NCBI RefSeq assembly: GCF_002741055.1
Contig: NZ_CP016809.1
Coordinates: 5,186,501 to 5,250,500 of the forward strand
Length of the DNA stretch: 64,000 bases
Source of the DNA: Paenibacillus ihbetae
GTDB lineage: Bacteria > Bacillota > Bacilli > Paenibacillales > Paenibacillaceae
Reading direction: 5' to 3'
The number at the start of each line of letters is the position of its first letter. The stretch's first letter is position 1. Below, one piece after another: positions 1 through 64,000 of the stretch. The position numbers and the translations under genes were made by a program. The notes beneath the pieces were generated by a model that did not search any database, was not told the DNA's origin, and saw nothing but the letters and a program-made list of their open reading frames with translations.

Positions 1-505
1 ATATGAAAATAAACAAGCGCTTATTGATGAAATTGTGAGAACCTATCATTTACTTGATCAAGAGTTCGACGCCGTGCCTAAAGATCGTGAATGCTATCGA
101 GTTGAAGAGGTAGACCGGACTCCTCATGAAATGCTTGCCTATCAGGTAGGCTGGCTGACCTTATTATTAAGCTGGGAAAGGGATGAATTAGCTGGCCTGG
201 AAGTGATCACCCCGTCCCCACTATATAAGTGGAATCAGTTAGGGCTGTTGTATGCGCACTTTTACGATACCTATGCCGGTAGTTCATTGCATGAACTGCG
301 CGCGCTACTCCAACAACGCGTATTAGAGGTCTGTCAATGGATTGAGCAGCTCGAAGATGAAGAACTTTTCTCCCCAGGCACACGAAAGTGGGCTGCCACC
401 AGCGCAAACTGGCCAATATGCAAATGGATTCATATTAATTCTGTTGCCCCGTTTAAAAGCTTTCGAACCAAAATCAGAAAATGGAAGAAAATTGTGTGCG
501 TATAA
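1..505 (+). CDS. ClbS/DfsB-family four-helix protein, 5' end cut by window edge
   Basis: The reading frame is open to the left edge (residues YENKQALIDEI precede the first internal GTG at 35), so the true start lies just outside the window. The protein resembles the ClbS/DfsB (DUF1706) family: an N-terminal helix, a TPHEMLAYQVGW segment, then a C-terminal part ending in WPICKWIHINSVAPFKSFRTKIRKW. Members of this family are DinB-like four-helix bundles. ClbS protects cells from colibactin by hydrolysing it, but most homologues have no known substrate. It is followed 12 bp later by a GNAT gene. The family call is fairly firm; the function is unknown. Confidence 0.7.
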   Translation, partial: YENKQALIDEIVRTYHLLDQEFDAVPKDRECYRVEEVDRTPHEMLAYQVGWLTLLLSWERDELAGLEVITPSPLYKWNQLGLLYAHFYDTYAGSSLHELRALLQQRVLEVCQWIEQLEDEELFSPGTRKWAATSANWPICKWIHINSVAPFKSFRTKIRKWKKIVCV

Positions 506-517
506 AGGAGAATTTCT

Positions 518-1024
518 ATGGTCTCAATCCAAGAAGTTGAATACGAACAAAAGTCTATCTTACGCAATCTCCTCGAATTATATAAATACGACTTTAGTGA
601 ATTTGATCCAGAAGATGACTTGAATGCCAATGGATTATATGAATATAAATTCTTGGACCATTATTGGACGGAAGACGGAAGATACCCATTTTTCATCAAG
701 GTCGATGATAAACTGGCAGGGTTCGCTTTAGTAAGAATGCTAGGTACTGAATTCAATCAAAACATTTATAGTATGGCCGAGTTTTTTGTCATGAAGAAAT
801 ATCGAAAACAAAAAGTCGGACAAACCGTTGCCCAGGAGTTATTTAATCGCTTTAGGGGCATTTGGAAAGTTGCTCAAATTGAGGCGAATCGACCAGCCCA
901 AGATTTCTGGAGAAAAACAATTGACCGTTATACAGACGGAAACTATCAGGAAATACGAGAAGAGGGTTGGGAGGGCCCTATACAAACATTCTCATCGGCA
1001 GCGCGACATAATGATAACAAATAA
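518..1024 (+). CDS. GNAT-family N-acetyltransferase
   Basis: A 168-residue protein with an AAGGAG ribosome binding site just upstream of its ATG. The order is typical of GNAT enzymes: an N-terminal helical part, the strand FFIKVDDKLAGFALV, the strand AEFFVMKKYRKQKVGQTVAQELF (acetyl-CoA pyrophosphate loop, here RKQKVG in place of the consensus R/QxxGxG/A), and a C-terminal strand. The acceptor substrate cannot be read from sequence. It sits 12 bp behind the ClbS-like gene and is followed by a terminator hairpin, so the two probably form a short transcription unit. Confidence 0.8.
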   Translation: MVSIQEVEYEQKSILRNLLELYKYDFSEFDPEDDLNANGLYEYKFLDHYWTEDGRYPFFIKVDDKLAGFALVRMLGTEFNQNIYSMAEFFVMKKYRKQKVGQTVAQELFNRFRGIWKVAQIEANRPAQDFWRKTIDRYTDGNYQEIREEGWEGPIQTFSSAARHNDNK

Positions 1025-1038
1025 CGCATACAACATAA

Positions 1039-1080
1039 GACCCGGCCTAAGATCAAAGCTATCTAAGGACGGGTCTTTTT
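1039..1080 (+). terminator. Rho-independent terminator, copy 1 of a repeated hairpin
   Basis: GACCCG pairs with CGGGTC, and CCTAAGAT with ATCTAAGG (one mismatch), followed by a T run. Near-identical hairpins occur at 3383-3419 and 58532-58575. Confidence 0.8.
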
Positions 1081-1187
1081 CTAATCGCCATATCGGTTTA
1101 AATTAGAGCGAGGTAAAGGCTGACTAAGCTGTAATAGCCGCGTGAATCCCAAATGTTTATCCAAAACAGTAAGAGGGAGAGGGTGTT

Positions 1188-1648
1188 TTGGAAGCGGATA
1201 TGAACCAGAAGTATGAAATCAAATTTCCCTTATCGATGTATCTTCAAGTCATTTGTTATAGTATAGTTTCATTGTTGATGTTTATGCTGGTATTCATCGT
1301 TGATTCATATTTCCTTGCGGTATTTCTATCTTTCCTGATCTTGGTTCAAGTCGGAGGAATAGCTAGCTTAATCACAAGAATGCTTAGAAGAAACGTGAGC
1401 TGGAAATTACCCCTAATAAAATTCGGATCAATCGGAAGGAAGTCTCTAAGGAAGACATTGAAAAGATCATCATCGACGATTCTTTTACACAGAGCATTGG
1501 TATCAAGCGATACGGCAAAAGGTTAATTCCAATGGATTTACATTTCAGGTTCAGGAATAAGGAAGAGACTAATCTAGAGGAATTAACAGTGTGGGCACGT
1601 GAAAATGGAATTGCTGTAATTCGCGGGAAAATATTTAGATGGGTATAG
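1188..1648 (+). pseudogene. Membrane protein gene with a frameshift
   Basis: Frame 1 starts at TTG 1188 (or ATG 1200), behind a GAGGGAGAGGG Shine-Dalgarno stretch, and encodes two hydrophobic segments (about residues 17-40 and 43-65). From roughly position 1385-1400 the plausible sequence continues in another frame as ELEITPNKIRINRKEVSKED, then a hydrophilic domain ending RGKIFRWV at the TAG 1646-1648. Frame 1 itself carries on to 1526 with basic, low-quality sequence. The two halves read as one protein of about 150 residues, two TM segments plus a cytosolic domain, broken by one indel near the AGAAGAAACG stretch. A sequencing error is possible. I do not recognise the family. Confidence 0.6.
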
Positions 1649-1737
1649 ATATTGGGTCCGTACATACTGAAGCGCTGTACTTTTATATAGGAAAATCAGA
1701 CTAAAATAAATCATCCAGAATAGTGAGGACATAGAAG

Positions 1738-2922
1738 ATGACAAAGAAGCTATATTACGAATCAGCCTATATTCGGGAGTGGGGGACGCGAATCACGCGC
1801 AAATGGGAGCGGGAAGATGGAGCTTATCTAGTCTTGGAGGAGACGGCCTTTTATTCGCACGGCGGAGGGCAGCCGTGTGACCTGGGATGGATCGATGCCA
1901 TCCCGGTGCTGGATGTCGTTCTTGAAGAAGGAGCGATTTTGCATAAAGTGGAGCGTTTCCCTGAGAAGGAAGAGGTTCAATGTCGTTTGAATTGGGACCG
2001 GAGGTTTGACCACATGCAGCATCATAGCGGTCAGCATCTGCTGTCCGCCATGTGTTTGGAGGTATGCGAGGCGGAGACGCTCAGCTTCCACCTGGGCCAG
2101 GATTACGCCACCATTGATATCGCACGGGCAGACCTGTCCCCAGCCGAGATGATAATGCTGGAGCTCGAAGTCAATGATCAGATATACCTGAACCGGAAGG
2201 TGACGAGTTATTTTGTGACCCGTGAACAGGCAGCCTCCCTCCCGCTGGTAAAGCAGCCGAAGGTAACCGAGGATATCCGGATCGTTGAAATTGAAGGGAT
2301 CGAATATAACGCATGCGGAGGCACCCATGTCTCAGCCACAGGTGAGATCGGCATGATCAAGCTGCTGAGAGCAGAGAAGCAGAAGGGACATTTGCGCATT
2401 TATTTTAAATGCGGTTATCGTGCGTTGAAGGAATTCAATGCCGGAATGGACATTCTAAACAGCCTATCCGCTAGGTTCAATACCTCGAAGGAAGAGATTT
2501 TGGACCGGATTGTAAAATGGGATCAAGAGCAAAAGCAGCTCCAGACGGAATTAAAAGCCGTGAAAGCCGAGAATGATGCCTACCTGGCCGAGAAGCTATT
2601 GGCTGGACGTCAAAGCGGCCTGATCAAGCATGTGTTTGCGGACAAGCCGCTGAAGGATATGCAGAACCTGGCGGCCAAACTCACCGACCAAGCGGACGTT
2701 ATCGTGCTTTTTGTGTCCAATGCGGACAACAAGGTGCTCCTTGCTAAAGGGGGAGAGCGCGAGCTCGCCTGCGGTGCGTTCTTCAAGCAGCATCTAGCTG
2801 ATTATAATGGCAAAGGCGGAGGAAGCGACAACATGGCGCAGGCCGGTTTTGCCACTGAAGAGAATGCGATGGCGTTTTACCATTTCGCGGCGCAGTCATT
2901 GTCATCGGTTGAAGGGGGATAA
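1738..2922 (+). CDS. AlaX-type alanyl-tRNA editing protein with C-terminal DHHA1 domain
   Basis: A 394-residue protein related to the editing half of alanyl-tRNA synthetase. It should hydrolyse Ser-tRNA(Ala) or Gly-tRNA(Ala) in the cytosol. Visible landmarks are HGGGQP (residues 41-46), the zinc-binding HHSGQH motif near residue 95, the second metal motif CGGTH near residue 195, a coiled-coil linker (about 265-290), and a C-terminal DHHA1 domain with GGGSDNMAQAG. No aminoacylation domain is present. The length fits the long AlaX class carrying DHHA1. It is a single gene with an ATG start at 1738. Confidence 0.9.
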   Translation: MTKKLYYESAYIREWGTRITRKWEREDGAYLVLEETAFYSHGGGQPCDLGWIDAIPVLDVVLEEGAILHKVERFPEKEEVQCRLNWDRRFDHMQHHSGQHLLSAMCLEVCEAETLSFHLGQDYATIDIARADLSPAEMIMLELEVNDQIYLNRKVTSYFVTREQAASLPLVKQPKVTEDIRIVEIEGIEYNACGGTHVSATGEIGMIKLLRAEKQKGHLRIYFKCGYRALKEFNAGMDILNSLSARFNTSKEEILDRIVKWDQEQKQLQTELKAVKAENDAYLAEKLLAGRQSGLIKHVFADKPLKDMQNLAAKLTDQADVIVLFVSNADNKVLLAKGGERELACGAFFKQHLADYNGKGGGSDNMAQAGFATEENAMAFYHFAAQSLSSVEGG

Positions 2923-2989
2923 GGGAATTAAGGGGCGGATTGTGATAATAAAATGAACAATAAAACGCAAGAAATAACCCCTATAAATA

Positions 2990-3140
2990 TGTTATAAAAT
3001 GAAGTATACTGAGGTAAGAATAAGTAAGGAGTCGTGCGGGAACACGACTCCAGTGTACAATAACTGCATAAAGAGCAGTCGGCCGCTAAGTGGTGGTCGA
3101 AATAGACCGTTACCTTAGGCAGGGCGGTCTATTTCTTTTT
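2990..3140 (+). ncRNA. Probable antisense antitoxin RNA of a type I toxin system
   Basis: An extended -10 (TGTTATAAA, 2990-2998) or the TATACT at 3005-3010 could start a + strand RNA facing the small toxin gene on the other strand. The RNA would contain a perfect hairpin (GGAGTCGTG...CACGACTCC, about 3029-3052) and end at the hairpin AATAGACCG...CGGTCTATT followed by TTCTTTTT, which overlaps the 3' end of the toxin gene. This layout matches txpA/RatA- and bsrG/SR4-type loci. RNA ends are estimated from sequence only. Confidence 0.5.
3100..3139. terminator. Shared bidirectional terminator of the toxin/antitoxin pair
   Basis: AATAGACCG and CGGTCTATT form a perfect 9-bp stem with a T-rich tail on the + strand. 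The toxin mRNA from the minus strand folds through the same stem. Confidence 0.65.
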
Positions 3141-3212
3141 CATGTAGGTAAGAAGCGCCAAAATGAACATGCCGAACATGAACATTAAGGAAAGTGCGTC
3201 TTTGACCTCCAT
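3129..3212 (-). CDS. Putative holin-like type I toxin (27 aa)
   Basis: A 27-residue single-pass hydrophobic peptide, starting MEVKDALSLMFMFGMF and ending in LTYMKKK. It matches the pattern of the Hol-Tox/TxpA-like family of small membrane toxins in Bacillota: a short acidic/basic N-terminus, one TM helix and a Lys-rich tail. An ideal GGGAGGTGAT ribosome binding site lies upstream, and spacing favours the second of two close ATGs. A TGTTATAAT extended -10 promoter on the same strand lies about 80 bp upstream. An opposing RNA gene overlaps the 3' end. Such peptides are known to damage membranes or the cell envelope when expressed without their antisense RNA. Confidence 0.8.
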   Translation of the reverse strand: MEVKDALSLMFMFGMFILALLTYMKKK

Positions 3213-3283
3213 GGGCATCACCTCCCTTCCGGGAGAATAGCCAACCGCCCTTTTAGCCGTATATTGTACTCAAAAAATTATAA

Positions 3284-3294
3284 CATAGTAGGAT
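3284..3294 (-). promoter_or_regulatory. Extended -10 promoter of the holin-like toxin
   Basis: On the minus strand the sequence reads TGTTATAAT, an extended -10 element, with only a weak -35 (GTACTT) 17 bp upstream. The transcript would have a leader of roughly 70 nt before the toxin ribosome binding site, as is usual for this class. Confidence 0.5.
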
Positions 3295-3382
3295 TGAGTA
3301 AGTACGAAAAAAACTATTTCTATTTAAATAAAAGAACAACCCTTGTCTTCTCAGGAGATAGATGAATATTCAGACAACACAC

Positions 3383-3419
3383 GACCCGGCCTAAGATAAG
3401 AGCTATCTAAGGTCGGGTC
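3383..3419 (+). repeat. Repeated hairpin, copy 2, without a T tail
   Basis: GACCCG/CGGGTC outer stem and CCTAAGAT/ATCTAAGG inner stem, nearly identical to 1039-1075. No T run follows, so terminator activity is doubtful. It lies between the toxin locus and the DUF4260-like gene. Confidence 0.6.
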
Positions 3420-3486
3420 TCGTCGTGGATGCCATGAAACGTTTTACGACAGAACGAAGCAAGTGAAACTATTTGAGGGGGACAAT

Positions 3487-3834
3487 ATGAATAAGAAGAT
3501 CATAAGACTTGAAGGATTATTGGTTTTTCTAGCTTGTATTTATGCTTTTGTTCTCAATGATTATAACTTAATTTGGTTTTTTGTACTTCTGCTATTTCCG
3601 GATTTATCCATGATCGGATATATAAAAGGTAACAAAGCAGGTGCTGTAACCTACAATCTTTTTCATACATATTTATTAAGCGGATCTGTTTTAGTAATAG
3701 GGATCATAATAAAAAGCGATATTTTGATTCAGCTAGGAATCATTTGGACCGCACATATTGGAATTGATAGACTAATGGGGTATGGATTGAAATATCCAAC
3801 GGATTTTAAAGATACGCACCTAGATAGGCTATAA
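3487..3834 (+). CDS. DUF4260-family membrane protein
   Basis: A 115-residue integral membrane protein with four predicted TM segments. The motifs are FPDLSMIGY near residue 38, YNLFHTYLL near 57, and a C-terminal signature WTAHIGIDRLMGYGLKYPTDFKDTHLDRL-like, as in DUF4260. The ATG at 3487 has a GAGGGGG ribosome binding site 8 bp upstream and is preferred over the in-frame ATG at 3463. It has no known biochemical function. The conserved Asp and His residues at membrane borders are the family hallmark. Confidence 0.8.
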   Translation: MNKKIIRLEGLLVFLACIYAFVLNDYNLIWFFVLLLFPDLSMIGYIKGNKAGAVTYNLFHTYLLSGSVLVIGIIIKSDILIQLGIIWTAHIGIDRLMGYGLKYPTDFKDTHLDRL

Positions 3835-3918
3835 GAGGTGCTTTATAAAAGGTACTGGTCATAATCTTGCGATTGAAGAGCCTAGTCATGTAAAACGAAC
3901 ACATGAAAGGAATTACGA

Positions 3919-4377
3919 ATGAAGAAATATACTGAATTTTCTTTTTATCTGCCGTTTTTTGATTTGATCGATGATCCCGATGAGGGATCTCATTTAGAAC
4001 AGTTAATGGGGCAGCTGCATATAAATTTCGATATAACTGCGTTATATCATCGATATCTTTCTTATGGAGCAGGAAAAGGAGATATTTTTGTGTTTTTCAA
4101 GGAAGACGATAGGGACAGCTTTATATTGATTGATTTGTTTAACGGCTTTACCGATCAGCATAACATGGTGAAATTAGGGGTTCGCTGCGACAGTAAGCTG
4201 GATGAGAAGATCAGGAACCTGCTATACGAGATATACTCCCAGGCAGAGCTCACGAGTAAATTTATCGAAAGTTATGATGATTTGCTCAAGCTTGAGATCT
4301 GCAGCGGGGATTATCCCAAAGAGATTCGGTATGGAGATTATACTTACATAAAAAACATTCATTATAACGCCATTTAG
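3919..4377 (+). CDS. Hypothetical protein (152 aa)
   Basis: Not recognised. A soluble, acidic protein beginning MKKYTEFSFYLPFFDLIDDPDE, with no signal peptide or TM segment. The middle contains FVFFKEDDRDSFILIDLFNG and HNMVKLGVRCDSKLDEKI, which look like alternating strands and helices of a small alpha/beta domain. ATG start with AAAGGAA 6 bp upstream. It lies on the same strand as, and about 80 bp before, the next hypothetical gene, so co-transcription is possible. The coding nature is supported by length and by absence of an overlapping competing frame. Confidence 0.6.
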   Translation: MKKYTEFSFYLPFFDLIDDPDEGSHLEQLMGQLHINFDITALYHRYLSYGAGKGDIFVFFKEDDRDSFILIDLFNGFTDQHNMVKLGVRCDSKLDEKIRNLLYEIYSQAELTSKFIESYDDLLKLEICSGDYPKEIRYGDYTYIKNIHYNAI

Positions 4378-4456
4378 CGCTTTTTGATGCTGCAAGGCCA
4401 GTTCATGCTCGCTGGTTTCAGCTGCATGCATAAGTAGAGAATAGGCGGCCAAAGGG

Positions 4457-5059
4457 ATGATGGGGATGTCAAAAATTCAAATGATAATAGAGATATCATC
4501 GGATAGCTCCAATAAACTCGTACCCTTACTAAGAAAATATACGGGTTTGGGAATAACCGATATCAAAAACAGACTGGATTCTAAACAATCATTACTTACC
4601 TTCAATTCTCTTGACGAGGATGATTGCAAGGTAGTCAACACCATTATTGCGCGTGCTCAACAGCTCGGAGGAGAAATCAAGCTGTTGGATGAAGATTTTA
4701 GCGAGGAGTTGTCGCTGGAGCATTTTCGAAACTTGCAAAATCAACATAAAGAAACAAGCAGATATCTTCAGGATATATCGGATCTGGAATGTTCCAAAAT
4801 ACGCATACAGATGAAGCGGGAAGCTTTAACGGATGTGGTAAATAGGATAAGCTCATTCACGGTAATTAACCACAACCAAGATCATATCGTAATGGAATCT
4901 GAGTATAGCAGCGAATTAATGGAGCTGCTCCAGAAAATCGTAGATCATCAGGTGGATGCAAGCATTTATCAAGTTGAAATGGATCAAGAAACGTTAGATG
5001 CCGAGGATAAAGTGAGTGCGCATGTCATTTTGGATACTTATAAGAAGTATTTTGAATAA
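4457..5059 (+). CDS. Hypothetical protein with an L7/L12 C-terminal-like N-terminal domain
   Basis: A 200-residue soluble protein. The first ~70 residues (LVPLLRKYTGLGITDIKNRLDS, then GGEIKLLDE) resemble the compact KxxVIKxIRExTGLGLKEAKxxVE...LGAKVE fold of the ribosomal bL12 C-terminal domain, seen fused or free in various Bacillota proteins. The remainder is a charged helix (about 85-125) and a second alpha/beta segment. ATG 4457 or the next ATG at 4466 could be the start; GGATGATGGGG leaves the choice open. The function is unknown, and the domain resemblance is by eye. Confidence 0.55.
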   Translation: MMGMSKIQMIIEISSDSSNKLVPLLRKYTGLGITDIKNRLDSKQSLLTFNSLDEDDCKVVNTIIARAQQLGGEIKLLDEDFSEELSLEHFRNLQNQHKETSRYLQDISDLECSKIRIQMKREALTDVVNRISSFTVINHNQDHIVMESEYSSELMELLQKIVDHQVDASIYQVEMDQETLDAEDKVSAHVILDTYKKYFE

Positions 5060-5062
5060 ATA

Positions 5063-5089
5063 GAAGCTTAGGGAACATCCCTAAGCTTC
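5063..5089. terminator. Bidirectional terminator between convergent genes
   Basis: A perfect 11-bp stem (GAAGCTTAGGG/CCCTAAGCTTC) with a 5-nt loop lies between the end of the hypothetical gene and the convergent LCP gene. Confidence 0.6.
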
Positions 5090-5200
5090 GTTGTCCATTA
5101 CAGGAATCCGTCACATCTCATAAAAAGAAACATGCCTGTCAATCCCCAACAACACCGCTGTATTGATTGGTTTGAATCTCTATGCTGTGCGTCTTACGGA

Positions 5201-6169
5201 TTATTCGTTCGCGCTCGTATCCGCATCAAATAATTCCTTAACATAGGCTTGGAGCTTGCTCTTATTCACGCCGAGCACCTGGGCATGTCCTACCTTTTCA
5301 TTCGTTAACAACGAGAAAGGGGGAATCTGCTGCTCATCAATATGGTCCAGATCGAGATCGAAACCTAGAGCGGCCAGCTTCAGCATTTCTTTCGGGGATA
5401 AATCGGTTTCGATGTAAGGGCTGATGGATTCCAGAATGCCGGGAAGCTTGATCAGACCCGTGGTTGACTGCATTTTCTTAGCGATTTCTGAGATCAGCTT
5501 TCGCTGTCGCTCCGTACGTGCAAAATCCGATCGCGCTTCTTTCCGGAAACGCACGTATTGCAGGGCCATGGTACCGTCAAGATGCTGGTATCCTTTTTTT
5601 AAATCGATGTCGTATAGGTGCTGATCGGCTTTACTTGTGTAATACATATCCCGCTCTACTTCGATGTCCACCCCGCCAAGCGCATCCACGAGCGCGATGA
5701 AGCCGACAAAATCAGTATAGACGTATTTATGTATCGGAATATCCAGCAGCTCGCTGACGGTTTGTCTCGTTAGATTTGTACCGCCGTAGGCAAACGCCGA
5801 GTTTAATCTTCCTTTTCCATGTCCCGGTATGTCTACGTAAGTATCCCTAAGAATTGAAAAGAGATGGACTTTTTTCGAAACGGGATCGATGGATGCCACC
5901 AAAATCGAATCCGATCTTCCGGAGTCCTCCCCGCGGGAATCTCCTCCGAGCAGAAGAATATTGATACGCTCTTTGCCTTCCCATTTGGGGATCTCAATAG
6001 CCGGGTCTCCATTCGCGGACGGATTCGACGACGTTGTTGTTGAAGACCGGTTCGATGCGGTAGAGATACTGTTCGTAAAATGAACAATCGAATACAGGTA
6101 ATATGATATGACGGCTACCGCACTAAGTAACAATACGCTCGACAAAATTTTTAACCATTTCTTCTTCAT
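5201..6169 (-). CDS. LytR-CpsA-Psr (LCP) family cell-wall glycopolymer ligase
   Basis: A 322-residue protein with a short cytosolic tail (MKKKWLK), one N-terminal TM helix (about residues 8-28), a Ser/Thr/Asn-rich linker, then the extracellular LCP domain. Family motifs are present: LLLGGDSR (about 70-77), GRSDSILVASID, FSILRDTYVDIPGHG, GRLNSAFAYGG, and ALQYVRFRKEARSDFARTERQRKLI near 210-230. The Arg/Asp residues of the pyrophosphate pocket are there. LCP enzymes attach teichoic acids or related polymers to peptidoglycan from a polyprenyl-phosphate carrier. The gene is monocistronic, with its own promoter upstream on the minus strand. Confidence 0.93.
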   Translation of the reverse strand: MKKKWLKILSSVLLLSAVAVISYYLYSIVHFTNSISTASNRSSTTTSSNPSANGDPAIEIPKWEGKERINILLLGGDSRGEDSGRSDSILVASIDPVSKKVHLFSILRDTYVDIPGHGKGRLNSAFAYGGTNLTRQTVSELLDIPIHKYVYTDFVGFIALVDALGGVDIEVERDMYYTSKADQHLYDIDLKKGYQHLDGTMALQYVRFRKEARSDFARTERQRKLISEIAKKMQSTTGLIKLPGILESISPYIETDLSPKEMLKLAALGFDLDLDHIDEQQIPPFSLLTNEKVGHAQVLGVNKSKLQAYVKELFDADTSANE

Positions 6170-6273
6170 CGTTCTAGAACCATCCTAACCTTAATAAAAT
6201 CGGTGCCACGGCACTTTAACAGATGATCTCGATCGGGACGAGTCCGTCACTGTAACATTCAGTACGAAGGAAC

Positions 6274-6302
6274 ATTATACATTTCGTTGGATGATTTCGT
6301 AA
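6274..6302 (-). promoter_or_regulatory. Probable sigma-A promoter of the LCP gene
   Basis: On the minus strand: TTACGA, a 17-bp spacer, then TATAAT, about 105 bp before the LCP start codon. The rest of the 6170-6589 gap shows no other clear feature. Confidence 0.5.
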
Positions 6303-6589
6303 TTGATTTACCTTACACTTTCCTTACAAAATCGTAATATAAGGAAGACAGGCACAATACAGTAGGCGGGTTGAGGACCTATAGTTAAATTCCGAAGAAG
6401 CATTTCATCATTTGCGTTCACCATCATTTGTTATGGGTGATTTCAAAGCTGATATGTTCTCGTTCAAGAGTTGATTTTTACAAGAAACATGGATACCAGC
6501 ATTGCAAAGAACCAATGGAAAACATGTTTTGTGAGTAAAAAAGGGTCGGAATAAATTTTGAACAGAACAAAAAGGGGGTGCCGTAAAAA

Positions 6590-7504
6590 GTGGAATTGCT
6601 GCATGATGTACAAAGAAAACTTGATGTATTCTTTGACGTTTATCAGTTAGATAAAGATCCTGCTTTCAGCAGATTTATCCCCATGGTATATGATCCAATT
6701 GGTTTTGACTGGAAAGCAAAGTTTGAAGAAGATTTTACGCAGCGCTTTAATGGTCTAATGATGAAGGGAAGTCCGGAGCTCCAGCGGATTTTTTTAGCTT
6801 CTTTTCCGACGGATGAGATCCTATTGCAGTTTATTGAGGAAGCGGATGAAGGTGATCTTCTGTTTATGCATCATCCCATACCAATGGAGTGTGGTGATCC
6901 TCAAGGCGAGTGGGGGAGAGGTTTTTTGCCAATAACCCCGTCTCTTCTAGATGAGATTTCACGAAGACAGCTCTCGATCTACACTTGTCATGCGCCATTA
7001 GATTATAATCGTAAGATTGGTACAAGTATTTCGATTACAGAAGCACTCGGTGGCAAGATTGTAGATGAGTTCTGCCCGTATGGTAATGGATTCGCAGGGT
7101 TAATTTGCGATATTACTTTAACTAGCACGGATGAATTGATTGATAGATTGCTTCCGCTTTTTGAAATACCCTATGTGGATTTTGAAGGGAAAAAGCATAA
7201 ACGCATTCAGCGAATTGCCATCATTGCTGGATGTGGGGATGTTGTTTCCGACATGAGAGAGGCTGAGCGCAAAGGCGCACAAGCATATGTGACAGGAGAA
7301 ATCCATTGCCACATTCATAATGATTATGGAAAGAGCAAATATAACCGGATGAAGGAATATGTTGAAGAGACACAAATGTCTTTAATAGGTCTTTCACATG
7401 CAGCCTCAGAATTTTTTGTGATGAAAACCCAAATGCTGCAATGGATTGAGCAAGAAATGAATGTGGAAGTACAATTATTAAGACAGAGCAAGTGGTGGGT
7501 TTAG
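6590..7504 (+). CDS. Nif3-like dinuclear metal-centre protein (DUF34)
   Basis: A 304-residue cytosolic protein of the NIF3 family. Candidate metal ligands are visible: the MHHPIPME motif near residue 93, YTCHAPLDYN near 130 (in place of the usual HTNLD), TGEIHCHIHND near 240, and GLSHAASEFF near 268 (in place of HxxSE). NIF3 proteins form hexameric rings with two metal ions per subunit, and most have no firmly established reaction. This copy diverges from the housekeeping Nif3 usually found next to sigA/trmK and stands alone. The annotated start at 6590 is GTG, behind a GGGGG stretch. Confidence 0.75.
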   Translation: MELLHDVQRKLDVFFDVYQLDKDPAFSRFIPMVYDPIGFDWKAKFEEDFTQRFNGLMMKGSPELQRIFLASFPTDEILLQFIEEADEGDLLFMHHPIPMECGDPQGEWGRGFLPITPSLLDEISRRQLSIYTCHAPLDYNRKIGTSISITEALGGKIVDEFCPYGNGFAGLICDITLTSTDELIDRLLPLFEIPYVDFEGKKHKRIQRIAIIAGCGDVVSDMREAERKGAQAYVTGEIHCHIHNDYGKSKYNRMKEYVEETQMSLIGLSHAASEFFVMKTQMLQWIEQEMNVEVQLLRQSKWWV

Positions 7505-7547
7505 TAAAATGTCGTTATTTCACATAACAAAGCATTCCGGTGCATGA

Positions 7548-7721
7548 GTTTCGATTAATGATGGTAACAATACGTCTAACAAAATGCCCAAAGCAACTGC
7601 AAATAAGAGCGGCAATTTCACGGTGTCCATTAAGGCACAGAAGGCGGGGAGAAGTTTAACCGTCTATGCGACAGACGCTGCTGGAAACCGCGGTGCTGCT
7701 GCCAAGATCATTGTGAAGTAA
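7548..7721 (+). pseudogene. Relic of a bacterial Ig-like domain protein
   Basis: An open frame without a start reads NNTSNKMPKATANKSGNF...SLTVYATDAAGNRG...KIIVK and stops at 7719-7721. This is the C-terminal half of a Big-type Ig-like repeat as found at the ends of secreted Bacillota proteins. An in-frame TGA at 7545 closes it upstream, so only the last ~57 codons of a former gene remain. A terminator follows 10 bp later, consistent with this being the true 3' end of a lost gene. Confidence 0.65.
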
Positions 7722-7730
7722 ACAAGAACA

Positions 7731-7779
7731 GGATTGGGACATCGGGTAGAACTCCGGTCGTTACCCAATCCTTTTTTTA
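7731..7779 (+). terminator. Rho-independent terminator after the Ig-domain relic
   Basis: GGATTGGG pairs with CCCAATCC around a 28-nt loop region and is followed by seven Ts. Confidence 0.75.
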
Positions 7780-7988
7780 TCCTAATCGTGAGGAACGACC
7801 ATGTACACATGAGGCTCATGCATACAATCCTATCGCCCTTCGCCAATGGGATGTATAATAATGGAAAGTTGAGTGGCTTGAGGGTTACGATGTATTACCT
7901 ATGGTTTTAGTGGCCTAAATTAACCATGAATTGACGCACCCTGGCTCCGCTTCTATAAATCCACTACTTTTAAGGAGGATGCACGATC

Positions 7989-8552
7989 ATAAATATCTTA
8001 TGGGATTTCGACGGCACCTTATTCAATACTTATCCTGCTTATGCCGCAATTTTTGGAGACGTGATAGATGAAGAAAAGACGGAAGAGGAGATTCTGACCC
8101 ATTTAAAGGTATCATTCACCCATGCTGTAAAGCACTTTAAATTAACCGAATCGCAAGTTTCGGAAATTTTTAGACGAGAAGAACGGCTGAAGCCTGAACA
8201 AACCCCGCCATTTCCTCATGTAGAGAACATACTATCAAAGGTAAATAAAAACGTTATAATGACTCATAAGCCTCGGAGGGAAGTGGAGTTTATTATTAAG
8301 CATTATGGGTGGGAACGATATTTTGTAGATCTCGTTGCAGGTGATGATGGGTTCGCGAGAAAGCCAGATCCGGAATCTTACCTGTATTTGCATAAGAGAA
8401 ATCAAATTGACCTTGTTATCGGTGATCGGGAAATTGATATTATCCCTGGAAAGCTCTTAGGTATTAAAACCTGTTTATTTCAAAACAGTACGCCCGGAGC
8501 GGATTTTTATATATGGGATTATAGGGATTTTTTCGAAAGTACAATAATGTGA
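7989..8552 (+). CDS. HAD-superfamily phosphatase with a non-standard start codon
   Basis: The frame encodes INILWDFDGTLFNTYPAYAAIF before its first ATG at 8061, so HAD motif I (DFDGTLF, with the nucleophile Asp) lies upstream of any ATG/GTG/TTG. A full AAGGAGG ribosome binding site sits at 7972-7978, correctly spaced for ATC 7986 or ATA 7989. Later motifs are present: VIMTHKPRREVEF (motif II), a Lys in KPDPESY (motif III) and VIGDREIDIIPGKLLGI (motif IV). About 187 residues, a small HAD-IA enzyme. Either it starts at ATA/ATC, or an ATG has mutated and expression is reduced. The substrate is unknown. Confidence 0.75.
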   Translation: MNILWDFDGTLFNTYPAYAAIFGDVIDEEKTEEEILTHLKVSFTHAVKHFKLTESQVSEIFRREERLKPEQTPPFPHVENILSKVNKNVIMTHKPRREVEFIIKHYGWERYFVDLVAGDDGFARKPDPESYLYLHKRNQIDLVIGDREIDIIPGKLLGIKTCLFQNSTPGADFYIWDYRDFFESTIM

Positions 8553-8581
8553 AAATATCCAATATAGAGAGGAGCAGCGAA

Positions 8582-9088
8582 ATGATTATTTTAAGGCTTA
8601 CCCAATCCTTATTGAAGGATATGAAGACAACTCCAATGGAAGTGAACAACGATGTGCCAAGCCTTTTTAGTTGGCATGCAAATATTTATCATTTAAATAA
8701 ACGGAAACATATCGTCTTTGTAAATGATTTAACTCGATTGACTGTAATCATTGATGGGGTCAGAACGGGGCAATTAACGAAGATGCAAGAAAAATTCATG
8801 GAGACACTGGAAGAATACCTGCTGGCTGAGGGCATAGATTCAAGTAATATTACGTCTTTTCTCCAGAACGGTTCAGATATAACCATATCAAAAACTAATA
8901 ATAGAAGTGTGTTAGGGACCATGAAGGAAGTTGCTTTTTTCAGTGAAGATGATTTTATTGATAACATTGCTCGAATGAAATGGCTAAATCGATTGATTTA
9001 TAAACCTATAGCATACAAAAGGCCCATAAATTTGTTTAAAGAAACAATCAGTATCGAGTTTGGAGTTCAGAAAGGAACAGCCACATGA
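8582..9088 (+). CDS. DUF6933-like protein
   Basis: A 168-residue soluble protein. The ATG at 8582 has GAGAGGAGC directly upstream and is preferred over the in-frame GTG at 8549 that overlaps the HAD gene. It shows the typical opening MIILRLTQSLLKDM, then SLFSWHANIYHLNKRKHIVFVNDLTRL, a pattern seen in DUF6933 proteins and plasmid pRiA4b ORF-3-like neighbours. Function unknown. It overlaps the next gene by 4 bp (ATGA), so the two are translationally coupled. Confidence 0.65.
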   Translation: MIILRLTQSLLKDMKTTPMEVNNDVPSLFSWHANIYHLNKRKHIVFVNDLTRLTVIIDGVRTGQLTKMQEKFMETLEEYLLAEGIDSSNITSFLQNGSDITISKTNNRSVLGTMKEVAFFSEDDFIDNIARMKWLNRLIYKPIAYKRPINLFKETISIEFGVQKGTAT

Positions 9089-9552
9089 TTAGAGGAATTA
9101 GCTTTGAAATACCAAATAAGTATGGCAGGTTCCTTGGAGATATTTTGAAGCCTTTTGAAACCGATGAATATAATTGGCTTGTTGGTGGTGAGGAAGCCTA
9201 TTTCATCGTTGACGGTCAATTCGAGGAAGCGCTCTTTGCAGGGGCGGGTGAGATCTGGGATGGACTAACCTTAAAAAAGCTTCTGGAGGATAACGAATAC
9301 TACATCATTTTTCAGGACTTGAAAGCCTTTCCTCAAGGAAAAGACATCGTAGATATAAAAACATATCAGGATTTTTTGAATAGTGATTGTCAGCTCGTGC
9401 TTCTGGTTGTGGATAGCTGTTTCGTGAGCATCTACTGTAAGGATAAGAAGATGGCTGAAGACCTATTTAACAATGCGAGGGATCGAGGATACGATCATGT
9501 TAGGTACATAACGGACGCTAACGATACAAGAACCGGCTTATCCGTATGGTGA
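9085..9552 (+). CDS. DUF2691-family protein
   Basis: A 155-residue soluble protein with the DUF2691 opening (MIRGISFEIPNKYGRFLGDI), a central YYIIFQDLKAFP segment and the conserved VLLVVDSCFVSIYCKD stretch. Function unknown in the family. It starts at the ATGA overlap with the preceding gene. Confidence 0.75.
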   Translation: MIRGISFEIPNKYGRFLGDILKPFETDEYNWLVGGEEAYFIVDGQFEEALFAGAGEIWDGLTLKKLLEDNEYYIIFQDLKAFPQGKDIVDIKTYQDFLNSDCQLVLLVVDSCFVSIYCKDKKMAEDLFNNARDRGYDHVRYITDANDTRTGLSVW

Positions 9553-9596
9553 AGAAAGAATGTGAACCAGATAATAAAAATATGAGGTGGAGCTCC

Positions 9597-10595
9597 ATGC
9601 TAAAAAATGTAGACGAAATCGTTGAAGCGTTTAGTAAGGAAAATTATGTCTCGGGCAACCTGTTGATTTCAAGAGGGGGAAAAGAGGAATTTAGCCGGTC
9701 CTTCGGTCAGGCGAGCATTCAACTAGGGGTTCCCAATACGCTGGATACGAAGTTCCATATAGCATCCGTAACGAAGATGGTTATTGCCGCTGCCACCCTC
9801 AAGTTCTATGAGCAAGGGCTTATCGATCTTGAAAATCATCCTGGTAAATATATTGAGAAATTTAACGTTCTTCACCCGAAGATTAACATTCACCATTTAT
9901 TGAGCCACTCGTCGGGGCTGCAAGATATTTACGGCGTGCCTAATTTGCGTTTTGAGATGAGTCGATTACAAGTGGAGAATCAAGATTTTATCGATTATTT
10001 AACGCGCCTTAAGCAGCAGTTTAATCCGGGTGAACAGTGGAGTTACAATAGTACGGGTTTTATCATGTTAGGATATATAATAGAAGCAGTGACAGGGATG
10101 AAGTATGAGGAAGTATTGCATACATGGTTCTTTGCCCCGCTGAAGATGAGCTCCACCGGCTTGGATAACCCGCGGAGGATAACCCCTGGACGAGCATACG
10201 GACACACGCTGGAAGACGGCAAAATAGCCAATGCCGACAACGATAAATTAAGCGATATTGAAGCACCGGGAGAGCTGTATTCTACCGTGCATGACCTGGA
10301 CAAGTGGTGCGAGGCCCTTTTTAAAGGGGAGCTGCTTCAACCGGAAACTATGGATAAGATGTTCACACCCTATTATGTTACAAGCTTTGATCCGAATCTC
10401 AATTATGGATACGGTTGGTTCTTAGGGGCAGACTTTCGCTTGATCGGGGGAGGGACTCCAGGGTTTCGATCTGAAATTTGGTACTACCCCGCAAGTGATT
10501 TACGAATTATCATGTTATGGAATTACGAAAAGGTAAATTCCCATCAATTGTTTCATAGCATGAAGCCTGCACTGTTTGATATGCAGCAGCAATAG
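9597..10595 (+). CDS. Beta-lactamase-fold serine hydrolase (class C-like)
   Basis: A 332-residue protein of the beta-lactamase/penicillin-binding fold without a signal peptide, so probably cytosolic. The catalytic SxxK is SVTK (about residue 58-61) and the YxN motif is YNS (about 157-159). The third motif (usually HxG/KTG) is replaced by something like GGGTPG (about 285-290). It is close to the esterase and D-aminopeptidase-type members of the family, not a classical resistance enzyme. ATG 9597 has GAGGTGG upstream and is favoured over GTG/ATG codons from 9546 that overlap the preceding gene. Confidence 0.82.
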   Translation: MLKNVDEIVEAFSKENYVSGNLLISRGGKEEFSRSFGQASIQLGVPNTLDTKFHIASVTKMVIAAATLKFYEQGLIDLENHPGKYIEKFNVLHPKINIHHLLSHSSGLQDIYGVPNLRFEMSRLQVENQDFIDYLTRLKQQFNPGEQWSYNSTGFIMLGYIIEAVTGMKYEEVLHTWFFAPLKMSSTGLDNPRRITPGRAYGHTLEDGKIANADNDKLSDIEAPGELYSTVHDLDKWCEALFKGELLQPETMDKMFTPYYVTSFDPNLNYGYGWFLGADFRLIGGGTPGFRSEIWYYPASDLRIIMLWNYEKVNSHQLFHSMKPALFDMQQQ

Positions 10596-10788
10596 GCTCG
10601 CTTAAATGATGGCAGAAACTAAAATTTACCGGGTATTTCCTTTATTTCGATTATTGACGATGACGCTAATTCTCATATAGGTTGAGGGTAATGGATTTCC
10701 CTGTACTCAAGCTGTAAATAAATTAAACCTTAATCATGAGTACGCTTACAAATAAGCAGGACAATTCAACCTCGGGGGAGCGATATCG

Positions 10789-12333
10789 ATGATGAATGTG
10801 CTTTTGGTGGATGACGAGCCGTGGGTAATTGAGGGGCTTCGCACGATGGTGAATTGGAGAAATTTCGGTTTCCAGATATGCGGCGAGGCTTCGAGCGGCT
10901 CCGAAGCATTCAGTATGATTCAAGAGCTTAAACCGGAGCTGGTTCTGACGGATATCAATATGCCGGTGATCAATGGATTGGAGCTGATCGAGCGCTCGAA
11001 CCAAAAGCTGGCAAGACCGCCGAAGTTCGTCATATTGAGCGGTTACGATAATTTCGATTTTGCGCTTACCGCAATGCAGCAGCGGGTCACGGAATATTTG
11101 CTCAAGCCATTCGATGAAGAGGAAATTTTGGCAGTCCTGATACGCCTGCGTACGAAAATCCAAGAGGAGCTTAAAGCGGAGCAAAGCCATAGCCGCATGC
11201 AATTTTTGTTTACCAACAATCTATTGATCCGTTTAATTACAGGCGAAGACAACGAGTCACTTAAGCTGCAGGCTGCTCAGGCCCTTCTTCTGCAGAAGGA
11301 TTCGAAGCTGCGGTGCGTTGTAATTGAAGCTTCCGGGCCATCCGTCGCCCTGGTCGGACGGGTTAAGAAATATTTCACGCAGAAACCCGATCGTATATTC
11401 GAGGACAGCGCGGGGAGGATCGGGGTGATTCTGCCTGATGATGAATTCCCTCCTTGCCGGGTACATGAGCTCAGCTTGCAGCTCTACAGGGAGCTTGAGG
11501 ATCCGTCAAACCAGCCGGTCATCGTGACGATCAGCGGTGTTCTTCAAGGGATCGGCTCGATTCGAGAACTGTACTTGCAGGCGTTGGAGTTAAATAAATG
11601 CAAGCGCTGTCAGGGCAAAGACGGGGTGTATCATTATAGGGATGTACGGCAGGGCGGAAAATCGCAGGAGCTCGCAAAGGAGAAATTCAAGGAGCTTACG
11701 GAGATCGTGATGGCGTACCAGACTAACAAGATTCATGCCTCTGTTGAAGCCGCTTTGGACTCCGTGTTGGAAGGCATGCTTGATTTGAAAGAGGCCATGT
11801 CCCATGTGGCTGACCTGGAATGGAGTCTTTGCAGGCGGATCGGGGACATGAACGGGGATCCGGATGCTTTGATGAGAAAGCTTCACGACGGCCATGGCAC
11901 CATCGACAGTTTCGGGAACTATTCCGCTTTGAAAACCTATGTCCTTGAACTTTGCTTGGAGGCGGCCGATATCCTGGCAAGGCTTGAGGCCAAGAACGAG
12001 AACAATACGATATTTCACGTGATTCAATATGTGGACCGGGAGTTCCGCAGCAAGCTTCAGCTGCAGGATCTGGCCAAAATGTTTCATATGAACACCGCCT
12101 ATTTGGGCCAGTTGTTCAAAAAAGAGACCGGCAAGCCGTTTAATGACTATCTTAACGAGAAAAGAATCGAGGAAGCGAAGCGATTGCTAAGACGCACCCA
12201 AATGAAAATTTCGGAGATTGCGCTTCAGGTCGGATATCCGAACACGGACTATTTTATCATCAAATTTAAATGCCTTACAGGAGTGCTGCCATCGGCGTAC
12301 AAGCAGAAAACCGAGAGGGAGCCGGCTGATTGA
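10789..12333 (+). CDS. YesN-type response regulator (REC + AraC-type HTH), first of two
   Basis: A 514-residue response regulator. The N-terminal receiver (1-120) has the acidic pair DDE, the phospho-acceptor Asp in LVLTDINMP (about 54) and the Lys in EYLLKPF. A long middle region links to two AraC-type helix-turn-helix motifs at the C-terminus (from FRSKLQLQDLAKMF; second helix pair ISEIALQVGY...YFIIKFK). ATG 10789 follows GGGGGAGCG. The kinase gene starts 22 bp downstream. It probably controls the adjacent xylan-oligosaccharide transport genes. Confidence 0.93.
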   Translation: MMNVLLVDDEPWVIEGLRTMVNWRNFGFQICGEASSGSEAFSMIQELKPELVLTDINMPVINGLELIERSNQKLARPPKFVILSGYDNFDFALTAMQQRVTEYLLKPFDEEEILAVLIRLRTKIQEELKAEQSHSRMQFLFTNNLLIRLITGEDNESLKLQAAQALLLQKDSKLRCVVIEASGPSVALVGRVKKYFTQKPDRIFEDSAGRIGVILPDDEFPPCRVHELSLQLYRELEDPSNQPVIVTISGVLQGIGSIRELYLQALELNKCKRCQGKDGVYHYRDVRQGGKSQELAKEKFKELTEIVMAYQTNKIHASVEAALDSVLEGMLDLKEAMSHVADLEWSLCRRIGDMNGDPDALMRKLHDGHGTIDSFGNYSALKTYVLELCLEAADILARLEAKNENNTIFHVIQYVDREFRSKLQLQDLAKMFHMNTAYLGQLFKKETGKPFNDYLNEKRIEEAKRLLRRTQMKISEIALQVGYPNTDYFIIKFKCLTGVLPSAYKQKTEREPAD

Positions 12334-12355
12334 ACGGCGGGACGGTGCCAAAATC

Positions 12356-14176
12356 ATGAAAAAACGTTTCAGATTCCGATCATTTATTAACGATATACCG
12401 TTGAACTATAAATTCATACTCATCTACGTGATTGGCGTGCTGCTCCCGATCGCGGTTATCAATATCGCGTTCATGGACCGGATGACCGGCGTCATCAAAG
12501 ACCGCGAGGAACAAAACCTCCATATCTCGCTGGAGCGGGCCAGAAAAGATATTCATGAGTTCATTGACGGGGGTGTAGCGGTCAGTCATGCGCTCAATAC
12601 GGACAAGCTGTTGTATGAAACGCTGGACAGAACTTACGAAAGTCCGATCCAGTTTTACGAAACGTTCGACGAACAGCTTCGAAACCGGGTGACCAGTTAT
12701 ATTCCCGTCAACAATCAGATTCAGCGAATCAGCATATTTACGGAGAATGATACGATCATGCCCGGCGGGAATTATCAAGTGCTCGATGCCAATGCGAAGA
12801 ATAGCGACTGGTATCGGCTGTGGGAACAATCGACGTCCCCTGTGATGGTAGCGGCCTACCGGGCTACTGAAGCAAATAACCGCACAGCGACGGTCCCCTA
12901 TCTGAGCGTTATCGAAAAAATGGACTATTTCGACATATATAGCAAGTATGATAAATTGCTCCGGATCGATATTGATTTAAACAAAATTTACGATGTCATC
13001 CTGCGCGAGCAGGACTATTTAAATCTCTATCTGGTCAATGAGCATAACCAAATCATTATGTCCGCGGACAGCGGGTACCAGCGGGACGTTACCGATGCTT
13101 ATCCGGTGTTTCAGCTTGCAGATCATGACAAGGACAAAGACGTACATGTCGTGTCCATCGGGACGGCAAGTTACGTAAAGGGCTGGAAGCTGGTTGGCGT
13201 GACGCAGGGAACCCGGTTATCCCAAGCCATACGCGATATGCAGCTTTTTGTGGGAATGATCGCAGCTGTCATTACATTGTTTTCGTTTATATTTATTTAC
13301 ATCATGCTCCGATCATACAATTATCGAGTTAAACGGTTGTCCAGACATATGCAGAAGGTTACCAACGAGAAGTTCGACCTGATCCGAATGGATGAGGGCC
13401 GGGACGAGATCGGCGGCTTGATCCAGAATTTCAATAGGATGACAGCCGAGATTAACTCTTTGATCAACAATGTGTACAAGCTCGAAATTCAGAAGAAAAA
13501 CCTGGAGATGGAGCGGGTACGGGCAGAGCTGAACTTTTTGCAAAGTCAGATGAATCCGCATTTTTTGTTTAACACTCTGAATGCCATATTGGTCGTCTGT
13601 ACGAAAAACAATTATTCCGACGTGACGGATATCATCAAGAACCTGTCCAGACTGCTTCGCAGATTGCTTAGCTGGAAAGCGGACATCGTTACGCTTGAGG
13701 AAGAAATCTTGTTCATCGAAATGTATCTGAAGATCGAGAAATTCAGATTCCGGGACAAGATTGAGTATGAGCTTGATATCGACCGGGAAGCGCTGCTTTA
13801 TAAAATACCGAAGATGAGTATCCAGCCATTGGTGGAAAATGCGTGCAAGCATGGCATTCAGGCTGTGGATGGAAAAGGTGTGGTCAAAATCAGCGCGACG
13901 GTAATAGACGGCAACCTTCGTGTATCCGTGCAGGACAACGGCAAAGGCATGGTCCCGGAAAAGCTTCGCGAGGTCCTGATTTCCATGCGCAACGAGAATA
14001 CATCCGGCACCAGCATCGGAATCCGCAATGTATATTGCAGGCTTGAGCTATATTACAACGACCTTGTCCGCTTTGATATTTACAGCAAACCGGATCAGGG
14101 AACGACGGTGTTCTTCGAGATTCCTGTCAGTCTGCTGGATCATCAGGATTACGAGCAAGGAGGGGAACGGAATTGA
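12356..14176 (+). CDS. YesM-type sensor histidine kinase
   Basis: A 606-residue membrane kinase. ATG 12356 (MKKRFRFRSFINDIPLNYKF) gives an N-terminal TM helix at about 24-44, an extracellular Cache-like sensing domain (about 50-295), a second TM (about 300-322), a HAMP domain, then the His_kinase motif FLQSQMNPHFLFNTLNA with the phospho-accepting His and a HATPase domain (NACKHGI, DNGKGM, GTSIGIRNVY). An earlier in-frame ATG at 12218 lies inside the regulator gene and is rejected. Kinases of this type sense extracellular oligosaccharides, often with the lipoprotein. The stop overlaps the TTG start of the next gene. Confidence 0.93.
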   Translation: MKKRFRFRSFINDIPLNYKFILIYVIGVLLPIAVINIAFMDRMTGVIKDREEQNLHISLERARKDIHEFIDGGVAVSHALNTDKLLYETLDRTYESPIQFYETFDEQLRNRVTSYIPVNNQIQRISIFTENDTIMPGGNYQVLDANAKNSDWYRLWEQSTSPVMVAAYRATEANNRTATVPYLSVIEKMDYFDIYSKYDKLLRIDIDLNKIYDVILREQDYLNLYLVNEHNQIIMSADSGYQRDVTDAYPVFQLADHDKDKDVHVVSIGTASYVKGWKLVGVTQGTRLSQAIRDMQLFVGMIAAVITLFSFIFIYIMLRSYNYRVKRLSRHMQKVTNEKFDLIRMDEGRDEIGGLIQNFNRMTAEINSLINNVYKLEIQKKNLEMERVRAELNFLQSQMNPHFLFNTLNAILVVCTKNNYSDVTDIIKNLSRLLRRLLSWKADIVTLEEEILFIEMYLKIEKFRFRDKIEYELDIDREALLYKIPKMSIQPLVENACKHGIQAVDGKGVVKISATVIDGNLRVSVQDNGKGMVPEKLREVLISMRNENTSGTSIGIRNVYCRLELYYNDLVRFDIYSKPDQGTTVFFEIPVSLLDHQDYEQGGERN

Positions 14177-15708
14177 GATTTAAAGTTCTGCTGATCGATG
14201 ACGAACCCGGAGCTTTGGAAGGCATGCAATTATGGATCAATTGGGAGGAGCTTGGCTTTGACATATGCGGCACATGCGCCAATGGCGCGGAGGGGCTGAA
14301 ATTGATGGCTTCCCTTGCGCCGGATTTAGTGGTCACCGATGTACATATGCCGCTCATGGACGGCCTTGAAATGATCGGGGAGTGGCAGAAGAACGGCAAC
14401 AAAACAATCAGCTTCGCCATCGTTAGCGGATATAGCGAGTTCGAGTATGCGAGAAAAGCGATGCGTTACGGAATCGCGCACTATTTGTTGAAACCGATTG
14501 AGGTGGAAGAAGCTTCTCACGTACTGCGCGAGATTTATCGTGAGTTGCTGCAGGAAGCCGAGAAGCAACAATGGAGCAGCATCGCTTCCCGGGAAGAGCA
14601 AGTTTCAAAGATCCGTCAGCTGCTAGGGCACAGTCCGGCTCCGGATAGGGACGGCCCGGACGGTCTGGAGCCTCTGTCAGCCAGCCGGGACGCATGGAAC
14701 ATCTGCCTGGTTCAAACGGAGCCAACGAGTTACGCAGAATGGAGGGGAATCGCCAGCTCCCTGGTTGAACAGCAACATGCCATGTTTTTGATTGACCTCG
14801 ACAAGAATCGCTTCGGCATCGTTTTCGGGTATTCGCCGGATGACGGTCAGGAGGATCCCGCGCTCCGGATGCTTGCTGACTTGTCTGCCGGATTCGCCGG
14901 TCACCGCGTGTTTATGGCCGTGGGCTCACCGGAACAATCGATCATGCGACTTGCCAGCTGCTACAGCACCGCGGAAGAGGCGATAAAGCATAAATTCTAT
15001 GACCCCGATTATGCCGGGGTCATTTCTTACGAATCGGTCGATAACAGAAAGCTGGAATACCGTTATGCCTCGATACGCTTGGTGGACAGCGTGATGGAGG
15101 CGTTCAATCTTCTAAATGCCGCCGGTTATCAAGATACGATCGCTGCGGAAGCGGAGAGGTTTCGCACCATGCGGCTCGCCCCTGAAACGGTGAAAAAGAC
15201 CGTCATTCATTTGATGTACAAAATGAAAGAGTATATGGAGGAATCCGGCGAGCAGGCGTCGGATGTGCTGGCGAAATATGATGTATCCGCGTTGGCCGAT
15301 TCGGTGATGAATCTGAACGATCTTTTGGATCTCTTGCTTAACTTCGGCCTCGAGTGCATTGACTTGTTGAGCCGGGAGCAGGCTCGTAAATCGCAGGGAA
15401 TCATTCAGGAGATCAACGAATACATCCGGGAACATTACCGGGAGGGCCTGACGATCAAGAAGCTGGCCGAGCGTTTTTATTTGCATCCGGTGTATCTGGG
15501 GCAATTGCTCATGAAGAAGAATGGTGTCGGTTTTAACGAATGGGTGCATAATCTCCGGATTGAGGAGGCCACCAGGCTGCTTCGGCTAAACCAGTACAAA
15601 AACAGCGAAATCGCGGAAAAGGTAGGTTATGCGAACTACAGCCAATTCCTGAAACAATTCGAGAAGCGATTGGGGATGTCCCCCAATGAATACAAAAACA
15701 GGAACTAA
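14173..15708 (+). CDS. YesN-type response regulator (REC + AraC-type HTH), second of two
   Basis: A 511-residue regulator with TTG start overlapping the kinase stop (TTGA), preceded by AAGGAGGGG. The receiver domain has DDE, the acceptor Asp in LVVTDVHMP (about 54) and the Lys in YLLKPIE. The C-terminus holds two AraC-type HTH motifs (LTIKKLAERFYLHPVYLGQLL; NSEIAEKVGYANYSQFLKQF). Being translationally coupled to the kinase, this is its most likely cognate partner. The first regulator may be a second output or a paralogue with another role. Confidence 0.92.
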   Translation: MRFKVLLIDDEPGALEGMQLWINWEELGFDICGTCANGAEGLKLMASLAPDLVVTDVHMPLMDGLEMIGEWQKNGNKTISFAIVSGYSEFEYARKAMRYGIAHYLLKPIEVEEASHVLREIYRELLQEAEKQQWSSIASREEQVSKIRQLLGHSPAPDRDGPDGLEPLSASRDAWNICLVQTEPTSYAEWRGIASSLVEQQHAMFLIDLDKNRFGIVFGYSPDDGQEDPALRMLADLSAGFAGHRVFMAVGSPEQSIMRLASCYSTAEEAIKHKFYDPDYAGVISYESVDNRKLEYRYASIRLVDSVMEAFNLLNAAGYQDTIAAEAERFRTMRLAPETVKKTVIHLMYKMKEYMEESGEQASDVLAKYDVSALADSVMNLNDLLDLLLNFGLECIDLLSREQARKSQGIIQEINEYIREHYREGLTIKKLAERFYLHPVYLGQLLMKKNGVGFNEWVHNLRIEEATRLLRLNQYKNSEIAEKVGYANYSQFLKQFEKRLGMSPNEYKNRN

Positions 15709-15749
15709 AGTTTTTAGGGGAAAAGCTTTAATTGTGTTATAGTTCGCGT

Positions 15750-15766
15750 TTGGCAGCGCTTTTACA
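15750..15766 (+). promoter_or_regulatory. Weak cre-like (CcpA) site before the binding-protein gene
   Basis: TTGGCAGCGCTTTTACA resembles the CcpA operator but departs from the consensus in at least two positions. It lies 68 bp before the lipoprotein start, where catabolite repression would be expected for a pentose-oligomer importer. Confidence 0.35.
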
Positions 15767-15833
15767 ATAAAGATAAGTTATTGAAAGGGCTTACAGTCCT
15801 TGATGTAACCATATCATTTCGGAGGTGCTTTAA

Positions 15834-17528
15834 ATGGGGGGAAAGAAAAAGTCGGTACTCCGGTTCAGCATGGTGCTGCTGCTTTCGCTCGGTCTCGTAC
15901 TATCGGCTTGCAGCGGCGGTAACAACAAGGGAGCCGCCAAGAACGATAATAACGGACAGGAAGCCGGGGAAAATGTCGCGAATGGAGTCGAGCCGTTTGA
16001 AATTTCGGTTTTCATCGGTCAGCCCGACCAGCAACCAACACCTGACAACAAGATTTATAAATTAATCAGGGAAAAGACAGGCGCATCCTTCAAATTCGAG
16101 TTCCTTGCAGGCGATATTGACCAGAAGCTCGGCGTTATGATCGCAGGCGGCGATTACCCGGACATGATGACAGCGAATCAAAAGCTGACAGCTGCCGGTG
16201 CCTTTATCCCGCTCGAGGATTTGATTGAAGAACATGCGCCAAACTTGAAGAAGCATTATGAGAAGTACTGGAACATGATGAAAGACCCGAATGACGGTCA
16301 TATTTACAATCTTCCAAACTACGGCGTAACGAATGCGGACGTTAGCTCGTCTTGGTATTCGGGCCCGGCTTTCTGGATTCAGAAGGACGTATTGGCCGAG
16401 GCGGGATATCCAGAGGTTAAAACCTTGGATCAATATTTTGACTTGATTAAACAATACAAGGAAAAGCATCCGACCATCGACGGTACGCCAACGATCGGCT
16501 TTGAAATTCTGAACTATGACTGGAAAAACTGGGGTCTGTTCAATGCTCCTCAGCATTTGATCGGTCATCCGAACGATGGCGGCGTAGTCGTTAAAGACGG
16601 CAAGGCGGAAATTTTCGCCGATAAGGACTATGCCAAACGCTATTATAAAAAGCTGAACGAGATGAATGCCCTGGGCATCATCGACAAAGAAACGTTTACT
16701 CAAAACTTCGACCAGTATATGGCGAAAATCTCCAGCGGCGCAGTCCTTGGTATGTTTGACCAGCACTGGAACTTCCAAAGCGCTGAAAACGCGCTGATTA
16801 CCCAGAAGAAAGATGAAAGAACATATGTCGGTCTTCCGCTTGTCTTTGATGAAGGCATCCGGGATCATTACAAAGATCGTCCGGCTCTGAACCTCAACAA
16901 CGGGTTCGGCATTACGGTCAATGCATCCGAAGAGCAGGCTATCAGAATTATTAAATTGTTGGATACGCTGATTCAAGAAGATTGGCAAAAAATCTTGGCC
17001 TGGGGGATCGAAGGGGAAGATTACATCGTCAAAGACGGCCGATTCATGAAAACGCAAGAGCAGCGCGACCAGTTTACCGATGCAACCTGGAAGCTCGCGA
17101 ATAAAGCCGATTCCTTCTACGGCCAAGCCCCAAAAATGGAAGGCTTATTCTCGGATGGCAACGCTACGGATGCGGCTGCCCAGCCTGAAGAAATTCTGGC
17201 AGGCATGAAAGAGTATGACAAGAACTTCCTCGCCCAATACGGATTCAACAGCTATGTCGACTTCTTCAGTCCTGCTCCTGAGAACGACATTGCGTACCCG
17301 GCATGGTCTGTCGACCTGGTAGACGGATCTGAAGCGAAAATCGTGAATACGAAGCAAAATGAGCTGTCCACGAAGTACTTACCGAAAGCCATTCTTGCTA
17401 AACCGGAAGAATTCGACAGCGTCTGGGATGAGTACGTCACTGAAATCCGCAAGCTCAACATCAAGGCTTATGAAGATCGGATTAATGAAGTGCTGCAATG
17501 GAGAAGAGACACTTGGTCTGTTAAGTAA
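15834..17528 (+). CDS. LplA-type extracellular solute-binding lipoprotein (oligosaccharide)
   Basis: A 564-residue lipoprotein with a basic start, hydrophobic segment and lipobox LVLSACSGG (Cys at about 26). It then has a polar linker and a two-lobed family 1-type binding fold, with aromatic residues in the expected sugar-binding regions. LplA-type proteins of Paenibacillus feed aldouronates and xylo-oligosaccharides to LplB/YtcP permeases. Neighbouring GH43 and GH10 genes support that substrate class. GGAGGTG ribosome binding site before ATG 15834. No ATPase gene is in the operon, as usual for systems that share MsmX. Confidence 0.9.
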   Translation: MGGKKKSVLRFSMVLLLSLGLVLSACSGGNNKGAAKNDNNGQEAGENVANGVEPFEISVFIGQPDQQPTPDNKIYKLIREKTGASFKFEFLAGDIDQKLGVMIAGGDYPDMMTANQKLTAAGAFIPLEDLIEEHAPNLKKHYEKYWNMMKDPNDGHIYNLPNYGVTNADVSSSWYSGPAFWIQKDVLAEAGYPEVKTLDQYFDLIKQYKEKHPTIDGTPTIGFEILNYDWKNWGLFNAPQHLIGHPNDGGVVVKDGKAEIFADKDYAKRYYKKLNEMNALGIIDKETFTQNFDQYMAKISSGAVLGMFDQHWNFQSAENALITQKKDERTYVGLPLVFDEGIRDHYKDRPALNLNNGFGITVNASEEQAIRIIKLLDTLIQEDWQKILAWGIEGEDYIVKDGRFMKTQEQRDQFTDATWKLANKADSFYGQAPKMEGLFSDGNATDAAAQPEEILAGMKEYDKNFLAQYGFNSYVDFFSPAPENDIAYPAWSVDLVDGSEAKIVNTKQNELSTKYLPKAILAKPEEFDSVWDEYVTEIRKLNIKAYEDRINEVLQWRRDTWSVK

Positions 17529-17557
17529 GGCAGCGGAAGGTACATGAATCGGAAACG

Positions 17558-17582
17558 GGAAGGCTTCATGCCTTCCTTGTTT
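17558..17582 (+). terminator. Intercistronic hairpin after the binding-protein gene
   Basis: GGAAGGC/GCCTTCC stem with a TTCAT loop and TTGTTT tail. Such partial terminators commonly make the binding protein more abundant than the permeases. Confidence 0.5.
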
Positions 17583-17614
17583 ACGAAATATGGGGTTTTG
17601 GGGAGAACAAACTT

Positions 17615-18574
17615 ATGGAAGAGACCTTTGTCAAAGACTCTGCCGTCCGGAAGCCTAAGAAAAACAAGAAAATCACCTGGGCCGTCCTCAAAGAACAGAG
17701 ACAGTTGATCTACATGTCAGTGCCTCTGATGGCTTACATCATCTTGTTTGCCTACGTTCCTATTTGGGGATGGACCATGGCTTTCCAGGACTACAAGCCG
17801 GCTAGAGACTTTAGTGAACAGAAGTGGGTAGGCTTTAAACATTTTGAATTTCTTTTTAAGGATGATAGTTTCCTGCAAGTGCTTCGCAATACGCTCGCAA
17901 TGAGTGTTATCAATATGATTCTCGGCTTTACGACTGCAATTATCCTTGCATTGTTACTGAATGAAATCAAGAAAGTATTTTGGAAAAGAACCGTACAGAC
18001 GATCTCCTATCTTCCGCACTTTCTATCCTGGATCATCGTAACCGGGATTGTGGCGACGAGCTTGGCTTCGGACGGAATCATCAATGATGTCCTTATGAAG
18101 CTGCATCTCATCAAGGAGCCGATCCAATGGCTCAGTGAAGGCAAATACTTCTGGGGAATCGTCGGAGCGTCGCATGTTTGGAAAGAAGTCGGCTGGAATA
18201 CGATTATATATTTGGCTGCGATGGCATCCATCGACCCGGCGCTTTATGAGGCTGCCGATATGGATGGGGCAAGCCGCTATCGGAAAATGTTCCATGTCAC
18301 TTTGCCGGGCATTAAGGCAACGATTATCATTCTGTTGATCATGCAGGTCGGTCACATTCTGGAAGCAGGCTTCGAGGTTCAATACTTGCTGGGCAACGGT
18401 CTTGTTGTCGACTGGTCGCAAACGATTGACATTTTCGTGCTGAAGTACGGGCTTGCCCAAGGCAATTACTCATTAGCAACGGCTGCCGGTATATTTAAAA
18501 CGGTCGTTAGTGTGACGCTGTTATTGATTGCAAACGGAGTCGCGAAACGGCTAGGGGAAGAGAGGCTGCTATAA
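17615..18574 (+). CDS. LplB-type ABC transporter permease
   Basis: A 319-residue CUT1-family permease with six TM segments. The EAA loop (EAADMDGASRYRKMFHVTLPGI, about residues 210-231) contacts the ATPase. It forms the membrane channel with the next gene product for oligosaccharides bound by the lipoprotein. ATG 17615 follows GGGGAG. It overlaps the next gene by one base (TAATG). Confidence 0.93.
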   Translation: MEETFVKDSAVRKPKKNKKITWAVLKEQRQLIYMSVPLMAYIILFAYVPIWGWTMAFQDYKPARDFSEQKWVGFKHFEFLFKDDSFLQVLRNTLAMSVINMILGFTTAIILALLLNEIKKVFWKRTVQTISYLPHFLSWIIVTGIVATSLASDGIINDVLMKLHLIKEPIQWLSEGKYFWGIVGASHVWKEVGWNTIIYLAAMASIDPALYEAADMDGASRYRKMFHVTLPGIKATIIILLIMQVGHILEAGFEVQYLLGNGLVVDWSQTIDIFVLKYGLAQGNYSLATAAGIFKTVVSVTLLLIANGVAKRLGEERLL

Positions 18575-19533
18575 TGGCAAATCAAACAATCAGCCCTGGG
18601 CCAGCAACTGCTGCCGCAGCGCCTAAATCCGTCAGAAAAAAAAGAGTAGAGCCGATCCTTTTTAATACGTTCAATACCTTGTTTATGATTGGTCTTGTCG
18701 TTGTCACATTATATCCGTTCCTGAACACGATCGTCGTTTCCCTGAATGCGGGGAATGATACGATCCGGGGCGGAATCTATCTCTGGCCGAGGGAATTTAC
18801 TTGGCAGAATTACAAGGCGGTATTCGCTTCAGGAACGATATATGACGCGTTCTGGATTTCCGTGGCACGAACGGTGCTTTCAACGCTGCTGAATCTGGTC
18901 TTGACCACGATGCTGGCGTACACGCTGAGCCGTCGGGAATATGTATTCCGCAAGCCGATTACCTTGATCTTTATTCTGACGATGTACTTTAACGCCGGTT
19001 TGATTCCTGGATATTTTCTGATGAAGGACTTGCACCTGCTGAATTCGTTCTGGGTATATGTGATCCCGTCGATGATCAGCGCATTCAATATGATCGTTAT
19101 CCGGACGTATATCGGAACGATTCCGGAAAGCTTGGTCGAATCGGCAAGAATTGACGGAGCCGGAGATTTTAAAATCTTCATTCGGATCATCTTCCCGCTG
19201 TGTAAGCCGGTGCTGGCAACCATTGCGCTGTTCGTGGCCGTGGGGGCTTGGAACTCCTGGTTTGATGCATTCATCTATACCTCCTCCCGCCAAGAGCTGA
19301 GCACTTTGCAGTATGAGCTGATGAAGCTGCTGTCATCCAGTATGAACGCGAACAGCAACCCGGCAGTGGCTGCCGGAGCCGGGATGACGCAGGACGCTGC
19401 GGTGAACATGGTAACGCCGATTTCAATTCGCGCTGCCGTAACGGTCGTGGCATCGGTTCCGATTCTGCTGGTTTATCCGTTCATGCAAAAGTACTTTGTT
19501 GTCGGTCTTAATGTCGGCAGTGTTAAGGAGTAG
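18574..19533 (+). CDS. YtcP/LplC-type ABC transporter permease
   Basis: A 319-residue CUT1 permease with six TM helices and the EAA motif ESARIDGAGDFKIFIRIIFPL (about 189-209). It is the second channel subunit. Its C-terminal FMQKYFVVGLNVGSVKE is typical of YtcP. It starts at the ATG overlapping the previous stop. The GH43 gene follows after 3 bp, so transport and hydrolysis are co-expressed. Confidence 0.93.
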   Translation: MANQTISPGPATAAAAPKSVRKKRVEPILFNTFNTLFMIGLVVVTLYPFLNTIVVSLNAGNDTIRGGIYLWPREFTWQNYKAVFASGTIYDAFWISVARTVLSTLLNLVLTTMLAYTLSRREYVFRKPITLIFILTMYFNAGLIPGYFLMKDLHLLNSFWVYVIPSMISAFNMIVIRTYIGTIPESLVESARIDGAGDFKIFIRIIFPLCKPVLATIALFVAVGAWNSWFDAFIYTSSRQELSTLQYELMKLLSSSMNANSNPAVAAGAGMTQDAAVNMVTPISIRAAVTVVASVPILLVYPFMQKYFVVGLNVGSVKE

Positions 19534-19536
19534 AAC

Positions 19537-21108
19537 ATGACGATACATGCAATCGGTTATGCGAACCCGGTTCTTCCGGGGTTTTATCCAGACCCGAGCA
19601 TTGTCCGGGCAGGGGATGACTTTTATATGGTTTGCAGTTCATTTGAATACTTCCCGGCCGTGCCGATTTTCCGCAGTCGTAATTTAGCAGATTGGGAACA
19701 AATCGGGCATGTGCTGGACCGGGACAGCCAGCTGGATCTGAGGGCTAGGCGCAGTTCGGACGGAATCTATGCACCGACGCTAAGGTACTATAACGGAACG
19801 TTCTATATGATTACGACGGATGTTTATGGAATTGGGAACTTTTACGTAACCACTCAGGATCCGGCCGGCCCATGGTCCGATCCGATCCTGGTCCCGTATG
19901 GCGGGATCGATCCCTCTTTGTTCTTCGACGATGACGGCAAGGTTTATGTGACCGCCCAGCAGGGAGCTGATTACGACTCCCATGCCATCCAGTACGAAAT
20001 CGACATTGCCACCGGGAAAGCGCTGTCCGAGCCGGTAGTCATCTGGAGGGGGGACGGTGGTCCCTGGACGGAAGGGCCCCACTTGTACAAAATAAACGGC
20101 ATGTATTACATCATGTCCGCTTCCGGCGGCACGGCGAAGGATCACCGGGAAATTATCGGGCGGAGCGCGAGTCCCTATGGGCCGTTCGAGCTGTATCCGC
20201 ATCCGATTCTGACACACCGGGGGATCGAGCACCCCATTCAGTATTTAGGCCATGCGGACCTCGTGGAGGATATGAACGGTGATTGGTGGGCTGTATTTCT
20301 TGGCGTTCGACTTGTTGATTCGGGATACAGCGTACTCGGCAGGGAGACATTTCTTGCTCCCGTAACCTGGAATGACGAGGGATGGCCGATGATCGACAAC
20401 AATGAAGGCACCGTAAATCTCGATATGCGCGTAAAATGGTTACCTGGGACGCCAGAGAGGATAAAGTCCGGGCCGATGGCCCTGTTCGAAGGCAAGGATG
20501 ATTTTGATGAGCCCAAGCTCCTGCATGGCTGGACCTTTCTTCGGAACCCGGCGGAAGGAAGCTGGTCGTTAACCGAGCGAGAAGGCTGGCTTACCTTGCG
20601 CGGACAATCCGCCGGCTTAAATGACGTGGGCCAGGTTGCTTTTGTAGGCAGACGCCAACAACATGTCCGGGCGGAATGGAGAACTTTGCTTGAATTCGGT
20701 ACGATCCGCGATGGCGAGGAAGCGGGGATATGCGCGAGAAGGGATGAAGACGCCCATTATGAAATTTTTCTAAAGCAGGAAGATGGGCGGAAGATGATCG
20801 GCGCCAGACTGACCGTAAGAGGCGAATCCAAATTAGCGGCGGAAGCACCGGTCCATGCCGACTCGGTATATTTAAAGATTAGCTCGGACGTAACCGGCTA
20901 TTCGTTGTCCTATTCGCTCGACGGCCTTGAGTGGGTCCGGCTCGGCCAAGGAGCGGCCAAGTCGCTGTCACCGGAGGATTTTGTAAACAAAATGTGCTTT
21001 ACGGGAGTGCTTATCGGCCTCTACGCAAGCGGTAACGGGAAACCCGCTTCGGGTCCGGCCAGCTTTGACTGGTTCGAGACCAGGATTGGTAAGGAGGAAG
21101 AGATATGA
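19537..21108 (+). CDS. GH43 beta-xylosidase / alpha-L-arabinofuranosidase
   Basis: A 523-residue cytosolic glycoside hydrolase without a signal peptide. The N-terminal five-bladed propeller (1-310) shows the three catalytic acids in context: the general base Asp in YPDPSIV (about 18), the pKa-modulating Asp in GGIDPSLFFDD (about 126), and the general acid Glu in GPWTEGPHLYK (about 187). A C-terminal beta-sandwich (330-520, DUF1349/GH43_C2 type) completes the fold. It should trim imported xylo-oligosaccharides. Its stop overlaps the start of the GH10 gene. Confidence 0.92.
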   Translation: MTIHAIGYANPVLPGFYPDPSIVRAGDDFYMVCSSFEYFPAVPIFRSRNLADWEQIGHVLDRDSQLDLRARRSSDGIYAPTLRYYNGTFYMITTDVYGIGNFYVTTQDPAGPWSDPILVPYGGIDPSLFFDDDGKVYVTAQQGADYDSHAIQYEIDIATGKALSEPVVIWRGDGGPWTEGPHLYKINGMYYIMSASGGTAKDHREIIGRSASPYGPFELYPHPILTHRGIEHPIQYLGHADLVEDMNGDWWAVFLGVRLVDSGYSVLGRETFLAPVTWNDEGWPMIDNNEGTVNLDMRVKWLPGTPERIKSGPMALFEGKDDFDEPKLLHGWTFLRNPAEGSWSLTEREGWLTLRGQSAGLNDVGQVAFVGRRQQHVRAEWRTLLEFGTIRDGEEAGICARRDEDAHYEIFLKQEDGRKMIGARLTVRGESKLAAEAPVHADSVYLKISSDVTGYSLSYSLDGLEWVRLGQGAAKSLSPEDFVNKMCFTGVLIGLYASGNGKPASGPASFDWFETRIGKEEEI

Positions 21109-22127
21109 ATGTATCGGTACCGGCCGAGTCCGCACTTAAAGACATATTCGCGGAAGACTTCCATATAGGTGCAGCGGTCAGCAGCAAGACGATCAAGTCG
21201 CAGGAGAGTCTGCTTACGCATCACTTTAACAGCATTACGGCGGAAAACGAAATGAAGTTCGCCAGCGTCCATCCAGAGGAAGAGCTTTACACCTTTGAGG
21301 AGGCGGATCAAATCGTGGACTTCGCACGCAAACACGGGATGGCTGTCCGCGGACATACGCTGGTATGGCATAACCAGACCACCGATTGGTTGTTCCGCGA
21401 CAAGCAGAATCAGCTCGTGAGCAAAGCCGTACTTTATGAAAGAATCCGTTCGCATATCCAAACGGTCGTAGGCAGATATAAGGGCGATATTTACGCTTGG
21501 GACGTTGTGAACGAGGTCATTGCCGATGACGGCGAGCAGCTGCTGCGTACCTCCAGCTGGACGGAAATCGCCGGGGACGAATTCATCGCCAAAGCGTTTG
21601 AATACGCGCATGCTGCCGATCCGAATGCGCTGTTGTTCTATAACGACTACAACGAGTCCCATCCAAGCAAACGGGATAAAATTTATACCTTGGTCAAGTC
21701 TCTTCTGGACCGGGGAGTTCCTATTCACGGCATTGGCCTGCAGGCACACTGGAATCTGTTCAACCCGTCCTTGGATGACATCCGGGCAGCCATCGAAAAA
21801 TATGCTTCACTAGGATTGCAGCTTCAGCTCACGGAACTGGATGTGTCAGTATTCCGTTTCGAAGATAAGCGGGCCGATCTGACCGAGCCTGAACCGGGGA
21901 TGCTGGAACAGCAGGCTGAATTCTACGAAGCCGTGTTCAAGCTGCTTAAGGAATACAGCGATGTAATTAGCGCCGTGACGTTCTGGGGAGCTGCGGACGA
22001 CCACACCTGGCTCAGCGATTTTCCGGTACGTGGACGCAAAAACTGGCCGCTGCTGTTCGATGAGCGGCACAGGCCGAAGCCGGCTTATTATCGCGTAGCT
22101 GCTCTTGCTAATCATCTTCGGCGTTGA
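21105..22127 (+). CDS. GH10 endo-1,4-beta-xylanase, intracellular
   Basis: A 340-residue GH10 TIM barrel lacking a signal peptide and carbohydrate modules. Active-site landmarks: AENEMKF, VRGHTLVWHNQ, the acid/base Glu in WDVVNEVI (about 133), IGLQAHW, the nucleophile Glu in LTELDVSVF (about 246), and TFWGAADDHTWL. As a cytosolic enzyme it would act on imported methylglucurono-xylotriose or short xylans, like XynA2 in aldouronate clusters of Paenibacillus. No GH67 gene is present here. ATGA overlap with the GH43 gene. Confidence 0.94.
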   Translation: MNVSVPAESALKDIFAEDFHIGAAVSSKTIKSQESLLTHHFNSITAENEMKFASVHPEEELYTFEEADQIVDFARKHGMAVRGHTLVWHNQTTDWLFRDKQNQLVSKAVLYERIRSHIQTVVGRYKGDIYAWDVVNEVIADDGEQLLRTSSWTEIAGDEFIAKAFEYAHAADPNALLFYNDYNESHPSKRDKIYTLVKSLLDRGVPIHGIGLQAHWNLFNPSLDDIRAAIEKYASLGLQLQLTELDVSVFRFEDKRADLTEPEPGMLEQQAEFYEAVFKLLKEYSDVISAVTFWGAADDHTWLSDFPVRGRKNWPLLFDERHRPKPAYYRVAALANHLRR

Positions 22128-22146
22128 TGATAGCTGAATTTATTAA

Positions 22147-22195
22147 ATATAGAGCTGTGCCCTCTGAATCAGGTGGGTGCAGCTCTATATTTTTA
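22147..22195 (+). terminator. Terminator closing the xylan operon
   Basis: ATATAGAGCTG.GC pairs with GC.AGCTCTATAT and is followed by TTTTATTG, 20 bp after the GH10 stop. Confidence 0.85.
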
Positions 22196-22388
22196 TTGGG
22201 AGATTGTTGCGGCTCTTCTATACCGTTAAGACGGATGGGCTTCCATCACGAAACTAACAGGAAACCTCCGGGCAGGAAGACCGTATAATATTGGTAAATG
22301 CGGAAAGAGGCTCATTCGAGTTTCCTCCCCAAAAAGTGACTTCTTCTTCCAATTCTCGATTAAAATGCAAAGAAAAGTAGGCTTGTAT

Positions 22389-22398
22389 GTGGTATAAT
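22389..22398 (+). promoter_or_regulatory. Extended -10 promoter of the XpaC-like/VWA/TelA operon
   Basis: TGGTATAAT is an extended -10 element about 65 bp before the TTG start. No good -35 is visible. The rest of the 22196-22440 gap holds nothing I can support. Confidence 0.5.
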
Positions 22399-22462
22399 TT
22401 GCTAACAAAACAGGACATCAAAAGGGTGGTTTTATAACGATGCGTGAAGTTGGTGATGGGTA

Positions 22463-23209
22463 TTGAGCGAGCCTAAGTTCAAAAAGTTCTTCCTCTTGAT
22501 CACGATCGTCATTGTCACAAACATATTGGTTTGGTCCAGAGGCTTTCTTGGGGTATCTCTTAAAGCCGAGAGTCCCCTGATCGTTGCTTTCGGGGCGGCT
22601 TTTCTGGCAGCGAGCTTGATCGCGTTAATTTATGGAAGCTATACATACCTGTTTAAACCGAAGCCGGTTGTGAAGACGAAGAAAGAGGTTGTTACGCATG
22701 AGGACTACGTGGAGGCCATGAGCCGCTACCGTTCCATTGCGGTGCTGAAGCAAGATGTAGAGCTTGCGTTAAATCAGCTGGATCGCATGAAGAACCGGAA
22801 GCTGAAGCTCCTGGAGGTATTGGAGCAGCGATTCGATGCGTCCGAGCTGAGCTATAAAAAGTTCAATTCCGTGATCCATGAAGTCGAGAACCTGTTTTAC
22901 ATGAATATCAAAAGCATTCTCAATAAGCTCGGCGTGTTCAGTGTCTCTGATTTTGCGGCCATTGCGGATTTGCGAAAGAACAAAAAGCTGTCTGCGCGAA
23001 TCATTGAGGAGAAGATCGAGGTTTACAATGAGTACCTTAATTTTGTGAATGAATCCTTAAATACGAATGAAGAAATTTTATTAAAGCTAGATAAGCTCCT
23101 TCTTGAGATTGCTCGTCTAGGAAGCTTGGATTTAGAGAGCATTGAAAACATGTCTTGCATGAAAGAAATCGATGCTCTGATCAGCCAAACCAAACTGTAC
23201 AAAGACTGA
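22463..23209 (+). CDS. Two-TM coiled-coil membrane protein, possibly XpaC-like
   Basis: A 248-residue protein with two N-terminal TM helices (about 9-26 and 40-62), then a long helical, charged cytosolic domain (70-245). TTG 22463 is preceded by GGTGATG. The arrangement (N-terminal membrane hairpin plus helical domain, in operon with TelA) recalls XpaC, which is paired with the TelA homologue YaaN in Bacillus. I cannot confirm homology by eye. It probably forms a membrane assembly with the two downstream proteins. Confidence 0.6.
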   Translation: MSEPKFKKFFLLITIVIVTNILVWSRGFLGVSLKAESPLIVAFGAAFLAASLIALIYGSYTYLFKPKPVVKTKKEVVTHEDYVEAMSRYRSIAVLKQDVELALNQLDRMKNRKLKLLEVLEQRFDASELSYKKFNSVIHEVENLFYMNIKSILNKLGVFSVSDFAAIADLRKNKKLSARIIEEKIEVYNEYLNFVNESLNTNEEILLKLDKLLLEIARLGSLDLESIENMSCMKEIDALISQTKLYKD

Positions 23210-23222
23210 AAGGGGTCATGGA

Positions 23223-24911
23223 ATGTCCGGCAGAGGTAAAGTCATTGGTTTTCTTGCCGCAATTGTAGTTGTCGTTTTTGCAGTCGTCTATTTCGGAATC
23301 AGTGCCACTTCGAATCTCGGAAGCGGAGCTCAGCCGCTAACACCTGAGGAGGCGGCCAAGAAGCTTGATAAGCTGTACAGTAAGATTAAAGTCAAAACAC
23401 CAGAGCCCATTAAAGGACAGATTGATTTAAATCCTGTGGACGTGGCGGAATCCCTGCCCGACATTGATAAGTTCCCGGTCTCGGTCAAAAGCACCACCCC
23501 TCATTTCGTTGAAATTTTCTCTTCACCCGAGAAAGCGGGGTCAGGGGTAGACGGATGGTTGAATGAGGTGGCAACGGATTTCAATAAGGCCAAAGTCACC
23601 GTTAACGGCAAGCCAGTGTCTGTGATGATCCGAAGCATTAACTCGGGAACGGCAGCAGACTACATAAAGTCCGGCAAATACGTGCCGGATGCCTTTACGC
23701 CATCCAATGAATTGTGGATGGAGATGATCAAATCGGGCGGTATTAAGACCGAACGGATCTCGAAGAGCCTGAACGGGAATGTTCCTGGTATCGTGATCGA
23801 TAAAGGAAAATATGATGAGCTGAAGAGCAAGTATGGCGAGGTTAACATCAAAACGGTAACGGAAGCGATTGCAGCCAGCGAGCTGTCGATGGGGTACACG
23901 GATCCGTTTGCCAGCTCGACCGGACTCAACTTCCTGGTCGCTGCGCTTAGCGCGATCGACAGCAAAAATCTGCTGAGTGACAAGGCCGTCGAAGGGTTTG
24001 AGAAATTCCAGGCCAACGTCCCATTCCTTGCATTAACCACACTGCAGATGAGGGAAGCCGCCGAATCCGGTCGATTGGATGCTTTTGTTCTGGAGTATCA
24101 AACCTTCTTTAATGAAGCCGAGCTCCGGTCAGCCTATGAATTCGTTCCGTTTGGCGTAAGACACGACAGCCCGCTGTATGCCCTTGGGGATACCCCGGCG
24201 CTTAAGAAGCAAATCTTGAAGAAGTTTGCCGACTTTGCCGCTCAGGATAAATATCAGAAGAGCGCGAGCAAATACGGCTTTAACCAGCTGGCAGACTATA
24301 AGCCGGAAGCGAAGGTCGTTGACGGCGGAACCATTTCCCGGGCGCAGAAGCTTTGGAAGGACAAGAAAAATGGCGGAGCCTCCATTACGGCTGTGTTTGT
24401 AACCGACGTGTCAGGCAGTATGTCCGGTGAACCGATCAATCGCTTACGGCAATCCTTGATTCAAGGTCAGAAGTATCTGGGTTCACAGAACAGCATCGGT
24501 CTTGTCTCCTATTCGGATGATGTAACCATCAACCTCCCGATTGGAAAATATGATACAAACCAGCAGTCCCTGTTCGTCGGTGCGGCCGAGAACCTGGTTC
24601 CGGAGGGCAATACCGCCACATTTGACGGGATTGTCGTAGCCATGAAGCTGCTGCAGGATGAAATCGCCGCGAATCCGAATACGAAGCCGGTCATTTTCGT
24701 ACTGAGCGACGGCGATACGAACCGGGGCAGTAAGCTAAAGGATGTTCAAGGTTTGATTGAGGCGTTTAAGATTCCGATTTACACGATCGGCTACAACGCC
24801 GACATTGAAGCTCTTCAGAAGATTTCCAGCATTAATGAAGCTGCAAGCATCAATGCCGACACCGACGACGTTGTCTATAAGATCGGTCAATTGCTGAATG
24901 TGCAAATGTAA
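23223..24911 (+). CDS. Membrane-anchored protein with binding-protein-like region and von Willebrand A domain
   Basis: A 562-residue protein with one N-terminal TM helix (about 7-25). Residues 85-365 look like an extracellular solute-binding fold (SBP_bac_11-like: FNKAKVTVNGKPVSVMIRSI, then GYTDPFASSTGLNFLVAAL). The C-terminal vWA domain (about 385-560) has a complete metal-ion adhesion site: DVSGSMSG, a Thr in GNTATFDG, and the Asp in VLSDGDTN. It sits between the two-TM protein and TelA with short spacing. The same fusion is known beside tellurite-resistance genes, but its ligand is unknown. Confidence 0.85.
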   Translation: MSGRGKVIGFLAAIVVVVFAVVYFGISATSNLGSGAQPLTPEEAAKKLDKLYSKIKVKTPEPIKGQIDLNPVDVAESLPDIDKFPVSVKSTTPHFVEIFSSPEKAGSGVDGWLNEVATDFNKAKVTVNGKPVSVMIRSINSGTAADYIKSGKYVPDAFTPSNELWMEMIKSGGIKTERISKSLNGNVPGIVIDKGKYDELKSKYGEVNIKTVTEAIAASELSMGYTDPFASSTGLNFLVAALSAIDSKNLLSDKAVEGFEKFQANVPFLALTTLQMREAAESGRLDAFVLEYQTFFNEAELRSAYEFVPFGVRHDSPLYALGDTPALKKQILKKFADFAAQDKYQKSASKYGFNQLADYKPEAKVVDGGTISRAQKLWKDKKNGGASITAVFVTDVSGSMSGEPINRLRQSLIQGQKYLGSQNSIGLVSYSDDVTINLPIGKYDTNQQSLFVGAAENLVPEGNTATFDGIVVAMKLLQDEIAANPNTKPVIFVLSDGDTNRGSKLKDVQGLIEAFKIPIYTIGYNADIEALQKISSINEAASINADTDDVVYKIGQLLNVQM

Positions 24912-24944
24912 TGCAATCTATATTGGGTTAAAGGGGGTTTTTGT

Positions 24945-26084
24945 ATGACTTTTACAATGACTGTACCAAATGAGAATGAAATCAAGACGGTGCTGGAGGA
25001 ACAAGTCGCTCCTGTCGATGAAGAAATGAAGCAGCTGATGACCCAGGCCGAGACCAATGTAAAGTCCTTGATGGACATCAATCTGGACTCGCTTGAACAG
25101 CGCCGGGGTATTCTGACCAGCATCGATTCTTTCGGAATGAGCACGATGCGCCAGTCCTCTGACAAAAACTCCTTGCTCAAAGTAACCGTCGGTAAGCTGT
25201 CGAAGGCCGGCGATGAAGGCGGGCCTGTAGCCAAGGGACTCACGGAGCTTCATCTCCATCTGAAGGATCTGGATCCCAGCGGGATAGATTTTCTCAAAAC
25301 AGGCTTTCTCGGAAAGCTCTTTAATCCGGTTCGTGCCTACTTTGTGAAGTTCAAGAAAGCGGATGAAGTCATTTCGGAAATCGTAGAAACCTTGGATAAA
25401 GGCAAGGCGACCCTCAAAAACGATAACACGACGCTTGAGATTGAACAGCAGTTCCTTCGCGATCTCACGAAACAGCTTCAGAAGGAGATTCAGCTCGGAA
25501 TGTTCATGGACCAGCGGATTGAGCAGGAGCTGACTTTGGAGCAGGAGCGCGGCGGCGATCCGGAGAAGATTCGTTTTATCTCCGAAGAGGTCCTCTTCCC
25601 TCTGCGTCAGCGTTTGATGGATATGCAGCAGATGCTTGCGGTGAATCAACAGGGCTATTTGGCCTTTGAGGTTCTGATCCGCAACAATAAGGAGCTGATT
25701 CGCGGGGTAGATCGGGCGAAGACGGTTACCGTGTCGGCATTGCGTGTCGCGGTCACGGTAGCGAGTGCCCTGTACAATCAGAAGATTGTGCTAGAGAAGA
25801 TTGAAGCGCTGAACAAGACGACGAACACCTTCATCGAAGGGACAGCGAAGATGTTGAAATCCCAAGGAGTGGCCATCCAGAAACAAGCCATTAACAGCAG
25901 TGTTTCGGTGGACGTTCTGAAGAAGGCGTTTGCCGATACATTCGAGGCGATGGAGGCCATCAGCACCTTTAAGCAGCAGGCCCTCCCGAAGATGCGGGAG
26001 ACGATCGACCAGTTCCGTGAGCTGGCAGACAGTGGTGAAGAGCAAATTGTCCGGCTTGAGCGCGGGAAGAAGATTGCTGGCTAA
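24945..26084 (+). CDS. TelA/YaaN-family toxic anion resistance protein
   Basis: A 379-residue, nearly all-helical cytosolic protein of the TelA family (PF05816 type): an N-terminal region with VDEEMKQLMTQAE, central coiled coils (about 120-200), and the diagnostic NQQGYLAFEVLIRNNKELIRGVDRAKTVTVSALR stretch (about 240-275). TelA proteins are linked to tellurite and envelope-stress tolerance, mechanism unknown. ATG 24945 has AAAGGGGG upstream. The gene ends directly at the start of a long repeat array with no terminator of its own other than those in the array. Confidence 0.9.
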   Translation: MTFTMTVPNENEIKTVLEEQVAPVDEEMKQLMTQAETNVKSLMDINLDSLEQRRGILTSIDSFGMSTMRQSSDKNSLLKVTVGKLSKAGDEGGPVAKGLTELHLHLKDLDPSGIDFLKTGFLGKLFNPVRAYFVKFKKADEVISEIVETLDKGKATLKNDNTTLEIEQQFLRDLTKQLQKEIQLGMFMDQRIEQELTLEQERGGDPEKIRFISEEVLFPLRQRLMDMQQMLAVNQQGYLAFEVLIRNNKELIRGVDRAKTVTVSALRVAVTVASALYNQKIVLEKIEALNKTTNTFIEGTAKMLKSQGVAIQKQAINSSVSVDVLKKAFADTFEAMEAISTFKQQALPKMRETIDQFRELADSGEEQIVRLERGKKIAG

Positions 26085-26485
26085 TGTGAAGGTTGCTCAA
26101 ACGGAGCGTGTAGGTGCAGCTTCGAAGTGTGAAGGCAGCTCATCACTGCGCATGCGGATGGTGCTTCAGTAGGTGATGCTCCTAGGCGTGAAGGGAACTC
26201 AGTGGAGCGTGCAGGTGCAGACTTCGAAGAGTGTGGGGTGCAGTGGAGCGTGCAGATGTAGCTTCGCTGTATGAAGGTAGCACATCACTCCGCATGCGAA
26301 TGGTGCTTCCGATCGCTGTTGTCACCGGATTTCTTGAATGGATTGGTAAATGGGAAATCCGGAGACAAAGGCGACCACTCCGTTTCTCCAGCCCCATTCC
26401 GCCTGCTCCGTTGAAGCCTTAGCGTTCTCGCGAGGTGTAACCGTTGGTGAAGCGGCCCTTCACCCCTATCAGAGGGGAAAGTGGG

Positions 26486-26522
26486 AAAGCCGCTCAGGTG
26501 TATACGTCCTGAGCGGCTTTTT
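26486..26522 (+). terminator. Array terminator hairpin, unit 1
   Basis: AAAGCCGCTCAGG/CCTGAGCGGCTTT, a perfect 13-bp stem with a 9-nt palindromic loop (TGTATACGT), then a short T tail. Confidence 0.8.
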
Positions 26523-26890
26523 GCTGTGCTGTTGGTGGGGCTCCGATGCATGAAGGTTTGCTCAGTGGGGGGGGCAGGTGCAGCTTCGAAGTGTGAGGGT
26601 TGCTCAGTGGATCGTGCATGTGCAGGCTTCGAAGTGTGAGGTGCAGTGGAGCGTACAGGTGGGGCCTCGAAGTGTGAAGGTAGCACATCACTCCGCATGC
26701 GGATGGTGCTTCCGATCGCTGTTGTCACCGGATTTCTTGAATGGATTGGTAAATGGGGAAATCCGGAGACAAAGGCGACCACTCCGTTTCTCCAGCCCCA
26801 TTCCGCCTGCTCCGTTGAAGTCTTAGCGTTCTCGCGAGGTGTAACCGTTGGTGAAGCGGCCCTTCACCCCTATCAGTGGGGGGAAGTGGG

Positions 26891-26927
26891 AAAGCCGCTC
26901 AGGTGTATACGTCCTGAGCGGCTTTTT
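26891..26927 (+). terminator. Array terminator hairpin, unit 2
   Basis: Identical to the unit 1 hairpin, including the loop. Confidence 0.8.
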
Positions 26928-27298
26928 GCTGTGCTGTTGGTGGGGCTCCGATGCATGAAGGTTTGCTCAGTGGGGGGGGCAGGTGCAGCTTCGAAGTGTG
27001 AGGGTTGCTCAGTGGATCGTGCATGTGCAGGCTTCGAAGTGTGAGGTGCAGTGGAGCGTGCAGATGTAGCTTCGCTGTATGAAGGTAGCACATCACTCCG
27101 CATGCGGATGGTGCTTCCGATCGCTGTTGTCACCGGATTTCTTGAATAGGATGGTTGTATGGGGGGAAATCCGGAGACAAAGGCGACCTCTCACGTTTCT
27201 CCAGCCCCATTCCGCCTGCTCCGTTGAAGTCTTAGCGTTCTCGCGAGGTGTAACCATTGGTGGAAGCAGCCCTTCACCCCTATCAGTGGGGGAGTGGG

Positions 27299-27335
27299 AA
27301 AGCCGCTCAGGTGTATACGTCCTGAGCGGCTTTTT
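27299..27335 (+). terminator. Array terminator hairpin, unit 3
   Basis: Identical stem and loop; flanking sequence differs slightly (GTTGT instead of GCTGT after the T tail). Confidence 0.8.
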
Positions 27336-27788
27336 GTTGTGCTGTTGGTGGGGCTGCGATGCGTGAAGGTTTGCTCAGTGGGGGGGGGGCAGGTGCAGCT
27401 TCGAAGTGTGAGGTTTGCTCAGAGGGGGGCAGGTGCAGCTTCGAAGTATGAGGGTTGCTCAGTGGATCGTGCATGTGCAGGCTTCGAAGTGTGAGGGTTG
27501 CTCAGTGGATCGTGCATGTGCAGGCTTCGAAGTGTGAGGTGCAGTGGAGCGTACAGGTGGGGCCTCGAAGTGTGAAGGTAGCACATCACTCCGCATGCGG
27601 ATGGTGCTTCCGATCGCTGTTGTCACCGGATTTCTTGAATGGATTGGTAAATGGGGAAATCCGGAGACAAAGGCGACCACTCCGTTTCTCCAGCCCCATT
27701 CCGCCTGCTCCGTTGAAGTCTTAGCGTTCTCGCGAGGTGTAACCGTTGGTGAAGCGGCCCTTCACCCCTATCAGTGGGGGGAAGTGGG

Positions 27789-27825
27789 AAAGCCGCTCAG
27801 GTGTATACGTCCTGAGCGGCTTTTT
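27789..27825 (+). terminator. Array terminator hairpin, unit 4
   Basis: Identical stem and loop to the other units. Confidence 0.8.
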
Positions 27826-28099
27826 GTTGTGCTGTTGGTGGGGCTCCGATGCGTGAAGGTTTGCTCAGTGGGGGGCAGGTGCAGCTTCGAAGTGTGAAGG
27901 TAGCTCATCACTCCGCATGCGGATGGTGCTTCCGATCGCTGTTGTCACCGGATTTCTTGAAAGGGATTCGTAAATGGGGAAATCCGGAGACAAAGGCGAC
28001 CACTCCGTTTCTCCAGCCCCATTCCGCCTGCTCCGTTGAAGTCTTAGCGTTCTCGCTTGGTGAATCGGCCCTTCACCCCTATCAGTGGGGGGGAGTGGG

Positions 28100-28136
28100 A
28101 AAGCCGCTCAGGTGTATACGTCCTGAGCGGCTTTTT
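28100..28136 (+). terminator. Array terminator hairpin, unit 5
   Basis: Identical stem and loop, although part of the upstream core (GCGAGGTGTAACC) is deleted in this unit. Confidence 0.8.
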
Positions 28137-28394
28137 GCTGTGTTGTTGGTGGGGCTGCGATGCGTAGCGGTGGCCCGTCACTGCGTAAGCGAAGTTGCAG
28201 TGTAAGCAGTAGCTCCGATGGGTGAATGTAGCTCAGCGGAGCGTACAGGTGCAGGCTTCGATGGTTGAATGTAGCTCAGCGGAGCGTACAGGTGCAGCTT
28301 CGATATGAGAAGGTAGCTCATCACTCCGTATGTGGAATGTTGTGCTTTCGGTTATTGTTGAATGGTAATTTTCCCAAGATCCGTTATCGTATGG

Positions 28395-28526
28395 TAGAAT
28401 GACGGAGAAACATGAGGGAACCAGCCCCTGTCCGGGTAAGGTTTAAGCCTGAGCTGAGCGAGGGTTTGGGTTGAAAGGTACTTAACGCAATGAATGGCAT
28501 TGAAGCCAGGGAGCTTCTCTTTTTTC
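28395..28526 (+). ncRNA. Possible short leader or small RNA ending at a hairpin
   Basis: TGGTAGAAT (extended -10-like) at about 28392-28400 is followed by G/A-rich sequence and by GAAGC...GCTTC with a TCTTTTTT tail near 28503-28526. A second hairpin (GCCCCCGGA...CTGGGGGC) lies near 28585-28621, before the lipoprotein gene. This could be a small RNA or attenuated leader. I do not recognise a riboswitch class. Confidence 0.25.
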
Positions 28527-28689
28527 GTGAAGGTGAATGCATCTGTGCTGGAAAGGCATACAAATGAATCATTAGACAGCATACGCCCCCGGACATTAGA
28601 TTAGCAAATCTACGCTGGGGGCGGGCTGTTTGTGTACCAAGATGCGATTTCGGGATATCAATTGGAATCAAAGGATGAAAGGGAGAGCG

Positions 28690-29137
28690 ATGAAATACAT
28701 TATAGGCTTCATTTTGCTGATATTGTTGATGACAGGATGTTCAGGTAAAGAAGCCAACGTGCCAGATCTGGACAATAGGATGTCTAAGGTTTTTTCTTAC
28801 GAGTTAAATCAAGTTGAACCTGAGCATAGGGACCAGGTCCGTGATTGGTTGGCTAAAGCTAGACAAAGCGGGAAAGAGGGGCAGTTTTTTGTTCATTCAT
28901 TCAGAAATGACACAGGATGAATACATGTATAACTATGTGTACCGAAAAGGGGCTTCCGATTATGAAGTTTCCTTTATTTATAGTCCCGATGACACGCGAA
29001 GTAAAGGAAGCGTACATGTGTCAGGAATCAACCATTCGGCGAATGACTCTTTTGTTAAGATCAAATTAATTAACGATTTATCGATTCAGGTAATTCTATC
29101 GGATGATCCGCTAGGAAAGAAACTGCAAGATCAATGA
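28690..29137 (+). pseudogene. Small lipoprotein gene with a frameshift
   Basis: Frame 1 (ATG 28690, GGGAGAGCG ribosome binding site) encodes a lipoprotein signal with lipobox LLMTGCSG and reads to RQSGKEGQFFVHSFRNDTG, stopping at 28920. The next frame, open from before 28814, continues naturally as MTQDEYMYNYVYRKGASDYE...LGKKLQDQ to 29137. The switch must lie in about 28880-28910, near a run of six Ts (CAGTTTTTTG). Joined, the product is a lipoprotein of about 148 residues of unknown function. Either a recent mutation or a sequencing error in the T run. Confidence 0.65.
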
Positions 29138-29256
29138 GGACTATGGATCGGCAAGCCACTGATGTCGGCAGATCGGAAGAATGGATCACCGAAGGAAGGT
29201 TAGATGAGGCGAGGGATAGGTAACGGTGAGAAGACAATAGCAGATTAGTCCAAGAG

Positions 29257-29278
29257 GCCGCTTAGCCGCGGCTTTTTT
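29257..29278 (+). terminator. Terminator before the zinc cluster
   Basis: GCCGC/GCGGC stem followed by six Ts. It separates the lipoprotein locus from the first Zur-type promoter. Confidence 0.6.
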
Positions 29279-29337
29279 GTATGTAAGCGATCAGGTTTTT
29301 TGTCTAATTCCGCGACGAATCTTCTTGGAAAAATATG

Positions 29338-29366
29338 TTGACTATTTCATGGCGGCATGCTATATT
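29338..29366 (+). promoter_or_regulatory. Sigma-A promoter of the first Fec-type operon
   Basis: TTGACT, 17-bp spacer, TATATT. A Zur-type palindrome starts 13 bp after the -10. Confidence 0.7.
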
Positions 29367-29378
29367 TCTTTCGAATTT

Positions 29379-29397
29379 AATAGTAATAATTACAATT
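29379..29397 (+). promoter_or_regulatory. Zur-type operator 1
   Basis: AATAGTAATAATTACAATT, a 9-1-9 palindrome with the GTAAT-A-ATTAC core, just downstream of the promoter so that binding would block transcription. Confidence 0.75.
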
Positions 29398-29438
29398 TAA
29401 TTACCTCGAGTAATGTATTTTAGGTGGTGGAGATCAAT

Positions 29439-29507
29439 GTGATTAAGAAGGGAATACATATCATTTTCATGGGCAGTTCAGTTATTTTCCACATGTCTAA
29501 TTCGTAA
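29439..29507 (+). CDS. Possible 22-residue leader peptide
   Basis: A GTG start with AGGTGGTGG at a suitable distance opens a 22-codon frame (MIKKGIHIIFMGSSV...) that ends in the middle of the second Zur-type palindrome. The peptide is basic then hydrophobic. It lies in the leader of the Fec operon, between two operators. It may be a leader peptide or chance. Confidence 0.3.
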   Translation: MIKKGIHIIFMGSSVIFHMSNS

Positions 29508-29518
29508 TTATTACAACT
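29500..29518 (+). promoter_or_regulatory. Zur-type operator 2
   Basis: ATTCGTAATTATTACAACT, perfect GTAAT-T-ATTAC core, 21 bp before the FecB-like start. Confidence 0.75.
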
Positions 29519-29539
29519 ATAGGTAAGGGGATGTACCAT

Positions 29540-30646
29540 ATGCGCAAGCGACTAGGTATCGTATTTTTGATAATTGCAGCACTCATTTCTGGCTGCAGCA
29601 GTGTTCCTCAAGAAACGGGGACTGAGACTGCAACGGATAAGACGAATCCAAATGCTGAAAATGCAACACCAAAAGCTGAGGAGGCAACGTCAAATGGTGA
29701 ATCAGCAACCTCTAATGGTGAAAAAGCAACGCCAAGTGCTGAAGAGGCAGCGTCAAATGAGGAAGGAAAAAGCGCCGAAGCGACATTCAAGGATGTAACC
29801 GGAACGGAGATATCCGTTGCCCTGCCGGTGGAGAAGGTGGCGTGTTTAACAGAGATCTGCGTAGATGCCCTGGTTGAGCTGGGATTGAAACCTGCTGCGG
29901 TAACGGCGGGAGGACTTGCGCCAGAACCGGAGTTTTATGGTGAGGAAGCAGCAAGCCTTGGACAAATCGGAGGAAGCTTCTTTGAACCCAATTTGGAGGA
30001 TATTTCGTTGGCGGGACCGGATCTTGTCATTGGATTGGAAGGAACCCATGAAGGGTTGCGGGAAGGCTTAGACGGCATTGCTCCGTTATACATCGTCCAG
30101 CCTAGGAGTATGCAAGAATCGATCGAGTTCCTGCAGCATATGGGCCAGCTGACCGGGCGAATAGCGGAAGCACAAGCGGCCGAGAAGCGCCTTCTGGATA
30201 AATTCAACTTCTACAAGGAACACAGTCCGAAGGATAAAACCGCGTTGGTCATGTACGGATCTGATGTGAATTTCGGGATCGATACGGCCGGGTCACTTGT
30301 GGGCTCGATGCTGGCGGAAGTCACTCAATACCCATGGCCCGCACCCGAGGCTGACGGCGGCCACCAAGCAGGGGGGATGGCTTACTCATTGGAAAAGGTG
30401 CTTGAGAATGATCCGGATTATATTTTTGTCGAAACCTTCACGTTCAGCCCCGACTCACAGCCATTATCCGAGCAATTCAAGACGAACCCGCTGTGGTCCA
30501 GACTCCGCGCGGTGAAGAATGGACAGGTCCATGAGATGCGTACATCCGTATGGGCCAGCGGCAGAGGAACGCGGTCGCTCGGCATCATATTAGACGAAGC
30601 GATGAGCAACATGTATCCCGAGCTTTATAAGAAAGCGGTGGAATAG
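29540..30646 (+). CDS. FecB-type metal-chelate-binding lipoprotein (system 1)
   Basis: A 368-residue lipoprotein. ATG 29540 gives a clean signal (MRKRLGIVFLIIAALISGC) with AAGGGG 9 bp upstream, better than ATG 29531. The lipobox Cys is at about 19. A 50-residue linker of imperfect NGEKATPSAEEA-like repeats follows, then a two-lobed class III binding fold (about residues 75-365: VALPVEKVACLTEICVDALVELGLKPAAV; GSFFEPNLEDISLAGPDLVIG). This fold binds siderophores, haem or B12 in other systems. Two Zur-type operators upstream point to a zinc chelate instead. First gene of FecB-FecCD-FecCD-FecE. Confidence 0.88.
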   Translation: MRKRLGIVFLIIAALISGCSSVPQETGTETATDKTNPNAENATPKAEEATSNGESATSNGEKATPSAEEAASNEEGKSAEATFKDVTGTEISVALPVEKVACLTEICVDALVELGLKPAAVTAGGLAPEPEFYGEEAASLGQIGGSFFEPNLEDISLAGPDLVIGLEGTHEGLREGLDGIAPLYIVQPRSMQESIEFLQHMGQLTGRIAEAQAAEKRLLDKFNFYKEHSPKDKTALVMYGSDVNFGIDTAGSLVGSMLAEVTQYPWPAPEADGGHQAGGMAYSLEKVLENDPDYIFVETFTFSPDSQPLSEQFKTNPLWSRLRAVKNGQVHEMRTSVWASGRGTRSLGIILDEAMSNMYPELYKKAVE

Positions 30647-30648
30647 CT

Positions 30649-31683
30649 TTGCAGCGTATCGATCCCACCATAATCAAGAGAGCAAAAATTGGGGGGGCGC
30701 CCCTTTTTTTTGCATTGTTTGTCATGATGGCTGCTGTGATATCAATAGGCATGAAGCACGGCTACCCGGAAATATCCTGGTCAAGCTTGCAGCAGCTGCT
30801 GTTCTTTAACGGGGGAACCGAACTCGAGAGGGTGTCCGTTCTGGAGATCAGGCTTCCCCGAATCGTACTAGGATGCATGGCCGGAGCGATGCTGGGGTTA
30901 TGCGGCGTTCTTCTGCAGGATGGACTTCGAAATTCATTAGCAGGTCCGGAGTTGTTAGGTGTTTCTTCGGGAGCTTCGTTTATGATGGCTCTCGTTACGG
31001 TTTTACATGTTCCCGTCTCCTATGGCATGCAGCCATGGTTTGCCCTTCTTGGAGGACTTATAGGCGGGGCTGTGGTTATCTTGGCAGCCGGGGGAAGAAA
31101 TGGAGGCATACATATTATCCTTATCGGCGCTGCTGTCACTGCGATCATGAACGGATTGGTGGTATGGGTGATTACGATGGGGTCATCCAATAGTGCGAGC
31201 CTCTTGTTTACGTTCCTGATGGGGAATTTGGCGAACCGCAATTGGACTCATGTCGGTTATCTGTTGCCCTGGGCGCTCGTTACGATCCCCCTTTCCCTAA
31301 GCTTCGCCAGATCTTTGAACGTACTGCGCTTGGGGAGCGAGACGGCCGAAGGATTGGGAATTCATGTCATGCGGGTGCGTATTTATCTGCTCATCGTTTG
31401 CTGCGCGATGACGGCAGCGGTTGTATCCCAGTGCGGACCTATTGGCTATATTGCCTTAATCGCTCCTCACCTGATACGGAGCTTATCACAGCAATATGAC
31501 GCAAAGTTCGTTCTTCCATTCTCGGCAATGCTCGGAGCCGTCCTGTTAACAACGGCCGATATTCTGGCACGAACCGTGTTTATGCCCAGGGAAGTGCCTG
31601 TCGGGCTTTGGACGACTCTAATCGGCGGACCTGTTATTATCGCATTGTTTTTGCGTAAGCTTGGGGGGCGGTCTTCAGAATGA
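30649..31683 (+). CDS. FecCD-family ABC permease (system 1, first)
   Basis: A 344-residue integral membrane protein with about ten TM helices. The FecCD signature is visible: LEIRLPRIVLGCMAGAMLGLCGVLLQDGLRNSLAGPELLGVSSGASF near the N-terminus and CGPIGYIALIAPHLIRSL (ATPase-coupling region) near 260. It starts at TTG 30649, 3 bp after the lipoprotein gene, and overlaps the next gene by 4 bp. It pairs with the following permease as a heterodimer. Confidence 0.92.
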   Translation: MQRIDPTIIKRAKIGGAPLFFALFVMMAAVISIGMKHGYPEISWSSLQQLLFFNGGTELERVSVLEIRLPRIVLGCMAGAMLGLCGVLLQDGLRNSLAGPELLGVSSGASFMMALVTVLHVPVSYGMQPWFALLGGLIGGAVVILAAGGRNGGIHIILIGAAVTAIMNGLVVWVITMGSSNSASLLFTFLMGNLANRNWTHVGYLLPWALVTIPLSLSFARSLNVLRLGSETAEGLGIHVMRVRIYLLIVCCAMTAAVVSQCGPIGYIALIAPHLIRSLSQQYDAKFVLPFSAMLGAVLLTTADILARTVFMPREVPVGLWTTLIGGPVIIALFLRKLGGRSSE

Positions 31684-32732
31684 ACAAGCTGATCCGTAAT
31701 CGCAATCCCTATGAGATGACATATAAGATCGGACTGATGGCAGCTTTGCTGCTTGTCCTGATTCTGTGTGTCATGCATATCGCATTTGGCAAAGTGGTGA
31801 TTTCACCGCAGCATATTCTGCGTGCATTGGCGAACGTACATGAAGAGGCACATCATCGACAAATCATATGGCAGCTTCGACTCCCAAGGACTTTGATTGC
31901 GCTTGTAGCGGGCGCCATGCTGGGCCTGGCAGGAGCGATTCTTCAGTCCATAACCCGCAACCCGTTGGCAGAGCCGGGATTACTCGGCGTATCGGCAGGC
32001 TCGGTGTTGATGATCGTCATTTGGATCACATTTGCTGACGGTTTAGGGGATGCGACGAGGTATCTTCCTTTGGTTGCATGGACCGGCGGCATCGGCACCG
32101 TCCTTTTTGTTAACGCATTAAGTCTTGGTAAGGGAATGGATATCACCAGGCTTGCATTAGTCGGAATACTGACGGGCAGTGTATTGCAATCCTGCACGTC
32201 GTTAATCCTGCTCCGGCATACGGAAGCGGTCGGCAGCATCCTGTTATGGATGATCGGCTCCCTTAATGGCCGGGTATGGGTGCATTGGGATATGCTTTGG
32301 CCTTGGGCATTAGTCATCATCCCTCTCGGTCTTCTTAGCGCTGGAGCTGCGAATGCGTTGCAATTGGGGCAGTCTACGGCGGCTAGTCTGGGCGTGCCTG
32401 TTCGCCGAATGAGATGGATGATGCTGATCCTGGCGGCAGTGCTGACCGCCGGAGCGGTTGCAGCTGTTGGCGCGATCGGATTTATTGGCCTAATCGGCCC
32501 TCATATTGCAAGGAGGCTGGTAGGCCAAGATGCAAGAAGATTGTTCCCTTTCAGTACGGTTGTCACAGGCGTGCTGCTGCTCGGCGCCGATGTCATTGCC
32601 CAGGCCGTATCGTTTGAACTGCATGTATTCGGTTTAAGCTCGCAGGTTTCCCTTCCGGTAGGGGCAGTTACCGCCTTTATGGGGGCTCCTTTTTTTCTGT
32701 ATCTCATTAAGCAAAAAAGAAAATCACATTAA
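31680..32732 (+). CDS. FecCD-family ABC permease (system 1, second)
   Basis: A 350-residue permease with about ten TM helices and the same motif order (WQLRLPRTLIALVAGAMLGLAGAILQ; NPLAEPGLLGVSAGS; GAIGFIGLIGPHIARRLVG). It starts at the ATGA overlap with the first permease. Two different permeases in one operon is the FhuBG or FecCD arrangement rather than the homodimeric BtuC type. Confidence 0.92.
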   Translation: MNKLIRNRNPYEMTYKIGLMAALLLVLILCVMHIAFGKVVISPQHILRALANVHEEAHHRQIIWQLRLPRTLIALVAGAMLGLAGAILQSITRNPLAEPGLLGVSAGSVLMIVIWITFADGLGDATRYLPLVAWTGGIGTVLFVNALSLGKGMDITRLALVGILTGSVLQSCTSLILLRHTEAVGSILLWMIGSLNGRVWVHWDMLWPWALVIIPLGLLSAGAANALQLGQSTAASLGVPVRRMRWMMLILAAVLTAGAVAAVGAIGFIGLIGPHIARRLVGQDARRLFPFSTVVTGVLLLGADVIAQAVSFELHVFGLSSQVSLPVGAVTAFMGAPFFLYLIKQKRKSH

Positions 32733-32764
32733 ATGTTTCAACGAACAAGGAGACAGAGACGAAG

Positions 32765-33580
32765 ATGAAAGAAGATCAATCCCAAAAACCCTTGCTGGAA
32801 GCTCAGAACATAGAGCTGCGATATAACGACAAACCCATCCTCAAAGAGCTGTCTATGGATATCCTATCGGGGGGTGTGACCGCGCTCTTGGGCACCAACG
32901 GATCCGGCAAATCCACGCTGCTTAAAACCATGGCACGGCTGCTTATGCCGCAGAAAGGGTGTGTATATCTGGATGGGCATGCCATTGCAAAAGAATCTCC
33001 GAGAGCCTTGGCAAGGAAGATGGCGATACTCCCTCAGTCACCGGAGGTTCCGATGGCCATTACGGTCAGAGAGCTGGTAGAGCAGGGACGGTATCCTCAT
33101 GTAGGTCCGCTGCGGATGTTGAAAAAGCAGGATCATGCTGCGATCGAAGAGGCGCTTGAGGTTACCGGAATGCAAGCTTTCGAGCAGCGGCCGCTGGATT
33201 CTCTCTCGGGGGGAGAAAGGCAGCGAGCGTGGATTGCCATGGCGATCGCGCAGTCGACCCCCGTGTTAATGCTGGATGAGCCCACGACATTTCTGGATGT
33301 TCGACATCAGTTGGAGATATTGGAGCTCGTTAGAAAGCTGAACCAGGAGAGAGGGACTACGATCATTGTGGTGCTTCATGATTTGAATCAGGCGGCGAGA
33401 TACGCGGATCGCATGGTTGTTCTTAAGGACGGGCGGATTGTACGGGATGGTACGCCGGATCGAGTGCTGACTGAAGCTGTGCTGCAGGAAGTGTTCGGAA
33501 TACACGCTACGGTGTTGAAGGATCCTGTGGCGGGAACGCCCATATTCCTGCCCCATTCCATCGTTCAACGTGAAGGATGA
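32765..33580 (+). CDS. FecE-type ABC ATPase (system 1)
   Basis: A 271-residue ATPase with Walker A GTNGSGKST (about 42-50), the Q-loop region MAILPQSPEVP, signature LSGGERQRAWIAMA (about 143), Walker B VLMLDEPTTFLD (about 164) and switch His in VVLHDLNQA. It should energise the two permeases upstream. It starts at ATG 32765, 32 bp after the permease gene, with AAGGAGACAGAGACGAAG before it. Confidence 0.93.
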   Translation: MKEDQSQKPLLEAQNIELRYNDKPILKELSMDILSGGVTALLGTNGSGKSTLLKTMARLLMPQKGCVYLDGHAIAKESPRALARKMAILPQSPEVPMAITVRELVEQGRYPHVGPLRMLKKQDHAAIEEALEVTGMQAFEQRPLDSLSGGERQRAWIAMAIAQSTPVLMLDEPTTFLDVRHQLEILELVRKLNQERGTTIIVVLHDLNQAARYADRMVVLKDGRIVRDGTPDRVLTEAVLQEVFGIHATVLKDPVAGTPIFLPHSIVQREG

Positions 33581-33614
33581 GGAATTGCTCAACGTTTACA
33601 AAATCAAGGGCTGG

Positions 33615-33668
33615 TAGACCAGGGATCCATGATCATCTTTGGTCTATTCGCTGTGGTTTTTTTGGAGC
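33615..33668 (+). terminator. Weak terminator after FecE system 1
   Basis: TAGACCA/TGGTCTA stem with a long loop, then GCTGTGGTTTTTTTGG. Spacing between stem and T run is longer than ideal. Confidence 0.4.
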
Positions 33669-33716
33669 CAAGATGATTTGTGATCCTAACGAACTGCCGT
33701 ATCGAAATATGGACGT

Positions 33717-33745
33717 TTGACATTTTGAATAAAAGCAATTATATT
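33717..33745 (+). promoter_or_regulatory. Sigma-A promoter of the COG0523 GTPase operon
   Basis: TTGACA, 17-bp spacer, TATATT. Confidence 0.75.
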
Positions 33746-33757
33746 AGGGTTGTCATA

Positions 33758-33776
33758 AATCGTAATCATTACGAAT
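33758..33776 (+). promoter_or_regulatory. Zur-type operator 3
   Basis: AATCGTAATCATTACGAAT, the closest match in the window to the Bacillus Zur consensus, placed immediately after the promoter and 55 bp before the GTPase start. Confidence 0.85.
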
Positions 33777-33830
33777 AAGATGAATTAATCTATTTTAAGT
33801 CCAATATCAAGTCACAAGGAGAAGAATGCA

Positions 33831-35018
33831 ATGACACAACAACAAATCCCCGTAACGGTACTCAGCGGGTATCTCGGCTCGGGAAAAACGACGGTATTAA
33901 ATCACGTACTGAATAACCGGCAAGGCCTGAAGGTCGCTGTCATTGTAAATGACATGAGCGAGATTAACATTGATGCAGCACTGGTTAAGGGAGAGGCGTC
34001 CTTATCCCGTACGGAAGAGAAGCTGGTCGAGATGTCCAACGGATGCATATGCTGCACGCTGCGAGATGATTTAATGAAGGAAATCGAAAAACTCGCCATT
34101 GAGCAACGGTTTGATTACATTCTGATTGAATCCACAGGCATCAGCGAACCGATCCCGGTCGCTCAGACATTTACATATGCCGACGAAGAGACAGGGATCG
34201 ATTTAACGAAATTGGCTAAGCTCGATTGTTTGGTCACCGTCGTGGACGCGAATCGATTCTGGCAGGATTTCGCATCCGGTCAGAGCCTTCTGGACCGCAA
34301 TCAGGGCGCGGGAAGTGAAGATGATCGTGATGTCGTGGATTTGCTGATCGATCAGATTGAAACCTGCGATGTACTGCTGCTTAATAAATGTGATCTCGTG
34401 GATGAGGCGGAATTGAACAAGCTTGAAGCTGTCCTTCGGAAGCTGCAGCCGAGCGCCAAGATCATTCGTACCCGGCATGGGCAGGTCGATCCGTCGGAGA
34501 TCTTGAATACGGGATTCTTTGATTTTGAACGTGTGAGTTTGTCAGCCGGATGGATCCAGGAATTGCAAAAAGAAACGCATGTGCCGGAGACCGAAGAGTA
34601 TGGAATCAGCTCCTTCGTGTATCGCCGCAGAAGGCCCTTTCATCCATCCCGGTTGGCTGAATTCATGGGGGAATGGCCTGAACAGGTTGTTCGAGCCAAA
34701 GGGCTGGTGTGGTTGGCTGCAGATGGAGATGTTGCGGCAAGCTTAAGCCAAGCCGGCCCTTCGATTCAGTTTGGACCCGCCGGATATTGGGTTGCCGCGC
34801 TTCCTGAAGCCGAAAGAGAGGAGATTTTACGAACCGAGGAGGATGTACGGGTGAAATGGGACACCCATTGGGGAGACCGGCTAACCGAGTTGGTGATGAT
34901 CGGGATCGACATGGATCGAGAGCATATTGAGGCTGCGTTGGATCAGTGTCTGCTTACCGATGAGGAAATGAGCTTGAATTGGGCGCGCTTTGAGAATCCA
35001 TTGCCATGGATTGCATAA
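33831..35018 (+). CDS. COG0523 (CobW/YciC-type) GTPase, first of two
   Basis: A 395-residue G3E-family GTPase. Walker A GYLGSGKTT (about 13-21), the COG0523 metal motif GCICCTLRDD (CxCC, about 74-83), base-recognition NKCD (about 186), and a C-terminal domain (FVYRRRRPFHPSRLAEFM). Zur-regulated members (YciC/ZagA, ZigA) are thought to deliver zinc to essential enzymes during scarcity. Unlike the second copy, this one lacks a His-rich insert. An AAA+ gene follows in the same direction, 34 bp downstream. Confidence 0.92.
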   Translation: MTQQQIPVTVLSGYLGSGKTTVLNHVLNNRQGLKVAVIVNDMSEINIDAALVKGEASLSRTEEKLVEMSNGCICCTLRDDLMKEIEKLAIEQRFDYILIESTGISEPIPVAQTFTYADEETGIDLTKLAKLDCLVTVVDANRFWQDFASGQSLLDRNQGAGSEDDRDVVDLLIDQIETCDVLLLNKCDLVDEAELNKLEAVLRKLQPSAKIIRTRHGQVDPSEILNTGFFDFERVSLSAGWIQELQKETHVPETEEYGISSFVYRRRRPFHPSRLAEFMGEWPEQVVRAKGLVWLAADGDVAASLSQAGPSIQFGPAGYWVAALPEAEREEILRTEEDVRVKWDTHWGDRLTELVMIGIDMDREHIEAALDQCLLTDEEMSLNWARFENPLPWIA

Positions 35019-35052
35019 CTGATTATATACACTGAAGGAGCAGCAGCCATTC

Positions 35053-35868
35053 ATGAGTAAAAGTAATGCGAGCCAGCGTCTTCCCCGTGCGAAGGGAATT
35101 GACATGGCAAACCTATACTCACCCAAAGAATGTGCCAGAAAGGCAAAGCATCTCATTTTGTCAGAAGTCAATCAAAGAATTGTGAAAGAATTTATTGAAA
35201 TTTTAGGAATGAGGGAGGAGTTTGAACAGCATGGCGTGCCGGTTCCAAACAAAATTGTCATGTACGGACCTCCCGGAACAGGAAAGACGTTAACGGCTTT
35301 TTACATGGCTAAGGTACTTGAGCTTCCACTTGTTTTGGTTCGTTTGGATGCGATCATCCACAGTCATTTGGGGGAGACCGGAAGCAATATCCGTAAGATA
35401 TTCGATTATGCCAGCGCGTTCCCGTGTGTCCTGTTTCTGGACGAATTCGATGCCATAGCCCGGACTCGAGATAACAACGATGAAGTCAAGGAGATGGCGC
35501 GTGCTGTAAACACGTTGCTCCAATGCTTGGATGATTTTGGAGACCGGAGCATTATAATGGCGGCCACCAATTTGGAAAAGGATCTGGATCAGGCTATATG
35601 GCGCCGGTTCGATACGAAGTTAATCTATACCGTACCTGGGCAGGAGCAAAGGAAGTTATACATTGAAATTCTCATTGGCGAATTGGAATGTGATCCGTCA
35701 ATTTTCACTGAAATTTGCCGGCAGCTTGCAAAGTGCAGCTTTGCTGATATCGAGCAGATCGTGCTAAAAGCAAAACGTAAAGCGATTATTGAGCGAATGC
35801 CTCTTCAGATGAAGCATATGATGAACGCTATTGAAGAGTATAAACCAATAATTGTCGCTGCTTATTAA
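35053..35868 (+). CDS. AAA+ ATPase (FtsH/katanin-like clade) in the zinc cluster
   Basis: A 271-residue single AAA+ module. Walker A GPPGTGKT (about 76-83), pore-loop-like LDAIIHSHLGETGSNIRKIF, Walker B VLFLDEFDAIAR (about 134), sensor 1 MAATN, arginine finger region IWRRFD, then the helical lid (ADIEQIVLKAKRKAI). No membrane or protease domain is attached, so partner proteins must provide any proteolysis. It lies 34 bp after the COG0523 GTPase and before the L33 paralogue, so it is probably co-transcribed from the Zur-controlled promoter. Role unknown; remodelling of zinc proteins or ribosomes is speculation. Confidence 0.8.
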   Translation: MSKSNASQRLPRAKGIDMANLYSPKECARKAKHLILSEVNQRIVKEFIEILGMREEFEQHGVPVPNKIVMYGPPGTGKTLTAFYMAKVLELPLVLVRLDAIIHSHLGETGSNIRKIFDYASAFPCVLFLDEFDAIARTRDNNDEVKEMARAVNTLLQCLDDFGDRSIIMAATNLEKDLDQAIWRRFDTKLIYTVPGQEQRKLYIEILIGELECDPSIFTEICRQLAKCSFADIEQIVLKAKRKAIIERMPLQMKHMMNAIEEYKPIIVAAY

Positions 35869-35892
35869 TAGAAGCCATCATCCGATTGGGAC

Positions 35893-35922
35893 TTGACAAA
35901 GGATACACATAGAGATTAGCAT
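35893..35922 (+). promoter_or_regulatory. Promoter of the L33 paralogue
   Basis: TTGACA, 18-bp spacer, TAGCAT. The operator follows 5 bp later. Confidence 0.6.
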
Positions 35923-35926
35923 TATT

Positions 35927-35945
35927 AATCGTAAACATTACTAAT
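35927..35945 (+). promoter_or_regulatory. Zur-type operator 4
   Basis: AATCGTAAACATTACTAAT, directly before the ribosome binding site of the L33 paralogue. Confidence 0.75.
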
Positions 35946-35961
35946 AAGGAGGATGCAAAAT

Positions 35962-36111
35962 ATGAGAGTCATCGTTACCCTGGCATGCACCGAAACAGGA
36001 GATCGCAATTACACGACAACCAAAAATAAGAAAAATCATCCTGAGCGTTTGGAAATGCGCAAGTATTGCCCTAGGTTGAAAAGATATACGCTGCATCGCG
36101 AGACACGTTAA
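35962..36111 (+). CDS. rpmG: Zinc-independent ribosomal protein L33 paralogue (49 aa)
   Basis: A 49-residue bL33 with all the usual basic stretches ([20 protein letters not shown] and [16 protein letters not shown]). Zinc-binding L33 has CxxC...CxxC (ACTECG, KYCPRC). Here the second Cys of each pair is replaced (CTET, CPRL), leaving only two, so the zinc ribbon cannot form. It is thus the C-minus type, expressed to replace zinc-L33 and spare zinc. AAGGAGG ribosome binding site and a Zur operator upstream fit that role. Confidence 0.92.
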
Positions 36112-36127
36112 TATAAGCAGTGTTATT

Positions 36128-36146
36128 AATCGTAATTATTACGCAA
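36128..36146 (+). promoter_or_regulatory. Zur-type operator 5
   Basis: AATCGTAATTATTACGCAA between the L33 paralogue and znuC, 43 bp before the znuC start. Confidence 0.8.
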
Positions 36147-36188
36147 GACAGTGTTGAATGTTCTGTCATTAGGAAGGAAGAGGTTGAA

Positions 36189-36896
36189 ATGATTTTGTCC
36201 TCCATGCGCGACGTCGTGTTTGGATACGGAGATCGAACCGTCATCCAGAACTTGTCACTGGATATCCATACCGGGCAATTTATCGCGATTTCAGGTCCCA
36301 ATGGTGCAGCGAAATCAACCCTGCTGAAATTGATGCTGGGCTTGATCAAGCCTTGGAGCGGAACGGTTGAGATGAATCGTGTATCGGAGGACGGATCACC
36401 GATAACGGTCGGTTATGTTCCCCAGCTTGTGGCTTCGTTTAACGCCGGTTTCCCCAGCAAGGTCATCGAACTTGTTCGTTCAGGCCGTTATCATCGTCTC
36501 GGGTTGTTCAAACGGTTTGCAGCCAGCGATCATGAGGTCGTCAGGCAAAGCCTGATGGAAGTGGGAATGTGGGAATATCGCAACCATAAGATTGGTGAAT
36601 TGTCAGGGGGACAGAAGCAGAGGGTTTGTATTGCCAGAGCATTGGCCCAGGAGCCGGAGGCGCTGATCCTTGATGAGCCAACAACCGGGATGGATGAAGC
36701 AAGCCGTAAAGAGTTATACGAGCTGCTGGATCGATATGTGAAACAAAAAGGAAAAACGGTGATCATGGTTACCCATGCATTGGAGGAAATCGATCCTTTC
36801 CTGGACCGGGTCGTCCATCTGGAACGAAAGGAGGATACGGGATGGCGATGCTCGGTTACGAATTCATGCAGCGTGCGTTTTGGGCAGGAGGCCTGA
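36189..36896 (+). CDS. znuC: Zinc ABC transporter ATPase ZnuC/AdcC
   Basis: A 235-residue ABC ATPase. ATG 36189 follows GGAAGGAAGAGG and is chosen over the upstream in-frame ATG at 36120. The Walker A reads GPNGAAKST, with Ala in place of the last Gly, a small-residue variant I recall from other Bacillota ZnuC proteins. Signature LSGGQKQRVCIARAL, Walker B ALILDEPTTGMD, His in MVTHALEEI. It powers zinc import with ZnuB and ZnuA. The 3' end overlaps znuB by 55 bp, an unusually long overlap that ties their translation. Confidence 0.92.
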   Translation: MILSSMRDVVFGYGDRTVIQNLSLDIHTGQFIAISGPNGAAKSTLLKLMLGLIKPWSGTVEMNRVSEDGSPITVGYVPQLVASFNAGFPSKVIELVRSGRYHRLGLFKRFAASDHEVVRQSLMEVGMWEYRNHKIGELSGGQKQRVCIARALAQEPEALILDEPTTGMDEASRKELYELLDRYVKQKGKTVIMVTHALEEIDPFLDRVVHLERKEDTGWRCSVTNSCSVRFGQEA

Positions 36897-37705
36897 TTGG
36901 TGTTATCGCTCCGATCTTAGGCGTATATTTAATGCTTCGACGGCAGGTGCTTATGGCTGACACCCTCTCCCATGTATCGCTGGCAGGGGTGGCATTAGGA
37001 TCGTTCCTGCATCTCAATCCGACGATAAGCGGATTTGTGATCGCCATTATCGGAGCTCTTGTCATTGAACAGCTTCGAAGGGTATACCGAACCTACACCG
37101 AGGTGCCGGTAGCCATTATCATGACGTCCGGACTGGCAGTGGCCGTCGTCCTGATGAGTTTGAATCCGCATTTGAATAAAAGCTTCAGTTCCTACCTTTT
37201 TGGATCCATCGTTGCGGTCAGTGATACCCAACTCGCTTTGATTGCCATCGTAGCCGCATTAGGGCTGGTGTTTTTTGTTGCCTTACGCCGGCCCCTTTAT
37301 AACTTCGCCTTTGATGAGGAGACTGCTGCAATCTCAGGAACTCGGGTTTCGCTTCTTTCGTTTTCATTCGCCGTGTTTACGGGCATGACGGTCGCTGCCT
37401 CCATGCCGATCGTTGGCGTATTGCTAGTATCGGCGCTTATTGTGCTTCCAGCCTCGATCGCGCTCCGGATTGCTCCCGGATTTTTAGCTGCCATGGGCGT
37501 AGCCGTCCTTACAGGATGGGTTGGCGTTTTCTCGGGACTAACCGCCTCCTACTATTTGAATTCGCCGCCCGGTGGCACCATTGCTCTCATTTTGGTAGGG
37601 TTCTTGCTCATAGCTGTATCCATTCAGAAGCTGCTGCAATTGCGAAATCGAAGAGCTGTACAAATAAACAAACCGAAAGTAAGAGGAGTTATTAATCATG
37701 ATTAA
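36842..37705 (+). CDS. znuB: Zinc ABC transporter permease ZnuB
   Basis: A 287-residue ABC-3-family permease with about eight TM helices. Characteristic stretches include FWAGGLIGVIAPILGVYLMLRRQVLMADTLSHVSLAGVALG (N-terminal) and SMPIVGVLLVSALIVLPASIAL (C-terminal coupling and channel region). AAAGGAGG precedes ATG 36842 inside the 3' end of znuC. The 3' end overlaps the ZnuA start by 8 bp. Confidence 0.93.
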   Translation: MAMLGYEFMQRAFWAGGLIGVIAPILGVYLMLRRQVLMADTLSHVSLAGVALGSFLHLNPTISGFVIAIIGALVIEQLRRVYRTYTEVPVAIIMTSGLAVAVVLMSLNPHLNKSFSSYLFGSIVAVSDTQLALIAIVAALGLVFFVALRRPLYNFAFDEETAAISGTRVSLLSFSFAVFTGMTVAASMPIVGVLLVSALIVLPASIALRIAPGFLAAMGVAVLTGWVGVFSGLTASYYLNSPPGGTIALILVGFLLIAVSIQKLLQLRNRRAVQINKPKVRGVINHD

Positions 37706-38942
37706 GAGTTATAAACGAATCCTTGCCGCTTTTTCGTTATCCGCAGCATTGGCTGTCGCGGGCTGCGGCTCTACCAAGCCAAGTGAATCGGGTGGAAGCA
37801 TGAATACAACAAATAGCCAAGTAACAGATACATCATCAGCAGCAAAATTAAAGATTAAAACAAGCTTCTATCCGATGCATGAATTTACACGCCAAGTTGC
37901 CGGCGATTTGGCGGATGTTGAGAATTTGGTACCGGCAGGGGTTGAACCGCATGACTGGGAACCTACGCCGCAGGATATGGCAGGCATTGCTGATGCTGAC
38001 GTGATTGTGTATAACGGTGCAGGTATGGAGAGTTGGATCGATCAGGTACTGGATAGCGTCAAAGATCGTGATCTGAAGGTAATTGAGGCAAGTCAAGGAT
38101 TAGAGATCATGGAAGGCGAAGGGCATTCCCATGCACACGACCATGGTACAGAGGGCGAACACAGCCACGAGGATGAACATGCACACGACCATGGTACAGA
38201 GGGCGAACACAGCCACGAGGATGAACATGCACACGACCATGGCACAGAGGGCGAACACAGCCACGAAGATGAACATGCCCATGACCATGGCGGAGAAGGT
38301 GAACATAGCCACGAAGATGAGCATGCGCATGACCATGGCGCAGAAGGTGAACATAGCCACGAAGATGAACATGCCCATGACCATGGCGCAGAAGGCGGGC
38401 ATCATCATGATCACGGCGGTCTTGATCCCCATGTGTGGCTTTCGCCTGCTCTTGCTATTCAGCAAGTGCGTAATATTGAACAAGGCTTGGCTGAAGCAGA
38501 TCCTGAGCATAAGGATGCCTACAAAGCGAATGCAGATGCCTACGTAAGCAAGCTGGAGGCGTTGGATCAGGAGTTTAAAGAAGGCTTGAAGGATTCCAAG
38601 AGAAAAGACTTCATCACCCAGCATGCTGCGTTCGGTTACTTGGCCAAAGAATACGGTTTAACCCAGGTACCGATAGCAGGCCTGTCCCCTGATCAGGAGC
38701 CATCGGCATCGCAAATGGCCAAGATTATTGAATTTGCCAAGGATAATAACGTAAAAACCATTTTCTTTGAAACGCTTGTCGCTTCAAACGTGGCAGAAAC
38801 GATTGCCGCTGAAATCGGAGCAACCACCGCTGTATTGAATCCGATTGAAGGGTTGACGGAAGAGGATATTTCCAAACAGCTTGATTATATTGCGATCATG
38901 CGCCAAAATCTCCAAGCGCTGCAGGCTGCTTTAAATGAATAG
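37698..38942 (+). CDS. znuA: Zinc-binding lipoprotein ZnuA with expanded His-rich loop
   Basis: A 414-residue cluster A-I binding lipoprotein. Lipobox ALAVAGCGS (Cys about 22). The N-lobe begins KIKTSFYPMHEFTRQVAGD with the first zinc His; further ligands are in EPHDWEPTP (about 77-80), LDPHVWLSP, ITQHAAFGYLAKEYG and the Glu/Asp near FFETLVASNVAETIAAEIG. Between the lobes lies a His/Asp/Glu loop of five near-perfect 16-residue repeats (AHDHGTEGEHSHEDEH type) plus a degenerate sixth, far longer than in typical ZnuA. The loop probably collects zinc for the high-affinity site. The S14 paralogue follows 28 bp later. Confidence 0.95.
   Translation: MIKSYKRILAAFSLSAALAVAGCGSTKPSESGGSMNTTNSQVTDTSSAAKLKIKTSFYPMHEFTRQVAGDLADVENLVPAGVEPHDWEPTPQDMAGIADADVIVYNGAGMESWIDQVLDSVKDRDLKVIEASQGLEIMEGEGHSHAHDHGTEGEHSHEDEHAHDHGTEGEHSHEDEHAHDHGTEGEHSHEDEHAHDHGGEGEHSHEDEHAHDHGAEGEHSHEDEHAHDHGAEGGHHHDHGGLDPHVWLSPALAIQQVRNIEQGLAEADPEHKDAYKANADAYVSKLEALDQEFKEGLKDSKRKDFITQHAAFGYLAKEYGLTQVPIAGLSPDQEPSASQMAKIIEFAKDNNVKTIFFETLVASNVAETIAAEIGATTAVLNPIEGLTEEDISKQLDYIAIMRQNLQALQAALNE
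38131..38410 (+). repeat. 48-bp tandem repeats encoding the His-rich loop
   Basis: Five near-identical 48-bp units and one decayed unit inside znuA. The first three differ at very few positions, which suggests recent expansion. Confidence 0.85.
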
Positions 38943-38970
38943 ATTTTAGAAGAAAGGAGGGTTATTGAAG

Positions 38971-39240
38971 ATGGCAAAGAAATCCAAGGTTATTAAAGAA
39001 CAAAAAAGACAACAGGTCGTGGCCAAATTTGCTGAAAAACGCAGAGAGCTAAAAGAAAAAGGGGACTATGAGGGACTGCAGAAGCTTCCTCGTGACTCCT
39101 CCCCGACACGACTTCATAATCGCTGCGCGGTGACCGGCAGACCCCGAGGCTATATTAGCAAGTTTGGGGTATCGCGAATCGTGTTTCGCGAGCTGGCCCA
39201 CAAAGGACAAATTCCAGGCGTCAAGAAGTCCAGCTGGTAA
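38971..39240 (+). CDS. rpsN: Zinc-independent ribosomal protein S14 paralogue
   Basis: An 89-residue uS14 of the long, zinc-free class ([15 protein letters not shown]...[23 protein letters not shown]...[19 protein letters not shown]). Zinc-type S14 is about 61 residues with CxxC pairs; this form has one Cys and no ribbon. Under zinc limitation it replaces zinc-S14 in new ribosomes. ATG 38971 has AGAAAGGAGG upstream; an in-frame TTG at 38965 is rejected. It is in the znu operon. Confidence 0.95.
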
Positions 39241-39324
39241 GACGCGTGTTGGGGTAAAGGTAGAGGGCGAGGGTAACGCCTCTCATTGATTGGCATTCGT
39301 TGATTTTATGACAGTAGCAGGCAG

Positions 39325-39846
39325 GTGATCAGGTTGAATCCTGGCATGCAGCTCGATAAATTGATTGATTATCTGGTTGAGCATGGCGTGCGAATTACAA
39401 CGCAGCGTAGATTCCTCGTTGAGCTGATTTTGGGATTAAACCGTCCTTTCTCAGCCATGGAGATATACCAAGCAATGGAGAAAATCTTTCATGGAATGAG
39501 TTACGGGACGGTATACCGCAATCTTGAGCTTTTCAGACAATTGCGGATTGTTGAGATTTTCTTACTGGATAATGAATTGCGGTATCGCATAATCGATCAC
39601 GTTCAGCCGCAGCTTCATTTTATATGCATGGATTGTAAACAAGCCATTCCGATGAGCTTTGATCCGGAGCGGATGGAGTTGCCCAAGCTTCAGCAGTTTC
39701 GATCCCTTAAATACAAAATCGATGTTTTCGGATACTGTACGGATTGTGAAAGTTCATTAGAAACGCATGCTCTTATTAAACCGGATGGAATGACTGAAGC
39801 AGACATCATGGCTGACTGGGAGGACCGATATGGCGGAAAGGGTTAG
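39325..39846 (+). CDS. Fur-family regulator, divergent Zur-like
   Basis: A 173-residue Fur-family repressor. Winged helix with TTQRRFLVELILGLNRPFSAMEIY and MSYGTVYRNLELFRQL (recognition helix), then a dimer domain with two structural-zinc CxxC pairs (CMDCKQ; CTDCES). The regulatory-metal His cluster typical of Fur/Zur is reduced (only QLHFIC and IDHVQPQ remain visible). The start is uncertain: GTG 39325, TTG 39334 or ATG 39346. It lies within the zinc operon and ends overlapping the next gene by 17 bp. The classical Zur is elsewhere in the cluster, so this one may sense something else. Confidence 0.85.
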   Translation: MIRLNPGMQLDKLIDYLVEHGVRITTQRRFLVELILGLNRPFSAMEIYQAMEKIFHGMSYGTVYRNLELFRQLRIVEIFLLDNELRYRIIDHVQPQLHFICMDCKQAIPMSFDPERMELPKLQQFRSLKYKIDVFGYCTDCESSLETHALIKPDGMTEADIMADWEDRYGGKG

Positions 39847-40309
39847 GTTCGTCGATCAAGAAGTAGAACGAGTGATAAGCACGCATAGCAGAGATCAATG
39901 GCACCGCCGAGAGATGGAATTGGGGAAATGGGCGAAGCTGACCAAGCAGCGAAGGCGAGATAAGCAGACAGTCTGGTTAGGTAACGCAGAACTTGACGCA
40001 GAGCTTCTTCCCGCGTATATGTATTTCAAACGTGCAGGGATACAGACAGAGTATTCCTGCGCTGGAGTCAGCCCTTTGGATGAGCCGGAAGATCACTCGC
40101 TCTATGCGTATATCACCTTCATCTCCTCGGAGCAGGCAAAGTCATTTGTCGAGTTTGCGATGGAGCGAATGAGACACCGATTGCTTGTTACTTACGAGCC
40201 ATCCAGGAACCGCTACGATCTGTCCTCCTTTTTTATTGGGCACAATCGGAGATTCTGTACCTTAATGAATCATTATGCCAAAGAATTCTGCATCAATACG
40301 ATAAGATGA
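39830..40309 (+). CDS. Unknown protein co-encoded with the Fur-like regulator
   Basis: A 159-residue soluble, basic protein that I do not recognise. N-terminus helical and charged (DQWHRREMELGKWAKLTKQRRRDKQ). The centre has LLPAYMYFKRAGIQTEYSCAGVSPLDEPEDHSLYAYITF, with a possible Cys/His/Asp site, and a C-terminal segment with CTLMNHYAKEFC. It starts inside the last codons of the regulator gene, so the two are translationally coupled, and ends just before the next Zur-type operator. Confidence 0.7.
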   Translation: MAERVRFVDQEVERVISTHSRDQWHRREMELGKWAKLTKQRRRDKQTVWLGNAELDAELLPAYMYFKRAGIQTEYSCAGVSPLDEPEDHSLYAYITFISSEQAKSFVEFAMERMRHRLLVTYEPSRNRYDLSSFFIGHNRRFCTLMNHYAKEFCINTIR

Positions 40310-40323
40310 TAAGCTCCGCTTAT

Positions 40324-40342
40324 AATCGTAAAAATTACATTC
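40324..40342 (+). promoter_or_regulatory. Zur-type operator 6
   Basis: AATCGTAAAAATTACATTC, overlapping a TATAAT hexamer at 40321-40326. It is the only operator seen before the FecB-FecCD-chelatase gene series. Confidence 0.75.
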
Positions 40343-40405
40343 TACATAGAATGACGTTAGTAGCTGGTAGATCAAAGGATTTAGTCATAGGGGGAGAGCG
40401 AGTCC

Positions 40406-41443
40406 ATGTCTTTGCAATTAAGCAAGAAAAAAACACATCACATCCTGACGATCTGTATTATCGCAGTCTTTGCACTTGTCTCGTCAGCGTGCAGTGGAAA
40501 TTCTGGCAGCCAGGAAACAAAGGCACGTGATCAGGAAGAACTCGGGGCGGCAAAACAAACCGACCTCACTGCGGTCAAGGAGCCTTATATTACATTCCAA
40601 GATGCGACGAATCGTACGATTACGCTTGAACAGCGACCCGAACGAATCGTTGTGCTGACACCTGAATTCCTCGAGCTGCTGTACGCTGTTGGAGGCCATG
40701 CGGTAGGTAGGATGGAAGCCATGGGTGTTTCGATCCCTGAAGAAGCGGAAGAGGTAGCGTCTGTCGGGACCGTGAGTCAGATTAGCTTGGAGCAGGTGGT
40801 AGCTTTAAAACCGGATTTGGTTATCGGACAAGCACGTTTTCATAAAGAGCTTGTGCAGTCGCTGGAGAGCAGTGGCATTGACGTGGCGTTAATGATCATG
40901 TCCAGCTACGAGGATATGAAGTCAAAGGCTGAATGGATGGCGAAGATTGCCGGGACGGGAGAACAGCTGCCGGAAAAGCTGCAAGCATTAGATGACCGGG
41001 TGAATGAAATTCTGCAGCAATTGCCGGGAGAGCATCGTACCTTTATCAATCTAAACGTCACCCCAGGTGGAATTTCCATTCAGAAGGACGGAACAACAGG
41101 ACTGGAGATAGCTAAAATGCTTGGCCTGAGGAACGTGGCAGAAACTCTAGCATCATCGCCTGACAGTCCAACCACGTCCCCTTACAGCATGGAGACGCTT
41201 GCGAAGCAGAATCCGGAATATATCTTTATGATCATCCACGGACAAAAGGCAGTGGGAGATAAGAAAATTAAGGAGGAACTCGAGAGCAATCCTGCCTGGG
41301 CTTCTATTGGGGCTGTCAAAGAACAGCGAGTGATTGTCGTACCATCCGATTTATTCCTCACGAATCCAGGCCTTCACTATGATGAATCGCTGAAGTATTT
41401 AGCCGAGCTGGTGTATCCGGAGATTTTCGGTGATGCCGAATAA
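40406..41443 (+). CDS. FecB-type metal-chelate-binding lipoprotein (system 2)
   Basis: A 345-residue lipoprotein with lipobox ALVSSACSG (Cys about 29) and a class III binding fold from residue 60 (ITFQDATNRTITLEQRPERIVVLTPEFLELLYAVGGHAVGR; VASVGTVSQISLEQVVALKPDLVIG; ATLASS.. lobe 2). GGGGGAGAG ribosome binding site. It heads the operon containing a FecCD permease and the three chelatase subunits. The ligand should be the compound that the chelatase handles. The 3' end overlaps the permease start by 14 bp. Confidence 0.88.
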   Translation: MSLQLSKKKTHHILTICIIAVFALVSSACSGNSGSQETKARDQEELGAAKQTDLTAVKEPYITFQDATNRTITLEQRPERIVVLTPEFLELLYAVGGHAVGRMEAMGVSIPEEAEEVASVGTVSQISLEQVVALKPDLVIGQARFHKELVQSLESSGIDVALMIMSSYEDMKSKAEWMAKIAGTGEQLPEKLQALDDRVNEILQQLPGEHRTFINLNVTPGGISIQKDGTTGLEIAKMLGLRNVAETLASSPDSPTTSPYSMETLAKQNPEYIFMIIHGQKAVGDKKIKEELESNPAWASIGAVKEQRVIVVPSDLFLTNPGLHYDESLKYLAELVYPEIFGDAE

Positions 41444-42422
41444 ATCCATTCGTTCTGTGTCCGTGATCATCATATTCATGGCTTTAGCGATAGCAGCTTC
41501 CATTTTTAGCATGGCTACCGGCGCAGTAATGGTTCCGCTTCAAGATATTGCTGCGACCCTATTACAACATGATCTGCCTGGAGTGAACCGGGACATTATC
41601 TGGAATATCCGACTGCCTCGGACGCTTGTTGCGATGCTTGTTGGAGCGAACCTTGCCGTTTCAGGAGCTCTGCTGCAAGGAATTATGCGAAATCCGCTGG
41701 CAGATCCCCATATAATTGGGGTCTCTAGCGGGGCCGGGCTGTTCGGGATTTTCCTGCTTGTCGTTATGCCGCAGTATGATTTTCTGTTGACGCCTGCCGC
41801 ATTCATCGGAGCGACGCTTGCCGCATTCATCATTTATCTGCTGTCATGGAAAGACGGAATAAATCCGCTCAGAATTGTCCTTGCAGGTGTAGCAGTCTCC
41901 GCCTTTTTGGGATCTGGGATATCTGCAATGCTCACCTTTTACAGCGACAGGGTTCAAGGGGCTTTGCTCTTCATGGTAGGCGGGCTTGCAGCTAAAAGCT
42001 GGCCTGACCTAACAACCATCCTCCCTTACTCTTTGATCGGTCTAGCTCTTTCGATGCTCTTCTCCAAGCAAATGAACATTATGTTGCTCGGAGATGCCAC
42101 GGCTCGGAGCTTAGGGATACGGGTGGAATTTTCCCGACTATGGATAACTGCGGTCGCAACGCTGCTTGCAGCCAGTGCGGTCAGCATTGCAGGCCTTCTG
42201 GGATTCGTCGGGCTGATCATACCGCATGTCGCCCGGCTGCTTGTCGGAGGGGATTACCGGTTTCTGATTCCTTCCGCAGCGCTGTTAGGCGCGGCCGTGC
42301 TGACGATTTGCGACACGCTGGCAAGAATCATGTTCTCCCCGATAGAGCTGCCGGTCGGAATCATCATGGGTGTACTGGGAGCGCCCTTTTTCCTGTACCT
42401 GTTAAGGAGGAGAAAGGCATGA
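41430..42422 (+). CDS. FecCD-family ABC permease (system 2)
   Basis: A 330-residue permease with about ten TM helices. Conserved stretches: IRLPRTLVAMLVGANLAVSGALLQGIMRNPLADPHIIGVSSGAGLF and LGFVGLIIPHVARLLVGGDYRFLIP. It is the only permease of this system, so it should act as a homodimer (BtuC type). The stop overlaps an ATG that begins a truncated ATPase. Confidence 0.92.
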   Translation: MMPNKSIRSVSVIIIFMALAIAASIFSMATGAVMVPLQDIAATLLQHDLPGVNRDIIWNIRLPRTLVAMLVGANLAVSGALLQGIMRNPLADPHIIGVSSGAGLFGIFLLVVMPQYDFLLTPAAFIGATLAAFIIYLLSWKDGINPLRIVLAGVAVSAFLGSGISAMLTFYSDRVQGALLFMVGGLAAKSWPDLTTILPYSLIGLALSMLFSKQMNIMLLGDATARSLGIRVEFSRLWITAVATLLAASAVSIAGLLGFVGLIIPHVARLLVGGDYRFLIPSAALLGAAVLTICDTLARIMFSPIELPVGIIMGVLGAPFFLYLLRRRKA

Positions 42423-42490
42423 ATCAGATCGAGACACGGGATCTTTCGTTAACGTATCCCGACCCGAGTAACGGGATTAATGAAGCATAA
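42419..42490 (+). pseudogene. 23-codon stub of a FecE-type ATPase
   Basis: ATGA overlap with the permease, then a frame MNQIETRDLSLTYPDPSNG...EA that stops at 42488. The residues match the first strand of an ABC ATPase (xIETRDLSLxY). No Walker A or later part follows; the ChlI-like gene begins 14 bp on. The position and coupling are exactly where a FecE gene belongs, so an internal deletion has removed nearly all of it. Confidence 0.65.
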
Positions 42491-42503
42491 GGAGTTGTGA
42501 TGT

Positions 42504-43433
42504 TTGAAAGACGTAGAGCAGCAATATCCATTTACAGCTATTGTAGGTCAATCGAGAATGAAACTGGCGCTCATTCTGAACGTCGTAAATCCGAAGCTTG
42601 GGGGTGTTTTGATCCGAGGCGAGAAAGGAACGGCAAAATCTACAGCTGTACGGGCATTGGCTGGGCTCATGCCTGATCTAAAAGTCATTAACTTGCCTGT
42701 AAGTGCAACGGAAGACCGCGTCGTTGGTGCTCTCGATATCGAGCACGCGATCAAGACAGGAGAGAAGAAATTCGAACCGGGTCTGCTGGCCGCGGCACAT
42801 GGTCATATTCTATATATCGACGAAATTAATCTGTTGGACGATCATATTGTCGATGTATTGCTGGATGCGGCTGCAATGGGAGTCAACACGGTAGAGCGAG
42901 AAGGGATTTCCTATTCTCATCCGTCGCGATTTCTGTTGGTAGGAACGATGAACCCGGAAGAAGGTGACCTGCGGCCGCAGCTACTGGACCGTTTCGCTCT
43001 GTCGGTCGAGATCGGCGGAGAGAAGGATGTTCGCGAGCGCGCGCTTGTCATCCGCAGACGTATGGATTTTGAGTGTGACCCTGCATCATTTTCAGCGCAT
43101 TATAAGGCCGAACAGGAGCGACTTCTACATCAGATCCTACAGGCAAGGGAGCGATTGGGTCAGATCGAGGTTTCGGATGACATGCTGGAGCTGGCTGCAG
43201 CAATCGGAATAGAGTTGGAAGTTGAGGGACATCGATCCGACATTACCCTGATCAAAACAGCGCTCACCCTCGCGGCCTGGCGGGGCCAAGACTCAGTTAG
43301 CCATGAACATATGCAGGAAGCCGCATACCTGGTCTTGCCTCATCGGATGAGACGGCAGCCGTTTGAAGAGTCCGGCGGTATTGAACAGCGATTGTATGCG
43401 CTACTGGGTTCTAAAGCAATGGTACAGGCATGA
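42504..43433 (+). CDS. ChlI/BchI-like AAA+ chelatase subunit
   Basis: A 309-residue AAA+ ATPase of the magnesium/cobalt chelatase I-subunit type. [16 protein letters not shown], Walker [10 protein letters not shown] (about 38-46), Walker [21 protein letters not shown] (about 100), sensor [20 protein letters not shown], and the C-terminal helical domain with [19 protein letters not shown]. It begins at TTG 42504 behind AAGGAG. In class I chelatases this subunit forms a hexameric ring that drives metal insertion by the large subunit. Overlaps the next gene by 4 bp. Confidence 0.92.
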
Positions 43434-45403
43434 TGAAGGTGGGGGAAATGGAGCAGCTGTCAGAATTTCCATTCAGCGGCATCGTTGGACAAGAGATAGC
43501 GAAACGGGCGCTACTGCTATATGCTGTGAATCCTGCAATTGGCGGTGTTCTTATTAATGGTTCTAGAGGATCAGGTAAAAGTCAGCTGCTGCATGCAGCT
43601 TCTTTACTGATCCCTGACCGTCTGAAAATATCCATACCTGTCAACATCACAGCGGATCGGCTTCTCGGCTCATTCGATATGACCGCGGCCATCGACCGCG
43701 GCAGGCTCGTGCGTTCCCCGGGATTGCTGGAAACTGCCGATGGTCAACTGCTGCTGGCCGATCATATGAATCTCGTACCCGAAGCGCTCATCAGAGAGAT
43801 TGTCTATACATGCTCAAGCGGCTGGGTTCATCTGCAGCGGGAGGGGATGTCAAAAATTCGCAGAAGCCGATTTATGCTGCTTGCGGCGATGGATTCGGGT
43901 GATGGCGTTCCTTCGCCTTCACTGCTGGATCATTTTGGATTCTGTGTAACATTGGCGGAATTGGCAGATCCCAAGGATCGAGCCGAGATTATACGCCGAA
44001 GATTACTTTTCGAGCAGGACCCCGATGCTTTCCGTAACCGGTGTCAGCGCCAGGAGGATGCACTCCGGTTGCAAATCCAGGCGGCCGGTCAATTGATTCC
44101 TTACATGGAGGTAACCGCTGAAATGATTCAGCTGGCATCCTCAATCGCAGTTGAAGCGGGGATCGCAAGCGCCCGTGCCGAGCTCTCTCTTGTTGAAGGG
44201 GCTAAAGCGGCAGCCGCCTGGGATGGGCGTACCAAAGTAACCAAGGAGGATATCCGAAAGATCGCCGAGTATGTTTTACCTCATCGAATGCGGGAAGCAG
44301 TCGAGAAAACCCACGCCTCCTGCGGTCCTCCGCTTGAACCGGATGCAGGCGTGCAGACGAATCCGTTAGCCGATCGAACGAATTTTTCCCACGCCCCTGC
44401 ACAGCATTGCGATCATGGGGATGAGAGGACAAATCCGAATGAAACGGGAGGCGCCTTCAATCAAGGCAGGACAGAAATGCCGGGTGAGGAGGAGCCTAAC
44501 GACTCTCAGAGCGTATTCAATGATCGAATGGATGAACAGGTGCTGTTTCCTGACGAGACGTATCGAATCGAGCCTTTGAAGTGGAACATGAAGCGAAAGC
44601 TAGAATATGAGGGCTCGGGAAAACGGTATGAGTCGCGTACGCTCCAGAAGAGAGGCAGATCGGTAGGGGCTGTATACCCGAACAGGAAGCAGCGAACCGA
44701 TGTGGCTTTTGATGCTACGATCCGCGCAGCGGCTCCCTATCAATTGATCCGTACGAAAAAGGACGGTGTCGCGTTTGCCATTGAACTCGATGATTTGCGT
44801 CTGAAGAAAAGAGAGAATCGCGTTGGGTCTACGCTACTGTTTGTGGTTGATGCCAGCGGTTCGATGCTGGCCCGAAAGCGCATGGCGGCGGTCAAAGGAG
44901 GCATCCTTTCTCTGCTCCGGGATTCTTATGTTAAGCGGGACCGAATTGGCATGATCGCGTTCAGAAGGGAAGAGGCTGAGTTGGTGCTTCCGGTTACACG
45001 CAGCATTGATACAGCGTCCAAGCATCTCCGCGATATCCCGACCGGAGGAAGGACGCCTCTGGCAGCCGGAATTCACCTGGCTTATAAGGTGCTTCAAGCG
45101 GAGAAAAGAAGAAATCACGATACGATACCGACGTTGATATTCGTTACGGATGGTCGAGCAAACCAAAGTCCCTCAGGCTTATCGGCCCATTCGGATATTT
45201 GGAATGAATGCCTGGAGGCCGCAAGCCGGATCCGGCTTGCAGGAATCTCTAGTCTAGTCATAGATACGGAGCAGGGCTTTGTCAAATTCGGACGTTCCAA
45301 AGAATTGGCTGAAGCGTTGGGAGCCGAGTATAGAGTGCTCGAGCACTTGAACGAAGCTGGATTTGCTGACGCGGTTCGAATCAATATTGGGTGGGTTAGA
45401 TAG
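43430..45403 (+). CDS. ChlD/BchD-like chelatase subunit (AAA + von Willebrand A)
   Basis: A 657-residue protein. The N-terminal AAA domain (10-270) has an intact-looking Walker A (GSRGSGKSQ) but a degenerate Walker B ([10 protein letters not shown]), as in D subunits. A polar linker (about 285-370, rich in Asn, Glu, His) precedes an integrin-type vWA domain (about 465-650) with [15 protein letters not shown] and TDGRANQ as metal-site motifs. D subunits bridge the I ring and the large catalytic subunit. Translationally coupled to the ChlI-like gene. Confidence 0.92.
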
Positions 45404-45457
45404 ATAACCCGAATTGAGCATGATTCTATCGTCCTTGGATAGGAGGAGGAAAACAGA

Positions 45458-48400
45458 ATGAAGATCACCGTCTTAACGACATCCCATGCGGCCATGAAGG
45501 ATTTAGCGTTCATATATAAGAAGAAGTGGGATGCATCCTTGCGCAGACGCATTTCATTATCTGTATTTAATATAGAAGGAACCTTGTCAGAGGAACAGTG
45601 GAGCTGGGTCGAGACAGCCGTAAAGCAAGCTGATTTTATCATCCACGATCCGCACGGCAGCCCTGCCCGGACCATTTCCCGTATTCATGATCTTTGTATT
45701 GGACTTGAAGCGGAGCAAGTGATAGTTGGAGGCGAGGGGGAGAGGCTTAAGGATATATACAGGCTGGGTTCCTTGCGCTATCACGATCTTGCCGGCGCCG
45801 GCCATCGTGGTCATCCGTCCGCAACCTCAAGAGGACATTCGTCCACATCCTCAATATCAACCGAACAGCAAGATAACCTTAGGCATCACCGGACCTTGGT
45901 CGCTTATTGGAGAAATGCGGGGATTCCTAATTTGCACCATATGCTTGGCTACATTGCCACCTGCTTCGGAAAAGAAACGGATTGGCCGCCGGTCGAGCCA
46001 CCCTTTGCCCTGAAGTCGCTGAGCATCTATGATCCCTCCGACTCGCAGTCATTTGAATCCGTGGAGGCCTATTGGGCGTCCATGCCGGCCCGAGAGGATT
46101 ATCCAACAGTTGCCATACTCTTTATGGGTCACAGCTACCCTCTCCACACTGGAGATATCGTCAGCAGCTTGATGCAGAGCATTCGAGCGTTTGCAAATGT
46201 TCTACCTGTCGTATTCACTTCCTTGACGGAGATTGAACCGAATCGGCTGCGGGCCTTGCTGATGCATGGGGGCGTTCATGGAGGCAAGGTGGAATTGATC
46301 GTAAACTTTGTTCCGTTCCGCCTAGGTGCCGGACCTGCCGGAGGCAAGAGCGATGAAATCCTGGCTTTGCTAAAAGAAGTGGACGCGCCGATGTTCCATC
46401 CGTTCTTCCTGACGCGCCGGGAACGGCAGGAGTGGGAAAGCTCCAGACAAGGCTTGACGCCTTCCGAATTTCTGGTTCAAATGATGCTGCCCGAGCTCGA
46501 CGGGAGCATCGAGACGCATCCGGTTGCCGCATTATCCAGCCTTGGTTATGACGAGGACATGCGGTTTGATGCCAAAGAACTCCGCATGATCGAAGATCGA
46601 GCGCAGCGGGTGGTCGGCCGGGTAAAGCGATACCTGAATCTGCAATCCAAGAAGCCATCCGAGAAGCGAGTCGCCATTATCGGCTATAACTACCCTCCAG
46701 GGGAAGGACATCTGTTCCAGGCCTCCTTTCTGGATACCTTCGAATCAATATCCCGCATCCTCACGGCGATGAAGGAGCATGGTTATGACACTGAGACGTA
46801 CTCTGGATTCGAATTGAAAGAGCGTTTCATACAGGAGGGAATCCTAAATTCCGCAGTGTGGACCAACGACCATTGGCCCGATCATCTTCCGACTTATAAA
46901 AATACATCGTATGAGCAGAGTAATCAGGTCTTGAACAAGCGGAAGAAGGAGCTTGTTCAGCAATGGGGCGAAGCGCCAGGCGACATCATGACGACCGAGG
47001 ACGGCGATTTCAAAATTCCAGGCCTTCGGTTCGGCAACTTGTTCATCGGTATCCAGCCTAGCAGGGGCATACATGAGCATCCGGAGGCTGCTTACCATGA
47101 TAAAGGTCTCCTTCCGCACCATCAGTATTTGGCATTCTACCAATACCTTAGAGACGAGTTCAAGGCTGATGCGATCTTGCATGTGGGAACCCATGGTACG
47201 CTTGAATTTTTGGAAGGCAAAGAAAGCGGCATGTCGGGGGATTGTTTACCTGATGCACTGATTCAGGATATTCCGCATTTTTACGCGTACTATGTCGGCA
47301 ACCCCTCCGAAGCCATGATTGCGAAGCGAAGATCCCATGCTACCTTGATTGGCTACCAATCCCCTCCATTCACGGCATCCGGGTTGTATGGAGAATACGC
47401 CGGCCTTGAAGCATCGCTGCATCAGTATCGGGAAGCGGAACAGCTGAATCCTGCACGACTTCCTGATCTGTGGGAGATGTTGCAGGATCAGGCAGCTGCG
47501 CTTTTTCTTGAAGCTTCAAGCCTGGAATCGCTGGAATCCGAGCTGTACCGAATCCGAAGATCGATGATTCCTGATGGCCTGCATATCTTGGGAGAGGGGT
47601 ATACGCATGAGCAGGCGGCGAAGCATATGAGCATGATTCTTGGCCATGAACGGGGGACGCATGGATCGCTGCAGAGATTATATGCACGTTCGTTGGGCTG
47701 GGATTATGATGAGCTGCTGGAAGTCCAGGATATCGGCAGGCTGCAAACGCTGGATGAGTACGTGGAGAATGCTGTGTCAACCTTTGTTCAAACCCGGGAA
47801 GTTCCTGAACCTCCGCAAGGATCAGCCGATCAGCAATCACATTGGCAGGATATTTGGGAGCTTGGCCTAAACGCTTATCAGTCTACGAAGGCGGATTTGG
47901 AGCTTAAAAATTTGCTTCGGGCGCTGGAGGGTAAATATTTGCCAGTCAGCCTAGCAGGCGACTGCATTCGGAATCCGGAGGTGCTGCCGTCCGGAAACAA
48001 TCTGGTACAGTTCGACCCAAGATCCATACCTAGCCGTGCAGCCGTTGCGAGTGGTTGGAGGATTGCGGAGAACACCTTGAATTTGTATGATGCAGCGCAC
48101 AAGTCATATCCGGAAACAACCGCGCTTGTTATGTGGGGATTGGAAACGTCCCGGACACAGGGGGAGACGCTGGGGCAGATTCTGGCTTATATTGGCGTTA
48201 GAGTTAAGGACCAGGATCACCATAAGCATGTGGAATATGAAATTATTCCGCTATCAGAGCTGAAGAGGCCGCGACTGAATGTCCTGGTCCATATCTGTGG
48301 ATATTTCCGCGACATGTTTCCGGAACAGCTATCAACGCTTCACCGTCTCTTTAAAGAAATTTCTGAGCTGGATGAGCCGTTTAATCAAAATTGGTTCAAA

Positions 48401-49195
48401 AAGCATTCGGAGAGGTTGTATCAACAGTTACGCAGCGCCGGAGCAGAGCATGAAGAGGCTTGGGACTTGGCATGCGCCCGTATATACGGGCCTGCCGAAG
48501 GGGAGTATGGAACCTCGGTCACAAAGCTGATCGAGACCAAGCAGTGGGAAGAAGAAGACCAATTGGGCGCAGCCTTCATGAACAGCCTGAAGCATGTGTA
48601 CAGCTCCGATTACAGGGGCAAGGATATGTACGATTTGTATACGGCGAACCTGGCTGCCGTTGATATCGTTTCACAGATTCGGAGCAACCATGAACATGAA
48701 ATTACCGATCTGGATCATTATTATGAGTTTTTTGGGGGGCTGGCTAAATCGGTAGAGATTGCTAGAGGCGGCAAGGCGGAAATATATATTAGCGATACCA
48801 CGCGGGAGCATATTTTAACCGAAGAAGCAAGAAAGTCCGTCCATCGTGGAGTACGTACCCGTCTGCTCAATCCCAAATGGATAGAGGGTTTGTTAAAGCA
48901 TGATTACCATGGAGCCCAGAAAGTAGCAGACCGATTAGAGAACTTGTTGGGGCTTGCGGCGACAACCAACCAAGTAGACTCCTGGATATTCTCAGCGGTT
49001 CATCAGGAATATGTGGTCAACGAACAACGCAGCAAGCAAATGCGTGACAATAATCGTTGGGCTTACCTTGGTATGCTGGAAACGCTCCTTGAGAGTCATC
49101 AACGGGATTATTGGGACGCCACAGAAAATGAGTTGGGGCTGCTGAGGGAACGTTTTTTGGAGCTTGAAGGGGAGCTTGAAGGTCGTCATGATTAA
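45458..49195 (+). CDS. CobN/BchH-like chelatase large subunit
   Basis: A 1245-residue protein of the CobN/ChlH family, normal length for the catalytic subunit that binds the tetrapyrrole. The strongest signature, HVGTHGTLEF...GKESGMSGDCLPD, lies near residues 573-597. PGEGHLFQASFLDT (about 413) and VGNPSEAMIAKRR (about 615) are further family stretches. A Ser/His-rich insert (GHRGHPSATSRGHSSTSS, about 114-131) is unusual. AGGAGGAGG ribosome binding site. No corrin or chlorophyll biosynthesis genes and no cobalamin riboswitch are nearby. Its operon is preceded by a Zur-type operator, so substrate and metal are open questions. Confidence 0.92.
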   Translation: MKITVLTTSHAAMKDLAFIYKKKWDASLRRRISLSVFNIEGTLSEEQWSWVETAVKQADFIIHDPHGSPARTISRIHDLCIGLEAEQVIVGGEGERLKDIYRLGSLRYHDLAGAGHRGHPSATSRGHSSTSSISTEQQDNLRHHRTLVAYWRNAGIPNLHHMLGYIATCFGKETDWPPVEPPFALKSLSIYDPSDSQSFESVEAYWASMPAREDYPTVAILFMGHSYPLHTGDIVSSLMQSIRAFANVLPVVFTSLTEIEPNRLRALLMHGGVHGGKVELIVNFVPFRLGAGPAGGKSDEILALLKEVDAPMFHPFFLTRRERQEWESSRQGLTPSEFLVQMMLPELDGSIETHPVAALSSLGYDEDMRFDAKELRMIEDRAQRVVGRVKRYLNLQSKKPSEKRVAIIGYNYPPGEGHLFQASFLDTFESISRILTAMKEHGYDTETYSGFELKERFIQEGILNSAVWTNDHWPDHLPTYKNTSYEQSNQVLNKRKKELVQQWGEAPGDIMTTEDGDFKIPGLRFGNLFIGIQPSRGIHEHPEAAYHDKGLLPHHQYLAFYQYLRDEFKADAILHVGTHGTLEFLEGKESGMSGDCLPDALIQDIPHFYAYYVGNPSEAMIAKRRSHATLIGYQSPPFTASGLYGEYAGLEASLHQYREAEQLNPARLPDLWEMLQDQAAALFLEASSLESLESELYRIRRSMIPDGLHILGEGYTHEQAAKHMSMILGHERGTHGSLQRLYARSLGWDYDELLEVQDIGRLQTLDEYVENAVSTFVQTREVPEPPQGSADQQSHWQDIWELGLNAYQSTKADLELKNLLRALEGKYLPVSLAGDCIRNPEVLPSGNNLVQFDPRSIPSRAAVASGWRIAENTLNLYDAAHKSYPETTALVMWGLETSRTQGETLGQILAYIGVRVKDQDHHKHVEYEIIPLSELKRPRLNVLVHICGYFRDMFPEQLSTLHRLFKEISELDEPFNQNWFKKHSERLYQQLRSAGAEHEEAWDLACARIYGPAEGEYGTSVTKLIETKQWEEEDQLGAAFMNSLKHVYSSDYRGKDMYDLYTANLAAVDIVSQIRSNHEHEITDLDHYYEFFGGLAKSVEIARGGKAEIYISDTTREHILTEEARKSVHRGVRTRLLNPKWIEGLLKHDYHGAQKVADRLENLLGLAATTNQVDSWIFSAVHQEYVVNEQRSKQMRDNNRWAYLGMLETLLESHQRDYWDATENELGLLRERFLELEGELEGRHD

Positions 49196-49237
49196 GAAGA
49201 CGGACTGATTACACTATATATATTGTTTATATCGATT

Positions 49238-49276
49238 ACCTCCAGGAGACCGTAATGTCTGCTTGGAGGTTTTTTT
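49238..49276 (+). terminator. Terminator of the chelatase operon
   Basis: ACCTCCA/TGGAGGT stem and seven Ts, 43 bp after the CobN-like stop. Confidence 0.85.
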
Positions 49277-49307
49277 AATGTCAGCGCGTATTGGGGGATT
49301 CGATGTG

Positions 49308-49336
49308 TTGACAGATTATAAAATTGCAAGTAGACT
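49308..49336 (+). promoter_or_regulatory. Promoter of the first methyltransferase
   Basis: TTGACA, 17-bp spacer, TAGACT. Confidence 0.65.
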
Positions 49337-49342
49337 ATCCTT

Positions 49343-49361
49343 AAATGTAATAATTACGATT
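49343..49361 (+). promoter_or_regulatory. Zur-type operator 7
   Basis: AAATGTAATAATTACGATT, starting 7 bp after the -10 element. Confidence 0.8.
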
Positions 49362-49395
49362 AACTGAGTGAGGCTCGGTTTTTATTACGATCACT

Positions 49396-49414
49396 AATCG
49401 TAATAATTACAATT
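49396..49414 (+). promoter_or_regulatory. Zur-type operator 8
   Basis: AATCGTAATAATTACAATT, 53 bp after operator 7. A further half site (ATTACGAT) lies between them at about 49384-49391. Confidence 0.8.
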
Positions 49415-49445
49415 AACATCGGTTGACGTAAGGGAGGGAGATTCA

Positions 49446-50231
49446 TTGGAGAAGACGGTACATAAATGGTATGAGGAGAGCTTTGGCAAGGATTATTTGC
49501 TCATCTACCGCCACCGGGATCGGCGCCAGGCTGAAGAGGAAGTGTTCAAAATGATGGAGTGGCTGAAGCTCCCGACTCATAGTGATATCCTCGATTTATG
49601 CTGCGGTATGGGGAGACATGCATTAACGCTTGCACATACAGGATATCGTGTAACGGGCGTTGATCTTTCTTCCGAGCTGTTACAGGAGGCTAGGGCCTCA
49701 GACCCTCATGGACTTGTTAACTGGGTTGAAGGCGATATGCGCGCCTTGCCAGAGGATACGATGTTTAAGGAACGCTTTGATGCCGTTATCAATTTGTTTA
49801 CCTCATTTGGTTATTTTGAAGAGGACCATGAACAGTTAACCGTATTACGGGAAATCCACAAGGCTTTGAGGCCCGGCGGGCGATTCATTATCGATTATAT
49901 GAATGCCGAGTACACGACAAATCACCTCATCCCTTTCTCCAAGCGGATCGTTGATGGAACGATCATTTCGGAAACCCGCCGAATTTTTAGCGGATTTGTC
50001 ATGAAGGAGATCGAGGTCCGGGTTCAAGGATCAAACAATCTTACCCGCCGATATTCAGAACGCGTCAAGCTATACAGCCCTGAGAAATTGGCAGATATGC
50101 TGACATCAGCCGGTCTTACATTGGATACCATTTATGGGAACTATGAAGGACAAAGCTATGATCGGAAGCAGTCGCCACGTATGATTATGGTTGGCCATCG
50201 GGAGGAAAGGGGCACGAACCGTAACGCTTGA
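49446..50231 (+). CDS. Class I SAM-dependent methyltransferase (zinc cluster, first)
   Basis: A 261-residue Rossmann-fold methyltransferase. Motif I DILDLCCGMGRHALTLA (about 47-63), motif II VTGVDLSSELL, an acidic EGDMRALP motif, and a C-terminal beta-rich extension (SETRRIFSGFVMKEIEVRV). TTG 49446 with AGGGAGGGAG upstream. The methyl acceptor is unknown. Two Zur-type operators before the gene imply induction in zinc limitation, so modification of a zinc ligand or of its carrier is plausible but unproven. Monocistronic before the next operator. Confidence 0.88.
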   Translation: MEKTVHKWYEESFGKDYLLIYRHRDRRQAEEEVFKMMEWLKLPTHSDILDLCCGMGRHALTLAHTGYRVTGVDLSSELLQEARASDPHGLVNWVEGDMRALPEDTMFKERFDAVINLFTSFGYFEEDHEQLTVLREIHKALRPGGRFIIDYMNAEYTTNHLIPFSKRIVDGTIISETRRIFSGFVMKEIEVRVQGSNNLTRRYSERVKLYSPEKLADMLTSAGLTLDTIYGNYEGQSYDRKQSPRMIMVGHREERGTNRNA

Positions 50232-50261
50232 GAATGGAATGTGTATATTGCCTCCGTCATT

Positions 50262-50280
50262 AGTCGTAATTATTACGAAT
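50262..50280 (+). promoter_or_regulatory. Zur-type operator 9
   Basis: AGTCGTAATTATTACGAAT, 24 bp before the start of the third FecB-like gene. Confidence 0.8.
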
Positions 50281-50303
50281 TATATTAGAGAGGGGATCGA
50301 ACA

Positions 50304-51482
50304 TTGTTTATTCAAAAACAATACTTATCGAATACGGTCATAAGACTCATACTTGCACTGATTCTCGCATTGATGATAGCAGGATGCTCGGCAACCAAGC
50401 AGGATGAAGCAAACGTAACCAAATTGGATATTCAACAGTCGAAATCACCAGTCGAAGCGGAACAAGCAAAAAGCTGGACATTTACCGACACAAGCGGCAA
50501 AGAAATTACGCTTGATATCCCCGTTCAAAAGGCTGTGGTCATAAATCGAAATACAGCTGAAGCGATAAAACTTCTGGGAGCTGCTGAAAGCATAGCAGCA
50601 ACCGGTGACAATACGATTAAGCATAATTCATATCTTGGCTTTGACAATTTGCCGGACGTTGGGGAAACTGAGCAGGTAAATCTGGAGACGATCCTCGGCT
50701 TGAAGCCTGAAGTGGTCTTCACCTATACGAATCGGCCTGATCACAAACTGGAGGAAAAGTTAGAGCCGGCCGGTATCAAGGTCGTCCGGATGAATAATTA
50801 TTTGCCTGAGCAGATGGATACGGAATGGGAACTGCTGGGCAAGCTGTTCGGCAAAGAAGAAAGGGCTGCAACGTTTCTGGAATGGAAGCATGAAATCGAG
50901 CGCATTCCGGCTGAACGAATACAATCTATTGATCCTAACGAGAAAAAGAGTGTACTGGCGCTCTCAGCAGGTTTTCTCAATTCCAATGGCGGTTATCGCG
51001 TTTTTCCAAGTCAGTCGCTAGGTGGCAGAACTGGTGTCGGCGAAGGTTACGCCACGATTTTGGCAGGCGGAAGAGATGCAGCCGATTTGCAATGGGATCC
51101 GGCCGAGGCATCCACAACGATCATGGTTGACGAAGAATATGTGCTCAAGCGAAATCCGGATGTTGTTACACTGCATGGTACTTGGCTAGGCGGGTATGAA
51201 ACGATGGAGACCAAAGCGATTGATGAAGCCTTTGCGAATATGTTAAACATTTCGTCCCTGAACAAGCTGAATGCAGGCAAAGACAGGGAAATTTATTTTT
51301 TTTATACGAATTTTATCGGGTCAGACAAACGATATATCGGTGTTTTGCAGCTTGCCAAGTGGCTGTATCCAGACCGATTTCAGGATGTAGACCCCGATGC
51401 ATATGCGAAGGAGTATTTTGAAGAATGGCTGGGTGTGCCTTATCAAGGGATTTGGTACTACTCGTTTAAGGAGAAGGAATGA
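50304..51482 (+). CDS. FecB-type metal-chelate-binding lipoprotein (system 3)
   Basis: A 392-residue lipoprotein, TTG start behind AGAGAGGGG. Lipobox LMIAGCSA (Cys about 28). The binding fold runs from about 60 (WTFTDTSGKEITLDIPVQKAVVINRNTAEAIKLLG; LPDVGETEQVNLETILGLKPEVVFTY). Lobe 2 contains an unusually Gly-rich stretch (NSNGGYRVFPSQSLGGRTGVGEGYATILAGG). It divides from systems 1 and 2 enough to suggest a different chelate. Followed by permease with ATGA overlap. Confidence 0.88.
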   Translation: MFIQKQYLSNTVIRLILALILALMIAGCSATKQDEANVTKLDIQQSKSPVEAEQAKSWTFTDTSGKEITLDIPVQKAVVINRNTAEAIKLLGAAESIAATGDNTIKHNSYLGFDNLPDVGETEQVNLETILGLKPEVVFTYTNRPDHKLEEKLEPAGIKVVRMNNYLPEQMDTEWELLGKLFGKEERAATFLEWKHEIERIPAERIQSIDPNEKKSVLALSAGFLNSNGGYRVFPSQSLGGRTGVGEGYATILAGGRDAADLQWDPAEASTTIMVDEEYVLKRNPDVVTLHGTWLGGYETMETKAIDEAFANMLNISSLNKLNAGKDREIYFFYTNFIGSDKRYIGVLQLAKWLYPDRFQDVDPDAYAKEYFEEWLGVPYQGIWYYSFKEKE

Positions 51483-52573
51483 TGGAAAAATCTCTCCATC
51501 ACCATGATCTGAGGTCCTCGAAGCTCCGAATGGAATCGATATACCGAGGCAGATCATTACGTAAGCTCTTGCTGCTCTTATTGCTCCTGGTCTTATTGAT
51601 CATTACAGCAGGAGCTGCGATCACGAAGGGCTCGGCAGCTGTCCCTCTGCAAGAGCTCTGGGCAATGATGACCGGCACCAGCGCTGACGAAATGAATGCG
51701 TATATCGTACGTGAGGTTCGGCTCCCCCGAATCCTGATGTCTGTAGTAGCCGGCATATCGCTAGCGGCAGCGGGTACGATCATGCAGGCATTGCTGCGTA
51801 ATCCACTTGCCGATCCGTTTACTTTGGGGGTTTCAAGCGGAGCAGCCTTCGGAGCCGCACTTGCGATCGTGGCGGGCACTAGCGTATTCGGAATGAACCT
51901 CGTTCACAGTGGGCCATGGCTGATTGCTTTTAACGCTTTTCTTTTCGGTTGTTTGGCTGTAGGGGTCGTATATGGCATTGCCCGCATGAAGAACAGCTCG
52001 ACTACGGTCTTGCTGCTGGCGGGTGTAGCTATTGGTCAATTATTCTCGGCCGGCGTATCGGCTCTGAAGTATTTTTCCAACAACGATGCCCTTAAAGATC
52101 TGGTTATCTGGTTAATGGGGGGGTTCTGGGGCTCCGGTTGGCATGTGCTGGAGATTCTCTTGCCGCTGTCCGCTTTAGCTCTTTTGGTCTTGATGAAGTA
52201 TGCATGGGATATGAATGCACTCATCTCGGGGGAGGAGGTGGCACTCACGCTCGGCGTGAAAGTGAAGCATATACGATGGGTTTGCTTGGTGACGGTCACT
52301 CTTCTGGCATCAACAACCATAGCTTTCACAGGCATTATCGGTTTTATCGGGCTTGTCGCCCCGCATATAAGCCGAATGATCATCGGTACCGACTACAGAT
52401 ATTTATTACCGTGCTCGTGCTTGATCGGGGCCTTGCTTTTGCTTGCATCGGATACGGTGGCCCGGCTGCTTCTGATGCCTGTTGAAATCCCCGTTGGAAT
52501 CGTAACATCCTTCTTCGGCGCACCATTCTTCATCTATTTACTGGTCAAGAAGCGCCGGGAGTATTGGACCTAG
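51479..52573 (+). CDS. FecCD-family ABC permease (system 3)
   Basis: A 364-residue permease with a longer cytosolic N-terminus containing HHHD, then about ten TM helices. Signature stretches VREVRLPRILMSVVAGISLAAAGTIMQALLRNPLADPFTLGVSSGAAFG and GIIGFIGLVAPHISRMIIG. Single permease, so probably a homodimer. Overlaps the preceding stop; the ATPase gene starts 12 bp after its end. Confidence 0.92.
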   Translation: MMEKSLHHHDLRSSKLRMESIYRGRSLRKLLLLLLLLVLLIITAGAAITKGSAAVPLQELWAMMTGTSADEMNAYIVREVRLPRILMSVVAGISLAAAGTIMQALLRNPLADPFTLGVSSGAAFGAALAIVAGTSVFGMNLVHSGPWLIAFNAFLFGCLAVGVVYGIARMKNSSTTVLLLAGVAIGQLFSAGVSALKYFSNNDALKDLVIWLMGGFWGSGWHVLEILLPLSALALLVLMKYAWDMNALISGEEVALTLGVKVKHIRWVCLVTVTLLASTTIAFTGIIGFIGLVAPHISRMIIGTDYRYLLPCSCLIGALLLLASDTVARLLLMPVEIPVGIVTSFFGAPFFIYLLVKKRREYWT

Positions 52574-52584
52574 GAGGGGAAATC

Positions 52585-53373
52585 TTGTTTTTATGTATAG
52601 AGGGGTTGTCATTTGGATACCGTTCAAACTCCATATTACGCGACATTCATATGAATATGGAAAAGGGCCAGGTTGTCAGTATTGTCGGTCCTAACGGCGC
52701 TGGGAAGACGACATTGCTCAAAAGCATCGCTTCCATTTTTCCACCTAAGAAGGGAACGGTTTGGTTAGGGGGCAAAGACGTATATTCCCTCAAACCCAAG
52801 GATTTGGCAAAAATTCAAGCTTACGTTCCTCAGCATACGGCATCCGGTTTTCCGCTGACTGTCATGGAAACGGTCATGCTCGGACGAAAGCCGTACATTC
52901 GATGGGGGGTGTCGTCGGAAGACCTTCGTATTGTTGGCACCCTCCTTTCCGACCTCCATCTGGATCGCTATACAACACGTTATCTGGACGAGCTAAGCGG
53001 GGGAGAGCGGCAAAAAGTTTGGATAGCCCGGGCATTGGCACAACAGCCGGATTTGCTATTACTGGATGAGCCGACTTCAGCACTCGATATTCGCCATCAA
53101 CTCGAAGTGTTGGAGCTAGTACGCAAGCTCTCGAAGCATTCCGGCATCCTAGTGATCCTGATTTTACACGATCTCGAGCTGGCTGCTCGGTATTCGGATG
53201 AAATATACATGCTCAGGGACGGGGAAGTGTTTGCTTCCGGCCGGCCTGAAGAAGTGTTTACCTGTACAAATATGGAGACGGTTTACGGCGTAAAAGTGGA
53301 GGTTGCCTCTGCTAAATATGGATTGAAGATGACTGCGGTTGAGCCTGTATTGACTTTACCGAGTGAGGAATAG
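52585..53373 (+). CDS. FecE-type ABC ATPase (system 3)
   Basis: A 262-residue ATPase with Walker A GPNGAGKTT, signature LSGGERQKVWIARAL, Walker B LLLLDEPTSALD and His in LHDLELAAR. TTG 52585 has AGGAGGGG 6 bp upstream and is preferred to the in-frame start at 52564. As system 2 has lost its ATPase, this protein or the system 1 ATPase could also serve the system 2 permease. Confidence 0.92.
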   Translation: MFLCIEGLSFGYRSNSILRDIHMNMEKGQVVSIVGPNGAGKTTLLKSIASIFPPKKGTVWLGGKDVYSLKPKDLAKIQAYVPQHTASGFPLTVMETVMLGRKPYIRWGVSSEDLRIVGTLLSDLHLDRYTTRYLDELSGGERQKVWIARALAQQPDLLLLDEPTSALDIRHQLEVLELVRKLSKHSGILVILILHDLELAARYSDEIYMLRDGEVFASGRPEEVFTCTNMETVYGVKVEVASAKYGLKMTAVEPVLTLPSEE

Positions 53374-53388
53374 AGGGGGAAACAAGAT

Positions 53389-54240
53389 ATGTATCACGGC
53401 GTCCGCTTTGATATGAATTTTAAGCAGCTATGGCTGGAAGGGATGAAGGATTGGAACGGAAATCTGCCGGAGCGAATGAGCGACGATGCCAAGGAGGAAG
53501 CCTTCTGGGAAGGATTTATTCCCAAAAAAACAGATGCATTGGATGATTATGCAGCAGATATTCGGCAAGAGCTTCTTCAATTTATTGAGCCTACCGATCA
53601 TGTTCTGGAGATAGGGCCGGGATGGGGGAACTATACTTTTGCTGCTGCTGAAAAAGCAACCTCGCTTACCTGCGTGGATAGCTCGCGGACTGTGATCCAT
53701 CACTTACGGAAGGAGTCAAAGCGGCTAGGACTTGAACGTACACGGTATATTCATGCCAAATGGGAAGAGTCTGTGCCAAATGAACGGTTTGATGTTGTCT
53801 TCGGCATCAACTGTTATTACCGGATGCAGGAGATTGATCGTGCGCTTATAAATATGAATAACGCATCCAAACGTTGGGCGATTATTGGTCTGACCACCGG
53901 GCCCGAGAAGCCGCATTTATGGGAGATCCACCGGAAACTTGGTTATAAAGTCAAATTTCAGCGAAGGGATTATATATATTTAACCAATCTATTGTATGAG
54001 CTTGGGATCGATGTCAATTGCAAGATGTTAAACCTGGAAAGAACCTATCGCTATGATAGTGAAGAACAGCTCCTGAAGGACAATTTAGCCCCGATTCTGG
54101 ACGCTGACTATGACCGTAAAGCAGCGGAGAAGATTCTCAAGCATTTTGTAACGGAGGAGAATGGCGGTTTTCTGTACCGGCATCGGTTTAAAGCGGCGCT
54201 CCTCTATTGGAAGCCGGAACCGATCAATCTAAAGAAATAG
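53389..54240 (+). CDS. SAM-dependent methyltransferase (zinc cluster, second)
   Basis: A 283-residue protein. Helical N-terminus, motif I HVLEIGPGWGNYTFAAAEKA (about 65-84), motif II LTCVDSSRTVIHHLRKE, then IHAKWEESVPNERFDVVFGINCYYRM. C-terminal extension of about 100 residues. It lies 15 bp after the ATPase, in the system 3 operon, so its substrate is likely linked to the imported compound. It shares only the fold with the first methyltransferase. Confidence 0.85.
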   Translation: MYHGVRFDMNFKQLWLEGMKDWNGNLPERMSDDAKEEAFWEGFIPKKTDALDDYAADIRQELLQFIEPTDHVLEIGPGWGNYTFAAAEKATSLTCVDSSRTVIHHLRKESKRLGLERTRYIHAKWEESVPNERFDVVFGINCYYRMQEIDRALINMNNASKRWAIIGLTTGPEKPHLWEIHRKLGYKVKFQRRDYIYLTNLLYELGIDVNCKMLNLERTYRYDSEEQLLKDNLAPILDADYDRKAAEKILKHFVTEENGGFLYRHRFKAALLYWKPEPINLKK

Positions 54241-54399
54241 CTGGGTCTAACTCCCTGGTGTTACATCACCGCCCTTCAATGTGCCATATATGACATTTCC
54301 CTTCATTCTTGATAAAATACAAAGATAAAGTCTTATTCAAAACCTGGAGACGGTATTATGCAGAATGATTTGTATACTCAGGAAGGGAACGTATGGTAA

Positions 54400-54855
54400 A
54401 TGAAGGAGAACAACCAAGCCAAAGTAAAAGACATGCTGGATACAATGGCGCGAAATGGATGGAGAGTAACGGAGCAACGTAGGACACTAGCCCAGATTTT
54501 CGCCGATCACGACGGGTATTTATCACCGAAAGATGTATATGACCAAATGTCCGTCTATTACCCAAGCATGAGTCTGGATACAGTTTATCGTAATCTTCGC
54601 ATGTTAAGCGAGATGGGTGTCTTGGAGCATTTCTACTTTATGGACGGAGGTTTGAAATTTAAGGAGAACTGCCTGACTCACCACCATCATCATTTGATTT
54701 GCGTCAACTGCGAAAAGACACTTCCCTTTGATTACTGCCCAATGGACCATGGACTCAAACTGCCGGGGGACTACAAAGTCTTGCGACATCGCTTCGAGGT
54801 TTATGGCTTATGCGAAGGCTGCCAGGCGCTTGAGAGAGAAGAGACTATGGAATAA
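54400..54855 (+). CDS. zur: Zinc uptake regulator Zur
   Basis: A 151-residue Fur-family repressor with all Zur features: winged helix (WRVTEQRRTLAQIFADHDGYLSPKDVY; MSLDTVYRNLRML), the HHHHHLICVNC cluster (regulatory zinc plus first CxxC), DYCPMDHGLKLPGDY and CEGC for the structural zinc. The THHHHHxICxxCxKT...CPMD...GY...HxFExYGxCxxC string matches Bacillus Zur closely. It should bind the GTAAT-N-ATTAC palindromes in this window when zinc is sufficient. No such palindrome was found directly before it, so it is probably not autoregulated. Confidence 0.92.
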   Translation: MKENNQAKVKDMLDTMARNGWRVTEQRRTLAQIFADHDGYLSPKDVYDQMSVYYPSMSLDTVYRNLRMLSEMGVLEHFYFMDGGLKFKENCLTHHHHHLICVNCEKTLPFDYCPMDHGLKLPGDYKVLRHRFEVYGLCEGCQALEREETME

Positions 54856-54868
54856 AGAAAGTCCATCT

Positions 54869-54905
54869 AAGCATGGCTTCCCTTATTAAAGGACCATGCT
54901 TTTTA
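54869..54905 (+). terminator. Terminator of zur
   Basis: AGCATGG/CCATGCT stem with TTTT tail, 14 bp after the stop. Confidence 0.75.
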
Positions 54906-54990
54906 AGCTTCTCCCTCTTCACCATTTTATTAGCATTAGGGCAAACTGCGAGTTAATGGCATCGCACGTATATCTTTAATTAATATAATA

Positions 54991-55040
54991 GACCTCTCAG
55001 CCGGAGCGGGGTGCATGCTTGGGGCTGTGAGGTCTTTTTT
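54991..55040. terminator. Hairpin between zur and the convergent GTPase gene
   Basis: GACCTCTCAGCC pairs with GGCTGTGAGGTC (one mismatch), followed by TTTTTT on the + strand. Likely backs up zur termination and may end the opposing transcript. Confidence 0.6.
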
Positions 55041-55059
55041 GGCTTAAATCGAGAATTGC

Positions 55060-56064
55060 TTAGATAGCCACACAACCAGCAAACTGTTCATGGAACCAAT
55101 CCTCGTCAAGGTTGCGGCCGATCACAACGAATTCGCTGGTTGGTACTTCATCGGGTCTCCAATCCCGATCAGGATATGAACTGAACAGCATGTGAATCCC
55201 TTGAAAAACGATTCGTTTCTTGACTCCCTTGATGTTAAAAACGCCTTTATACCGGAAAGTGTCTACGCCATGATCTACCAACCATTCATTAAGGAAGCGT
55301 TCCACTTTATTCAAGTCGAGTGGACGAGATTCACGAAAGAAAATAGAGGTTACTTCATCGTCATGTTCATGATCATGCGCTTCTTCGAGAAATCCAGGTT
55401 CGATCTCCAGCTTCTTCTCTAAATCAAAAGCGCCGATTCCGAGGATCTGGTTCACGTCAATCTTGGACTGTTGGGTATGGTACAGCTTGGCTGCCGAGTT
55501 CATTGTACGAAGGCGCCGCTCCAGCTTCTGCAAATCGTCTTCAGATACAAGATCCGTCTTGTTCAGTAAAAGCACGTCTGCAAAGGCGACTTGCTCCTGC
55601 GCTTCATGACCGTCGTCCAAATGCTGCTCAACATGCTTCGCATCCACAACCGTGACAATCGCATCCAGTCTGTAAACATCAGCTATGTCTGGATCGACAA
55701 AAAAAGTCTGAGCAACCGGGCCAGGGTCTGCCAGCCCTGTCGTCTCGATGAGCACTCGTTCGAAGTCTGCCTTGCCATCCCCAGTTCCGAGCTTTGCATC
55801 TCTCAGTTGAGTTAGAATACGGATAAGGTCACCTCGTACCGTACAGCAGATACACCCATTATTCATTTCAAAGATTTCCTCATCCGCTCCTACAACCAGT
55901 TGATTGTCGATGCCTACCTCCCCGAACTCGTTGACTATAACCGCTATTTTTTCGCCGTGATCTGCTGTTAATACATGATTCAGCAAAGTCGTTTTACCTG
56001 CTCCGAGAAAACCAGTCAGTACCGTGACGGGGATCCGTGAATCCTCGGCTTGTTGAATGGACAT
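55060..56064 (-). CDS. COG0523 (YciC/ZagA-type) GTPase, second of two
   Basis: A 334-residue G3E GTPase. Walker A GFLGAGKTT, Switch/EFG motif VNEFGEVGID, metal motif GCICCTVRGD, LIETTGLADPGPVAQTFF, NKTD for guanine, and a His/Asp insert EEAHDHEHDDEV before the C-terminal domain. It is closer to Bacillus YciC/ZagA than the first copy. ATG at 56064 (GGAGTGAT upstream) is chosen over the GTG 9 bp earlier. A textbook promoter and a perfect palindromic operator lie upstream. Divergent from the ferredoxin-like gene. Confidence 0.93.
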   Translation of the reverse strand: MSIQQAEDSRIPVTVLTGFLGAGKTTLLNHVLTADHGEKIAVIVNEFGEVGIDNQLVVGADEEIFEMNNGCICCTVRGDLIRILTQLRDAKLGTGDGKADFERVLIETTGLADPGPVAQTFFVDPDIADVYRLDAIVTVVDAKHVEQHLDDGHEAQEQVAFADVLLLNKTDLVSEDDLQKLERRLRTMNSAAKLYHTQQSKIDVNQILGIGAFDLEKKLEIEPGFLEEAHDHEHDDEVTSIFFRESRPLDLNKVERFLNEWLVDHGVDTFRYKGVFNIKGVKKRIVFQGIHMLFSSYPDRDWRPDEVPTSEFVVIGRNLDEDWFHEQFAGCVAI

Positions 56065-56088
56065 AAAGATCACTCCTTGACGAGTCTT

Positions 56089-56107
56089 AATTGTAAAAAT
56101 TACAATT
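56089..56107 (-). promoter_or_regulatory. Zur-type operator 10
   Basis: AATTGTAAAAATTACAATT, a perfect 9-1-9 palindrome between the promoter and the GTPase start. Confidence 0.85.
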
Positions 56108-56113
56108 AAGACA

Positions 56114-56142
56114 AGTATAGATCCCCATTATTCTTTTGTCAA
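56114..56142 (-). promoter_or_regulatory. Promoter of the second COG0523 GTPase
   Basis: On the minus strand: TTGACA, 17-bp spacer, TATACT, followed 6 bp later by operator 10. Confidence 0.85.
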
Positions 56143-56191
56143 ACACCACCCTGGGAAATTCTTCAGGTACAAAAATAAAAATCAATAAAGA

Positions 56192-56220
56192 TTGAAAGAA
56201 ACTTTATATCCATATATAAT
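56192..56220 (+). promoter_or_regulatory. Promoter of the ferredoxin-like gene
   Basis: TTGAAA, 17-bp spacer, TATAAT; the -10 runs into operator 11. Confidence 0.8.
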
Positions 56221-56236
56221 CGTAATAATTACAATT
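56218..56236 (+). promoter_or_regulatory. Zur-type operator 11
   Basis: AATCGTAATAATTACAATT, overlapping the -10 and start point of the + strand promoter. Confidence 0.85.
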
Positions 56237-56291
56237 AAAGGGATGGGCTCGACCTCCTCCTCTAATAAGCAGCACCTGAAAGGAGATACCC

Positions 56292-56663
56292 ATGACGACT
56301 TGGAATTTAAATGAAACGCACTGTCATTTGCTTATATGTAATGGTGGTAGTTGCATGAAGAAGCAAGCGGAAGATGTGACGCAAGCGATCCGGGATGAAA
56401 TCGCTACGCTCGGAGCAGACCGTTTGATTCATACAACACGTACCCGGTGCAATGGGCGATGTGCTGATGCCTGTGTTGTCATTGCCTATCCGGACGGGAT
56501 TTGGTATAAGTCTATAACCCCTGATCTTGGCAGAGAGCTTGTGCGAAAACATCTTACAGGAGGTCATTTGGAAGACCAGAAGGTGTATTCGTTTGACGGC
56601 ACATTCATTGCATCCGGTCTTTCTGTTGTAGGCAAAGAAAAGGCTCCCGCAGCTGATCATTAA
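56292..56663 (+). CDS. [2Fe-2S] thioredoxin-fold ferredoxin-like protein
   Basis: A 123-residue cytosolic protein. Four Cys in the expected pattern for a thioredoxin-like [2Fe-2S] ferredoxin: LLICNGGSCMKK and TRCNGRCADACVVIAYPDGIWY, the domain found near cobalamin and tetrapyrrole metal-handling genes. It may supply electrons for metal release or chelate reduction. GAAAGGAG ribosome binding site and a Zur-type operator on the promoter. Monocistronic. Confidence 0.82.
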   Translation: MTTWNLNETHCHLLICNGGSCMKKQAEDVTQAIRDEIATLGADRLIHTTRTRCNGRCADACVVIAYPDGIWYKSITPDLGRELVRKHLTGGHLEDQKVYSFDGTFIASGLSVVGKEKAPAADH

Positions 56664-56861
56664 AAATATGAAGTAAGTGATTATGGGTGAGAGACTATGA
56701 GTGAGAGTCTATCAGTCTAGTAAATAGACTTGAGAGGATTTAAGGATAACGAAATCTATGTTTATACGAAAAAACAAACTTTTAAACTGATATTTTTGCC
56801 TTATACCATTCTCTCAACTTGGTAATATACTATATCATTCCCAAGAAAAGGAGTGGTATAG

Positions 56862-57230
56862 ATGGCAAACAGCGATGTACGTCTTGCTCTTTGGTCCGGC
56901 CCTAATTTTTCTGTTCGCAGGATTCTCTTCAGACGCGGAGGTGTTGCAATTCGCGATCTTGGAGCATTTCGATTTGACAACATCCTTTCGAGTTTTCGGC
57001 TTAGAAATGTAGTGGAAAGCTCTCAAGTAACCCTTGTACTATTTTCGAGAATTAACTTTCAGGGATCATTCCGTGTATTCCGGGGAAGCCAAAATGTAGC
57101 GAACTTAGGCAATTTTGATAATGTAACATCTTCGCTCATTTTGGTAGGACGTAATCTTACGGATGCTGAAATTTCTCAAATTCAAAGCACAGGCAGACCG
57201 CCTAGAGATATTCTCATCATAAGACAGTAA
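56862..57230 (+). CDS. Beta/gamma-crystallin-like protein
   Basis: A 122-residue protein built from two similar halves (VRLALWSGPNFSVRRILFRRGG...IRDLG...DNILSSFRL; VTLVLFSRINFQGSFRVFRG...ANLG...DNVTSSLIL). Each resembles a Greek-key motif of the beta/gamma-crystallin fold, with the aromatic plus F.G and D/N-x-x-S-S calcium-site positions. AAAAGGAG ribosome binding site, no signal peptide. Proteins of this shape in spore formers can be coat or stress proteins. Function here unknown. Confidence 0.65.
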   Translation: MANSDVRLALWSGPNFSVRRILFRRGGVAIRDLGAFRFDNILSSFRLRNVVESSQVTLVLFSRINFQGSFRVFRGSQNVANLGNFDNVTSSLILVGRNLTDAEISQIQSTGRPPRDILIIRQ

Positions 57231-57320
57231 TTCCTGCAGAAGGGATCTCTCGATTTGGTTGGCAGTATGCCTCAGCATTATGGAACCGTGTAATTTAGGA
57301 TGTAGGATTCATGGTCAACG

Positions 57321-57360
57321 AAAAGCAGCTCATTCCTCATTAGAGGATGGGCTGCTTTTG
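57321..57360 (+). terminator. Terminator after the crystallin-like gene
   Basis: AAAAGCAGC/GCTGCTTTT stem with a CATTCCTCATTAGAGGATG inner part. The remaining gap to 57520 shows nothing else I can support. Confidence 0.75.
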
Positions 57361-57522
57361 TGATTTTTCAAATCATGAAGAAAGAAATTTTCGATGCAGA
57401 AAGGGAAAGCATCCAATATACGCTATCGGAATTGAACTATGCTCAATATGAAATGGAATAATCCATATTATTTATCCTTGGGAGATTAGATGATGTTCAT
57501 GCCTAAGAGGCGCTTAACACGA

Positions 57523-57545
57523 AACGGGCAGCAGGGCTGCCCGTT
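57523..57545 (-). terminator. Terminator of the VanY-type gene
   Basis: AACGGGCAGC/GCTGCCCGTT perfect 10-bp stem with a 3-nt loop, 7 bp after the minus strand stop. The T tail is weak. Confidence 0.6.
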
Positions 57546-57552
57546 CTTGAAG

Positions 57553-58335
57553 TTAGATGGATTTCTGCAAGTATTGCTCAAGCGTCAAGTTCTGTCTCGT
57601 GATCTCTCCCGCAATATAAACGCCGACATACCGAACATGCCAAGGCTCGTACGAATAACCGGTAAGCTTTTCCTTGCCCTTGCCATAACGAATAATGAAG
57701 CCGTATTTATGGGCGTTGGCTTTCAGCCACTTGCCTTCCTTCGTGCTGCCGAAGCTTTGCTCCAGTGCATATCCAACCGAGGCGCTGGAGATATCCATGC
57801 TTAGACCGGTCTGATGCTCGCTCTGTCCCGGGCGCGCGCTGGTCCTGTTCGCTACGGCTTCACCTTTGATGCTGGCGTTGCGCTCGAAGATCGATTTTTG
57901 CGTGGCGTACGAACGGTAGCCGGAGACAGCTTTGAGCTCAATGCCGTCCTTTTTGGCTGCTGCGAATAAATCCTCCAAGGCATTGGCCGCGATTTTTCTC
58001 AACTGCTTTTTAGGGCTTGGCCCAGAGAAGCTGAACGGAACATTGGGAACGACCAGATCCTTCGGAGCATAAGTGGAAGGCAAATTTCTCTGCTTGTTTA
58101 CCAGTACAACCGTGCTGGAAAGGTTCGTGACCATTTGAATTCCGCCTATGGTTTTCACGGTCCGGCTCGGAGCGTTCATCTGCATAAATTTCGCGAAGCT
58201 CTGCGACGAGCGCGATGCAGCGGCAATCGCTTGATCGGCTCCCTTTGGATAAGGCATGCAGGTTAAAGCCAAGCTTGCGACCAAGGAACCGATGACGATT
58301 TTCGGCATGAACGACGTTAATTTGCTATTTTTCAT
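57553..58335 (-). CDS. VanY/DacA-type D-alanyl-D-alanine carboxypeptidase (M15)
   Basis: A 260-residue protein. The start MKNSKLTSFMPK (GGAGGG upstream) is preferred over an upstream in-frame start at 58431. A signal segment (about 11-30) precedes a linker and the M15B domain: LKAVSGYRSYATQ, RPGQSEHQTGLSMDI (zinc His and Asp), and GYSYEPWHVRYVG (catalytic Glu and zinc His). It removes the terminal D-Ala of peptidoglycan stem peptides outside the membrane. Single gene. Confidence 0.92.
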   Translation of the reverse strand: MKNSKLTSFMPKIVIGSLVASLALTCMPYPKGADQAIAAASRSSQSFAKFMQMNAPSRTVKTIGGIQMVTNLSSTVVLVNKQRNLPSTYAPKDLVVPNVPFSFSGPSPKKQLRKIAANALEDLFAAAKKDGIELKAVSGYRSYATQKSIFERNASIKGEAVANRTSARPGQSEHQTGLSMDISSASVGYALEQSFGSTKEGKWLKANAHKYGFIIRYGKGKEKLTGYSYEPWHVRYVGVYIAGEITRQNLTLEQYLQKSI

Positions 58336-58531
58336 ATGCTGTATCCCTCCTGATCCCATTACACATAGAGTATATAGGAGAAACATGTCGAAATAATATC
58401 TAAAATGTTTCCGACTTGTAACAAGAATCATAGATGCTTAGACGGAGGAGTCTTTAGGCAATTCCTATGAATCTACCGTCTTTTGACATTTAGATGTATA
58501 ATTCAGGAAGTAAGCTATATAAACAACCAAC

Positions 58532-58575
58532 GACCCAGCCTAGATTAATAGCGATCTGTGGCTGGGTCATTTTTA
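58532..58575 (+). terminator. Repeated terminator hairpin, copy 3
   Basis: GACCCAGCC/GGCTGGGTC stem with ATTTTTA tail, in the 58336-58701 gap. It is related to the hairpins at 1039 and 3383, including the preceding ACAAC-CACGACCC-like bases. Confidence 0.7.
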
Positions 58576-58701
58576 TAGATTACAGAGAACCTAAGAAATA
58601 TAAAGAACACCTCAGAGCTAAATAAGTCCTGCAAGAACGCAGGAATGTGGGCTAAACTGGTGAAATAATCAGGCTCAAACCATTGATAAGGAGATTTTTT
58701 T

Positions 58702-59169
58702 ATGAAATATATGGATATCAACAATCAAAAATATCATGTGCTGGCCAGAGGGGTTATTCTCTCGGAGGGAAACCTATTAGTCGCGCATTGTAAGGGCATG
58801 GACAATACATTTCTTCCAGGCGGTCACATAGAGTTTAAGGAAGGCATGAGAACCACGTTATCCAGGGAGATTAAAGAGGAGCTTGGACAAGAGAGTATCG
58901 TGGGGGAATATATTGGTTGTGTTGAAGCTGATTTTGAGCTTCCCACGACCTATCATCAGGAACTTAATCATTTATTTCGAGTCGAGTTGCCCCATATCGA
59001 TCATCAAATACTCCCTGAATCGCAAGAGAATCATTTGGAGTTTTACTGGATTCGAATGAATGAATTGGAGCAGCATAATCTGCAGCCGTACCCCGTGAGA
59101 GAGGTTATCCCGAGATATTTTAATAAAGAAGAAGGACCGTTCTGGGAAAGTACATTTGAAGACCGCTGA
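58702..59169 (+). CDS. NUDIX hydrolase
   Basis: A 155-residue enzyme with the full Nudix box GGHIEFKEGMRTTLSREIKEELG (first Gly about 40), including the REIKEE metal-binding core. It hydrolyses nucleoside diphosphate-linked compounds; the exact substrate is not readable. ATG 58702 with AAGGAGA upstream. Followed 32 bp later by a 2H phosphoesterase gene. Confidence 0.92.
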   Translation: MKYMDINNQKYHVLARGVILSEGNLLVAHCKGMDNTFLPGGHIEFKEGMRTTLSREIKEELGQESIVGEYIGCVEADFELPTTYHQELNHLFRVELPHIDHQILPESQENHLEFYWIRMNELEQHNLQPYPVREVIPRYFNKEEGPFWESTFEDR

Positions 59170-59201
59170 AAGAAACAGCATAGCGAAGGAGGCCGTGACA
59201 A

Positions 59202-59729
59202 ATGGAATTCTTTTTTGGCATTGTTCCCGAAACTGATATTTATGAGAAGGTCATGTCCGTAAGAGAAAAATACTGTGTTCGGAATGGTTCGGACCCACAC
59301 ATCACCGTCAAAGCCTCTTGTGGACTTTCAGAGGATATGAGCTGGCTTTCCAAATGCCGAAAGATCATATCGGAGTTCGAAAGTTTCCAAATTACCGTTG
59401 GTGCACCGAAGTATTTTGGTGATCGGGATGTCTTGTATTTGGATGTCCAATCGGAAGAGCTGATTGAATTGCATAAACGCCTCGTAGCCGTGTTGGAGGC
59501 CAGCGAGGAGAGCATCAACAGATGTTTTGAGCTAGAGCTTTATAAGCCTCATATTACGGTAGCACGAAAATCAAGGTTATCCGAAGCTACCATTGAAGAG
59601 ATGAGAAAGGATATCCTTCCTGACTTTAAAAAGAACCGCACGTTTTCTGTGTCCACCGTTAGTTTATTCTATCGCGCAAATAAGAACGAGAAGTACAGAA
59701 GAAAAGAAGACATTAAGATAAGCATGTAA
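59202..59729 (+). CDS. 2'-5' RNA ligase-like 2H phosphoesterase
   Basis: A 175-residue protein with the two HxT motifs of the 2H superfamily: DPHITVKAS (about 31) and KPHITVARKS (about 119), symmetrical around the catalytic cleft. Similar to YjcG-type proteins of Bacillota. ATG 59202 with GAAGGAGG upstream. Probably co-transcribed with the Nudix gene. Confidence 0.87.
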   Translation: MEFFFGIVPETDIYEKVMSVREKYCVRNGSDPHITVKASCGLSEDMSWLSKCRKIISEFESFQITVGAPKYFGDRDVLYLDVQSEELIELHKRLVAVLEASEESINRCFELELYKPHITVARKSRLSEATIEEMRKDILPDFKKNRTFSVSTVSLFYRANKNEKYRRKEDIKISM

Positions 59730-59780
59730 TTCGGTAATGTAGAGGTCCTTAGGTCATCGTTAAGAAAGGCGGTAAAACCT

Positions 59781-60065
59781 ATGATTCGAGCTGTTATTTT
59801 TGATCTTGATGGGACATTGCTAGACCGCAACACTTCTCTATATCACTTCGTTGTTGATCAATATGCGAGGATTATACATAACGCTAAAAGTATAGGGATG
59901 GAGCGATATACAAACCGATTTATTGAATTAGATCATCGCGGCTATGTGTGGAAGGTAGATGCTTTTTATACAGAGCCGGTTGAATATGATGGAAAGATAA
60001 GTGATTTACTCGAGATCGAGAGAATCATAGAGCAATGGAATTTTGGGATTAAGCCCATGAAGTAG
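59781..60065 (+). pseudogene. Truncated HAD-superfamily hydrolase
   Basis: 94 codons starting MIRAVIFDLDGTLLDRNTSLY (motif I intact) and part of the cap domain, then the sequence runs out in a non-family tail (EQWNFGIKPMK) and stops. Motifs II-IV are absent. A complete HAD gene starts 8 bp later, so the rest of this gene has been deleted. Confidence 0.7.
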
Positions 60066-60073
60066 GTGACCAC

Positions 60074-60733
60074 GTGAAATATAAAGCGATTTTGTTCGAT
60101 TTTGACGGTACATTAGCAGACACATTACCTATTTGCTTTTATTCGTTTCAAAAGGTCTTTGCTGCCTATGATCAACGAACATTAACGGATCAAGATATTG
60201 TCGCCATGTTTGGACCATCCGAGATTGGGATCATTCAACAGAATTTACGCTGTAAAGATCGGGTTCATGAAGCGATTGATGATTACTATTTGCACTACGA
60301 GAGAGAACATGACAGATACGTATCCAGTAACCAAGAGATCCTCGAATTGATAAATCTCATTCACCACAAAGGGATATCGACCGGAATCGTAACCGGAAAG
60401 GCAAGAAAAAGCTACGACATATCCGTAAAGCATCTATTTCCAGGTGATCTGTTCAAAATATCGATAACCGGTGATGATGTTGTTGATCCAAAGCCTCATC
60501 CGGAAGGGATTATCAAAGCTATGAATCTATTGGGTTGCTTACCTGAAGAAACGTTGTTTGTTGGAGATAGTCAGGCGGATATTGAAGCTGGAATTAGAGC
60601 CAGGGTGAAAACTGCAGGAGTTAATTGGCTGGACAATTCCCATGGTAGCGAGTTTTCAATAAAGCCTGATTATCAATTTTCCAGCATATCGGATTTTATC
60701 TGTGAACTGAATCGAGAAGTAAGGAATTCGTGA
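60074..60733 (+). CDS. HAD-superfamily phosphatase (phosphoglycolate phosphatase-like)
   Basis: A 219-residue HAD-IA enzyme. Motif I LFDFDGTLADT, motif II GIVTGKARKS, Lys in DVVDPKPHPEGI, motif IV FVGDSQADIEAGIRA. GTG start behind AGGTGACC. PPi/phosphoester hydrolysis in the cytosol; the substrate is unknown. Confidence 0.9.
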   Translation: MKYKAILFDFDGTLADTLPICFYSFQKVFAAYDQRTLTDQDIVAMFGPSEIGIIQQNLRCKDRVHEAIDDYYLHYEREHDRYVSSNQEILELINLIHHKGISTGIVTGKARKSYDISVKHLFPGDLFKISITGDDVVDPKPHPEGIIKAMNLLGCLPEETLFVGDSQADIEAGIRARVKTAGVNWLDNSHGSEFSIKPDYQFSSISDFICELNREVRNS

Positions 60734-60743
60734 TAGAGGCCGG

Positions 60744-61022
60744 GCATTAGGATACATATGGCTGGAGATAAAGCAGTACCAAGAGAGTGCTTTTAAGATA
60801 TCAACTCAATCGGTTTATGTTCACCAGTTAAGCATTATTAAAGAAGCTCAGCGTAAGGGATTAGGCACGCTTCTGATGGATAAAGTATGCGAATTTGCGC
60901 TTGAACAGGGAATCCGAAAAATTGAACTTGATTACTGGGTCAACAACGAAACTGCTGGAAGGTTCTATCATAAGCAAGGTTTTAAGAAATACAGAGAGTT
61001 TCTATATAAAGATTTAACTTAA
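60744..61022 (+). pseudogene. C-terminal part of a GNAT acetyltransferase
   Basis: An open frame without a start reads GYIWLEIKQYQESAF, VHQLSIIKEAQRKGLGTLLM (acetyl-CoA loop RKGLGT), then WVNNETAGRFYHKQGF and YKDLT-stop. It covers strands 4 to 7 of a GNAT fold; the N-terminal half is missing and the frame runs back into the end of the HAD gene. A decayed gene. Confidence 0.75.
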
Positions 61023-61077
61023 GAGCCTAGTTATTTCCGTAACTAAGCTCCAACAAAAAATACATGGTGGTGGATGC

Positions 61078-61686
61078 ATGGGCTCTAGAATTATGCATTT
61101 GATTATTGCTAATAAAATTGCAGACAGTCTAGCAATTAAAGATAAGGCGTCCTTTTTAATAGGTGGCATAGCTCCCGACGCGGTCCCCACCAAAGACATA
61201 TCCCATTTCTTCAAAGGCGAAGTTCAAGATTATACACGATATATCGATTATCATGGTTTCCTGCATAAGTATAGCTCGCATAAAGACAGTCATTATGTAT
61301 TGGGGTATTTTGTACATTTAATCGCTGATGATATTTGGCTGCAGGGGTTTAATCTAGCTTGGTTGAAAAATAGAATGGAAGCGGATGAAGGGTTATATAA
61401 GCGATACCATCATGATTTCCGAATACTAAACGGGAAGTTGCTGGAATACTACGGTGTCAAGGATGAGTTAAGAAATTGGCTTAGCATACAACCGGCCATC
61501 ATGGATTTGCAGGAAGTGAAGGCAAGTGAAGTTGAACAATTGATTCCTTCCGCGTTGGGCGATATGGTGTATGATCAGGACGCTTTAGATGAAAAGCTCC
61601 ATGTATTTACGTTTGACCAAATCGTCGGATATATCGAAACCTCGGCAGATAAGGGCCTTATCCATTTAAAACCTATACTAACTTAA
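61078..61686 (+). CDS. Zinc-dependent phospholipase C-like protein
   Basis: A 202-residue protein beginning MGSRIMHLIIANKIAD, then FLIGGIAPDAVP, HGFLHKY, and YVLGYFVHLIADDIW. His and Asp residues in these segments match the metal ligands of the Zn_dep_PLPC fold (PF00882). No signal peptide, so probably intracellular, unlike secreted phospholipase C. GGTGGTGG ribosome binding site. Confidence 0.75.
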   Translation: MGSRIMHLIIANKIADSLAIKDKASFLIGGIAPDAVPTKDISHFFKGEVQDYTRYIDYHGFLHKYSSHKDSHYVLGYFVHLIADDIWLQGFNLAWLKNRMEADEGLYKRYHHDFRILNGKLLEYYGVKDELRNWLSIQPAIMDLQEVKASEVEQLIPSALGDMVYDQDALDEKLHVFTFDQIVGYIETSADKGLIHLKPILT

Positions 61687-61911
61687 CCACAGATTTAAAT
61701 TCGTTCAAGGCGTTGGCAAAGATCCTGGATGAATCTGAATTTAAGAGCATAAGGAGGAACGTGAAGGCTATGATGAATGAGCAAAGGCGGTCAAGGAATT
61801 GGAGCGAAGATTAAAATAGGGAACTCTTCCTCCTTGTTATTAGTCAATATTTTTGTGTCGCCCATATTTCGGGATTAGACACGAATAAATGTTTTTTGGA
61901 GGAAGATAGGT

Positions 61912-62964
61912 ATGAACAAAATTTACAAAGTAGTAAGCACGGCTGCCTTGGCTGCAGTTCTAGCCGGTGTAGGAGCAGTAGGAGCGGTTCAGGCGGGGAA
62001 GGGCGGTAAAGTCGAACAAGCTGAGAATGCGGTCAGTTCGAACAAAGTTAACCAGCTGACATCGGATCAGAAGCTGGTTGATGCCGCGCAGGCGAAGCTA
62101 AAGGAGTTCATTATGACCCCTGTTTCTTTCAGCAAGGCGGAAACCGTCGACTATGGTGGTGAAGTGATCAGCTTCTCTTGGGAGAAGAAGAGTACTTTGG
62201 CCGGCGAGGTCTTGGTAAAGCCTGACGGCAAAGTAGTGAAGCTCTATGTGAATCCGAAGCTCGTAGAACTGAATGATTCCACAAAATCCAAGCTGAATGC
62301 CGCCTGGAAACAGATCTTTAATAAATCTGCAGCTGGTTATACACGACTGAATGTTCATTATCTGGAAGAAGGCGGCTCTACGGATATCATCGCTTACAGT
62401 AATCATGATTTTGTTAACCTTGTGGATGGGAAGGCGGCTCGTGGCGGAGGGGCGTTGAAAGAGGTCCCAGCTCCGATCCAAAAAGCGGCAGCCCAAGCAC
62501 TTTCCCGAGTTGGAGCGAAACAAGGTAAAGATAACCCGAGAGCAAGCTTCGTGATCGAGCTGAATAAGAAAAAAGTGTATGCGTTAGAGTACAAGACAAA
62601 TAAAGGGAATATTGAGCTTGAAATTGAAGAATCAACCAATCGACTGCTCGGGATCAAATTGCAAGCTTTATCTCTGGTTAAAGAGCTGTCCGAAGTAAGC
62701 GTGGAAAATCCTGAGAAAGAAACGCAGGCCATTCGCGAGAAGGTAAATTCATTTAGCCTGGACAAGTTAAAAATAGCAGCCGTAAAGCAGGCCAAGGAGA
62801 TCATGAATCTGGATTTATCGGGGTACCACGCAGCGCGTGAGGAAAATAGCGGAGCCCCATCTGCTTTTCATGATGCCGTCATCTTTACCAAGAAGGGCTC
62901 TCCAACTGTAACAGGTTACTTCAACTCCAAAGGCGTTTTCTCCGGCTTTAGGATTGAGCAATGA
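61912..62964 (+). CDS. Secreted protein with PepSY-like repeats
   Basis: A 350-residue protein with signal peptide (MNKIYKVVSTAALAAVLAGVGAVGAVQA). The mature part contains two or three alpha/beta units of the PepSY/YcdB kind (VDYGGEVISFSW...GEVLVKPDGKVVKLYV; RASFVIELNKKKVYALEY). Function unknown. TTTTGGAGGAAG ribosome binding site. Confidence 0.65.
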   Translation: MNKIYKVVSTAALAAVLAGVGAVGAVQAGKGGKVEQAENAVSSNKVNQLTSDQKLVDAAQAKLKEFIMTPVSFSKAETVDYGGEVISFSWEKKSTLAGEVLVKPDGKVVKLYVNPKLVELNDSTKSKLNAAWKQIFNKSAAGYTRLNVHYLEEGGSTDIIAYSNHDFVNLVDGKAARGGGALKEVPAPIQKAAAQALSRVGAKQGKDNPRASFVIELNKKKVYALEYKTNKGNIELEIEESTNRLLGIKLQALSLVKELSEVSVENPEKETQAIREKVNSFSLDKLKIAAVKQAKEIMNLDLSGYHAAREENSGAPSAFHDAVIFTKKGSPTVTGYFNSKGVFSGFRIEQ

Positions 62965-63005
62965 AATGACGTAACACCTGATATATGATGATACTTAAGT
63001 CATGA

Positions 63006-63035
63006 ACAAAGGAGCTCCTCTTGGGGCTCCTTTGT
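63006..63035. terminator. Terminator after the secreted protein gene
   Basis: ACAAAGGAGC/GCTCCTTTGT stem, 42 bp after the stop; symmetrical, so it may act on both strands. Confidence 0.7.
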
Positions 63036-63128
63036 TCTGTGAATTTATTGCAAACCAAGGATCGCATATTTCCGTTTCTGCATCGGGAACTTCCGTAAAT
63101 GATGAGCAGCGTGAGTGAGAACAGCAAA

Positions 63129-63152
63129 GACGCTCCTCTCATGAGGAACGTC
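63129..63152 (-). terminator. Hairpin after the DUF4179-type gene
   Basis: GACG-CTCCTC/GAGGAA-CGTC stem just 3' of the minus strand gene, with a weak T tail. Confidence 0.4.
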
Positions 63153-63182
63153 CCTAGTGCTATCATCCTTGAATCAGAAGGA

Positions 63183-64000
63183 TTACTTCAATTTGATTTT
63201 TTGTGAGTAGCTGTCGTTTTCAACGATATACAAGCCTGGATTAATCTCAAGCTCGGCACCTTCCGGTATGTTGTCATAATAATCAAATCGCTTGCTTTCT
63301 CCGGAGTTCCTTGACTGATTTTCAGAAGGTTGAATCTTGTATCCGTTAATTTTAAGACTTGTTCCTAGGAAACTGAAAGTACTGCCATTCCTTAGCTTCG
63401 TTATGACCATTAACCCATCGCCTTTCCGGTAATATTTATACTGAATCACATGATTAGCGTCAAGCTCATACTCCGCAATTTGCTCCTTGGCTGAAGGTTC
63501 CTTCAGCCGTGTCCAATTCTGCGACAGGTCTTCATGAACAATCCGGGCTTTATCCAGTTCAAGCGTAACTGGCTCATTAGAATAGTCCTGATAGGGTTGG
63601 TCCAGCATAAACATCAGGCGATTATTGTCTGCCACAAATCCATTGAGGGTAACATTTCCGACGCTCAGCTTGACATCGTCAAGCAAATACCGGCCCGCAA
63701 CGGGATCGGCCGAATATCCTGAAATCTGGACAATGATGCTGGCTGGCGTGTAAATCAAGTTTGTCGGTACAAAATCAAACCCTTTCACGTTGGTTGGATC
63801 GATCTGAAGGGGAATGGTGCTCAAAGGCTGGGAAGCCTGATTCTCATCAACAGTAAACGTCAGCTCCCAGTCACCTTCAACCATCCTTACCGTTTCCGGA
63901 AAGGTGAAATACAGTTTTGCTTCAGCAATTTCCCGGTCGTCGAGACCTGAGATATCAAAGGTTTCTGAACGCAGCCCCGAAGCGGTTCCTCTGTTTGTAG
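63183..64000 (-). CDS. DUF4179/DUF5643-type protein, 5' part beyond window
   Basis: The frame stays open to the right edge (TNRGTASGLRSETFD..., LDDREIAEAKLYFTFPETVRM upstream of the first Met). The visible ~272 residues are beta-rich and extracellular in character, typical of the C-terminal DUF5643 part of DUF4179 proteins, which are often membrane-anchored partners of sigma factors. The N-terminus and any anti-sigma domain lie outside the window. Confidence 0.6.
   Translation of the reverse strand, partial: TNRGTASGLRSETFDISGLDDREIAEAKLYFTFPETVRMVEGDWELTFTVDENQASQPLSTIPLQIDPTNVKGFDFVPTNLIYTPASIIVQISGYSADPVAGRYLLDDVKLSVGNVTLNGFVADNNRLMFMLDQPYQDYSNEPVTLELDKARIVHEDLSQNWTRLKEPSAKEQIAEYELDANHVIQYKYYRKGDGLMVITKLRNGSTFSFLGTSLKINGYKIQPSENQSRNSGESKRFDYYDNIPEGAELEINPGLYIVENDSYSQKIKLK

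Follow-up and report, generated by a model that had tools for sequence, protein, structure and literature searches.

The cassette and the surrounding zinc island

The stretch of Paenibacillus ihbetae DNA analysed here, referred to as the window, comprises 64,000 nucleotides. At positions 40406-49195 its list of open reading frames gives the series FecB-FecCD-ChlI-ChlD-CobN, which lies inside a 27-kb zinc island of the 6.6-Mb genome. The features that enter the argument are the following:

29531-33580, Zur-boxed FecBCDE set, with its FecE at 32765..33580, plus strand
33760..33774, perfect Zur box 5′ of a COG0523 (ZigA-like) gene at 33831-35018
36130..36144, Zur box with 1 mismatch, 5′ of znuC-znuB-znuA-rpsN
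36189..38942, plus strand, znuC, znuB and znuA
38965..39240, plus strand, ribosomal protein S14 (NF006477; below the cut-off of the zinc-type model)
39325..39846, plus strand, Fur-family regulator
40326..40340, weak Zur box 5′ of fecB, TCGTAAAAATTACAT, 3 mismatches
40406..41443, plus strand, FecB-type substrate-binding lipoprotein (PF01497)
41430..42422, plus strand, FecCD permease (PF01032)
42419..42490, plus strand, 23-codon relic of the cassette's FecE ABC ATPase gene, between FecCD and ChlI
42504..43433, plus strand, ChlI-like AAA+ ATPase (AAA/ChlI; Walker motif; Walker B LYIDE)
43430..45403, plus strand, ChlD-like subunit (VWA; Walker motif; DASGSM)
45458..49195, plus strand, CobN/ChlH/HmuS-type class I chelatase large subunit (PF02514)
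49239..49276, plus strand, terminator-like hairpin and T run 3′ of cobN (found by eye; absent from the list of the terminator scan)
49345..49412, two Zur boxes 5′ of a methyltransferase gene at 49446-50231
50264..50278, perfect Zur box 5′ of the next set
50304-54240, second FecB-FecC-FecE-methyltransferase set
54400..54855, plus strand, second Fur-family regulator

The initial annotation of a three-subunit chelatase in one tight series downstream of FecB and FecCD is confirmed by the open reading frames and the family matches. The ChlI and ChlD genes overlap by 4 bp, 54 bp separate ChlD from CobN, and the products have the make-up of a class I chelatase, namely a large subunit, an AAA+ ChlI and a VWA-bearing ChlD. 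Against TIGR02442 (cut-off 779) the ChlI-like and ChlD-like proteins reach 440 and 538 bits, respectively, and the CobN-like protein matches PF02514 with 1047 bits. The latter carries DPHG at residues 64-67, HVGTHG at residue 575 and DLDHYYEFFGG at residue 1084, and no leader was seen on it. Among the proteins of the operon, family searches gave no match to a tetrapyrrole-making family.

Judged from the sequence, the cassette's own ATPase gene has been lost in the window: a FecE match stands at the place of the relic in 23 of 24 relatives, the sole exception being L117. The relic was absent from the description given in the initial annotation. Possible sources of the missing ATPase are the FecE of the second FecB-FecC-FecE-methyltransferase set, which shares 44.7% identity with the cassette FecE of L118, and that of the upstream FecBCDE set (32765..33580), with 46.8% identity to the same protein.

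Operators in the window and in relatives

Boxes were scored against the Zur consensus TCGTAATNATTACGA, and Fur and gamma-Zur consensus strings were used in the corresponding scans. The palindrome that had been proposed upstream of fecB is present but weak, as TCGTAAAAATTACAT at 40326 has 3 mismatches to this consensus, and the identical fecB box of L117, the closest relative, is equalled in 3% of shuffled upstream regions. The Zur box is described as a 20-nt palindrome in the available text of PMC4324032. Zur control of the cassette is instead supported by the wider distribution of sites. The window holds 16 matches with at most 3 mismatches, compared with 2.63 expected and a maximum of 8 in 100 shuffles; the 6.6-Mb genome has six sites with at most one mismatch, all of which fall within it, compared with 1 for a backward control pattern; and orthologous operons carry better boxes. 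We therefore regard the Zur link of the cassette as near certain on sequence grounds. Transcription of the cassette may also come from the znuC promoter (box 36130), and the terminator scan listed no candidate terminator on the plus strand in the intergenic gaps from znuA to fecB.

The order FecB-FecCD-FecE-ChlI-ChlD-CobN was found in 22 of the 24 relatives (those with FecCD on the contig), which supports the coupling to an importer. A Zur box stands 5′ of fecB in 23 of 24 relatives at up to 3 mismatches and in 20 of 24 at up to 2, five of the 24 Zur-type loci being near-copies of each other and the 24 thus not independent cases. Most of the other relatives have better sites than the window, near the same place. 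In the one relative of 24 that lacks a fecB box, a Fur-family gene precedes fecB and has a perfect Zur box upstream of it; L120 is scored as lacking a box in this count. Two loci at contig ends (L121 and L134, without FecCD), at which no operator was seen, stand outside the box count and are still among the 25 rows of the Zur clade discussed below.

A whole-window Rfam scan gave a single match, BsrG, in agreement with the earlier observation that no cobalamin riboswitch is present. None was found either in the seven of the 24 loci scanned whole (L118, L119, L120, L123, L020, L180 and L181). In 22 genomes, the riboswitch matches listed were all on another contig or more than 200 kb from the Zur-type cobN, distances in which a contig break could hide nearness; of the 246-675 first-look candidates per genome, 67 or 68 went on to scoring (another scan scored 150 of 447).

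The expectation that the gene order always comes with a Zur site and never with a B12 riboswitch does not hold outside this group. No Zur box was found at the 18 clostridial loci (L017, labelled as a Dehalococcoidales MAG, being counted among them), and in 14 of them a cobalamin riboswitch lies upstream of the orthologous cassette, L019 having in addition a Fur-like site with 2 mismatches. Fur boxes are present at the cassette in two of three Bacillaceae, and none of 300 shuffles reached the score of either (21-base motif). Since the cassette is linked to riboswitches or Fur elsewhere, it is not zinc-specific by origin.

Neighbouring genes at the clostridial loci bear on the substrate and the direction of the reaction. 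NEAT genes, accompanied by sortase genes, adjoin the cassette in 2 of 18 loci and count for a tetrapyrrole substrate. A cbiK-like gene stands beside it in 3 of 18 (265, 199 and 264 bits, below the curated cut-off of 400), a setting in which the cell would have no use for another cobalt-inserting enzyme, which counts for stripping. NEAT was also considered as a Zur partner and rejected: of 23 Zur-type genomes, three have the domains, which follow Fur boxes in G399 and G248 and have neither box in G136; no Zur box accompanies them in any.

Relationship to cobalamin CobN and the putative active site

The CobN-like protein scores 635 bits against TIGR02257, below the cut-off of 822, the true CobN of L139 reaching 1265, and 808 bits against TIGR02025 (BchH/ChlH), just under the curated cut-off of 829. 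The alignment comprised 108 rows, with CobN frames shorter than 1050 residues excluded and L014_3721, L021_2, L050_2 and L077_3 dropped before tree building. In the resulting tree, a quick one in which HmuS (two chain pieces) and L147 form long branches of unsure joining, the Zur-type CobN proteins make up a clade apart from B12 CobN with support 100. The genome has four TP-methylases and no CbiC, and hence no corrin pathway; in the order as a whole, CbiC occurs in 3 of 30 CobN-bearing genomes versus 152 of 362 others. The situation that would have spoken against the initial proposal, a CobN grouping firmly with the cobalamin enzymes while a full cob operon lies elsewhere in the genome, was thus not encountered, and the protein is not the cobalamin enzyme.

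The residues point the same way: the window CobN has GTHG and His...Glu, whereas GKHG and Asp...Gln are found in all 7 cobalamin CobN rows. The catalytic motifs of tetrapyrrole chelatases are kept in the 25 Zur-clade rows. Motifs of the heme de-chelatase HmuS, GTHG and LDHxxEFxGG, are also present in the window CobN (HmuS residues from PMC12583661). The heme ligand His-254 (HGR) is not, FVPFRLG standing at the aligned place. As the His...Glu pair is common to 92 of the 108 aligned rows (HmuS excluded), including archaeal rows of unknown role, it is no proof of metal removal.

In the CobN head, residues 66-67 read HG in the Zur clade and MG in most clostridial rows, a putative counterpart, by fold order and not by alignment, of the head ligand Met-79-Gly-80 of HmuS. 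The position is His (H66) in 25 of 25 Zur-clade rows and Met in 21 of 22 clostridial rows. His is also found there in the Fur-boxed L008 and in 3 of 7 cobalamin CobN rows, which weakens H66 as a clean mark of zinc. In FecB, His-278 occurs in 21 of 21 Zur-type rows, 0 of 13 clostridial rows and 1 of 2 Bacillaceae rows. H146 of FecB was considered as a zinc-specific ligand and is likewise weakened, His being present also in Vibrio alginolyticus FecB, HtsA, YfiY and 2 of 13 clostridial rows. In general, His at the possible ligand places is seen in some rows outside the Zur clade.

The head-neck model superposes on HmuS (9d26) over 308 residues at 3.7 Å, on CobN (7c6o) over 310 at 4.9 Å and on ChlH at 16.3 Å. 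Fold matches by Z give no separation (HmuS 17.3 versus ChlH 18.1), and two PDB searches by sequence returned no alignment to the HmuS N-terminus.

Proposed function and known systems

With a probability of about 0.55, we propose that the locus scavenges metal when zinc is scarce, importing a metallo-tetrapyrrole and removing its metal at the expense of ATP, zinc in this case and cobalt or iron elsewhere. Low zinc would release the operon from Zur, and the lipoprotein would catch an extracellular metallo-tetrapyrrole, candidates being zinc coproporphyrin III and other microbially released zinc porphyrins. Import would proceed through the permease, powered by an ATPase from a neighbouring set. 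The large subunit would hold the ring between His-579 (HVGTHG) and His-1087 with Glu-1090 (DLDHYYEFFGG), and ChlI-ChlD would spend ATP on bending the ring to release the zinc, a reaction running opposite to the insertion of cobalt or magnesium. The freed zinc may be taken over by the COG0523 GTPases of the island. The same cassette would serve cobalt supply under a cobalamin riboswitch in Clostridia, and iron under Fur in some Bacillaceae.

We infer both the direction (stripping) and the substrate of the chelatase. Stripping is favoured over loading by the HmuS-like catalytic pair, the head-neck fold match and the clostridial NEAT and cbiK-like genes. To our knowledge, no class I chelatase is known to remove a metal at the expense of ATP, and we know of no description of zinc porphyrins as a bacterial zinc source. 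Should zinc be stripped from tetrapyrroles, zinc porphyrins would be a nutrient, class I chelatases two-way machines, and homology-based 'cobaltochelatase' labels checkable by a few active-site residues. A broader proposal, which we consider less likely than not, is a general ATP-driven ring-stripping module spread through Bacillota that would release whatever metal is scarce, with operators swapped among Zur, Fur and riboswitch, metal choice possibly shifted via ligand swaps, and zinc drawn from zinc porphyrins. Our estimate for it was lowered slightly because of the His found at the H66 position in L008 and in cobalamin CobN rows.

Cobalt or corrinoid scavenging under Zur, with a cobalt tetrapyrrole imported as in Clostridia and cobalt replacing zinc in starvation, appears unlikely, although it keeps some weight. 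Candidate ligand positions differ between the Zur and clostridial clades, with His replacing Met in the CobN head and a His in FecB, although some other rows also have His there; zinc genes are frequent among the neighbours in the island; and extracting cobalt from a completed corrin is chemically demanding. For this explanation speak the riboswitch upstream of clostridial orthologues, the cbiK-like or cbi genes beside some of those cassettes, and the 53-68% identity between the window's second Zur-boxed FecBCE-methyltransferase set and a riboswitch-led set in L139. In addition, cobalt levels rise in a Pseudomonas aeruginosa znuA mutant and zinc starvation is alleviated by cobalt, according to the available text of PMC4542158 and PMC13083405.

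We give little credence to a forward chelatase making a zinc tetrapyrrole for storage, carrier loading or as a zinc-catching compound. The ATP-motor class I enzymes described in the available text of PMC7689651 insert metals, and the gene next after the cassette is the methyltransferase gene with two Zur boxes. However, a cell short of zinc would act against its own need by locking the metal into a strong chelate in the cytoplasm, the chelatase genes share their operon with an importer, and tetrapyrrole-making families are lacking among the operon proteins. Equally improbable is an imported zinc chelate other than a tetrapyrrole, such as an opine-type zincophore, with the chelatase fold turned to another ligand; both the tetrapyrrole chelatase motifs kept throughout the Zur clade and the NEAT genes at two clostridial cassettes argue against it. 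An ordinary cobaltochelatase of cobalamin synthesis, suggested by homology alone (PF02514; the 635 bits to TIGR02257) and by CbiC in 3 of 25 genomes with intact Zur-type CobN, is counted as refuted by the missing corrin pathway, the separate, fully supported clade, the absence of the cobalamin CobN residues and the Zur boxes where a riboswitch would stand.

The preferred reading, metal removal for zinc supply, can be set beside several known systems. Magnesium chelatase ChlH/BchH-ChlI-ChlD has the same three-subunit make-up. No chlorophyll gene was among the families found in the scanned parts of the window, and GMHG and VDHYFD in the BchH row (L151) set it apart from the window CobN. Aerobic cobaltochelatase CobNST is alike in superfamily and in its three subunits and unlike in residues, clade, regulation and pathway context. 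HmuS of Bacteroidota (PMC12583661, PDB 9d26) shares the CobN/ChlH superfamily, the GTHG and DHxxEFxGG motifs and the head-neck fold. It is membrane-bound, requires NADH, is active without ChlI/ChlD, and has a Met-rich insertion and the heme ligands Met-79/His-254 (PMC12583661), whereas the window CobN shows no leader, keeps ChlI/ChlD, and has H66 in its head motif and no aligned counterpart of His-254.

Operon-2 of Dehalobacter restrictus likewise encodes CobN and magnesium-chelatase subunits together with a FepBCD-type importer. It has a cobalamin riboswitch and two CbiZ genes, is 346-fold up in corrinoid starvation, and was interpreted as serving corrinoid transport and salvage (PMC4285132). 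The window cassette differs in having Zur boxes and no CbiZ, the likeness being one of gene make-up.

Among the papers found in literature searches, none describes such a cassette under Zur in Bacillota. In Pseudomonas aeruginosa, a CobN-like protein under Zur control and without an assigned role has been known since at least 2015, according to the available text of PMC4542158. It belongs to the Zur-regulated uptake operon PA1922-PA1925, which the methyltransferase gene PA1921 adjoins. That operon differs in its TonB receptor and ExbD-like partner, and ChlI/ChlD are not named in the available text of the two sources, on whose descriptions the comparison is based (PMC4542158, PMC11761036). In a comparable set carried by a Pseudoalteromonas plasmid (L147), the N-terminus resembles a leader and the residue pair is Asp...Gln; no convincing site for the gamma-proteobacterial Zur motif was found at its cobN. 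Beside these systems, the present locus places the genes for importer, large subunit and motors behind a zinc operator, and counterparts behind riboswitches or Fur boxes can be compared with it.

The cassette and the zinc island around it

The initial annotation had described a three-subunit chelatase series downstream of an importer, and this observation is real: all five genes lie where it had placed them, and their names agree with the Pfam and NCBIfam matches. The N-terminus of CobN, judged by eye, carries no leader-like sequence.

Features of the cassette in the window (genes by ORF reading, Pfam and NCBIfam)
40406-41443, FecB
41430-42422, FecCD
42504-43433, ChlI, with Walker A and Walker B motifs
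43430-45403, ChlD, with a Walker A motif and the VWA motif DASGSM
45458-49195, CobN
49239-49276, hairpin and T run 3′ of cobN, read by eye and missing from the terminator scan's list

Between FecCD and ChlI, 23 codons resemble the opening of a gene for an ABC ATPase (MNQIETRDLSLTYPDPSNGINEA in the window, MTRLETRDLSLKYQDK in the related locus L118). The closest relative, L117, also holds a FecE remnant, and since the two remnants have decayed differently, FecE was probably lost in the common ancestor of both loci. Two Fec-type ATPases in nearby Zur-boxed sets, 32765-33580 and 52564-53373, are 46.8% and 44.7% identical to FecE of L118.

The cassette belongs to a zinc island spanning about 29.4 to 56.7 kb. 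Besides the cassette, the island comprises a FecBCDE importer set and, as a second such set, FecBCE with a methyltransferase; two COG0523 genes, one of them for a ZigA-like GTPase (NF038288, 548 bits, under the cut-off of 600); two Fur-family genes; ZnuCBA; ribosomal L33 and S14; an AAA ATPase; a separate methyltransferase; and a small ferredoxin-like protein. The Zur consensus motif TCGTAATNATTACGA matches 16 sites in the window with up to three mismatches (2.63 expected, maximum of eight in 100 shuffles), and with at most one mismatch it matches six sites in the genome of 6,593,819 bases, all inside the window, against one for the backward control pattern. Isolated weak sites carry little meaning, because the whole genome gives 365 matches with up to three mismatches and the control pattern 217. 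The Zur palindrome claimed at the fecB promoter is present, but weak, with three mismatches. The link of the cassette to zinc is near certain.

Further genes of the island were recorded beside the cassette. The AAA ATPase (35053-35868) is a relative of the anti-phage ATPase IteA (match of 256 bits, cut-off 510), and its orthologues in L126 and L131 likewise stand near a Zur box. A 159-residue protein without a Pfam match (39830-40309) adjoins a Fur-family gene, while its relatives in L120 and L136 lie beside COG0523 genes and Zur boxes. The FecB-FecC-FecE-methyltransferase set at 50304-54240 has a perfect Zur box in front and is predicted to be another corrinoid-linked importer under Zur; a set 53-68% identical to it is found in L139, downstream of a cobalamin riboswitch and divergent from a CobN of another kind. 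The ferredoxin-like protein (56292-56663) has a Zur box at 56220, and in L139 and L141, two riboswitch loci, proteins about 50% identical to it stand ahead of CobN. On the minus strand, 3029-3268 matches the BsrG RNA family (Rfam, 76 bits).

Relatives of the cassette and their switches

CobN-like genes are patchily distributed. Among 100 genomes of the same genus, 7 gave a match, in one case a scrap of 26 residues; in the order 30 of 392 did (including scraps in G034 and G144 and a broken copy in G330), and in the class 9 of 398, five of these being of the 30-39% kind. The order FecB-FecCD-FecE-ChlI-ChlD-CobN is kept in 22 of the 26 Zur-type loci examined; in L135 CobN precedes ChlI, L117 lacks FecE between FecCD and ChlI, and L121 and L134 are contig ends. 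A Zur box lies between -350 and +75 of fecB in 23 of 24 FecCD-bearing Zur-type loci with up to three mismatches (20 with up to two), not all of them independent given five near-identical copies, and L180 and L181 representing other families of the class. In the exception, L120, a perfect box stands before a Fur-family gene which precedes fecB. No Fur box with up to two mismatches was found in the same 24 upstream regions.

The five copies (L128, L129, L130, L132, L133), in stretches of about 12-18 kb from three genera and two families (G030, G358, G325, G344, G110), are about 98-99% identical, which points to recent horizontal transfer between species. Near Zur boxes, a flavoprotein and a 550-residue FeoB-like GTPase with Gate domains, possibly a zinc-linked transporter, occur in L123 (14232-17038), L136 (17629-19901) and L181 (15184-17972), as judged from Pfam for L123 and for the GTPase of L136, and from first residues in L181.

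The initial annotation had asked whether this gene order always carries a Zur site and never a B12 riboswitch; clostridial cassettes show that it does not. Named genomes, scanned once, yielded 80 loci, among them 18 clostridial ones with FecB, FecCD and CobN together (L017 is labelled a Dehalococcoidales MAG), none having a Zur box with up to three mismatches. A same-strand upstream cobalamin riboswitch was found in 14 (L010, L012, L013, L019, L023, L024, L025, L026, L048, L061, L072, L074, L081, L082), borderline in L048 (31.6 bits, cut-off 31.5) and standing before another ABC set ahead of the cassette in L026 and L074; none was found upstream in L009, L014, L017 and L022, the first and third having little upstream sequence to scan. 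L019 has a Fur-like site (two mismatches) in addition to its riboswitch. A cbiK-like gene adjoins the cassette in L023, L026 and L081 (265, 199 and 264 bits, all under the cut-off of 400, yet the best match by far), together with cbiD and cbiF in L026 and cobA-hemD and cbiL in L081, and NEAT-domain and sortase genes adjoin it in L022 and L024. A lipoprotein of about 180 residues is conserved beside seven clostridial cassettes (L017 11006, L019 16651, L022 16699, L023 13655, L024 13711, L026 16736, L081 13698); the three that were scanned match no Pfam family. Of three Bacillaceae loci, L018 and L008 have Fur boxes 1 and 3 of 21 positions off, each unequalled in 300 shuffles, and L079 has none.

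Possible roles of the chelatase

The cassette combines a Zur-linked operon, an importer, a three-subunit chelatase and HmuS-type catalytic residues. The best-supported mechanism, with a probability of roughly 0.55, is metallo-tetrapyrrole stripping, in which the cassette would import a metallated ring and the chelatase would take the metal out of it, driven by ATP. With zinc as the metal, His is preferred over Met as a ligand. All three switches respond to shortage of a metal or of its cofactor, which suits a supplier of metal better than the synthesis of a single cofactor, and the cbiK-like neighbours also fit a metal supply, since those loci already possess an enzyme for inserting cobalt. 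Zinc coproporphyrin III is reported as a product of a cheese-rind bacterium, its authors suggesting a role in zinc acquisition or avoidance of zinc toxicity (PMC6104308).

Corrinoid control is described for Dehalobacter restrictus operon-2, which resembles the cassette in gene make-up; it comprises importer, CbiZ, CobN and magnesium-chelatase genes under a riboswitch, and a 346-fold rise in corrinoid starvation is reported (PMC4285132). For the cassette under Zur, scavenging of cobalt or corrinoids is a less probable reading than stripping.

That CobN is a cobalamin chelatase is excluded for the window's genome, which has no CbiC match and whose CobN falls outside the cobalamin clade. Four TP-methylase genes are present there. 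In the CobN tree of 104 rows, 25 rows labelled Zur-type (including L121 and L134, where the operator was not seen) form one clade with support 100, adjoining three Bacillaceae rows and then clostridial rows, and seven cobalamin CobN rows form a separate clade, also with support 100; the placement firmly among cobalamin enzymes that the initial annotation had named as counter-evidence is thus contradicted. Of the 392 genomes of the order, 156 have CbiC (155 of them over the cut-off) and 30 have CobN; three (G248, G279, G283) carry the two together over the cut-off (Fisher p = 0.0003). Where the Zur-type CobN is intact, 3 of 25 genomes have CbiC (p = 0.003). Both p values are a rough guide, because the genomes are related.

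The other kind of CobN occurs in G142, G150 and G184 with a cobalamin riboswitch nearby (1265 and 1259 bits in the two scanned, cut-off 822), and G142 holds both kinds. In L139, L141 and L142 it stands with ChlI/ChlD and an importer near such a riboswitch, with an adenosyltransferase in L142. The genomes of these three loci gave no CbiC match, and the enzymes seem to be cobaltochelatases in cells apparently unable to make corrin de novo.

Comparison with known systems

No description of the cassette under Zur in Bacillota was found in the literature. HmuS is reported to remove iron from heme (PMC12583661). In P. aeruginosa, PA1922-PA1925 are described as being under Zur and as including a CobN-like protein with no assigned function (PMC4542158, PMC8531726, PMC13083405, PMC11761036). 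A Pseudoalteromonas plasmid locus, L147 (5758-10558), recalls this set: its CobN-like protein has a leader-like N-terminus and Asp...Gln as the catalytic pair, and its neighbours are TonB-receptor-like genes and small membrane proteins, ExbB/ExbD-like by eye.
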